Source: a bacterium (lineage in GTDB: Bacteria; Patescibacteriota; Patescibacteriia; UBA9934). Taken from it: a DNA stretch of 33,159 bases. Below, one piece after another: positions 1 to 33,159 of the stretch; the first letter of the stretch is position 1; every line of letters begins with the position of its first letter. The stretch is taken from the NCBI GenBank assembly GCA_020053275.1, contig JAGVNL010000037.1:1-33159 (forward strand), given 5' to 3'. The notes under the pieces are model-generated. The model saw only the letters and a program-made list of their open reading frames with translations. It had not been told where the DNA came from and ran no database searches. The translations under genes were made by a program, and so were the position numbers.

Positions 1-55
1 CACGGCTGATTTCTTCACGCTCTTTAACGGTTAACCGAGTGTAGGGATTTGGCAT
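1..55 (-). CDS. IS30-like transposase, N-terminal fragment
   Basis: Eighteen codons run from an ATG at 55 off the left edge. The peptide MPNPYTRLTVKEREEISR matches the start of IS30-family DDE transposases, which begin with a short helix-turn-helix of the type 'Y/H-x-x-L-(T/S)-x-x-E-R-x-x-I'. The identification rests on this stretch only. The ORF faces away from the gene remnant on its right, and the sequence just upstream (about 66-87, containing CCCGTTGCGTTAGATTTT) resembles the GTTGCGTT-type terminal repeat of IS30 elements. I infer that the element ends near 88. Confidence 0.5.
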   Translation of the reverse strand, partial: MPNPYTRLTVKEREEISR

Positions 56-88
56 ACGGATAGAAGTCTACCCGTTGCGTTAGATTTT
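1..88. mobile_element. Right-hand end of an IS30-like insertion sequence
   Basis: This covers the transposase start plus an IS30-type terminal sequence around 66-87. The frame of the neighbouring NYN gene stays open through this end by chance as far as base 35, but the protein match begins only after about 89. The other end and the target-site duplication lie outside the window. Confidence 0.4.
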
Positions 89-485
89 GGAGAGGAAGTC
101 GATAAGTTTGTGGAGTATTTAGTTGGGGATCGGGAGTTGGTGCCAAACGGTAAGCGTTATTATGTGGGTACGGTGCGCGAGAAAGTTGGTGATGAGGAGA
201 GCAGGGAGGCCATGGCTAGGCAATTGCGTTTATTTAGTAAGCTTAAAGAAGCTGGCTGGCATATTAAAACTAGTAAATTGCGCGAACGAATTGAGAAAAT
301 AGTTATAGATGAACGCGTTAGTGATTACCAGAAGATTCTTGATGTTGGCATTCACGAGATAGTTAGACGCACATTTCGTGAAAAAGGTATTGATGAGAGA
401 ATCGGATGATGAGATTAAAAATGGCAAAGGCTACAAAACATTTGAGGAGCTATATAAAGATATCTTGTCGGACAATTTGCTTTAA
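89..485 (+). pseudogene. NYN/LabA-like (PIN-fold) protein remnant, truncated at both ends
   Basis: The frame ending at the TGA at 407-409 encodes a segment typical of NYN (DUF88/LabA) nucleases: a Y-Y-V-G strand, an E-S-R-E-A-M-A helix, 'LKEAGW', and the 'REKGID' signature that normally precedes the rest of the catalytic fold. The N-terminal strand with the first catalytic Asp is missing, and the left edge abuts the IS30-like end. The protein stops just after EKGID, so the second half is lost too. A +1 frame (ATG 393, TAA 483-485) stays open and encodes an acidic tail (DDEIKNGKGYKTFEELYKDI). It may be the end of the same gene after a frameshift and deletion, or of a neighbouring small gene. 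The remnant converges with and overlaps the DUF2090 gene end. Confidence 0.55.
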
Positions 486-1318
486 CGATTCTTTTCCCAG
501 GTTTTGATTTCTTTGAGATAGTTTTTGGCAATGGCGTCGACGGTTTGGGGGCGGGTGAGTTTGCCGGCCAGGAAGTTTTGGAGAGGCTTTAGGAAAACAG
601 TGCGGCCGACGGCGAAACCGAGGACGACGCCACTTTTGGCTGCGGCGCGGAGCCAAAGCTCTACTTGTTTTTTGCTTTCACCGCGACCGAGGACGATGAT
701 GGCGGCAGAAGTGTGTTTTGCTAAGCGTTTCCAGGCGATACTAGTTGGCAAGCCTTCCACTTTCCAGATGTTTGGGGTAATGCCAGCAGCCTGGAGCTCG
801 TCGATAACGCTCCCGATCGCTTCTTCTTTTTTGCTTTCTGCCATGGTGCCGACTAAAACTTCGAGCATGAAGTCGCGAGATTCGCGAGTACAGAACTTGC
901 TGAGTTTGAGGAGACGAGCACGGGTGATTTTGTTGGCTTTCTCATTGCCTGGGGTGTAATAAATGAGGGCTTTGACGAAGGTTGGATTGATTTTGGTGAT
1001 AGCGCTACCGAAGCTGTCACCGTGCAAGAAATGATAGACATCATGAGTAGCGCCTTCTGTGGTGAGGGCAAAGGGGAGGCTGAGTTTTTTGGCGCGACGG
1101 ATGACTGGCGTGCCGAACTCTTCGTCGATGATGGTGGCCAGGGCGGCGTCGCCTTTATATTGGTTTTTGGTGTACAGAATGGCGTCGAGGACTATTTCTT
1201 TGCAGGCGATCAAGGTTTGTTTGTCCTGGCCTTTGACTGGGTATGGCTTGCCGAGGAGGTCGTGGGCGAAAGAGCCACGGTGGTCGCAGGGCAAGATGTA
1301 AAGAGGGGTGTTGTTCAT
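482..1318 (-). CDS. DUF2090 / IolC C-terminal-like aldolase family protein
   Basis: A 278-residue protein that begins with 'LYILPCDHRGSF', the hallmark DHRGSF strand of DUF2090. That domain forms the C-terminal half of IolC-type fusion proteins and belongs to the LacD/class I aldolase-like TIM barrels. Further barrel strands are visible (ATIIDEEFG, LPFALTTEGA, FMLEVLVGT, IWKVEG, IIVLGRGES, VLGFAVGRT). It ends in a helical tail rich in Lys. The neighbouring minus-strand gene at 1536-2513 is a PfkB kinase, so the two together look like a split IolC pair. By analogy the kinase would phosphorylate a sugar acid and this protein would cleave the product, but the substrate cannot be read from the sequence. 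The ATG at 1318 is the only sensible start. A repeat-filled gap of about 215 bases separates it from the kinase. Confidence 0.75.
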   Translation of the reverse strand: MNNTPLYILPCDHRGSFAHDLLGKPYPVKGQDKQTLIACKEIVLDAILYTKNQYKGDAALATIIDEEFGTPVIRRAKKLSLPFALTTEGATHDVYHFLHGDSFGSAITKINPTFVKALIYYTPGNEKANKITRARLLKLSKFCTRESRDFMLEVLVGTMAESKKEEAIGSVIDELQAAGITPNIWKVEGLPTSIAWKRLAKHTSAAIIVLGRGESKKQVELWLRAAAKSGVVLGFAVGRTVFLKPLQNFLAGKLTRPQTVDAIAKNYLKEIKTWEKNR

Positions 1319-1360
1319 AGAATTTGTATTATATTCGCCATTTCTAGCTTGGCTCTCGTC

Positions 1361-1500
1361 AACGCGAGACTCGGGGAGTCACTTCTTTACTCAGTCGGGC
1401 ATTTAGACGCTCGTCGATTATTACTTGAGGGAATCGACACTGTTGACATCCGAGGAAGACAGAGTCTACCTCTGATGTCGGCTCGTTATTACCGACTACC
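1361..1500. repeat. Intergenic mosaic repeat R2, copy a
   Basis: The 25 bases at 1364-1388 recur exactly at 19531-19555, starting GCGAGACTCGGGGAGTCACT. Similarity continues beyond this through an imperfect hairpin whose arms are GTCGATT and AATCGAC. Small stems follow: GACATC/GATGTC (about 1445-1480) and CCCGGC-GGA-GCCGGG (about 1499-1514). There is no convincing ORF. Confidence 0.6.
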
Positions 1501-1535
1501 CGGCGGAGCCGGGCTGGCCCAACTTTAATTTTATG

Positions 1536-2513
1536 TTAAATGATTATTGAACGAACACGGTAGGAGGGTTTGAGGGCAAGTTTGCGGGTGATTTCGAGGT
1601 GGGTGAGGAGGCCGGCGGTGGGGCCTATTTGGCCGACGCAGCTGGCGGCGTTGATGGCACCCCAGGCTAAGGCTTCGTGGACGGTTTTGCTGTGGAGTAA
1701 GGCACCGAGGTAGCCACTGACGAAGGCGTCGCCGGCGCCGGTGGTTTCTACTGTTTTTACCTTGAAGACTGGGGCGTGAACAAGTGTTTTGCCATCATGA
1801 GCATAGGCACCGTTTTGACCATCGGTGATGACGATGTCGTCTGCGCCTAGGGTGTAAAGTTTAGCGATGACAGTTTTAGCGTCAGCGGTTGGAAGATTGA
1901 CGATTTGACGAGCTTCAGAAAGATTGACGAAGAGCACTTCGCTGGCGTTGATGAGGTCGAAGAAGCACTTTTTGTGTTCGTCGATTTGGAGTTGGCCGGG
2001 GTTGAAACTGATACGGATGTTGTGAGCTTTTGAGGCTGTAATGAGGTCACGATAGAGTTTGTCGTAGCCGCGGCCCAGCTCACCAATATGGATCCAGCGA
2101 GTTTTTGGTAATTTAGTTGGGAGTTTGATGTCGACTGGCTGGTGGACGACGAGTTGCGTATTTTCGCCTTGAAAGTTGAGGACGGCGGAGAAACTAGATT
2201 GTTTGCCAGGATTGGTGGTGACGAGTGAGGTGTCGACTTTGTGTTCTTTGAGGAATTTGAGGGCGACGGTGTGAGTAATGTCGCGACCCATGATTGCGAG
2301 TATGGCTGTTTTTTTGGTCATTTTAGCGAGGCCGACGGCGACATTAGGAGCGCTGCCAGCGATTTGTGAGAGGGTAGAGGTGACTTCAATTTTCTTGCCG
2401 TAGTCGAGGCAGAGTTTGCAGCCTTGTTGTTCCAGGGTGCATTCGACGCTAGCGGTTGGAATGCTGATAAAGGTGTCGAGTTTGATGTCGCCGATTGTTA
2501 GGAGGTCGATCAT
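1536..2513 (-). CDS. PfkB/ribokinase-family sugar kinase
   Basis: About 325 residues from the ATG at 2513. The reading frame is open further upstream, but MIDLLTIGDIKLDTF is the normal family N-terminus and the upstream residues have no family match. Visible PfkB features are the N-terminal 'GDIKLD' strand, the 'GSAPNVAVGLAKM' signature 1, the 'MGRD' turn, 'VNLSEARQIV', and signature 2 'ETTGAGDAFVSGYL', which carries the catalytic Asp and the anion-hole glycines. It transfers the ATP gamma-phosphate to a sugar or sugar-acid hydroxyl in the cytosol. Residues about 35-50 contain CTLEQQGCKLC, a Cys-rich insert that is unusual for ribokinase. The DUF2090 partner downstream suggests an IolC-like two-protein pathway. 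The C-terminus (SYRVRSIII) extends slightly beyond the usual core. Confidence 0.85.
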   Translation of the reverse strand: MIDLLTIGDIKLDTFISIPTASVECTLEQQGCKLCLDYGKKIEVTSTLSQIAGSAPNVAVGLAKMTKKTAILAIMGRDITHTVALKFLKEHKVDTSLVTTNPGKQSSFSAVLNFQGENTQLVVHQPVDIKLPTKLPKTRWIHIGELGRGYDKLYRDLITASKAHNIRISFNPGQLQIDEHKKCFFDLINASEVLFVNLSEARQIVNLPTADAKTVIAKLYTLGADDIVITDGQNGAYAHDGKTLVHAPVFKVKTVETTGAGDAFVSGYLGALLHSKTVHEALAWGAINAASCVGQIGPTAGLLTHLEITRKLALKPSYRVRSIII

Positions 2514-2790
2514 ATGGCTACATTCTATCACTTTTCTGGGGAATGGAAGTGGTAAAAAGGTGACATATGCACAGAGCATTAGGTTTGTCGCTCGTGACTG
2601 TCGTATCTCGTGCTTCTAGCTCAAGGCCTCAGCCCAGGTGCTCACTTGCCGAATAGTCTTCCGTGCGGGTTCGTAATAAACTAACTTACCCTTACTCTCG
2701 ACTATTCGCCGTTCGCTTCGCCTCGCTGAAGCTCGGCGGAGGCTCGGTGAGTTCGGTAAGCATTTCTCGGGTCGGCCATCGCGTCGTCAC
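2514..2790. other. Repeat-rich intergenic spacer
   Basis: No credible gene. The spacer holds inverted copies of short words. The sequence at about 2588-2610 is an imperfect inverted copy of 2791-2811 (CACGAGA(C/T)ACGACAGTCA). CGAATAGTC (about 2649) pairs with GACTATTCG (about 2700). Together these could extrude a large hairpin ending at repeat R1a. Confidence 0.5.
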
Positions 2791-2861
2791 ACGAGACACG
2801 ACAGTCACTCGCCACGTCGGTCGCGACCGACGTGGCTCGTTCTTACAGGGCTCAGGCTCGT
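2791..2861. repeat. REP-like palindromic repeat R1, copy a
   Basis: A perfect 26-base palindrome at 2811-2836 (half-site GCCACGTCGGTCG) lies in a conserved flank. Read on the minus strand the flank gives a TGTA(A/G)GA(A/G)CGAGC-type foot before the palindrome, the arrangement known for REP sequences served by RAYT transposases. Copies b and c lie at 13127-13181 and 19677-19740 in the same orientation. This copy supplies the TGA stop codon of the methyltransferase gene at 2852. Confidence 0.85.
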
Positions 2862-3409
2862 TGATGAAATTGCTCGCCGCGATAGATGTACACAGGGAGG
2901 AGGTTCGGGCCGGTGATTACTTGGATAGGGGTGAGGTTTGGGAGAGGCCAGGCTTCAATGACGACAGTGGAGTGGGGAGGTAAAACGGCGAGTTTAGTAA
3001 TTAGGCGAGGGTAGATTTTGCGCATTAAGAAAATGAGAACAACATCGGCTTGTGAGATGTTGGCGTGCCAGAGGTTGCCGAAACGGAGGTGGACGCAGGC
3101 AAATTTTTTGAAGGATAAGAGTTTGCGGATTTGGCCGATGAGTAGCGGGAGTAAGGAAATGTCGTAGCCGATGGCCTGAATGTTAGGGTATTTTGTGGCG
3201 AATGAGAAAAGCCAGGAACCGTCGCCGCAACCTAAATCGATTACGGTAAAACCTCCCCTAGCCCCTCCATGACTGGAGGGGAACTGTAAGTTGTCGAGGA
3301 CGAGTTGGCGCTGGGATTGTTTGGTTGGCACCCACGGGGCAGCAGAATAGCCAGCGTAGGCAGCGCTGATGACAATTGCGAGAACAATAAGAAAAATGAA
3401 AAAGCTCAT
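2852..3409 (-). CDS. Membrane-anchored class I SAM methyltransferase (FAM173-like)
   Basis: About 185 residues from the ATG at 3409, which directly precedes the N-terminal membrane helix MSFFIFLIVLAIVISAAYAG. A 'YSAAPWVPT' segment follows, like the 'APFVPT' motif in FAM173/ATP-synthase-c-lysine methyltransferase-type proteins, and then SAM motif I 'VIDLGCGDGSWL' and an acidic 'GYDIS' motif II. It is likely a cytosolic catalytic domain tethered to the membrane, and its substrate is unknown. It lies five bases after the RluF-like gene and is probably cotranscribed with it. Two oddities are visible. The linker PSSHGGARGG between the anchor and motif I is encoded by repeat R4, and the last codons plus the TGA stop come from repeat R1, so the C-terminus may have been remodelled by repeat insertion. 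Confidence 0.7.
   Translation of the reverse strand: MSFFIFLIVLAIVISAAYAGYSAAPWVPTKQSQRQLVLDNLQFPSSHGGARGGFTVIDLGCGDGSWLFSFATKYPNIQAIGYDISLLPLLIGQIRKLLSFKKFACVHLRFGNLWHANISQADVVLIFLMRKIYPRLITKLAVLPPHSTVVIEAWPLPNLTPIQVITGPNLLPVYIYRGEQFHQRA
3252..3281. repeat. Hairpin repeat R4, copy a (inside methyltransferase gene)
   Basis: CCTCCCCTAG is followed by an 8-bp hairpin CCCCTCCA-TGAC-TGGAGGGG. The same unit occurs at 21500-21529 with loop TAAC. Here it is in frame inside the linker of the methyltransferase. Confidence 0.85.
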
Positions 3410-3414
3410 TTGGG

Positions 3415-4128
3415 TTAAGCTGGCGTGTGATTGAGAGTTGTTAGCAGGGTTGATTCCTCCTCTGGCGTCAACAAACGCCATTTGCCTGGCGGGATGTCGT
3501 CTAATTTAATGTTCATGACACGAATGCGTTTGAGGGAGGTGACTGTGCGGTGCAGAGCCTCACACATTTTGCGGATTTGGCGGTTGCGGCCTTCGACTAA
3601 GGTGATGGCGAACATATTTGGCCCCATTTTGACGGCCTTGCAGGGGAGGGTTTTGTAGCCGTCGATGAGGACGCCGTCGCGGAGGGCGGTGATGAAGTCG
3701 TCCGTGACATCTTCTTGGATGCGGACAATGTATTCTTTTTGGTTTTTGCCTTCAGCACGCAGGATTTTGTTGACGATAGCTCCGTCGTTGGTGAGTAGAA
3801 TGAGACCGCTTGAGGCGACATCCAGACGGCCAATGTGAAAAATGCGTTCTGGATAATTGATTGTTTCAATAATGTTGTCTTTAGCTAGCGGATCGCTGGT
3901 GCAAATAATGCCGACTGGTTTGTGGTAGGCGAGATAGAGGCGTTTACTGCGGTTTTGGCCGACAATAACGCCGTCGAACGAGATGGTTTCGCTACCGTCC
4001 ACCTTGACGCCAAGCTCGGGCTTGGTGCCATTGACCGTGACTCGGCCTTCCGTGATTGCCCTGTCCGCAGCGCGCCTTGAACACACGCCTTGGTCCACTA
4101 AGAATTTGTTTAATCTCATCAACTCCAT
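3415..4128 (-). CDS. RluF/RsuA-type 23S rRNA pseudouridine synthase
   Basis: About 237 residues. An S4 RNA-binding domain (RLNKFLVDQGVCSRRAADRAI, with VTVNG) is followed by the RsuA/RluB/RluF catalytic domain: 'YHKPVGIICTSD' and 'ERIFHIGRLDVASSGLILLTNDG', which carries the catalytic Asp of GRLD. Then come 'KEYIV' and the 'EGRNRQIRKMC' motif. The pattern 'CTSDPLAKDNIIETINYPERIF' is closest to RluF, which isomerises U2604 of 23S rRNA in E. coli; the exact target here is inferred. The start is either the ATG at 4128 or the ATG at 4119, which has GGAG only three bases upstream. It is first in a two-gene unit with the methyltransferase and is divergent from hicB. Confidence 0.88.
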   Translation of the reverse strand: MELMRLNKFLVDQGVCSRRAADRAITEGRVTVNGTKPELGVKVDGSETISFDGVIVGQNRSKRLYLAYHKPVGIICTSDPLAKDNIIETINYPERIFHIGRLDVASSGLILLTNDGAIVNKILRAEGKNQKEYIVRIQEDVTDDFITALRDGVLIDGYKTLPCKAVKMGPNMFAITLVEGRNRQIRKMCEALHRTVTSLKRIRVMNIKLDDIPPGKWRLLTPEEESTLLTTLNHTPA

Positions 4129-4151
4129 ATTGCGAGGAATGATAGCAAAAG

Positions 4152-4181
4152 TTGAGGAAAATGTATAGGTTGTGGTATGCT
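4152..4181 (+). promoter_or_regulatory. Possible hicB promoter
   Basis: TTGAGG (4152-4157), an 18-base spacer, then TATGCT (4176-4181), 10 bases before the hicB ATG at 4192. It is short and weak, so the call is tentative. Confidence 0.3.
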
Positions 4182-4191
4182 CGAAGTATCT

Positions 4192-4482
4192 ATGAATTAT
4201 ACATATAGAGTCATTATTGAACCAGATGAGAAGAATTGGTTGGCTTCTGCCCCAGCTCTGCCGGGTTGTCATACTTATGGTAAGACAATTGAAGATGCTC
4301 AGAAGAACATCGGAGAGGCTATAGAGGCCTATATTTATACTTTATTGGAGGCTGGTATGCCAGTACCAGGAGATAATTCTTTGCAAGTATTGAAGACAGT
4401 AAATTTACCAGAATCAAGAAAAAACACACGGCAAGTTATTACTAGAAAAGCTGTTAAGCAGTTGGCACATGCCTATGTCTAG
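4192..4482 (+). CDS. hicB: HicB-family antitoxin
   Basis: About 96 residues from ATG 4192. The HicB partial RNase H fold is clear: 'YRVIIEPDEKNWLASAPALPGCHTYGKTIEDAQKNIGEAIEAYI', with the 'LPGCxTxGxTxEEAxxNxxEAI' signature. A short basic C-terminal segment (RKNTRQVITRKAVKQLAHAYV) may be the HicA- or DNA-contacting tail. HicB neutralises the HicA mRNA interferase and usually autorepresses its operon. The hicA reading frame begins inside its last codons (ATG 4475). The antitoxin is intact while hicA has a premature stop, so HicB may persist without an active partner. An in-frame ATG/GTG-type start at 4177 is possible, but 4192 fits the family start better. Confidence 0.88.
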   Translation: MNYTYRVIIEPDEKNWLASAPALPGCHTYGKTIEDAQKNIGEAIEAYIYTLLEAGMPVPGDNSLQVLKTVNLPESRKNTRQVITRKAVKQLAHAYV

Positions 4483-4696
4483 GCCACCAGTCATGACAGC
4501 TAAAAAGTTTGTAAAAGTTTTGTTAGCTTTGGGTTTTGTACGATGCCATTAGACTGGTAGTCATATCATCTTTAAGAATCCTGACGGACGAATTACTACC
4601 GTTTCAATGCACACTGGAGATATGGCAATTGGTACGGTATGCAGGATTTTGAAGGATATTGAACTGGGTGAAGAAGAATTGCGAAAAATGTTGTAA
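4475..4696 (+). pseudogene. hicA: HicA-family toxin with in-frame TAG
   Basis: The frame from ATG 4475 to TAA 4694-4696 encodes a 73-codon HicA: 'TAKKFVKVLLALGFVRCH', stop, 'TGSHIIFKNPDGRITTVSMHTGDMAIGTVCRILKDI'. The TAG at 4550-4552 replaces the residue before the TGSH motif, which in many HicA proteins is Gln (CAG to TAG is one transition). The dsRBD-like fold and catalytic His of 'GSH' lie after the stop, so the toxin is probably inactive unless the stop is read through or is a sequencing artefact. The gene overlaps hicB by eight bases. Confidence 0.85.
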
Positions 4697-4701
4697 ACAA
4701 C

Positions 4702-4729
4702 AAACCCGGCTGCGAGAACAGTCGGGTTT
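4702..4729. terminator. Convergent terminator between hicA and the structured operon
   Basis: AAACCCGGCTG-CGAGAA-CAGTCGGGTTT forms an 11-bp stem with one G-T mismatch. It is followed by T-rich sequence on both strands (TTTATTTCT on plus, GTTTGTTGTTT on minus). It can serve hicA on plus and the long minus-strand transcript. Confidence 0.7.
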
Positions 4730-4813
4730 ATTTCTGTGACAAAAATTGTAGACAGAGGAGAGAGTCAACTGACTACTCTTCTAACCACAGGAGTTTTGAG
4801 CTTTTAGGCTCGC

Positions 4814-4888
4814 GACTCTCGAACGGCGTAATCGGGGATTACGAAGTTGGAGAGTCCCCTGAAGTAGATGTAGTGCATCACTTCAGGG
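4814..4888 (-). ncRNA. Two-hairpin RNA motif M, copy 1
   Basis: Read on minus, a 9-bp hairpin (ACTTCAGGG paired with CCCTGAAGT in plus coordinates 4857-4888) is followed by GACTCTC (4850-4856) pairing with GAGAGTC (4814-4820). That stem encloses an internal loop CAACTT/CCGTTC and an inner 7-bp stem CGTAATC-CCC-GATTACG. It lies directly downstream of ORF A. Copies 2 (7280-7354) and 3 (7994-8061) share the architecture with different inner stems. Confidence 0.7.
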
Positions 4889-4904
4889 TGAGCCCGCACT
4901 TGAT

Positions 4905-5129
4905 TCAGGAGTTGACCTGAGAGGTGCGGGACGGCAGTGGGCATTGTGGGCAGTAGCGATATGCCCACAAAGGGTCGCCCCAGGAATCCGGGACGAAGAC
5001 TGTCTCTGCGCCGCAGGTGGCACAGTTCTTCACTTCAATCCCGCCGGCTGGGCAGGATTGAGCTGCGAGAAGGGCGGTGAGTGCCTTCTCGAGGGGGGTG
5101 GTGACCCCTTTCTTTGTTTTGGTAGCCAT
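4905..5129 (-). CDS. ORF A: small zinc-ribbon-like protein
   Basis: A 74-residue protein starting at ATG 5129 behind a strong Shine-Dalgarno (AGGAGGTGGCTC-ATG). The N-terminus is basic (MATKTKKGV). The C-terminal half has two CxxC knuckles, 'NCATCGAE' and 'YCPQCP', spaced about 25 residues apart, which suggests a zinc ribbon that could bind nucleic acid. I do not recognise the family. It is last in the minus-strand structured-RNA operon, preceded by the L1 leader (5130-5306) and followed by motif M and a terminator. Its TGA stop lies in the TCAGG/CCTGA stem of a small hairpin. A 9-bp hairpin (TTGTGGGCA/TGCCCACAA) and others lie inside the coding region. Confidence 0.6.
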   Translation of the reverse strand: MATKTKKGVTTPLEKALTALLAAQSCPAGGIEVKNCATCGAETVFVPDSWGDPLWAYRYCPQCPLPSRTSQVNS

Positions 5130-5306
5130 GAGCCACCTCCTGCCTTGCGGCAAAGACGGGAACGGAACGAGTGAAGTCACAGCGGAGAATCCGCGTTGAT
5201 CTAGCACTGTGTTCAGCTCCTCGATTGACGACTCGATTCCTCGGATATGAAATCAAGTAGTCGATAGAGGAGAGCTCGGCGACGCGTGCAGCGGCGAGCT
5301 CCCAGG
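5130..5306 (-). promoter_or_regulatory. Structured leader L1 of ORF A
   Basis: About 177 bases conserved with the leader of ORF B (5629-5806). In transcript order the visible elements are GAGCTC arms, and a hairpin with CGAC/GTCG plus TTGATT/AATCGA (plus 5229-5263). Then come a constant block (GTCGTCAATCGAGGAGCTGA), a GCGGA/TCCGC hairpin, and TGCC-GCAA-GGCA (5141-5152), a GNRA tetraloop hairpin abutting the AGGAGG Shine-Dalgarno. This suggests a cis-acting translational control RNA. Confidence 0.65.
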
Positions 5307-5370
5307 TTGGTGTTGGGTTTGCGACCCTGTGACGGAGTGACTACCGTCGCGACGCACCAATGCGCCGTTG
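5307..5370 (-). ncRNA. Three-way-junction RNA motif T, copy 1
   Basis: An outer stem TTGGTG/CACCAA encloses two arms: GACGG/CCGTC with a variable loop, and GGGT-CGCAA-ACCC. The preceding word AACGGCGC is shared by all copies. It sits between ORF B and the leader of ORF A. Confidence 0.65.
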
Positions 5371-5424
5371 GCCCTGAGCTACTTGAGGAAGTTGCTCAGA
5401 GCCTCTTGGTGCGACGGGACCGGA
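5371..5424 (-). other. Spacer with relic of an ORF E-type 3' end
   Basis: After the ORF B stop, the minus strand reads a sequence that in another frame encodes ALSNFLK followed by TAG, the same C-terminus as ORF E, within a CTGAGC/GCTCAG hairpin. It suggests that ORF B has shifted frame or that 3' ends were exchanged between cassettes. Confidence 0.5.
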
Positions 5425-5628
5425 CTACCAGCGTGAGTCGGCCGACATGGCCGACTCGAGCTCGCGGAGCTGCTGCTCCGCGAGCTGACGATCATGGCAG
5501 ACTGCCATGATCGTCAGCTCCACACAGGTTCCGTCCGGATTGGACGGAACCCGGGTCTGCTCGCCTGGGGCGAGCAGACCCATCCACGGGCGGCCATAAC
5601 CGTCCGCTGTTTTGATGATGACAAACAT
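5425..5628 (-). CDS. ORF B: small unknown protein encoded by a hairpin chain
   Basis: A 67-residue protein from ATG 5628, with AGGAGGTGACAA-ATG as ribosome-binding site. No domain is recognised. It starts MFVIIKTADGYGRPWMG and ends in an acidic helix (LAEQQLRELESAMSADSRW). The coding region is made of five adjacent perfect hairpins (5435-5581) with stems of 9, 12, 18, 10 and 13 bp, which is far more structure than a normal gene. The segment LTIMAVCHDRQL is encoded by the 18-bp stem. Just after the TAG stop, a shifted frame encodes the ALSNFLK tail of ORF E, so the present C-terminus may result from a frameshift. A strong Shine-Dalgarno after a conserved leader supports translation, but the RNA may be as important as the protein. 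Confidence 0.5.
   Translation of the reverse strand: MFVIIKTADGYGRPWMGLLAPGEQTRVPSNPDGTCVELTIMAVCHDRQLAEQQLRELESAMSADSRW
5435..5581. repeat. Array of five adjacent perfect hairpins
   Basis: Stems are 5435-5443/5449-5457 (9 bp), 5459-5470/5475-5486 (12 bp, loop TGCT), 5482-5499/5503-5520 (18 bp, loop GAC), 5527-5536/5542-5551 (10 bp) and 5553-5565/5569-5581 (13 bp, loop TGG). Stems two and three share an arm (GAGCT) and so could switch. All lie inside ORF B. Confidence 0.9.
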
Positions 5629-5806
5629 TTGTCACCTCCTGCCTTGCGGCAAAGACGGGAACGAAACAGGTGTAGTCGCCGCGGGGAATCCGCGTTGACC
5701 AGACCGTGTTCAGCTCCTCGATTGACGACTCGAACAGACTCAATCAAGAGGTTCAAGTGGTCGATAGAGGAGAGCTCGGCGACGCGTGCAGCGGCGAGCT
5801 CTCAGG
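5629..5806 (-). promoter_or_regulatory. Structured leader L1 of ORF B
   Basis: Second copy of the L1 leader. The CGAC/GTCG stem continues as TTGAAC/GTTCGA (plus 5730-5735 with 5751-5756), where the ORF A leader has TTGATT/AATCGA: two base pairs have changed with pairing kept. The GCGG/CCGC hairpin, the TGCC-GCAA-GGCA tetraloop hairpin (5640-5651) and AGGAGG are conserved. Confidence 0.65.
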
Positions 5807-5866
5807 TTGGTGTTGGGTTTGCGACCCTTCGACGGGGTGACCGTCACGACGCGACCAAGGCGCCGC
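5807..5866 (-). ncRNA. Three-way-junction RNA motif T, copy 2
   Basis: TTGGT/ACCAA (5807-5811, 5854-5858) encloses GACGG/CCGTC and GGGT-CGCAA-ACCC arms, with the GGCGCC word next to it. It lies between ORF C and the leader of ORF B. Confidence 0.65.
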
Positions 5867-5870
5867 TGTT

Positions 5871-5978
5871 GGGCTAATGGTGATAATCACCATTAGCCCA
5901 CTTGCGGAGCTCGACGAGCTGCTGCTCGTCGAGCTCCGCCTATTCCGCGATCTCGAGGAGGAGTTTTTCAAACTCCTC
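5871..5978. repeat. Array of three strong hairpins inside ORF C
   Basis: Stems are 5871-5884/5886-5899 (near-perfect 29-base palindrome), 5904-5919/5924-5939 (16 bp, loop TGCT, the same loop as in the 5459-5486 hairpin) and 5958-5966/5970-5978 (9 bp). The final TAG of ORF C is in the first stem. Confidence 0.9.
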
Positions 5979-6005
5979 GTTACCTCCTTTGAAGGTAAAC
6001 CCCAT
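5874..6005 (-). pseudogene. ORF C: short ORF with in-frame TAG
   Basis: From ATG 6005 the frame reads MGFTFKGGNEEFEKLLLEIAE, then TAG (5940-5942), then AELDEQQLVELRKWANGDYHH and a second TAG (5874-5876). The acidic, amphipathic composition on both sides of the first TAG suggests one small helical protein with a nonsense codon (CAG to TAG would fit). The ATG lies in a segment shared with the leader of ORF E (AAACCCCATGGTAAGGGTG at 5997-6015 and 7664-7682), where it precedes an AGGAGGT site. By that analogy the true start would be after AAGGAGGT near 5980, where no ATG remains. It may be a decayed cassette. Confidence 0.4.
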
Positions 6006-6224
6006 GGTAAGGGTGTGGCCAGAGTGGCCGTGAGGGCGATATGCCCGAGATTCACAGCGTCGAAGAACTTCGAGGCTGTGAAAGTCGGCCCTCACATGAT
6101 GTGCAATCATGGAGAGCCTTCTTTGACCTGTGCTCGCTAACGTTCCCCGGTCATTGGGTGGCCTACGACGAGTGGTTTCTCGTAGGTGAAAAGTAGAGTT
6201 TGTCCGCTCTACCGGCGGGTCGCC
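6006..6224 (-). ncRNA. Structured spacer between ORF D and ORF C
   Basis: No gene. The transcript can form a nested hairpin: GTGAGGGC/GCCCTCAC outside, TTCACAGC/GCTGTGAA inside it, and TCGAAG-TT-CTTCGA at the tip. Next to it are GGCCA-CTC-TGGCC, ATGAT/ATCAT, CCTACGA/TCGTAGG and GTAGAG/CTCTAC stems. Confidence 0.55.
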
Positions 6225-7184
6225 CTAGCTGTTGAGCAGGGCGCGGATGGCGACGAGGGCGGCGGCCTCGTCCTGGAGGTCAACGTTGGCCTTCTGGGCG
6301 AACCCGGAAGCCTGGACACCGGTGGCCTTGATGGCCGCGAGGATGTCCAGCTTCTCGCTGGTACCGAAGGCGACCATTAGTATTTTTTTTTTGAGGGCGG
6401 GAACGAACATGTCCCCTTCGCTGATGACGACCCGAGCCCCGGCCTTGTACAGCCGGTTCATGAGGGTGGTCACGTCGACCTTGCGGCCGACGGTGTTCAC
6501 CCGGATGATGCCGTTGCCGAGGTCCTGCGCCGCGGCGACGATGATGTCGTGGTCGGCGAGGATGAGGTCGTACTCCGCCATCCAACCGAGGATGACCGAG
6601 TCGGCCTCGGTCGACCCGGCGAAGTGCCGGGCCAGGTAGACCCGTCGGGCATCGTTTCCGATGTCCGACTTCACCGCCTGGTTCACCATCCCACCGAAGT
6701 GGGAGGAGAAGTCCATCCGATCACCGGCGTCGGCGGCCTGGCAGAGCTCCTGGCCGTGGCCGTCGAGCATGACGTAGCCGACCATCGAGGACTGGAGCAC
6801 TGCACCGGAGGACTTGTATTTGCCCTCCGACTGCGACTGGGGCTGGATCATCAGCTCGCCAAAGTCACCGAGGATGGTCTCCCAATCCTCGCGGCTGTGC
6901 TCGTCGATGACTGCCACCACCTGGTGGCCGGCCTCCTTGATGCGGGCGATGAAGCCCGCTGTCGTCATGGCCTGGTCGCGGTTGTTCACCGCGAGATCGA
7001 CCAACGCCACCTTGGCGCCGGCGGGGAACTTGCTGCAGTCGACCTTGTCCACGGCGAAGGCCTGCGTAAAACACAGGCCGACGTCATCCCGCCCGATGAG
7101 GCGGAGGAGGGCGGAGGAGGTGAGGACACCGTCCACGCTGCCGACTGAAACGATCTGGGTGATGTCTTTGATGGAAGGGGTCAT
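6225..7184 (-). CDS. ORF D: DHH-like phosphoesterase family protein, degenerate motifs
   Basis: About 319 residues from ATG 7184, preceded by GGAGATCAA. The N-terminal half has the layout of DHH/DHHA1 proteins: 'VSVGSVDGVLTSSALLRLIG' resembles motif I (HxDxDGxxS), 'VALVDLAVNN' resembles the second Asp motif, and 'VVAVIDEHSREDW' stands where DHH is expected. Several metal ligands differ (no leading His, DEH instead of DHH), so catalysis is uncertain. A second domain has 'ILADHDIIVAAAQDLGNGIIRVNT' and 'VAFGTSEKLDILAAI'. Related proteins cleave phosphodiester bonds in nanoRNA, cyclic dinucleotides or ssDNA, so an RNA role would suit the context, but this is inference. It is the only long gene in the operon and is not built of hairpins. 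Its TAG stop lies in a GCCCT/AGGGC stem. Confidence 0.5.
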   Translation of the reverse strand: MTPSIKDITQIVSVGSVDGVLTSSALLRLIGRDDVGLCFTQAFAVDKVDCSKFPAGAKVALVDLAVNNRDQAMTTAGFIARIKEAGHQVVAVIDEHSREDWETILGDFGELMIQPQSQSEGKYKSSGAVLQSSMVGYVMLDGHGQELCQAADAGDRMDFSSHFGGMVNQAVKSDIGNDARRVYLARHFAGSTEADSVILGWMAEYDLILADHDIIVAAAQDLGNGIIRVNTVGRKVDVTTLMNRLYKAGARVVISEGDMFVPALKKKILMVAFGTSEKLDILAAIKATGVQASGFAQKANVDLQDEAAALVAIRALLNS

Positions 7185-7279
7185 TTGATCTCCAGAGACG
7201 AGTGCGTTGGGTCGATGTGGTGTCACTTGGCCGGCAGAATTGACGGTCGAAGTGTCTTACAAGAACTTAATAGCAAGTC

Positions 7280-7354
7280 GCTCTCGAAAGCCACGAGCTA
7301 AGCTCATGAATTTTGAGAGTCCCCGCAACCAGCTGTGTGCCAGAAGGTTGCGGG
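7280..7354 (-). ncRNA. Two-hairpin RNA motif M, copy 2
   Basis: Hairpin CCCGCAACC/GGTTGCGGG (7322-7330, 7346-7354) is followed in the transcript by CTCTC/GAGAG (7315-7319, 7281-7285). The inner stem is CATGAGC-TTA-GCTCGTG on minus. One inner pair is U-G only when the minus strand is the RNA. It sits upstream of ORF D. Confidence 0.7.
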
Positions 7355-7359
7355 ACGGT

Positions 7360-7420
7360 TTGGTGTTTGGGCTTGCGACCCTTTGACGGTGGACCGTCAC
7401 GACGCGACCAAGGCGCCGTT
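7360..7420 (-). ncRNA. Three-way-junction RNA motif T, copy 3
   Basis: TTGGT/ACCAA (7360-7364, 7407-7411) encloses TGACGG/CCGTCA and GGGT-CGCAA-GCCC arms, with AACGGCGCC at its start. It directly follows the end of ORF E. Confidence 0.65.
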
Positions 7421-7586
7421 GGCTCTGAGCTACTTTAGGAAGTTGCTCAGAGCCCTGTTACCATCATCCGGGGGGTGAAAGCCCCCCGGATCGACGGAAC
7501 AGCGGCCGGCATCGAAGCCGGCGATGAAGGCGGCCTTGATGGCCGCCTTCAGGAGCTCCACCGCCTCGTCTTCCGACGAGGCGGTG
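7421..7586. repeat. Array of perfect hairpins inside ORF E
   Basis: Stems are 7421-7430/7445-7454 (10 bp, spanning the stop codon), 7466-7475/7482-7491 (10 bp), 7505-7510/7517-7522 (6 bp), 7526-7535/7541-7550 (10 bp) and 7559-7570/7575-7586 (12 bp, loop TTCC). They tile the 3' three quarters of ORF E. Confidence 0.9.
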
Positions 7587-7645
7587 CCGGCCACCAGGAT
7601 GAACCTGATGGCCGATTCGGCTTTTGTCAATGAATTGTCTGCCAT
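7430..7645 (-). CDS. ORF E: small helical protein encoded by a hairpin chain
   Basis: A 71-residue protein from ATG 7645 with AGGAGGTGAATC-ATG. The N-terminal two thirds look like a compact helical unit (SLTKAESAIRFILVAG, then SSEDEAVELLKAAIKAAFIAGFDAGR). A Gly/Pro-rich stretch (VDPGGFHPPDDGN) follows, and the tail is ALSNFLK. No family is recognised; similar 'EEAVELLKAAIKAGF' helices occur in small phage and plasmid proteins. It is the first ORF of the operon, about 1.1 kb after the promoter. Its coding region is tiled by perfect hairpins, and the TAG stop lies in the GGCTCTGAGC/GCTCAGAGCC stem. The same ALSNFLK-TAG coding sequence recurs out of frame behind ORF B. Confidence 0.6.
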   Translation of the reverse strand: MADNSLTKAESAIRFILVAGTASSEDEAVELLKAAIKAAFIAGFDAGRCSVDPGGFHPPDDGNRALSNFLK

Positions 7646-8745
7646 GATTCACCTCCTGCTGAGAAACCCCATGGTAAGGGTGGTTCCAAAATGGTCCCTC
7701 TGAAGCCTCGTCGATGATAGACAAGAATTTGGAGGGAATCGGGAAACTTGGTGGTGCACACCAGAGGTTTCCCGGGAGATATCGAGTTAGCGCTCGATGC
7801 GCAGAGTCAGTCAGTGACTCCGTGCTGCCCCGTCCAGCTCGAGGGTGTAGGCTGGAAAGTGATCAAATTGCCATTTATTTAGCGCCAGCAATCGGCGCGT
7901 GAACCTTCTCGATGTGATTTCTCGTTGGGCAGATATATTTGCCCGGTGATGATCTCTACCAGAGGTTGGTTATGAGCGAGGCAGAAACTGCGTCGCTCTC
8001 GAACACCACCAGTGAGTGATGAAGTTTGAGAGCGTCCCGTCCACACGAGGGAAGACGGGACACGAAGTTCGTTGTTCGTAACATGAAGTATAATTTCCAC
8101 GGGTTCCTAATGGGTGGGTTTGGTGATTGACGAGTCGGCACAGAGTGTCGTCGTCAGCCAAGTGTCCACCGCCGGAAGGGCGCAGATACTTCTGTGTGTT
8201 AACTCTTCAGTTGTGAAGGTTCAGTTCCTTTGCCACGGTGGCTAAGCCTTGCGGCTGTTGGTAAGGACTGCAGGAGGTTCAAAACTGTTTTGAACTCCCG
8301 CGCACTCATTACCACGGTTATTTTCTCTGTAGTAACCGGGGGAAGGCTGGGGTGTTGGCCGAACGAATTCAGTTGCCACTTGCCAGGTTCCGACGATCCG
8401 GCGAGGCCGGATGGAGAACATAGGCTGCTATCGAGGAAAAGTCTCTCTCACCCAGGTTGGGGGATTGGTCGCGAGGGACCAGCTTTTGCTCAATTTCAGC
8501 TATGTGAGGGCCTTTTGTTCTCTAGCCTTGCGGCGAGAAGCAAAAAGGCAGGATTCAGTCTATCTAGTGTGGTTGCCCACGGAGAGAGATTGAATCCTGC
8601 CTTGGCAAGCCTTTTGGCTTGTCATAGTGGTACGAAGTAGAGCCGAGCTCACTTCATACCTGTGCCCCGTTTTTACCGGCACCCGTACTCTCTCTTAAGT
8701 TGTAAGGAGCTTGCTGATTGAGTTTCTCGTCTCATCAGCTTGTAA
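7646..8745 (-). ncRNA. Long structured untranslated leader (about 1.1 kb)
   Basis: No ORF here has a credible Shine-Dalgarno or composition. Many stems are visible: AGGCAGGATTCA/TGAATCCTGCCT (8546-8557, 8591-8602, 12 bp), GGCAAGCC-TTTT-GGCTTGTC (8604-8623), GTTCAAAA-CTG-TTTTGAAC (8277-8295), ATCCGGC-GAG-GCCGGAT (about 8395-8412), GGGCA/TGCCC (about 7927-7945) and GAGTCA-GTCAG-TGACTC (about 7805-7822). Motif M copy 3 also lies here. The strong promoter at 8750-8778 points into it. It could be a large ncRNA or a very long 5' UTR. Confidence 0.55.
7994..8061 (-). ncRNA. Two-hairpin RNA motif M, copy 3
   Basis: Hairpin GTCCCGTC/GACGGGAC (8034-8041, 8054-8061) is followed by CGCTCTC/GAGAGCG (8028-8034, 7994-8000). 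The inner stem on minus is CATCAC-TCACTG-GTGGTG, containing one U-G pair specific to the minus transcript. Confidence 0.7.
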
Positions 8746-8749
8746 ACAC

Positions 8750-8778
8750 ATCATACCATTTTCTCAGACTTCTGTCAA
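8750..8778 (-). promoter_or_regulatory. Sigma70-type promoter of the structured operon
   Basis: On minus, TTGACA (8773-8778), a 17-base spacer, then TATGAT (8750-8755). The -35 box is perfect and the -10 box is near consensus. Transcription should start near 8741-8744 and run through ORFs E to A. Confidence 0.8.
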
Positions 8779-8843
8779 CTGCTATGTGGCATAGATGTTG
8801 AAATGAGGCTAAGATTAGCTTAAAACTTATCCACACCCCGCCA

Positions 8844-8872
8844 TTTACATTATGACAATATGCTGTGATAAT
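8844..8872 (+). promoter_or_regulatory. Probable promoter of the TrmB-like regulator
   Basis: TTTACA (8844-8849), 17 bases, GATAAT (8867-8872), 41 bases before the ATG. It is divergent from the operon promoter in the same spacer. The nearest AGGAG lies about 28 bases before the ATG, too far for a normal Shine-Dalgarno. Confidence 0.5.
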
Positions 8873-8913
8873 TGAGCCATAGGAGTTAATTTAGGCTTTA
8901 AGCTCGGCTTAAT

Positions 8914-9666
8914 ATGTATCAGGAAATCCTCAAAAAACTCGGGTTAAACGCGAATGAGGCCCATATTTATGAGCTATTGCTGACTAAAGGCCGGACAAAG
9001 GCTCGGGATTTGCTGACTGATAGCGGCCTAGGGCGGGGTAATCTCTATAATGTATTGACTAGCTTGGTATCCCAGGGCTTAGCGACGGTAGCTGAAGGGA
9101 AGCAGCAGATTTATGAAGCGGCGGAGCCATCGCATCTGGCTATCCTCGTCGACGACCAGAAACGCCGGGCTGATCGCTTGGCGCAAGAGTTTCAGGGGGA
9201 GTTGCCCAAGTTGCTTTCCACATTTAACTTAACTACGGGAAAGCCAGCGATTCAGGTGTTTGAGGGGATTGAGGGGGTGGAAATAGCATTAATGGAGTCG
9301 TTGAGTGCTAAAAGTAGCATTTACACATATTTGGATCCTAGTGCTTTTAGCGAAGATGTGGCAAAATTAAATGCTCGATATATTGCGTTGCGACAACGAA
9401 AAGGAATTACTAAACGAATTATATTGCCAGATAACGAAGGTTCACGACAATATGTAGCGAATGCCACAAAAGAGTTAACTGAATATTTGTTAATTCCCGG
9501 TCTGCCAGCAATGCCTGAAATTGCCGTTGAAATGTACGGCGACACAGTTACTTATTTGAATCTGCGCGGCGGTAAGACTATCTCTGTTATTGTACGGGAC
9601 ATTTCTATTGCAAGTATGCACTTAGCTCAATTTGAGTTTTTGTGGAAGACATTTAAGGTTTCCTAA
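8914..9666 (+). CDS. TrmB-family transcriptional regulator
   Basis: 250 residues. The N-terminal winged helix is typical of TrmB: 'LGLNANEAHIYELLLTKGRTKARDLLTDSGLGRGNLYNVLTSLVSQGLATV'. A coiled linker (residues about 75-105, DDQKRRADRLAQEFQGELPKLL) and a C-terminal sensor-like domain follow, containing 'IQVFEGIEGVEIALMESLSA', 'IYTYLDPSAF', 'RIILPDNEG' and 'KTISVIVRDISIASMHLAQFEFLW'. TrmB proteins are mostly sugar-responsive in archaea and are frequent in Patescibacteria. The target here is unknown; neighbours are the structured operon (divergent) and the transketolase/GNAT pair (convergent, overlapping at 9653-9666). The start is ATG 8914, since the helix begins at residue 2. Confidence 0.8.
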   Translation: MYQEILKKLGLNANEAHIYELLLTKGRTKARDLLTDSGLGRGNLYNVLTSLVSQGLATVAEGKQQIYEAAEPSHLAILVDDQKRRADRLAQEFQGELPKLLSTFNLTTGKPAIQVFEGIEGVEIALMESLSAKSSIYTYLDPSAFSEDVAKLNARYIALRQRKGITKRIILPDNEGSRQYVANATKELTEYLLIPGLPAMPEIAVEMYGDTVTYLNLRGGKTISVIVRDISIASMHLAQFEFLWKTFKVS

Positions 9667-12097
9667 CCTGACTTTTTTCGAAGATAATTGTGCGTTTTGA
9701 TTTATCTTTGTTTGGCATAAAGAAGTGTGTGGCTACAAACCCAGCAGCAAATTTTTGTTGGCAGTAGTCGGCCATGCGGTTAATGTCTGTTGGTAATGTG
9801 AATGATGCTTGATCTGGGTAGTCAGCGGGTATTTCAGATTTGGTTTGGTATTTTGCGTTTTCAGTATCGTTTCTGCGGATAGAGAAACGCAGTGAGGTTA
9901 CCCCTTCTTCGGTAACGGAATTTAATCCACTGAGAATGAAATTTTGATCCTCAACATAGGAACTACCAGCATCTAATGAAACTATAAAGTCAGCCAGAAT
10001 AGTGTGTTCCTTTGCTAGAGGGTCAAGAATGTCTGCGAGTAATTGTTTGCCTAGCCCGGAATCCTGTAGTTTTTGATCGACATTGAATGAGCCGACATAA
10101 AGAGCGCCCGGTTCAATGTTTGGCACTTGGTCAAGACGGAAAAAAGCGGCGAGCTTATTGTGATATAGGGCCATTGTGAAGGTGGCGGAGTCACCTAGAA
10201 AGGCTTTTTCCATGCTTCGTCGGAACGGTTCTCGTTCGGCAACTGTCATGCTTTGCCAGTTTTCAGCAAAAATATGACGCATGTCAGGTTTTTCTTGGTC
10301 TGTTAGTTCTTTACCAATGCGTTGTTGATATTCAACACCTTGCAGTTTTTCAAGTGATATTCGACCTTCTTTACCAACTGTACGGAGAGAAGAACCGAAA
10401 AGAGCTAGGTCGGTGTTACGACGAGCTAAATCTTGTTTGAAGGTGTCGAGAGCTGGTTTGTTTTGGAGTGTGGCGGTGCGGGCGACATCTTCCATGGCAG
10501 TGATGGCACTGGCTACACGGCGGGTGAGTTCGTATTTGGCCAGACGACCAGTCTCTGGTGTCATGTCGCCGGTAGAGACTGCTTTGGCGACTTCGGCGAG
10601 TATTTGGCGACGGGTACTGCCAGCTTCTATTACGGATTCAGCGAGTAGAGTGGCTTCTGGTGTGCGGAGTTCGGCGACTACTCGGAGGTATTCGCGGGCT
10701 ATGTCTGGAAGATCTGCGATTTCGGCTATGCTTTGTAGGCCGATGCTGCCAGTGTCGCGGGCGAGGTTGACGATTTGTTCGGTGTAAGGGGCGAGCTTAC
10801 TGGCGTTCAGGCGGAAGTATTCACGGGTGTTCATCGGTAAGCTGGCGTCGACATCAATACTATTCGAACGGAGTTGATTGTTGAGTTTAGTCCAGATATG
10901 GAGATTGTCGATAGCGGCTCCCAGTTCTGGCTTGTCTTTGGTGTCGAGGAGAACGAGGAAGGTTGGCTTGGTAAGTTCGGCGCTGGCGAAGTAGCTGAAG
11001 GCGCCTTTACCGTTTTCGTAACTGGTTAGACCAGCGTCGCCCTTATGAAAGCGGTTGATGATGGAGAGAGGGGTGAGAAGGCCGTTTTCGTCGAGGACGA
11101 TGGCACTTTGTGTGGCGTTTAGAGATTCGATGCGGACAGTGTGGCCAGCAAGATGACGGCCGAGGTTGTGTTTTATTCCGTTGATTGCAAGTATGCCGTT
11201 TGCTGGTACTTGGCTGGCTTCGAGGTGGGTATGAGTTTGGTGACGGGAAGCAGTAAAGTCGCTGTCATTAAGTAAGCCTTCAGCGAAGAGAGTGGGGCAA
11301 TATTCCTTAAGAGCAGCGAGGGGGCGGTCGAATAATAAGCCGCCTTGCTTTTCGTTGTGGATAGCTAGGCCTGACTGGCTTTTAAACCAGTCTGAGGTGA
11401 TGGCGCGATACTGGCCGTTGGGATAGCGGACTTCGAGTTTACCTTGTGTAGTGCGGCGAGCGTCGCCGAATTTTGGGTTATAAAGAATTGCTGCAACTGC
11501 TGTTTCTAGGGATTTAGTGTTGTCGAGGGTTCCTGGCGCGGTTTGTGTTTCAATATTTTCTTTGTCGAGCCATGATGGAAACTCCCAGTAACCGAGGTGA
11601 AAGTTAGCGGCTTTGATGGCGTTGACATTGAAGGCTTCTGAGCGAGTTTTTGGTGAGTATATGAGTTGCTTGGCGCCGTTTTCTGGCTTTTCGACTATGG
11701 TTATTGGTTCAGTACCAAAGGTGTTGGCGAGATATTCGCCACGGGTACTGGCGAAGGTTTTGTCTTCGGGGTCGACAAGGTCGGCAAACTTTCGGCGGCG
11801 GTTGTCGGTGAATTTAGATAAGGAAAATCCCTCATCTGAAAGAATACCGATTTTTCGAAGTTCATTTTGGGATTTGGTGGCGAATTCGTCGCGAGTTTCG
11901 TGGCTGGCGAGGAGTTGAGCAATTTCTGAGCCTTGGGGGACTTCGCCACGAGCTTCGGCGGATTTTAGAAGATTGGTTACTTCGGTGATGATTGTTGGGC
12001 CGTAGTCTGCGGCGAGAGCGTCAAACATTTGACCAAGGCGTTTGGCTTTTTCGTGCGAGGATTCTATGACTGGAGGTCGTTCGACGAGCCACTCCAT
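9653..12097 (-). CDS. Large unknown protein with GNAT-like C-terminal domain
   Basis: 814 residues with no signal peptide or membrane helix. The N-terminal 140 residues are helical and charged. The middle (about 150-400) is beta-rich, with 'KLEVRYPNGQYRAITSDWFKSQ' and a repeated strand pattern 'GHTVRIESLNATQSAIVLDENG'. Residues about 400-610 are helical (NLARDTGSIGLQSIAEIADLPDIAREYLRVVAEL). The C-terminal 200 residues resemble an acetyltransferase, with an acceptor-like 'LGDSATFTMALYHNKLAAFFRLDQ', then 'ALYVGSFNVDQKLQDSGLGKQLLADIL', which fits GNAT motif A (QxxGxG). The gene starts three bases after the transketolase stop, so they are cotranscribed. It may modify a product or protein connected with sugar metabolism, but this is only context. 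The family is not recognised. Confidence 0.6.
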   Translation of the reverse strand: MEWLVERPPVIESSHEKAKRLGQMFDALAADYGPTIITEVTNLLKSAEARGEVPQGSEIAQLLASHETRDEFATKSQNELRKIGILSDEGFSLSKFTDNRRRKFADLVDPEDKTFASTRGEYLANTFGTEPITIVEKPENGAKQLIYSPKTRSEAFNVNAIKAANFHLGYWEFPSWLDKENIETQTAPGTLDNTKSLETAVAAILYNPKFGDARRTTQGKLEVRYPNGQYRAITSDWFKSQSGLAIHNEKQGGLLFDRPLAALKEYCPTLFAEGLLNDSDFTASRHQTHTHLEASQVPANGILAINGIKHNLGRHLAGHTVRIESLNATQSAIVLDENGLLTPLSIINRFHKGDAGLTSYENGKGAFSYFASAELTKPTFLVLLDTKDKPELGAAIDNLHIWTKLNNQLRSNSIDVDASLPMNTREYFRLNASKLAPYTEQIVNLARDTGSIGLQSIAEIADLPDIAREYLRVVAELRTPEATLLAESVIEAGSTRRQILAEVAKAVSTGDMTPETGRLAKYELTRRVASAITAMEDVARTATLQNKPALDTFKQDLARRNTDLALFGSSLRTVGKEGRISLEKLQGVEYQQRIGKELTDQEKPDMRHIFAENWQSMTVAEREPFRRSMEKAFLGDSATFTMALYHNKLAAFFRLDQVPNIEPGALYVGSFNVDQKLQDSGLGKQLLADILDPLAKEHTILADFIVSLDAGSSYVEDQNFILSGLNSVTEEGVTSLRFSIRRNDTENAKYQTKSEIPADYPDQASFTLPTDINRMADYCQQKFAAGFVATHFFMPNKDKSKRTIIFEKSQVRKP

Positions 12098-12099
12098 AC

Positions 12100-13095
12100 C
12101 TACTTCTTAACTTTACGCTTAATAACTTTCTGTACCGCTTTGGCAATCCAGGGCGCAGTGAGGTGGTAGTGTTCCAGGAGTTTGCGGGGGGTGCCGGATT
12201 GGCCGAAGTCGTCTTGCAGGCCGATGCGCTCAATAGGGACGGGGTGAATGGCGGAGAGGAGTTCGCAAATGGCGCTACCAAGGCCGCCGGCTGCTTGGGC
12301 TTCTTCTACGGTAACGATGGCGCCGCAGTCCTTGGCCGCGGCGATGATGGTAGCTTCGTCGAGGGGCTTGATGCTGGGGCAGTTGATAACGCGGGCGTCA
12401 ATGCCTAGTTTTTCGAGTTCGCGGGCGGCGAGTAAGGCTTCGTGAACGAGGATACCGCAGGCGATGATGGCAACACTGGTACCTTTGCGGAAGACTTGAG
12501 TTTTGCCGATTTCGAATGGTGTGGCTTCGGTAGTGAAGACAGGGCTTTCGCTGCGGGCAAAGCGGATGTAAACGGGGCCGATCATTTTGGCGGCGGCGAT
12601 GGTGGCTTTGCGTGTTTCAATAGCATCGCAGGGGACAAGCACGGTCATGTTGGGGAGAACGCGCATGAGGGCGATGTCCTCCGTCATTTGGTGCGTGGCG
12701 CCGTCGGGGCCGACGGAAACACCGGCATGGGCGCCCATTATTTTGACATTGGTTTTAGGGAGGCAGATAGTGGTACGGATTTGTTCCCAGTTGCGACCAG
12801 GGGAAAAACAGGCGTAGCTGGCGATGAAGGGGATTTTGCCGGCGAGTGCGAGGCCGGCTGCGATGGCGGCGAGAGATTGCTCGGAGACGCCCATTTGGAT
12901 GAAGTGATCGGGGAAGGCTTGCTTAAAGCCCAAGACGCGAGTTGACTCGGTTAAGTCCGCGCAGAGGGCGACGATGCGCTTGTCTTCTTGGCCGGCAATA
13001 ACTAAACCTTCGCCAAAGCCGTGGCGCGTTGGTTTTTGCTCGACATCTTTAGCAAAAAGTTTGCGTGATAATCGCATGAGCGAATTGATAGCCAT
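12100..13095 (-). CDS. Transketolase C-terminal subunit (pyrimidine-binding plus C-terminal domains)
   Basis: About 331 residues, the length of the C-terminal half of split transketolases. Visible features are 'FGEGLVIAGQEDKRIVALCADLTEST', 'FIQMGVSEQSLAAIAAGLALAGKIPFIASYACF' with the TPP-contacting Glu of the pyrimidine domain, 'GAHAGVSVGPDGATHQMTEDIALMRVLPNMTVLVP', then the C-terminal domain 'GTSVAIIACGILVHEALLAARELEKLGIDARVINCPSIKPLD'. It needs the N-terminal (pyrophosphate-binding) subunit, which is not in this window. The chosen start is ATG 13095 (MAINSLMRLSRKLF); the frame is open to an ATG at 13125, next to repeat R1b. It provides pentose-phosphate carbon shuffling in the cytosol. It is first in an operon with the GNAT-like protein. 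Confidence 0.9.
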   Translation of the reverse strand: MAINSLMRLSRKLFAKDVEQKPTRHGFGEGLVIAGQEDKRIVALCADLTESTRVLGFKQAFPDHFIQMGVSEQSLAAIAAGLALAGKIPFIASYACFSPGRNWEQIRTTICLPKTNVKIMGAHAGVSVGPDGATHQMTEDIALMRVLPNMTVLVPCDAIETRKATIAAAKMIGPVYIRFARSESPVFTTEATPFEIGKTQVFRKGTSVAIIACGILVHEALLAARELEKLGIDARVINCPSIKPLDEATIIAAAKDCGAIVTVEEAQAAGGLGSAICELLSAIHPVPIERIGLQDDFGQSGTPRKLLEHYHLTAPWIAKAVQKVIKRKVKK

Positions 13096-13126
13096 AGTTG
13101 ATAGTATTCTATCATAAAATGACATC

Positions 13127-13181
13127 GCTCGCCACGTCGGTCGCGACCGACGTGGCTCGCTCTTACAAGGCTCAGGCTCGT
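13127..13181. repeat. REP-like palindromic repeat R1, copy b
   Basis: The same 26-base palindrome as copy a (13131-13156) and the same right flank ending in GGCTCAGGCTCGT. It lies in the divergent spacer between the transketolase and the 13226 gene. Confidence 0.85.
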
Positions 13182-13192
13182 AGTGAGTTTTG

Positions 13193-13201
13193 TGTTATAC
13201 T
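13193..13201 (+). promoter_or_regulatory. Extended -10 promoter for the 13226 gene
   Basis: TGT-TATACT (13193-13201), an extended -10 element 25 bases before ATG 13226, with a weak GAAGTG ribosome site in between. Confidence 0.5.
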
Positions 13202-13225
13202 GAAGAAAATTATTGAAGTGAAAAT

Positions 13226-13789
13226 ATGTCTCATTTGGTAAATAGCGAAGTGCCGTTGGTGGCGGCAGAGTATGTGTCACTAGTTTTGCCGGAAGTTGAT
13301 TTACAAAATGTTGAGTCAATTAAAGAGTTTAAGCAGAATGTTGTTTTGCAGGCGCAGGGTGATCCAGTTATTATTGAGGAAAGTTTATTTACGCTAGTTA
13401 AGGCGGCGTTAGCGTTTGGTGCGATTGCGGATGTAGCTACGCAAGTATTAGTGAGGACATCGGATGGTAAGACTGCAATGATTTTTGATCATGAGACACG
13501 AGAATTTTTGCCAGGTATTGAGATTGATATGACGGTATGGGAGGAGACATCAGCGAGTCGAGAGAGTCTGCAACCAGTTAGTGCTGTCGCGTTGCCGATG
13601 CCAGAGATTACTGTGGATTTGTGGGAGGAAGGTGCTTTGGTTGAAAAATTAAAACCGTGTATAACATTGCATCTTATTGGCGAGGTGCCGGTGTTAAGGC
13701 TACTGTCAGCTATTTATTTGGCCAGGCCGATGTGTCGAATGATGGATTATACAAATGCGGTAGGAGAAACGATAAGCCTTTTTGAGTAA
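13226..13789 (+). CDS. Unknown 187-residue protein
   Basis: No family recognised. The sequence alternates short beta strands and one hydrophobic helix (SLFTLVKAALAFGAIADVATQVLV), followed by 'RTSDGKTAMIFDHETREFLPGIEIDM', an acidic linker and a C-terminal strand/helix (KPCITLHLIGEVPVLRLLSAIYLA). There is no signal peptide. It sits five bases before the HrpA-like helicase gene and shares its promoter, so it may work with it. Codon use (many GTT, TTG and GAG codons) matches the helicase gene. Confidence 0.6.
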   Translation: MSHLVNSEVPLVAAEYVSLVLPEVDLQNVESIKEFKQNVVLQAQGDPVIIEESLFTLVKAALAFGAIADVATQVLVRTSDGKTAMIFDHETREFLPGIEIDMTVWEETSASRESLQPVSAVALPMPEITVDLWEEGALVEKLKPCITLHLIGEVPVLRLLSAIYLARPMCRMMDYTNAVGETISLFE

Positions 13790-13793
13790 TTTT

Positions 13794-16700
13794 ATGGCAA
13801 ATAAGTATCAACAACGATCGCAGGGTGGTGAGGGAGGAGGCTATGGCAGAAATGAACCAGTGCCAGATCCTAAACGGACAGCTCCGAAGGTTGATTTGCT
13901 AGCTTTGCCGATGGATAGCGCTCGAAAAGAAGTTGAAAACTGTTTAGCTAATCATGATAATGCCATTATTATGGCGGAAACTGGTTCTGGTAAAACAACC
14001 AGAACGCCAATTATTTTATTGGAGGCTAATCCTGATGCCAGGATAGCTGTTACGCAACCGCGGAGAGTAGCGGCGATTTCTGTGGCGGATTATGTGGCTG
14101 AATGTCAGGGTGAGAGAGTCGGAGGAAAGATTGGCTCGCAGGTGCGTTTTGATAACGAGACAAGTAAGGAGACACGCGTTATTTTCATGACTGATGGTAT
14201 TTTGTTAGCAAAATTAAAGGCGGATCCGTTGTTGTGAGATTTAGATATTGTCATGGTGGATGAAGCTCATGAGAGGTCGTTGAACATTGACTTTGTCATG
14301 GGTTTGTTGAAGCAGGCTCAAATAGAACGACGACAAGCTGGTTTAGCAAAGTTAAAAATTGTTATAACTTCTGCTACTATTGATAAGGAAAAATTTGCTA
14401 AGTATTTTGGTGAAGCGCCAGTTATTGAGGTACCAGGGCGAAAATTTCCGGTAGAAGTCAGGTATGAAAGAGAGGATGTTGATGATTATGCAAAAGCGGC
14501 TGCAGAAAGGGTAAAACAGATAGTTAATAGCGGTGAGCAGGGTGATGTTTTGATTTTCATGCCCGGTGAGCAGGAGATCAAAGTGACCATGAAAGCGATT
14601 GATGACATGAATCTTTCTGGGATTGAGGTGATGCCGCTTTATGGCGCCATGAAGCCAGAAGATCAAAAAAAGGTATTTTTAAAAAATCCTCGACGAAAGG
14701 TGATAGTGGCTACTAATATTGCAGAAACTTCAATTACCATTGATGGTGTAAGACATGTCATTGATTCAGGTTTGATTAAACAAAAACAATTTAATAAGAA
14801 TACTGGCATTGAGGCGTTGAAGACTATTCGTCATGCACAAGGCGGTTGTGATCAACGCAAAGGACGAGCTGGACGAACGGCGCCTGGGACTTGTTATCGT
14901 TTGTACACCGAAGAGGAGTTTAATGGATTAGCTAAAGATCAGACGCCAGAGATTACACGGTCTAATATTGATCATGTGGTTTTAGCGATGACAAAGATGG
15001 GAATAGCTGATATTCGCGATTTTGATTTTATTGATAGGCCAACGACTGGTGATTACGAGATGGCTTTTAAGTCGTTAAAATTGTTGGGGGCTTTGGATGA
15101 GGAAGAGAAGCTAACACCGATGGGTGAAAAAATGTCGGAATTGCCGTTGAGTCCGGAATTAGCACGAATGGTATTGGAAGCTCAGAAATATGGTTGCACG
15201 GAGAGCGTGACTACGATTGCTGCTATGTTCGGACAATCTGTCTTTATTGGTGGCAGGCCTGACGCACCAGATGCGTTAAAACGAGAAGCGGCACAGGCAG
15301 CGTTTAAGAAATCAGGATCGGACTTTTTAGCAATGCTTGAAGTGTGGAAGCAATTTGCTAAGAGTGGTTGCCGGGAACGCTGGCAGTGTGAAAAGTGGGC
15401 ACGAGAACGCTTTCTTAATGGTAAGGTGTTATTTGAGGTACAAGATATTAGGGCACAATTATTACGGGAGTTAAAACAGCAGGGAATAGCCGGAGTTGAT
15501 AATAATGCGACAGACGAAAATATTCAGAAATCAGTGGCGGCTGGTTTAATTCAGAACTTGATGGTTCCAGCCGGACGGTACGGATACAAGAAGGTGTCAG
15601 ATAATGGTCATGCTGTAGAAATCATGATTCACCCAGGTTCGGCTGCTTTTTCTAGAAGGTCTGAGATGATGATTGGAGCCGATGTTATGACGACGAGTAA
15701 AACTTTTGCCCGTAAGTGTCAGACTGTGAATCCAGAATGGCTCCCAGAAATTGCTCCGCAGCTGTTGAGTGAGTTACAGCGGACAAGCGTATATGATCCA
15801 CAGCTGGATAGGGTTGAGGTTAGTGTTGATTATGGATTTAAGGGGTCGTATAGACACCTAGTATCTCGAAAAGAGGTAGTAACGGATGAAAACATAATTA
15901 AAAATGAGTTTGCCAAGGCGCTGGCCGAGGGAAGAGTCGATTTGCCGTGTGTTAAGCATAATGCGGAGGTGTTAGAAGCGCTCAATAAGTTGCAAGCTAG
16001 GTCTGGTGGTTTGGTTGAGGTGCCGAAGTTGGCGGATTATTACAATGAACGGTTGGGTGGAGCCAAGAGTCGGGCAGAAGCGATTTATATTGATGAACAT
16101 CTCAGGCTAAAATTAGGTGATTATTGTGGCGAGGAGATGATGGATAAGTTGGAGCGCGAAATGCCTGATAAAGTGTCAGTTAAAGGGCGGGAGTTGGCGG
16201 TTGTTTATGGTTTTCAACAAGCACAACCTGATGCTTATTACGAAAGTGAGAGAATAGAAAAGTACACGGCCACGATTGATGTGCCGGCTGACATGCTGTT
16301 TACGCTGCAACTAGCGGATATTCCTGCGATTGGGCAGAATGGTCGACCGAGTATTATTTATAGTTGCAGCGATGGATATAATCCAATGAATAATGCTGAT
16401 CTTGAAGCATTAAAGGCGGATTTTGATAGAAGGCGCTTGAATAGTATATGGTCGATGGAGTTTAGGAAGCCAGAGTCTGTGAAAGTTGTGGTAGGACGGT
16501 TGGAAGGGTTGCCATCTTTGGAATCCTTGGGTAGCAAGCCAATTCCCTATGCTAAGGATTATAAGTCTGATGATGTGCTAGCGTATCCAGGGTTCGTTGT
16601 GGAGCAGCGGTATGATTACCAAATCAGTGATTATGTTTTTAGTTATAGGGTAGATTATTGGCAAACTAAGCCAGAAGCAGATGAGTCGAGCGTTATAGCT

Positions 16701-18329
16701 AAGCAAAACAGATTGGAAGAAATAGCTAAGGAGCAGAGAAAGGTTGAACGAGAGACACTGTTAGCGCCAGTTAAGGCTCGTTTTGAGTCAATGCGTGGTG
16801 TTATGAGTACATTCGGTAACGATCAGGCCTTGTATGGCTTGTCTAATGACGAGTTTAGTCGTTTATATAATGGCTGGTATGCGGTTGAGAGTAATTTGAG
16901 AGGGAATGATGCCGATCCAAAGGCAGCAATAGCGATGATGGATGATATAGAGCAAACAACGAAGGTTGGTAGAGCTGAGGCTGAGCGAAAGAGAGAGTTG
17001 TTAGGTGAGGTGAAGAGTGAGATGACGGCCATGTCGGCGAGGATGGGTAAGCTGACTGAGCGAACATATAAGTATTATGGTTTGAGAGATGAGCAATATC
17101 ACGCAATTCAAGAAAAATGGAACAAGGCTAATGCGGCAATTACTCCATTGCGGTATAGTTATGCTCAGCCTGATCCGGATCTGGCGAGACGACTAATGCG
17201 TGAGGTAGAGTCGATGGTGCCGACTGAATTGGGGGAGATGTCGCCTGAACAGGAACACCTGATGGATCTGTTGTTTGGGCCGAGTGATTATGTGCAGATG
17301 GTGCAGGTACGAGGTGGGAAGATTACTAGTGTTGGGGTACCATCTGAGCTGAATAATATGCGGGCAGTTGGGAAGACTATGGCTAAGCGAGGCGGGGGTG
17401 AGGATTATTTGGTGCAAGGTGGCAATTTGGTTAGTTTGTATACTGGAGGTAGTAGCGGCAGACAGTATAAGCTGACAGATGGTGATTGGATTTTTGAGGA
17501 TGGCGGTAATACGGCGATTAAGGTCGAAGCGGCACCAGATACACTGGGTGGTTATAAGGCTCTGCAGTTGGTTTATTCTGAACACTATCAAGGGAATCCG
17601 TATATTGATCCTAGAAAGAATGCGAATAGTGGTCGAGTAGCAACTGGTGCATCGAGTTATATGTCGGCAGGTGATAGCGGTGGGTTTGGCGGAAATAATC
17701 CTTTTGCTGGAGCCTTGAAGGCTGTGAAGGGTAAACCATTACCAGCAGAGCTTGAGAAGCCTCAATCGCCTCGTTTGGAGTTGCCAGAAAAGCTTGTTGA
17801 GGCTGCAGTACCAGTTCCAGATGTAAAATCAGCGGTTGTTGAGTTGCTACGCATACCTGTTGAAAAACAACCCATGACGGAATATACACGAGGTATATTA
17901 GAGATGGAATTACGAGGTGCTAAAATGATTCTTGATGATGTGCGAGCAGTTCCTGAACCGACGGATGTAAAGATGACGAATGCGGCCAAGATTTCTAAGG
18001 CTCGCCAGACTGCAGCAGAACGAAAAGCTGATTTAAATAAGTTAAGCCGAGAGTTGCAAGACATGGAGGATGGCGACAAGGCGGATGGTTTAGTGCGTGC
18101 CATGAGGCAGAGTGCTGAGAAGGTTGCTAAGGACATGGCATTTTTGCGGAATGAAGCGCAAACCTGGCCAAAGCAGTTTGAGATGTTGTTGGTTCGTCTG
18201 ACTGAAATTGCCGACACTTATGGAGAAACTATTACCGATGAACATCTGAAGAAGCTCATTCTATTAGCGAAACGCAAGGGAAGTGTTGATGATATTTCTG
18301 ATTCTGATCTGGAGGCGATATTTAGTTAG
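13794..18329 (+). pseudogene. hrpA: HrpA-like DEAH-box RNA helicase, interrupted by one TGA
   Basis: About 1,511 codons from ATG 13794 with a single in-frame TGA at 14235-14237 (codon 148). Before it are the P-loop 'AETGSGKTT' (residues 61-69), 'TQPRRVAAISVA' and 'DNETSKETRVIFMTDGILL'. After it come 'VDEAHERS' (DEAH at 156-159), 'TSATID', 'LIFMPGEQEI', 'ATNIAETSITIDGVRHVIDSG' and 'QRKGRAGRT'. HA2 and OB-fold regions follow, then a long C-terminal extension. The helicase core is complete apart from the TGA, which stands where HrpA relatives have Arg in 'LLRDLD'; CGA to TGA is one transition. It could be a nonsense mutation, a sequencing error or a readthrough site. HrpA proteins rescue stalled or collided ribosomes and remodel RNA. 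Residues beyond about 950 are mostly helical, Glu/Lys-rich and unknown to me. The TAG stop overlaps the NUDIX gene end. Confidence 0.85.
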
Positions 18330-18769
18330 GTTTCTTGGTCTTCCTCACTATACATTTCTTGGGCGGCGATGTGTTGTAGCGCGTGTTTGACGGAGGGGAC
18401 GAGGTTGGAGGGGAGGGCATCTGGTGAGAACCAGGTGAGAGCGCTGCATTTGTGAGGTTCGGCGTTGGTAATACTGCCAGTCCAGCTGGTGCAGCCAAAG
18501 AAAAAGTCTATGCGTTCGCCGTCATTGGCCTGATGACGGTGCATGACATGAATAAATGTTAGATCTTCAGGTTGAATGTTGACGCCAGCTTCTTCCTTGG
18601 CCTCGCGGCACATTGCTTCCTTAAGCGTTTGCCCGCCGTCATGATGACCGGCTGGCAAGCTCCAATAACCGTCCATGTAGCCGGTGTTTTGGCGCTGAAG
18701 CAGCAGGATTTGATTGTCTTTTTTGAGGACGAGGTAAACTGCGGGGATGAATTTGAAGTAGTCTTTCAT
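18326..18769 (-). CDS. NUDIX hydrolase
   Basis: About 147 residues from ATG 18769 (MKDYFKFIPAVYLVLKKDN). The Nudix box reads 'GHHDGGQTLKEAMCREAKEEAGV' over its core, with the REAKEEAGV catalytic metal-binding helix intact and Gln in place of the first Glu. 'GYWSLPAGH' precedes it, as in MutT/ADP-sugar-type members. It hydrolyses a nucleoside diphosphate linked to another group; the substrate is unknown. It converges with the helicase and overlaps its stop by four bases. An upstream in-frame ATG at 18793 would add eight residues with no family match. Confidence 0.88.
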   Translation of the reverse strand: MKDYFKFIPAVYLVLKKDNQILLLQRQNTGYMDGYWSLPAGHHDGGQTLKEAMCREAKEEAGVNIQPEDLTFIHVMHRHQANDGERIDFFFGCTSWTGSITNAEPHKCSALTWFSPDALPSNLVPSVKHALQHIAAQEMYSEEDQET

Positions 18770-18925
18770 ATTCTTCACATTTTTTACGAGCATTCAAGAA
18801 GCTACCAAAAAATTTGCGGCTTGAGATTGTGGAGAGAGAAGCGATTTTTAGAGCTGATTGTTTTGATGATTGATTTTGCGATGCGGATGATTACAGCATC
18901 TATGGTTAGGAGATAATCAGTGTGA

Positions 18926-19474
18926 TTATACCCCACCTGGGCGGAAACATTGGCGGCAACGGGCTTCGTAGGAGTCTGTGGCGCCGACGATGACGAGTTC
19001 TTGAGAGGTGCCGAGGCGTTGGGTTTGGGTGCCATTGCCGCCGCAGACCATACAGACGGCGTGCATTTTGCAGACATTTTCCGCAATGGCGAGGAGCTGG
19101 GGCATAGCGCCAAAGGGGAGGCCGCGGAAGTCGCTGTCTAGGCCAGCAATGATGACTTGGCGGCCGCGATCCGCGAGTTCCATAACAAAGGGGACAATTT
19201 CCTCGTCGTAGAATTGAGCCTCGTCAATGCCGATTACTTGGGCGTTGGGGTTCAGCTTGCTACGGAGTTCGGCGACTGTCATGGCACCGGTGGCTGGGAG
19301 TTTCATAGAAGAGTGACTTTCGCAGTGGCCGCCGGTGTAGCGGTCGTCTAGAGCGTGCTTGAAAAGTTGTACTGGCAAGCGGGCTAGTTCGCTGCGCCTG
19401 ATACGCCGCAGCAGTTCTTCGGTTTTACCTGAGAACATGCAACCTGAGATTACTTCAATGCCACCACGATACAT
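18926..19474 (-). CDS. tdk: Thymidine kinase (type II)
   Basis: 182 residues, normal for bacterial Tdk. It has the P-loop 'GCMFSGKTEELLRRIRR', the 'VIGIDEAQFYDEEIV' Walker B/DEAQF motif with the catalytic Glu, 'VIIAGLDSDFRGLPFG', and the lid with zinc-binding cysteines 'CMVCGG' and 'CRQCF'. 'SYEARCRQC' carries the substrate-binding loop. It phosphorylates thymidine in salvage, which fits an organism with limited nucleotide synthesis. ATG 19474 is the family start. It is upstream of the NUDIX gene on the same strand, about 155 bases away, a spacer with no other feature seen. Confidence 0.93.
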   Translation of the reverse strand: MYRGGIEVISGCMFSGKTEELLRRIRRSELARLPVQLFKHALDDRYTGGHCESHSSMKLPATGAMTVAELRSKLNPNAQVIGIDEAQFYDEEIVPFVMELADRGRQVIIAGLDSDFRGLPFGAMPQLLAIAENVCKMHAVCMVCGGNGTQTQRLGTSQELVIVGATDSYEARCRQCFRPGGV

Positions 19475-19524
19475 ATTTGTTTTGTTAAGGGTTCGCTCGC
19501 AACTGCTGTTTTCTCTGCTCTACA

Positions 19525-19610
19525 CAGAACGCGAGACTCGGGGAGTCACTTCTTTTCTCTCTCGGGTGTTTTGACGCTCGCCGATTGATTATTGGGGTGA
19601 ATCGACGGCC
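19525..19610. repeat. Intergenic mosaic repeat R2, copy b
   Basis: It shares the exact 25-base block with copy a (19531-19555) and the following imperfect hairpin (GCCGATT/AATCGACGGC). It lies next to R1 copy c, so the thymidine kinase to GT spacer is a composite of two repeats. Confidence 0.6.
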
Positions 19611-19676
19611 TTCAAAACACGCGTCCCTCGGTTGACAGAAGTGACATCCCGCTCGTCTTCGTTCTGCTTATGTGCC

Positions 19677-19740
19677 AGACACGACAGTCGCTCGCCACGT
19701 CGGTCGCGACCGACGTGGCTCGCTCCTACAGGGTTCAGGT
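19677..19740. repeat. REP-like palindromic repeat R1, copy c
   Basis: The 26-base palindrome is at 19694-19719. On minus it is preceded by CCCTGTAGGAGCGAGC, the clearest REP-like foot of the three copies. Confidence 0.85.
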
Positions 19741-19796
19741 CCCGTAAGATTTGTACACAGCTTAGCATACTTCTGCACACAATTTGTCCACAGGCA

Positions 19797-19805
19797 TGAT
19801 ATAAT
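19797..19805 (+). promoter_or_regulatory. Extended -10 promoter of the GT4/DUF4012 operon
   Basis: TGA-TATAAT (19797-19805) is a perfect extended -10. The ATG is at 19812, so the transcript would start at or within a base or two of it. This predicts a leaderless mRNA. Confidence 0.6.
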
Positions 19806-19811
19806 GTGTGC

Positions 19812-20945
19812 ATGAGGATTGGAATTGATGCAAGATTTTACGGAACACGATCAGGCGGTGGCGGAATTGGCCGCTATGTCGCTGAGTTAATTACGCATTT
19901 ACAGCGCGTGGATAAGCTCAATTCGTATGTAATTTTCTTGCGGAAGGCTAATTTTCATGAGTGCGTTATTACGAACCACAATTTTAGTAAGCGGCTAGTG
20001 GATGTGCAATGGTACACACTAGCAGAGCAGATTGTTATGCGTCGTGAGGTGGCTGCCGCTCGGGTTAGCCTGATGCATTATCCGCATTGGAATATTCCGG
20101 TGTTCTCGCGAGTGCCGTTTGTGGTGACAATTCATGACCTCATTTTACTTGAGGATGCGTCTTCGGCGCATGCCACTACGCGTAATCCCTTCATTCATGG
20201 GATTAAGCAGATTGGTCACAGGATTGCGCTCGAACGAGCAATTCACGGGAGTCGTCAGATAATTACGGTGTCGGAGTTTACGAAGCGGTCAATCCTGAAA
20301 CATTTTAAGGTTAAGCCGCAGAAGATAAGCGTTATTCATAATGGGGTAACGGTGGCGTTAGATGGTAGCAGAGTCAGCTTACGAGATTTGGGGGTATACG
20401 AACCGTATTTTCTTTATGTCGGCAACGCTTATCCTCATAAGAATTTACCGTTCATGTTGGCTGCTTTTGCCAAGCTGCAGAAGCTACACCCGTCATTGCA
20501 GCTGGTACTGGCCGGCAAACGCGATAGCTTTTCCAAGCAGTTGGAGGTGTATGGGAAAGAACTTGGAATACCTGGAAGTGCAATACGGTTTGTTGATTTA
20601 CCATCAGATACTGAGGTTGCAGCGTTATATAGTCATGCCACTTTGTTCATTTATCCGTCACGAATTGAAGGGTTTGGCATCCCACCAGTTGAAGCGTTGA
20701 GTTATGGAACACCAGTTGCAGCAACGCAGGCGGCTTCTATGCCTGAGATTCTGGGAGACGATGTGCGGTACTTTGAACCAGATGATGAGGCTGAATTGAT
20801 TAGGATAATGACGGCGGCGGTAGACGGTAGGGCAGTGACAGACTTAATGCGGCAGCGAGGTAAGCGACGGGCTGAGAGTTACAACTGGGACACCACGGCC
20901 AAGCAAACATTAGAAATATATGCGGCAGCCAAAAAACTTTATTAA
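19812..20945 (+). CDS. GT4-family glycosyltransferase
   Basis: About 377 residues. The N-terminal GT-B domain begins 'MRIGIDARFYGTRSGGGGIGRYVAELI', with the glycine-rich acceptor loop. 'FVVTIHDLILLE' and 'QIITVSEFTKRSILKHF' are typical GT4 elements, and the donor domain has 'YFLYVGNAYPHKNLPFML' and 'LFIYPSRIEGFGIPPVEALSYGTPVAATQ' (the EGFGxPxxE motif that binds the NDP-sugar). It transfers a sugar from a nucleotide donor with retention, probably for cell-surface glycans. It overlaps the DUF4012 start by 26 bases and is probably translated without a leader. Confidence 0.9.
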   Translation: MRIGIDARFYGTRSGGGGIGRYVAELITHLQRVDKLNSYVIFLRKANFHECVITNHNFSKRLVDVQWYTLAEQIVMRREVAAARVSLMHYPHWNIPVFSRVPFVVTIHDLILLEDASSAHATTRNPFIHGIKQIGHRIALERAIHGSRQIITVSEFTKRSILKHFKVKPQKISVIHNGVTVALDGSRVSLRDLGVYEPYFLYVGNAYPHKNLPFMLAAFAKLQKLHPSLQLVLAGKRDSFSKQLEVYGKELGIPGSAIRFVDLPSDTEVAALYSHATLFIYPSRIEGFGIPPVEALSYGTPVAATQAASMPEILGDDVRYFEPDDEAELIRIMTAAVDGRAVTDLMRQRGKRRAESYNWDTTAKQTLEIYAAAKKLY

Positions 20946-23514
20946 GAAACGCAAACCAGTCACCGAGGTAGTAGTACCCGGCTTGTTTGATGAGGCGTTG
21001 CCGGTTGCTTTGCAGAGTAATAACGATACTAAAACGGAGAGACACATTAGAGTTGAACGAGGTTTGGGAAGCACTCCATCGCCGTATATTATTAAACTGA
21101 CGCGTGCCCCAGTAGTAGAAAACAGGTTTTCACTACGGGGTCATGTTGAGCCATTGCTTGAGGCGAATGGTGTCGAAGCATTAGCAGCTAGTTTGATTTT
21201 TGATGTTGGTAATGAAGATGACGCAGTGCCGCTTTGTTTGGCAGAGCCAGAGTTTTTGGCGACCACTGAGGAAATGCAGGGGCAGTTGGCGGAGATGGAT
21301 ATTCTGCTTGATATTCCAACATTTGATGAGAGCGAATTATCTTCGCGAGTACTGGCGGCGGATGGCAAGTTTAGTAATATAATGTGGCAGAAGATTGATT
21401 TGGACGAGGTATTGCCTGGGAACTTGGATCCAAATACTGGTTTAGCAGAAATTGAGGTTACGAATGATGCCAGCCCGTCGGTGGTTTCTTTTAGTAAAGC
21501 CTCCCCTAGCCCCTCCATAACTGGAGGGGGATTTACAAAGGGTTGGCAACGGGCGTTGGCAGCGTTTACTGGGCTGGCGATGCTGCTCGTGCTGCCATTG
21601 CATGCTTTGCAGGCGTTTGGGTCGGTGAGAGCCAGCTCGACGGCGATTCAGGCCGTAAGTACGGCTGCACTGGGAGAGTTTGGACGCGGGGCCAGCGATT
21701 TGGCTGGTGCTAGGTATGATGTTGCTAGCGATGAGTTTTCACGAGCGGCGTTGCAGTTTTCTGAGGCTGAGGCCAAGCTAGACGGCATGCAGGCATCGGT
21801 AGTGGCGGTTGTTAATGTGATTCCGCAGACGGACAGGACTTATAACTCTGTAAAGGGATTGATTACGGCTGGCAGAGAACTGTCGACCGTGGCGCAAATA
21901 ATGAGTGCGGCTGGCGAGAGCGTGGGCGGCAAGGAGTCGACGGATGTTGTGGCTAAGCTTTCATTACTCACGACTGCTGTGTCTTTAATGTCGCCTCATG
22001 TTGATTTGGCAGCTGAGGGTTTGAAGAATGTTGACGCTAAGGTGGTGCCAGCGGATTACCAGCAAAAAGTGGCGGATTTGCAGCTGTATGTGCCGCAGCT
22101 GGCAACGGCTTTGCATGAGTTTATGACATTTTCTGCCGCTTTGCAGACGATGCTGGGGGCGCAGGGAGATATGCGGTATTTGGTGGCTTTCCAAAACAAC
22201 ACGGAGTTGCGGCCAACTGGTGGGTTTATCGGAAGTTTTGCACAGATGGATGTGCATAACGGGACAATCGCCAAGATGGATGTGCCTGGCGGTGGTACTT
22301 ATGCTGTACAGGGTCAGTTAACAAAGTTTGTGGCAGCACCTGGTCCGCTACAGTTATTGAAGGCTCGTTGGGAATTGCAGGACGCGAATTGGTTTCCAGA
22401 TTTCCCAACATCGGCGGAGAAGTTCCAGTGGTTTTATGAACATGCTGGTGGGCCTACTACAGACGGAGTGTTGGCTATAAATGCTACATTTATTACTAAA
22501 TTGTTGGCGTTGACTGGGCCGATTGAGATGGTGGATTACGGAATTACTATTAATGCCGAGAACTTCTTATTTGAAACTGAGAAGGCGGTAGAAATAGATG
22601 CTGATAAATCGCTTAATACGCCAAAAGCTTTTTTGCGTGATTTAGCTCCGATTTTGTTGCAGAAGATGACGGAGGCGGATATGCCAACATTCTTGGCGAT
22701 GTTAGATACCGTCGGTGCAGGGTTGCAGAATAAGGATATTCAAGTATATTTTAATAATAATGAGTTGCAGGCTGCGATGAATGATTTTGGTTGGACAGGT
22801 GCTGTAAAGAGCACGACTGGTGATTATTTAATGATGGTCAATACAAACTTGGGCGGCGGTAAGACAGACGCGGTGATTGAGCAAAACATTGAAGTAGTGG
22901 CCGATGTTGCGGCAGATGGCAGTGTGGTGGATAAGGTGACGATTACCAAAATTCATCATGGTTTGCCAGATGCAGTATTTAGTGGTCGCAATAATGTTGA
23001 TTATTTGCGCTTGTATGTGCCGGCTGGAAGTCAACTGCTAACGGCGGATGGTTTTGAGGTGCCGGATGAGTCGTTGTTTGAGTCGTCAGATATTCCGCTT
23101 GGAATGGATGAGGACTTGAGTATGGAAATGACTGGCGTAACGAAGGATTTGGTGACTGGAACAGATGTTTGGAATGAGCATGGCAAGACGGTCTTTGGCA
23201 ACTGGATGCAAACGGCACCTGGTGAAACGCAAGTGGTTCATTTTACTTACCGATTGCCGTTTAAGGTGACAGCAGCACCAACTGGTGGGTTGCTTGGTTT
23301 TGCTAAAACGGAGTTGGGATTAGGGAAGCTATTACCTTATACGATGTTGGTGCAGAAACAGGCTGGGGTAGAGTTGCGTTCAACTTCGGTTCGTTTGGAT
23401 TTGCCAGATAACATAAAGGTTGTGTGGTCGTCGGCGGAGGAATTGAATAAAACAGGTGTGCAAGCAAATAATGAAGATGACCAATTTTATAGAGCTTTAC
23501 TTAGAGCAGAATAA
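20920..23514 (+). CDS. DUF4012-domain membrane protein
   Basis: 864 residues. The N-terminal 200 are cytosolic and variable. A hydrophobic segment at about 205-235 (ALAAFTGLAMLLVLPLHALQAFG) is a membrane anchor. A helical region with tandem 'AEAKLDGMQASV' follows, and then the DUF4012 domain, marked by 'RYLVAFQNNTELRPTGGFIGSFAQM' and 'WFPDFPTSAEKFQWFYEHAGG'. DUF4012 proteins are widespread in Patescibacteria and Actinobacteria next to glycosyltransferases. They resemble LytR-type enzymes only distantly, and their role in surface polymer display is inferred. The linker just before the anchor (SPSPSITGGGF) is encoded by repeat R4b. It lies in an operon with the GT4 upstream and the DUF11 protein two bases downstream. 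Confidence 0.85.
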   Translation: MRQPKNFIKKRKPVTEVVVPGLFDEALPVALQSNNDTKTERHIRVERGLGSTPSPYIIKLTRAPVVENRFSLRGHVEPLLEANGVEALAASLIFDVGNEDDAVPLCLAEPEFLATTEEMQGQLAEMDILLDIPTFDESELSSRVLAADGKFSNIMWQKIDLDEVLPGNLDPNTGLAEIEVTNDASPSVVSFSKASPSPSITGGGFTKGWQRALAAFTGLAMLLVLPLHALQAFGSVRASSTAIQAVSTAALGEFGRGASDLAGARYDVASDEFSRAALQFSEAEAKLDGMQASVVAVVNVIPQTDRTYNSVKGLITAGRELSTVAQIMSAAGESVGGKESTDVVAKLSLLTTAVSLMSPHVDLAAEGLKNVDAKVVPADYQQKVADLQLYVPQLATALHEFMTFSAALQTMLGAQGDMRYLVAFQNNTELRPTGGFIGSFAQMDVHNGTIAKMDVPGGGTYAVQGQLTKFVAAPGPLQLLKARWELQDANWFPDFPTSAEKFQWFYEHAGGPTTDGVLAINATFITKLLALTGPIEMVDYGITINAENFLFETEKAVEIDADKSLNTPKAFLRDLAPILLQKMTEADMPTFLAMLDTVGAGLQNKDIQVYFNNNELQAAMNDFGWTGAVKSTTGDYLMMVNTNLGGGKTDAVIEQNIEVVADVAADGSVVDKVTITKIHHGLPDAVFSGRNNVDYLRLYVPAGSQLLTADGFEVPDESLFESSDIPLGMDEDLSMEMTGVTKDLVTGTDVWNEHGKTVFGNWMQTAPGETQVVHFTYRLPFKVTAAPTGGLLGFAKTELGLGKLLPYTMLVQKQAGVELRSTSVRLDLPDNIKVVWSSAEELNKTGVQANNEDDQFYRALLRAE
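21500..21529. repeat. Hairpin repeat R4, copy b (inside DUF4012 gene)
   Basis: CCTCCCCTAG plus the 8-bp hairpin CCCCTCCA-TAAC-TGGAGGGG, identical to copy a apart from the loop. It is in frame directly before the transmembrane segment. Confidence 0.85.
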
Positions 23515-23516
23515 GT

Positions 23517-25352
23517 ATGCTTAAAAAGCATAAACATCATATTGAGGTTGCTACTCCGGCCATTTCATCTAATAATGAGGTGGATGAGGGTTTGGCGGCG
23601 ATTTATGGTGATAGCCATCATGATTTGGCTAAGCTCGATAAAGCTGGTTCGCGGTTAACACGAATTTTGACAACGGTAGTGCTGGTGTTGGCGGCAACGG
23701 CGGTAGTAGCGGTGATTGCCTTTGTTATTTATATTAATTTTTTTGCTGTTGCTAAGGAGGATCCACTGAGCATGAGTATCGAGGTGCCAGCAGAGGTGGT
23801 AAGCGGTACTGATACCATGGTTATTGTGCATTATAAGAATAATGGGCGAGTACCAATTGCGAGCTTAAAAATTGATGTGAATATTCCGCTTGGGTTTGCG
23901 CCAACGGCTATTACGCCTACACCAACTGATGATAAGAGCCAGATTTTTGAGATTGGGAGTGTGGCGGCTGGAACTGAGGGTACGGTATCACTGAGTGGAA
24001 TGTGGCTGACAAGTGTGCCTTCCACCAATACGGTGCAGGCTTTGGCGACTTATCGCCCAGCGAATTTCAATGCAGATTTTACGGCAGTGGCGTCGGCGAC
24101 TGTGGCTAGTAATAGCAGCAGCTTGGTGTTGACGATGACAGGACCAGACAAAGCAGCGCCTGGTGAGAGTACCAGCTACACGCTGACACTTGAAAATACT
24201 AGTGAGAAAGCGGCGACAAATATAACCACAGCTGTCACTATTCCTGCTGGTTTTTTAATAATAAGTAGCGATCCTGCGCTGGTACCTGCTGGCCCTATGG
24301 CGTGGAGTTTAGCGGAATTAGCTTCCCATGCTAAGCAGGTTATTACTTTGAATGGGTCGTGGTCTGCGGATTTAAGTGATGTGGTGCAGTTGGTTGGTGA
24401 AGTGAGTGTAAAACCTGGCGAGGTATTGATGACGCAAGCGGAAAGTAGTGTATTTACTAATATAATCGGTAATGGTTTGCGGCTTGGGTTGGCGGCTAAC
24501 GGTACTACGAGCGGTATTACGCTTAATCCTGGCAGTCCGTTACGGTTAACTGTTAGTTATGAGGACACTGGTAGCGATTCATTAACTGGGGTTGGATTAG
24601 TGGTTGATTTTCAGTCGGTGGAAGGTACAAAGATTCCGATTACCTGGCTTGAGGCGACGATTGATGGTGGGAGATTGAGTGCTGATGGGATTGTTTTTGA
24701 CGCTAAAACTATAGGTACTTTGACGCCGCAGGAAGCCAAGACGCGAAACCTGATTTTCCCAGTACGGGAGGCGTTAGCGAGTGGTGAGGCGCAAAGTTGG
24801 ACTGTTTCCGTTCATGCGACGGTGAATGAGGTGACAATTTCCAGTCAGCCACTGACCGTAACGCTGAACTCTGATACGAACTTTACTGCTGCGGCTCGGT
24901 ACTTTACGGAGGACGGTGCACCGCTTGGCAGTGGTGTGTTGCCGCCAAAGGTTGGGGAGACTACCCAGTATAATTTACTGTGGTCGGTTAGTAATACTTT
25001 GCATTCGTTGACTGATGTGCGGGTTTCGGCAACGCTGCCACCGGGGGTAACTTGGGGCGGTTTAGCAATAGCAAGTGAGGGAACTATTAGTTATGACGAG
25101 ACTTCGCGAGTCGTGACTTGGACGCTTTCCAGTGCAGCGGTGTCTAGTACGGCGTTGACGGCAAGTTTTGAGGTTAGTGTAACGCCAAGCCAGAGTGACG
25201 CTGGGACATTTGTGAAATTGTTATCTGGCAGCGCGTTCCGAGCCACAGATAGTGTAACAGCGTCTTCGTTGCAACAGACTGGGGATATATTGACTACTGA
25301 ATGTGTTGGTGATGATGGTGTTTCCGGTAAGGGTTATGTGAGTGGTGGTTAG
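23517..25352 (+). CDS. DUF11-type repeat surface protein with one N-terminal membrane helix
   Basis: 611 residues. A short cytosolic N-terminus rich in His/Lys is followed by the membrane helix at about 52-78 (TTVVLVLAATAVVAVIAFVIYINFF), then four or more extracellular immunoglobulin-like/DUF11 modules. Each has the 'PG-x-x-x-x-Y-x-x-x-x-N-T' and 'T-x-x-x-x-x-P-x-G' pattern; clear examples are 'KAAPGESTSYTLTLENTSEKAATNITTAVTIPAGF' and 'VGETTQYNLLWSVSNTLHSLTDVRVSATLPPGVTW'. Serine/threonine-rich exposed strands suit an anchored surface or adhesion protein. It is last in the GT4-DUF4012-DUF11 operon. The TAG stop at 25350-25352 is two bases from the left RAYT palindrome, which can act as a terminator. 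Confidence 0.82.
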   Translation: MLKKHKHHIEVATPAISSNNEVDEGLAAIYGDSHHDLAKLDKAGSRLTRILTTVVLVLAATAVVAVIAFVIYINFFAVAKEDPLSMSIEVPAEVVSGTDTMVIVHYKNNGRVPIASLKIDVNIPLGFAPTAITPTPTDDKSQIFEIGSVAAGTEGTVSLSGMWLTSVPSTNTVQALATYRPANFNADFTAVASATVASNSSSLVLTMTGPDKAAPGESTSYTLTLENTSEKAATNITTAVTIPAGFLIISSDPALVPAGPMAWSLAELASHAKQVITLNGSWSADLSDVVQLVGEVSVKPGEVLMTQAESSVFTNIIGNGLRLGLAANGTTSGITLNPGSPLRLTVSYEDTGSDSLTGVGLVVDFQSVEGTKIPITWLEATIDGGRLSADGIVFDAKTIGTLTPQEAKTRNLIFPVREALASGEAQSWTVSVHATVNEVTISSQPLTVTLNSDTNFTAAARYFTEDGAPLGSGVLPPKVGETTQYNLLWSVSNTLHSLTDVRVSATLPPGVTWGGLAIASEGTISYDETSRVVTWTLSSAAVSSTALTASFEVSVTPSQSDAGTFVKLLSGSAFRATDSVTASSLQQTGDILTTECVGDDGVSGKGYVSGG

Positions 25353-25354
25353 CT

Positions 25355-25390
25355 CTGTATAAGTTGAGCGTCGACGCTCAACTTATACAG
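25355..25390. repeat. Perfect 36-base palindrome, left end of RAYT element
   Basis: Half-site CTGTATAAGTTGAGCGTC followed by its exact complement. It contains the TAA stop codon of the transposase (25383-25385). The right-hand twin differs by one complementary pair. Confidence 0.95.
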
Positions 25391-26075
25391 AATGTTGCAG
25401 ACTGTCATCGATCATGAGTCCGGAGATTATTTCTGAGCTGCGAGTTGTCCATGAGAGTACAAAGTTTTTGTAATCCTGTGATCCATCGAAACAGGCCAAT
25501 ATTCTATCTGCTTTCACAAGCGGATTGTTTTCTAATCCAAAGTAGTGGCGACAGCTAGACCACTGGTATGCTTGTAGGATTTGGTCTACGGCATCTTTTG
25601 AACGGGCTTTACCATCGCGCCATGCGTAGTCATGATGATCATATGGATTTAGGTGAACATAGCGAGTGATATGTATAAATTGCTCGTCTGTTTTTATGTG
25701 CACTGCTTTGTATCTTGACTCGAATATTACACCTCTATTCGTGCTGCGAGCATTGAAATATTTTGTATAACCAGTGCTCAATTTATGCATGAAGTGTTCT
25801 ATCCCTCGATCGACCAGTTGTTCCAGAACTAGGTGATAATGGTTATCCATTAACGTATAAGATAGAATATCTACTAATGGTTTTTTAGGACGAACTGGGT
25901 TTTTCCATAATTCTCGTAGATTTTTGCCTGTTGGTAAATTATTTTCGCTGTTAAAGAGCATGAGGCCTTTGAGAAAGCGAATTCGATCCAAATCATCATT
26001 GAATATGTAGTGGGTGCTAGTTCCTCGGTTGAGTACATGATAGATTTCTTCGTTATAGAATTGAATTTTTCGCAC
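25383..26075 (-). CDS. REP-associated tyrosine transposase (RAYT, Y1/HUH, IS200-like)
   Basis: 230 residues. The family signature is clear: 'FYNEEIYHVLNRGTSTHYIFNDDLDRIRFL' at the N-terminus, then 'SYTLMDNHYHLVL' with the HUH (HYH) metal site. The helix 'FMHKLSTGYTKYFNARSTNRGVIFESRYKAVHI' carries the catalytic Tyr, followed by 'HITRYVHLNPYDH' and 'YQWSSCRHYFG'. These enzymes nick single-stranded REP hairpins and rejoin them through a 5'-phosphotyrosine. The full domain is intact and there are no stop codons. The start is ATG 26075. It is flanked by two 36-base palindromes, the presumed recognition sites. Confidence 0.92.
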   Translation of the reverse strand: MRKIQFYNEEIYHVLNRGTSTHYIFNDDLDRIRFLKGLMLFNSENNLPTGKNLRELWKNPVRPKKPLVDILSYTLMDNHYHLVLEQLVDRGIEHFMHKLSTGYTKYFNARSTNRGVIFESRYKAVHIKTDEQFIHITRYVHLNPYDHHDYAWRDGKARSKDAVDQILQAYQWSSCRHYFGLENNPLVKADRILACFDGSQDYKNFVLSWTTRSSEIISGLMIDDSLQHSV

Positions 26076-26191
26076 AGATTTATGATATGTGCTGTATAAA
26101 AATACCCCAGCACTAAAAGGATAGTACGGGGAGTAGTTAAGTATATTTCACTTCAATTGTGAAAGTAAGTCAAATAGTGTTGTGGATAAAA

Positions 26192-26227
26192 CTGTATAAG
26201 CTGAGCGTCGACGCTCAGCTTATACAG
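26192..26227. repeat. Perfect 36-base palindrome, right end of RAYT element
   Basis: Half-site CTGTATAAGCTGAGCGTC followed by its exact complement, then TTTTT on plus. It encodes the last residues (CIS) and the TGA stop of the convergent GT gene, and can work as a terminator. Confidence 0.95.
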
Positions 26228-27351
26228 TTTTTGAGTGCGGAGAGGGTGAGGGCGGCGGTTTTGTCCCAGGAGTAGAGGCGAGCACGGAGGAGACCGCGAG
26301 TGCGGAGTGAATTTTGGAGTTGTGGTGAGGCGAGGAGTTGAGTGAGGGCTGATGAAAGATCGGTTATATTGAAGGGGTCAACCGTGAGGGCGGCGTCGCC
26401 AACTAATTCTGGAAGTGAACTGGTGAAACTCGTAATGACTGGCGTGCCGCAAGCCATGGCCTCGAGTACGGGGAGGCCGAAACCTTCGTAAAATGAGGGG
26501 AAGAGGAAGGCTTTAGCGCCACGGTAGAGCGCTGGTTTATGTTTTTCATGGATGTAACTGAGGAAGATGATGTCTTGCGAGAATGGTGAGGATTTAGTAG
26601 CGGCAACAATGGACTGGTATTTCCAGCCTTGACCACCACCAATAGCCAGCTGCAGGCGTGTTTTAGAGGTAGCGCGAACGGTGTTGAAGGCGGCAATTAT
26701 GCTTTCGATATTTTTGCGTGGTTCCTGGGTACCGAGCGACAGAATGTAAGGACAGTTTAGGCCATAACCTCGTTGATAGTTTTTGTCGCTGGGGGCGATT
26801 TGCGGGGTGAATTGTGAGCCAACACCAAGTGGCGAGACGACGATTTTGTACTCGTTGGTTGATAGGAGGTTGATGAGATCCTGTTTGGTGCTCTGCGAAA
26901 CGGCGAGGATCGTTGTGGCATTTTTTGTTAGTTTTTTGACGCCGGCAACGCGGTTGCGAAGGCGGTCCTTGGCTGTAAAAAATTGAGGAAAGATATTATG
27001 TGACAAATCGTGGACGGTGAGGGCGTATGGTAGTTTGGTGCGGATTATGTTGGTATCCGGGAACAGCCAGCAGTCGACGGGGAATGGCAGAAATGATTCG
27101 AGGGTTGGTCCGAAAGGTAATTTTAGCAAGGCGAATAGCAGGCGATTGGGGATTTGTTTTTTTACGAGGGTGATGTTTGGGGCGGTGATTATTGGCAAAC
27201 GGCTGAGGGTGGCGTGGCTGCCGCTGGCAAAGAGTACGAATTTGGTTTCTGGTGAAAGCCTGGCGAGGGCACGAATAAGATTGACGGTGTAAAGGCCGAC
27301 GCCGGAGAGCTGGAGGTGTGTTAGGTGGCGGATGTCGATGGCTACCTTCAT
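26215..27351 (-). CDS. GT4-family glycosyltransferase
   Basis: About 378 residues from ATG 27351 (MKVAIDIRHLTHLQLSGVGLYTVNLIRAL). The frame is open 66 bases upstream into repeat R3, but those residues have no family match. GT-B features are 'YALTVHDLSHNIFPQFF', 'ATTILAVSQSTKQDLINLL', 'YILSLGTQEPRKNIESIIAAF', and the donor motif 'AFLFPSFYEGFGLPVLEAMACGTPVITS'. It resembles mannosyltransferases of O-antigen-like pathways, but the donor is not deducible. It is third in the minus-strand glycan run after the sugar transferase and another GT4. Its C-terminal codons and TGA stop come from the right RAYT palindrome, so the element may have altered its end. Confidence 0.9.
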   Translation of the reverse strand: MKVAIDIRHLTHLQLSGVGLYTVNLIRALARLSPETKFVLFASGSHATLSRLPIITAPNITLVKKQIPNRLLFALLKLPFGPTLESFLPFPVDCWLFPDTNIIRTKLPYALTVHDLSHNIFPQFFTAKDRLRNRVAGVKKLTKNATTILAVSQSTKQDLINLLSTNEYKIVVSPLGVGSQFTPQIAPSDKNYQRGYGLNCPYILSLGTQEPRKNIESIIAAFNTVRATSKTRLQLAIGGGQGWKYQSIVAATKSSPFSQDIIFLSYIHEKHKPALYRGAKAFLFPSFYEGFGLPVLEAMACGTPVITSFTSSLPELVGDAALTVDPFNITDLSSALTQLLASPQLQNSLRTRGLLRARLYSWDKTAALTLSALKNCIS

Positions 27352-27394
27352 ATTGATTGTGTAATAGGGGCCAAGGCTCGTGGTGCAGAAGTTC

Positions 27395-27476
27395 GTCGGG
27401 TCCTGCCGCTTGGCCACCCTCCTCGGTGCTCACTGCGTTGCGCACCGCGCAGGGGACCTGGCTCGCGTCACCCGAC
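27395..27476. repeat. 82-base structured repeat R3, copy a
   Basis: The unit is bounded by GTCGGGT/ACCCGAC. Internal stems read on minus are CAGG-TCC-CCTG, CTGCG/CGCAG, CACC-GAGGAG-GGTG and GCC-AAGC-GGC. Copy b at 30556-30637 has GTTGGGT/ACCCAAC, a compensated change in the closing stem. It lies between two GT genes, 43 bases upstream of ATG 27351. Confidence 0.75.
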
Positions 27477-27543
27477 TAGAAGAGGTTAGGCCTGCCCCTT
27501 GCTACTTGGCCTTTCTGGCTCAATAAAAAGTTTACGAGTTTGC

Positions 27544-28659
27544 TCAGAGCAGCCCCAGTTTTTCTTGTTTGTGCTCGAGCCATTTTTGGTTGACGAAGGA
27601 GGAGAACGATTGACGGAAAATGGTGTCGCTGAATTTTTGGGCGTGGGCGCGGATTACTTGTGGGTCAAATTTTTTCTCATCAAAGCGGAGTACCACACTG
27701 GCCAATTCTTCCCAGCTTTGTTCGTCAAAAAGTGTGCCGGTAACGCCATCAATAACTGTTTCAATGGCACCGCCGCGACGAAGGGCGATGACTGGACGGC
27801 CAGCGGCCATACTTTCTACGGCGGTAATGCCGAAGTCTTCTTCGTGGGGATGGAGGAAAGCGATGGCGGCCTCGAAGAGTTTTATGCGTTCGGCGTCGCT
27901 GACCCGGCCGAGGAATTCTATGTTTGGGCCGGCGATTTTGCGCAATGAGGGTTCTGCAGGGCCAGAGCCGAAGATTTTGAGTGGCAGACCAAGTTTAGTG
28001 AAGGCTTGGACTACAAGGTCAAAGCGTTTGTAGGCAACGAGACGACCACCGATGAGAAAATATTTTTTAGGAGCGCTGCTGATTTGGAATTTGTCTACAG
28101 TAACAGGTGGGAAGATGACTGTACTGTCGCGGCGGTAGTATTTGGTTATGCGTTGTTTTACAGCTTCTGAATTGGCAACGAAAAAGTCGACCCTGTCCGC
28201 TGCCAGTTTGTCCCAGGCACGCAGCCAGGTGAAGAGGAATGGCAAGAAAAATTTGATGAAGCCCGGGACTTTTAGTTCGCTTAAATAGCTTATAGTGTCG
28301 CTCCAGAGGTAGCGGGTTGGGGTATGACAGTAGCAAATATGGACGGTGTGGTCGGTAGTAATGATGCCTTTGGCAAAGGCGCTGCAGCTTGAAATGACAA
28401 CATCAAAGTTGGAGAGATCGTAGCTTTCGGTGGCGGTTGGCATGAGTGGTAGCAGCCAACGCAGGTGGTTTAAGGCGCCCGGAAAGCGTTGGAGGAATGA
28501 GGTATGAATGGTGCGATGGCCGAATTCGGCGTCCATGTGCTGCTTACTGTAGGCTAGAGAGAAGGTTGGGGCGTCTGGCCACATGGCCTGGAGGGTAGCC
28601 AAAACTCGTTCTGCGCCACCGTTTTGGATTAAGTGATCATGGACAAAAGCAACCTTCAT
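27544..28659 (-). CDS. GT4-family glycosyltransferase (mannosyltransferase-like)
   Basis: 371 residues. It begins 'MKVAFVHDHLIQNGGAERVLATLQAMWP', the NGGAE loop typical of WbaZ/MtfB-like GT4 enzymes. Other features are 'HICYCHTPTRYLW', 'FFVANSEAVKQRITKYYRRDSTVIFPPV', 'YFLIGGRLVAYKRFDLVVQAF', 'PNIEFLGRVSDAERIKLFEAAIAFLHPHEEDFGITAVESMAAGRPVIALRRGG', with the EEDFGI donor motif. It probably adds a hexose to a lipid-linked glycan started by the neighbouring sugar transferase, whose stop codon is only 16 bases upstream. The two are therefore one operon. The TGA stop is used normally. Confidence 0.9.
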   Translation of the reverse strand: MKVAFVHDHLIQNGGAERVLATLQAMWPDAPTFSLAYSKQHMDAEFGHRTIHTSFLQRFPGALNHLRWLLPLMPTATESYDLSNFDVVISSCSAFAKGIITTDHTVHICYCHTPTRYLWSDTISYLSELKVPGFIKFFLPFLFTWLRAWDKLAADRVDFFVANSEAVKQRITKYYRRDSTVIFPPVTVDKFQISSAPKKYFLIGGRLVAYKRFDLVVQAFTKLGLPLKIFGSGPAEPSLRKIAGPNIEFLGRVSDAERIKLFEAAIAFLHPHEEDFGITAVESMAAGRPVIALRRGGAIETVIDGVTGTLFDEQSWEELASVVLRFDEKKFDPQVIRAHAQKFSDTIFRQSFSSFVNQKWLEHKQEKLGLL

Positions 28660-28675
28660 AACGGGAAACTTAGCT

Positions 28676-30073
28676 CTAGTAAGCCCCAGTTTTACCGCAT
28701 ACGGCTAAGGGCGTTTTGAGCAAAATAATGAGGTCGAGCCAGGGGCTCCAGTTTTCGATGTAATACATGTCCAGTCTTACCTCATCTGCGAAATCTAGGC
28801 TAGCCCTGCCGCTGACCTGGGCCATGCCGGTAATACCTGGTTTGATGGTGAGTACTTGGCGTTGTTCAGGGCGGTAGGTGGCGACTTCTTCGGGAAGATG
28901 AGGGCGAGGGCCGACCAAACTCATGGTGCCGCTTAGTACGAGGTAAAATTGGGGGATTTCGTCCAGGCTCCAGGCACGGAGGATTTTGCCAACTTTGGTA
29001 ACACGCGGGTCGTTGTGTAATTTGAAGAGTGGCGTGCCTTCGCGTTCGTTGCCGTATTTTTTAATGAAGTCTGGGTCGAAGCGAAGTTTGTGGGCGTCCC
29101 TGACCATGGTGCGGAACTTGAGGAAGGGGAATGTTTGACCGCCTTGGCCGACGCGGTGCAAGCCGAAGAATATGGGGCCTGGATTTTCTATAATGATGGC
29201 CAGAGCAATGATGATTTGGAGAGGTAGGGTAACGATGATGAGTAGTAACGAAATAATAATGTCGAATGATCGCTTGTAGATTGTTCCCCAGCCGTTCATC
29301 GGGGTTTTTGGGACTTCAATGACGGGGAGGCCGGCCCAGGTGTGAATGATTGGGCTGGCGGTGCCGCTCGGAACGAGATCGGCGGAATAGGCGAACGAGA
29401 GGTGTTCAACATCGGTGAAGAATTTGATGTCTTCGACTTCTTGGCGGCTAAGGTGTGGATTGGCGACGATGATGAGATCCAGGTTGTCGTGATGTTTGAG
29501 AGAGAGGAGGGTGGATTTGGCACTGGCAAAGTCCGCGGTTTGGGCGACGAGGTGATAGCCGTGGCGCCTGGTGGCACTAAAGTAGGCGCAGAGCGTGTTG
29601 CCGCTGCTACTTTTGCCAATGACGGCGACATTGGTGAGGCCAATGTCAAAAGCGCGGAGTGAGCGTTGGAGGCTGCGTAAGCTCAGGCGTTCAACGACGA
29701 CGAAGACGACGGCCAGTGCCCAGGCGGCGAGCATGATAAAGCGGGACTCGAAAAGCGTACGGGAGAAGAAGGCGATGGCGAGAACTGCGGCAAAGGAGGT
29801 GCTGATGGCCAGGAAAACGCGGCTGGCTTCGACAGCAATACCGCGAGGGCTGAGGCGGTAGAGGCCGGTAAAGGCGAAAACGACGATGAAGACTAAGGCG
29901 ATGAGGAGGACGACATGGAGGTAGCTGCTGAATGGTAGTGAGAAGGCGATAGGGCGTTGGCGCGCTAAGGCGTCGGCGAAACGCAGGCTATAGGCGGCAA
30001 TAGCGGCACCGACTAAGGCGAGGTAATCAAGTGGGACGGTGGCAACGGCGAAGGCTAAATTTGCACGCTTCAT
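28676..30073 (-). CDS. Polyprenyl-phosphate sugar-1-phosphate transferase (WbaP/WcaJ-like)
   Basis: About 465 residues from ATG 30073. Four to five N-terminal membrane helices come first (PLDYLALVGAAIAAYSL, VVLLIALVFIVVFAFTG, FLAISTSFAAVLAIAFF, FIMLAAWALAVVFVVVE). Next is a Rossmann-like regulatory domain ('NVAVIGKSSSGNTL', 'LDLIIVANPHLS'), a membrane segment at about 275 and the catalytic domain. Its motifs are 'KRSFDIIISLLLII', 'GPIFFGLHRVGQGGQTFPFLKFRTM', 'RVTKVGKILRAWSLDEIPQFYLVLSGTMSLVGPRPHLPEEV' and 'KPGITGMAQVSGRA'. It transfers sugar-1-phosphate to undecaprenyl phosphate, starting a surface polysaccharide. It is first in the minus-strand glycan operon; the rnpB gene lies just upstream. 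Confidence 0.93.
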   Translation of the reverse strand: MKRANLAFAVATVPLDYLALVGAAIAAYSLRFADALARQRPIAFSLPFSSYLHVVLLIALVFIVVFAFTGLYRLSPRGIAVEASRVFLAISTSFAAVLAIAFFSRTLFESRFIMLAAWALAVVFVVVERLSLRSLQRSLRAFDIGLTNVAVIGKSSSGNTLCAYFSATRRHGYHLVAQTADFASAKSTLLSLKHHDNLDLIIVANPHLSRQEVEDIKFFTDVEHLSFAYSADLVPSGTASPIIHTWAGLPVIEVPKTPMNGWGTIYKRSFDIIISLLLIIVTLPLQIIIALAIIIENPGPIFFGLHRVGQGGQTFPFLKFRTMVRDAHKLRFDPDFIKKYGNEREGTPLFKLHNDPRVTKVGKILRAWSLDEIPQFYLVLSGTMSLVGPRPHLPEEVATYRPEQRQVLTIKPGITGMAQVSGRASLDFADEVRLDMYYIENWSPWLDLIILLKTPLAVCGKTGAY

Positions 30074-30140
30074 AATGAGTAAAGTGTAACACAAAACCGT
30101 CCTTTTGGGACGGCCTCATGAGAAAGGATTAACTGGTGTT

Positions 30141-30476
30141 CAGGGGGAGCCGATAAGCCGGATTTTGTCGTGGACGGTAATCTCTCTAGGATGACTATTG
30201 CTAGCCACCTCAGGCGAACGACCAAACTTGTTCTTGCACCAAGACGGGTTTGCCACAACTCCGTGTCACCACGGGTTGATCGCGCTCTGCGCGAACTTTT
30301 CACCTTTCATCCGGCGAAGCCGGACTAGTATAGTCTCTGTGGTACTTTCCCTAGGCTTCGAGCCTTGCAGCCCTTATACCCGATCGCCGTTAGCGATGTC
30401 TTTTGGCCCATAACCTTGCGGCTATGGAGGTGTCCGGACTTTCCTCTTGCTCGAGTCATGGCGGCTCTGGCAAGTA
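30141..30476 (-). ncRNA. rnpB: RNase P RNA
   Basis: Conserved regions are present in order on the minus strand: GAGGAAAGTCCGGACACC (CR I), AGGCTCGAAGCCTAGGGAAA with AGTACCACAGAGAC (CR II/III), GGCAAACCC and GTGCAAGAACAAGTTTGG (CR IV), and ACAAAATCCGGCTTATCGGC (CR V). AGCCG near the 5' end pairs with CGGCT at the 3' end as P1. The ends are approximate. It is the ribozyme that matures tRNA 5' ends. No protein gene overlaps. Confidence 0.95.
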
Positions 30477-30555
30477 ACCGTCTAGCTACCCTGAACGAGG
30501 GAAATGTAGCAGATTTTAGCGATAATGTAAAGGTCGGAGCTGCTAAATGACGATA

Positions 30556-30637
30556 GTTGGGTCCTGCCGCTTGGCCACCCTCCTCGGTGCTCACTGCGCT
30601 CTGCGCCGCGCAGGGGACCTGCCCCGCGTCACCCAAC
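30556..30637. repeat. 82-base structured repeat R3, copy b
   Basis: About 90 percent identical to copy a. The closing stem is GTTGGGT/ACCCAAC (extendable to TAGTTGGGT/ACCCAACTA), with compensated change against copy a. It lies upstream of the rnpB 5' end. Confidence 0.75.
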
Positions 30638-30661
30638 TAAAGAGTGTCTGGCAGCTCCTCG

Positions 30662-30704
30662 TAAAAAAAGAGGACGCGCCACCCAGCCGGAGCTGAGTGG
30701 CGCG
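30662..30704 (-). terminator. Rho-independent terminator of the second GC-rich operon
   Basis: On minus, CGCGCCACTCAGC-TCCG-GCTGGGTGGCGCG (13-bp stem with one G-T) is followed by TCCTCTTTTTTT, 27 bases after the last gene. Confidence 0.85.
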
Positions 30705-30730
30705 AGGGGTCGAGCGAGGCTTGACAAGGG

Positions 30731-31408
30731 TCAGGGCGTGCCGAGACCGAGGAGGACGGTGAAGATCTGTTCCGTGGTGTGGAGCTTGGCCGTGATAAAG
30801 CCAAGGCGACACTTCATGACCGAGGCCCCGTACTGGTCGAGCACCAGGTTCACGAGCAGGGTGAGGTGGGTGAGCTGATCCTGGCGAGGCAGGAGGCGCT
30901 GGCGTTGCAGCTCGCGGAGGAGGCGCGGCAGATCCCAGCGGTTGTTGCTGGCCTCCGTGTAGAAGGCTCCCAACTGGTGCAGGATGTCTGGTGCGGTGGC
31001 ATGGAAGCGCGCGAGCCAGATGAGTATGAGTTTGGTGTTGGCCTCCAGCCGCTGTTCGTCCTTTATGGTTGCCCACCTGGTGTCGCCAACGGCGAGCAGT
31101 CGCAGTTGCAGGCGGCGCAGCAGGCGGCTGTACTCCTGGCAGTCGAGCGACTCCGCTCCGGTGTACTCGGGGTAGACCGGGTAGGCGAGGGTCAGCTCAC
31201 TCACCTTGCTGGCGACGACGGGCGCTTGCCGTAGGAGAGGCTTGAATGGATCTGCCTTGGGGCGTCGTTCGTAGCGGAGAACGGTGAGACCGTGAGGACG
31301 GCGGAGGGACGGGTCGGCGGGGTGGTGGTAGGGCTTGAGGGGGTTGTTGGCGGGGATGACGATTGGTTCCATGGTGGAGGACCAGCCTTTTTTCTGCTTT
31401 GTTGACAT
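30731..31408 (-). CDS. Unknown 225-residue protein
   Basis: No family recognised. The N-terminus is basic and Pro-rich (PANNPLKPYHHPADPSLRRPHG). From residue about 80 on it is helical and Arg/Leu-rich (EYSRLLRRLQLRLLAVG, NTKLILIWLARFHATAPDILHQLGAFY, LPRLLRELQRQRLLPRQDQLTHLTLLVNLVLDQYGA). There is no signal peptide or membrane helix, so it is probably cytosolic, perhaps a nucleic-acid or scaffold protein. The start is ATG 31408, with only a weak ribosome site; ATG 31372 (MEPIVIP) is an alternative. It has its own promoter (31435-31463) and is followed by a strong terminator. GC-rich codon use differs from the chromosomal neighbours. Confidence 0.55.
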   Translation of the reverse strand: MSTKQKKGWSSTMEPIVIPANNPLKPYHHPADPSLRRPHGLTVLRYERRPKADPFKPLLRQAPVVASKVSELTLAYPVYPEYTGAESLDCQEYSRLLRRLQLRLLAVGDTRWATIKDEQRLEANTKLILIWLARFHATAPDILHQLGAFYTEASNNRWDLPRLLRELQRQRLLPRQDQLTHLTLLVNLVLDQYGASVMKCRLGFITAKLHTTEQIFTVLLGLGTP

Positions 31409-31434
31409 CTGCCAGTGGGATTACTGACGCCCTG

Positions 31435-31463
31435 AAGATACTGGAGAAAATGGTAAATGTCAA
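31435..31463 (-). promoter_or_regulatory. Sigma70-type promoter of the 30731-31408 gene
   Basis: On minus, TTGACA (31458-31463), a 17-base spacer, TATCTT (31435-31440). The -35 box overlaps the T-tract of the terminator of the upstream lipoprotein gene. Confidence 0.65.
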
Positions 31464-31504
31464 AACAAAAACCACCTCCCGGTCGCATAAGCGGTGTCGG
31501 GAGG
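31462..31504 (-). terminator. Terminator after the lipoprotein gene
   Basis: Stem CCTCCCG/CGGGAGG (31475-31481, 31498-31504) is followed on minus by TGGTTTTTGTTTT. The T-tract runs into the next promoter's -35 box. Confidence 0.7.
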
Positions 31505-31524
31505 GGCTACGAGGAAACGGGTGA

Positions 31525-32019
31525 CTACCAGTTGCCCTTGAGAGTCTGGTTCTCACCGAGGCCGATGTCGTAGTAGTGCACCTTACTCACGAACGGCTGG
31601 CCGAACTTGGGGCAGTCGTCCGGGTCGACGGTCAGCAGGAGTGAGTACTTGCTGTTCGCGTCGATGGTGAGGCGCAGGGTTTCGCGCTCGGCTGTGAGGT
31701 GGCGGGGGTGGAGGAGGCCACCGTTGTCCCAGAAGTCGTGGCGCCGATCGCCGCCCTGGATCTCGAGAGCGGCTGAGGTGCCGAACTTGAGATCCTTGGA
31801 TAGATCGATCTCGTCTACCACCGCCTCGCCTTGCGACGAACTGATGGTTACGGTGGCGACCTGGCCGTTCTCCGCACAGACTGCCGAGCTGGTCGGCGTG
31901 ACCGTGATCAGCAACGCCGCTGGGATGTTGCTGATCGGCTCGCTGGCACCCCACTCGCCGTCGTCGATGCTGCAGGCGGTGAGAGAGAAGGTGAGGAGAG
32001 AGATGAGAAAGTTGCGCAT
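31525..32019 (-). CDS. Small lipoprotein
   Basis: 164 residues from ATG 32019, with GGAG-TCTCTC-ATG as ribosome site. The N-terminus MRNFLISLLTFSLTAC is a lipoprotein signal peptide with lipobox LTAC, so Cys16 should be lipidated and the protein anchored on the outer face of the membrane. The mature part is beta-rich with acidic loops (ISNIPAALLITVTPTSSAVC, VATVTISSSQGEAVVDEIDLSKDL, LRLTIDANSKYSLLLTVDPDDCPKF); a Cys pair could form a disulfide. I do not recognise the family. The frame stays open far upstream, but the upstream residues have no signal and the lipobox start is compelling. An 11-G tract lies 42-52 bases before the ATG. Confidence 0.7.
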   Translation of the reverse strand: MRNFLISLLTFSLTACSIDDGEWGASEPISNIPAALLITVTPTSSAVCAENGQVATVTISSSQGEAVVDEIDLSKDLKFGTSAALEIQGGDRRHDFWDNGGLLHPRHLTAERETLRLTIDANSKYSLLLTVDPDDCPKFGQPFVSKVHYYDIGLGENQTLKGNW

Positions 32020-32192
32020 GAGAGACTCCGAGGTGGTGGGTGAGCTGGTAGTTGAGCTTAGGGGGGGGGGGAGATTTCCGCCCTTCGCTGCGCATGAGCA
32101 GATGATGGTGAGGCTCGTGAGCAAGGAAGGGCCGGCCGAGTGTGAGAACTCGACGGGACTTGGGAAGGGGCGAACGCGGTGTCGACGAGGTG
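32020..32192 (-). other. Spacer with an 11-G homopolymer
   Basis: No gene. Eleven consecutive G at 32061-32071 (C on the coding strand) lie between the end of the 32193 gene and the lipoprotein. The tract could slip and alter expression. Confidence 0.5.
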
Positions 32193-32597
32193 CTACTGGT
32201 TCAAATAGCAGGTGAGGACGCCGGTGTAGGCCTTGGTCATGGTGGTGGTGTTGCTTGCGGTGAGACCGACTCCGTTCAAGGAGTCGATTGTGCCGTTCGC
32301 GTCGTCGTCCCGGATGGTGATGGTGGGGAAGCCGCCGATTGCGCCGTTCGTGTTCTCCGTGGTGATGATCACGAAGAGTGAGCGGCTGCCGTCGTCCCTC
32401 ACTGTGAGGCCGACGCTGTTGCTCAGGCCGACTGGGCAGTCGACCACGGCGAAGTAGTCGGTGGCGCCGTTGACCTCGACCACCTGGCCAAAGCGACTGA
32501 GCTTCAGTGCCGTAGATGTTGCCAGCTCGGCTGGGACTGCCGGTTTGACGGAGTCGTCCAGCATGTCGAGGACAAGCATGGAGAAGAGGTAGATCAT
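32193..32597 (-). CDS. Unknown 134-residue protein with a Ca-loop-like segment
   Basis: ATG 32597 overlaps the TGA of the upstream membrane-protein gene (ATGA), with GAGGAAAAG as ribosome site. The N-terminus MIYLFSMLVLDML is hydrophobic but short. The rest is beta-rich and Asn/Thr-rich, with 'TIRDDDANGTIDSLNG', which has the D-x-D-x-N-G-x-I-D spacing of dockerin or EF-hand type calcium loops. The single Cys residues 'VDCPVG' and 'LTCYLNQ' near the middle and end may pair. It is probably exported or membrane-associated together with the lipoprotein; this is inferred from the operon. The family is unknown. Confidence 0.6.
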   Translation of the reverse strand: MIYLFSMLVLDMLDDSVKPAVPAELATSTALKLSRFGQVVEVNGATDYFAVVDCPVGLSNSVGLTVRDDGSRSLFVIITTENTNGAIGGFPTITIRDDDANGTIDSLNGVGLTASNTTTMTKAYTGVLTCYLNQ

Positions 32598-32827
32598 GGT
32601 TGCTTTTCCTCGCTGGTGAAGATGTCGCTGAAGGTGCCGATGAGGATGTGCCCGGTTGTGAACCCGGCCAGCCCGCTGAACGCGCTGGTGAGGGCGAGTA
32701 GCCTGGCGGTTGCGACATCCTGGTAGGCCACCGCGATGATCAACAGGGAGATGAACGGGCAGCCCACCACGCAGACGATGATGGCGGGAGGGAAGAGGGT
32801 GTGGAGGGTGTCTTTGATGGCGGTCAT
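32594..32827 (-). CDS. Small two-helix membrane protein
   Basis: 77 residues from ATG 32827, with AGGAG-TCACC-ATG. Two membrane helices are visible, about 13-36 (LFPPAIIVCVVGCPFISLLIIAVAYQ) and about 43-64 (LLALTSAFSGLAGFTTGHILIGTF), joined by a short loop and ending in a charged tail SDIFTSEEKQP. This looks like a hairpin membrane protein of holin-like size, but no holin feature is diagnostic. It is first in the operon behind a near-consensus promoter and is translationally coupled to the next gene. Confidence 0.6.
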   Translation of the reverse strand: MTAIKDTLHTLFPPAIIVCVVGCPFISLLIIAVAYQDVATARLLALTSAFSGLAGFTTGHILIGTFSDIFTSEEKQP

Positions 32828-32858
32828 GGTGACTCCTGGGGGTTAATGTAGCTTCTTT

Positions 32859-32887
32859 ATAATAGCAAAAAATGGCCCTTTTGTCAA
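32859..32887 (-). promoter_or_regulatory. Sigma70-type promoter of the second GC-rich operon
   Basis: On minus, TTGACA (32882-32887), 17 bases, TATTAT (32859-32864), about 32 bases before ATG 32827. It starts 22 bases after the TrpRS stop. Confidence 0.8.
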
Positions 32888-32909
32888 GCCATTTTTTGCG
32901 TAATTTGTT

Positions 32910-33159
32910 TTATGTTAGCAATATTCCTATGTTTTTCTTGACTTCCAGAATCTTCTTTTCTGCGATAATTCGAGCTTTGGCGTCACCTTGGCGTAAGAGG
33001 TTGATTAGGGCTGGTTCGTCGGCCAAATAGAGGTTTATTTTGGTTTGGAGGGGAGTGATGAACTCAATTACGGCTTCGGCGAGATCGGTTTTGAGGTATT
33101 TGGCGCCGAGGTTTTCGTATTTTATGGCGAGGTCAGCGGCTGCGGTGTTGGTGACGAGG
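32910..33159 (-). CDS. trpS: Tryptophanyl-tRNA synthetase, C-terminal part (runs off the window)
   Basis: 82 codons with TAA at 32910-32912. The peptide reads 'YENLGAKYLKTDLAEAVIEFITPLQTKINLYLAD' and '...AKARIIAEKKILEVKKNIGIL', the usual helical end of bacterial TrpRS after the KMSKS loop (GxGYxxxKxxLAExxxxxxxPxxxxxxxL pattern followed by ARxxAxxTLxxVKxxxG). It would charge tRNA-Trp. The catalytic domain lies to the right of the window. Confidence 0.9.
   Translation of the reverse strand, partial: LVTNTAAADLAIKYENLGAKYLKTDLAEAVIEFITPLQTKINLYLADEPALINLLRQGDAKARIIAEKKILEVKKNIGILLT

Follow-up and report, generated by a model that had tools for sequence, protein, structure and literature searches.

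What does one RNA leader do in front of two unrelated genes? The question arises in a window of 33,159 nucleotides (the whole stretch of DNA that was analysed) from an ultrasmall bacterium, a member of Candidatus Uhrbacteria (Patescibacteria). Between about 4.7 and 8.8 kb the window holds an island that is GC-rich, above the level of its host, and low in GC skew. Inside it, on the minus strand, lie two small reading frames, ORF A and ORF B, whose leaders a preliminary description had taken for copies of one another.

4905–5129, minus strand: ORF A, 74 amino acids, CxxC zinc-ribbon-like (Zn_ribbon_NUD, E 0.015, below the cut-off; synonymous-shuffle z −2.8)
5130–5400, minus strand: leader A, the spacer between ORF B and ORF A (85–94% identity to leader B; fold z −4.7)
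5425–5628, minus strand: ORF B, 67 amino acids, successive near-perfect palindromes (synonymous-shuffle z −5.4)
5629–5880, minus strand: leader B, the spacer before ORF B, a copy of leader A (fold z −3.8)

The leaders are indeed copies. They share 85% identity over 173 nt, with ungapped blocks of 89 nt (94%) and 73 nt (86%), and each is the other's sole match in the 786-kb genome searched. The bounds first proposed, 5130–5306 and 5629–5806, do enclose copies but stop short: similarity continues upstream into the remaining spacer, to about 5370 in A and 5870 in B, and takes in a three-stem TTGGT..ACCAA unit. Leader A is composed of this multi-stem unit, a GAGCTCG hairpin, a covarying stem and a hairpin at the Shine-Dalgarno sequence. 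Each leader folds better than all 200 of its 200 dinucleotide shuffles. The encoded proteins are unrelated to one another, as had been supposed, and neither has a relative among the proteins of the other islands compared. Such islands occur in three other species of the genus (that of G002 is split over several contigs); one species, G004, gave no match.

Is it the structure of the leader that is conserved? To answer this we turn to its stems and to a second stem type found elsewhere in the island.

5217–5270, minus strand: covarying stem of leader A (model R3, 63.8 bits)
5714–5770, minus strand: covarying stem of leader B (model R3, 81.3 bits)
5136–5152, minus strand: TGCC-GCAA-GGCA hairpin and GGAGG of ORF A
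5635–5651, minus strand: the same hairpin and GGAGG before ORF B, an exact copy of 5136–5152
7276–7323, minus strand: second stem module, copy 1 (model R2, 61.4 bits; covariation of 22 copies)
7991–8036, minus strand: second stem module, copy 2 (model R2, 52.2 bits)
4811–4858, minus strand: second stem module, copy 3 (model R2, 56.9 bits)

In leader A the central stem is TTGATT/AATCGA; in leader B it is TTGAAC/GTTCGA. Two pairs have changed and the pairing is kept, just as first reported; a T–G (U·G) wobble stands at the same place in both. The preliminary description had staked its case on conservation of the stems in homologs and had proposed a covariance-model search. That search, with R3, finds both leaders. 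Among 11 copies from five genomes, 8 of the 18 pairs are changed on both sides, giving 14 double-change cells against 3.1 for shuffled partners, a figure that 0 of 500 shuffles reach. The 22 copies of the R2 stem give 45 such cells (16.4 expected). Within the genus, matches to R2 and R3 are confined to island contigs.

At the Shine-Dalgarno sequence stands the hairpin TGCC-GCAA-GGCA with its GGAGG, TGCCGCAAGGCAGGAGG, of which the window has exactly two copies where 0.02 would be expected. Relatives carry TGTC-GCAA-GACA and TGTC-GAAA-GACA, so that both the pairing and the GNRA loop are retained. Both leaders had been described as ending in this hairpin followed by AGGAGG. Both do end in it, but the initial A of AGGAGG is the final base of the GGCA arm, and the hairpin therefore abuts GGAGG directly. 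Such an arrangement is not universal among the island genes: a hairpin of at least 5 bp lies beside the Shine-Dalgarno sequence in 13 of 41, compared with 11% in shuffles, related copies not being independent.

Does the leader belong to the gene that it precedes? Grouping the 150 nt before each start yielded nine multi-gene leader families, seven of which stand before genes from two or more unrelated protein families. Two species carry the A/B leader, on three genes that each belong to a different, unrelated protein family; in G001 a 96% identical leader stands before another gene. Conversely, the same gene may have different leaders in different species. One instance among others is the following gene, whose leader differs between G000 and G002.

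6225–7187, minus strand: DHH-superfamily phosphoesterase-like protein, 320 amino acids (low-confidence fold, pLDDT 67; orthologues in G002 and G043)

About nine leader types are exchanged among unrelated genes, and one of these is represented by the copies A and B. The original suggestion of a shared regulatory RNA survives in part, since a conserved, covarying structure common to unrelated genes does lie directly upstream of their starts. The part that finds no support is a switch or protein site dedicated to these two frames, leader families spanning unrelated genes as they do. Were A and B classical gene-specific cis-regulators, a riboswitch or an autoregulatory protein site acting on the translation of the two frames, the covarying stems and the hairpin at the Shine-Dalgarno sequence would be readily explained. 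However, the leader follows no one gene, which speaks against a gene-specific switch, whether one considers the one leader on unrelated genes or the one gene, such as the DHH-like gene, with different leaders; the structure moreover continues past the start codon, and it has no Rfam match. Set against the riboswitch and cis-regulator class, the leaders have the covarying secondary structure and are tied to no single gene family or pathway. We consider gene-specific control very unlikely. A translation-related role of some kind is plausible, with moderate support from the open start codons (see below) and the hairpin by the Shine-Dalgarno sequence. In the distant genome G207 a long spacer is repeated almost unchanged on either side of a VWA gene (L085, 6690–6860 and 8420–8580), which suggests reusable spacer modules in another order too.

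Is this structure limited to the spacers? Every island spacer carries a cluster of stable hairpins, yet the folding energy lies below that of shuffles along the whole molecule, coding regions included, and the related islands behave likewise. The sliding-window folding z runs from −2.2 to −5.7 over 4.5–8.1 kb, compared with −1.7 to +0.9 in nearly all the rest of the window; the exceptions, at about −2, are the 8.1–9.0 kb bin and 18.9–19.8 kb. When synonymous codons were shuffled, protein and codon usage being kept, the mean z was −4.40 for 41 island ORFs and −0.18 for 20 ordinary ORFs of the window (p 7e-9). The island coding regions contain 57 perfect hairpins of at least nine Watson–Crick pairs, where 0.6 would be expected. 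ORF B includes one perfect palindrome with a 19-bp arm pair (5482–5520), and the C-terminus of ORF A runs into the next hairpin module. The island ORFs nevertheless behave as protein genes across species, third positions varying most. The stretch from the start codon to +29 is more open than in shuffles (0.48–0.58 versus 0.40–0.43), and most flanking positions are more closed. The finding is much larger than the leader pair first reported: hairpins abound along the entire operon, of which the leaders form a small part.

Does this structure act as RNA or as DNA? The spacer modules, read on the sense strand, have G–U in 41 cases and A–C mismatches in 19. Among changed pairs in coding orthologues the counts are 142 and 137, with no strand preference; coding hairpins are not enriched in G–U pairs on the sense strand, and both strands fold equally well. 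The exact coding hairpins are weakly conserved among orthologues, double changes pairing in 49% of cases compared with 38% for slid partners. The open starts and the G–U excess of the spacer modules favour RNA. On the other hand, the lack of G–U preference in coding pairs and the likeness of the two strands make a DNA-level cause a live rival: the palindromes would act or arise as DNA, either as single-stranded hairpins or cruciforms serving cassette-like recombination or through a local bias in template switching, and RNA structure would be a by-product. Gene content that varies by species and leaders that reassort like cassettes fit such a cause. It fits less well with start codons that remain open, with the preference of module stems for G–U over A–C on the sense strand, with an order of promoter and leader kept in 12 genomes, or with the distribution of tyrosine recombinases, of which the island contigs of the genus have none and G001, G002 and G003 just one each. 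We regard a DNA-level cause as unlikely.

How, then, is the island expressed? Its boundaries and its 5′ region are marked by the following.

8914–9666, plus strand: divergent TrmB-family regulator (Pfam TrmB, E 1.5e-15)
8750–8778, minus strand: promoter TTGACA-17-TATGAT (11/12; extended −10, TG ahead), the sole minus-strand prediction in 4.4–9.0 kb
8545–8603, minus strand: long hairpin, its loop containing CUCUCUC and its tail U-rich, between GAGAGA boxes at about 8690 and 8445 (layout shared by all 12 leaders)
8255–8317, minus strand: conserved 5′-leader element (model R1), GGUAAuGAGUGC..GCAGUCcUUACC (13 genomes of the class, 12 compared)
4702–4729, strand not assigned: terminal hairpin separating the operon from hicA (called terminator-like for the plus strand)

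The whole looks like a single operon, with one strong promoter, a structured 5′ leader of about 1.1 kb, small genes and one terminal hairpin; we infer a single transcript. Within the island, a prediction scan of the minus strand found no terminator with a U tail. Might the spacers instead be processing or termination elements, whose hairpin clusters end or cut the transcript so that each gene has its own RNA? Stable clusters do occupy every spacer, and it has been proposed that clusters of hairpins can act as terminators even when they lack U tails (PMC8355165). But hairpins are dense inside the genes too, and no internal promoter is predicted, so that termination would silence the genes downstream. 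This explanation we think quite unlikely.

The roughly 1.1 kb from the promoter to the first gene is non-coding and conserved. Of the 73 genomes of the order, 11 match the R1 covariance model, as do two from another order. All 12 leaders compared, including two from that other order, keep the same layout: a GAGAGA box, a hairpin of 10–20 bp with a U-rich tail, a second GAGAGA box and R1, the last lying 204–271 nt after the hairpin. In most of the 12, CUCUC stands in or at the hairpin loop. In the window (8442–8694, minus strand), pairing of the CUCUC loop with the GAGAGA boxes, or attenuation, is possible. Several of the R1-leader loci show strong folding again further downstream. At the gathering cut-off Rfam recognizes only RNase P in the window (bacterial class A RNA, 30137–30493, minus strand, 165.6 bits) and nothing in the 12 related loci; at E values up to 1 the island gives chance-level matches only. 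No tRNA-like or known RNA was found in the island or in the related loci, and the openly accessible literature yielded nothing relevant on structured RNAs in Uhrbacteria or Patescibacteria.

What do the genes of the operon encode? Most island proteins have no known family. The 320-aa protein has no Pfam, PADLOC or PDB match by sequence; its model is fold-matched best by GdpP, PggH and NrnA, and fold comparison alone suggests a DHH phosphoesterase-like protein. A further protein belongs to a small family that recurs through the islands.

7430–7645, minus strand: 71-aa member of this small helical family (synonymous-shuffle z −5.4)

Operons of relatives contain Csx3 with a SAVED-TM protein (G006), MYG1 (G007), a weak STIV-B116-like match (G003), Csx3 with a DEAH helicase (G133) and bpMoxR with VWA (G207). 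These family names suggest accessory, conflict-related functions. In L084 a DEAH helicase (6084–9635) lies downstream of an R1 leader; in the window itself an HrpA-like DEAH helicase gene (13782–18329, plus strand) has an in-frame stop shortly before its DEAH motif.

Several islands have HicA, HicB or PIN genes within or beside them, encoded on the opposite strand. Toxin-type genes of the HicAB or PIN kind are found inside or at the ends of islands in L017 (1332–1821), L019 (6298–6775) and L057 (4421–4777), and inspection alone places a HicB-like ORF in or at a hairpin island of L087 (854–1308). The HicA frame of the window (4478–4697, plus strand) is interrupted by an in-frame TAG immediately ahead of TGSH, and the HicB frame just upstream of it is intact. 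The toxin looks broken in the window; an unbroken HicA occupies the matching place in G001. Elsewhere in the window, mechanical ORFs at 2663–2983, 13002–13319, 19589–19813; 26996–27445 and 30325–30636 have peptide strings in common (VGRDRRG; AVSTEEGGQAAGP), a sign that some DNA repeat is dispersed outside the island.

Could the island be a remnant, or the packaged cargo, of a virus or other mobile element, its folding serving packaging? A compact chain of structured small genes, a GC content above that of the host and a patchy spread (R1 in 11 of 73 genomes of the order) would be in keeping with such an origin. The genomic site, however, is stable in the genus. A TrmB gene adjoins the islands of G001, G003, G006, G007 and, by inspection, G043, those of G001 and G003, and of G006 and G007 in another genus, being orthologous. 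No match appears in phage or plasmid records and none that is convincing to viral protein families, and pattern searches of viral contigs were empty or gave chance matches inside phage tail genes. We hold an origin of this kind to be highly improbable. Two viral-contig matches to the R1 string were set aside, as they lie inside phage tail genes with normal folding; a genome-wide string search returned three related islands and one chance match, in L023.

We propose, with a probability of roughly 0.45, that leaders A and B serve as generic RNA modules, maintaining the fold of a polycistronic, hairpin-armoured mRNA and leaving its start codons open. They would be two copies of a gene-independent module in one minus-strand transcript running from near 8750 to about 4.7 kb. 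The statistics show selection on this transcript to fold as a continuous chain of short stable hairpins, in coding regions as much as in spacers, and show too that the region of the start codon is kept open. The spacers are built from a few covarying stem modules, which are swapped between genes, probably by recombination or gene conversion. The A/B module would hold its spacer folded and insulate the neighbouring genes, and its GNRA-capped hairpin against GGAGG would put the Shine-Dalgarno sequence at the edge of a helix. The entire mRNA would be armoured against single-strand ribonucleases, allowing a conflict-related operon to be expressed while RNases, for example the neighbouring HicA or PIN toxins, are at work. 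Entry into the operon is probably controlled by the 5′ leader, with its GA-box/CU-loop hairpin and R1.

Does this amount to a new unit of bacterial gene expression, a whole-mRNA hairpin chain whose spacer RNAs are interchangeable and whose 5′ control RNA is conserved, through which accessory or conflict genes could be expressed while ribonucleases destroy ordinary mRNAs? We put this forward tentatively and with some doubt. If true, it would be a new way of organizing bacterial gene expression, with a control RNA in at least 12 genomes and freely swapping leaders. It would also offer a handle on gene regulation in the Patescibacteria, a largely unexplored subject, and makes testable predictions about mRNA stability, translation initiation beside hairpins and control by TrmB.

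How does the island compare with known systems? Strong selection for RNA structure inside coding sequence is known mainly from RNA viruses. The genome-scale ordered RNA structure (GORS) of those viruses resembles the island in its excess folding along the entire molecule, coding regions included, beyond what composition and protein sequence dictate; the island differs in being a bacterial chromosomal operon, confined to about 4–10 kb, with repeated modular spacers. The large structured noncoding RNAs of bacteria, of the GOLLD, ROOL, OLE and raiA types, are, like its 5′ leader, long, conserved and complex, each several hundred bases in length and found in one gene context. Unlike them, the island leader has no gathering-level Rfam match and precedes an operon of several genes, next to a TrmB regulator.

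Tandem guide-RNA (TIGR) arrays were set aside, the modules appearing to be hairpins in the spacers that separate genes, unlike guide units in tandem. Rickettsia palindromic elements are palindromes inside reading frames, as here, but they are dispersed, whereas those of the island are confined to one locus. Dispersed palindromic repeats in general (REP, MITE and Rickettsia palindromic elements) were rejected, R2 and R3 in the genus being restricted to island contigs and not scattered over the genome. Integron cassette arrays, with their attC sites, are likewise one-directional arrays of small genes with structured repeats between them and a changing gene order. The island has no integrase nearby, and it has a leader promoter, covarying RNA stems and hairpins inside its genes; matches to PF00589 lie on other contigs or, in G007, G133 and G207, tens of kilobases away. 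For want of an integrase, an integron-type array is unlikely. Finally, translational leaders and riboswitches have the same covarying structure abutting the Shine-Dalgarno sequence. The island leaders differ from these in that they are tied to no gene or pathway and are swapped among unrelated genes.
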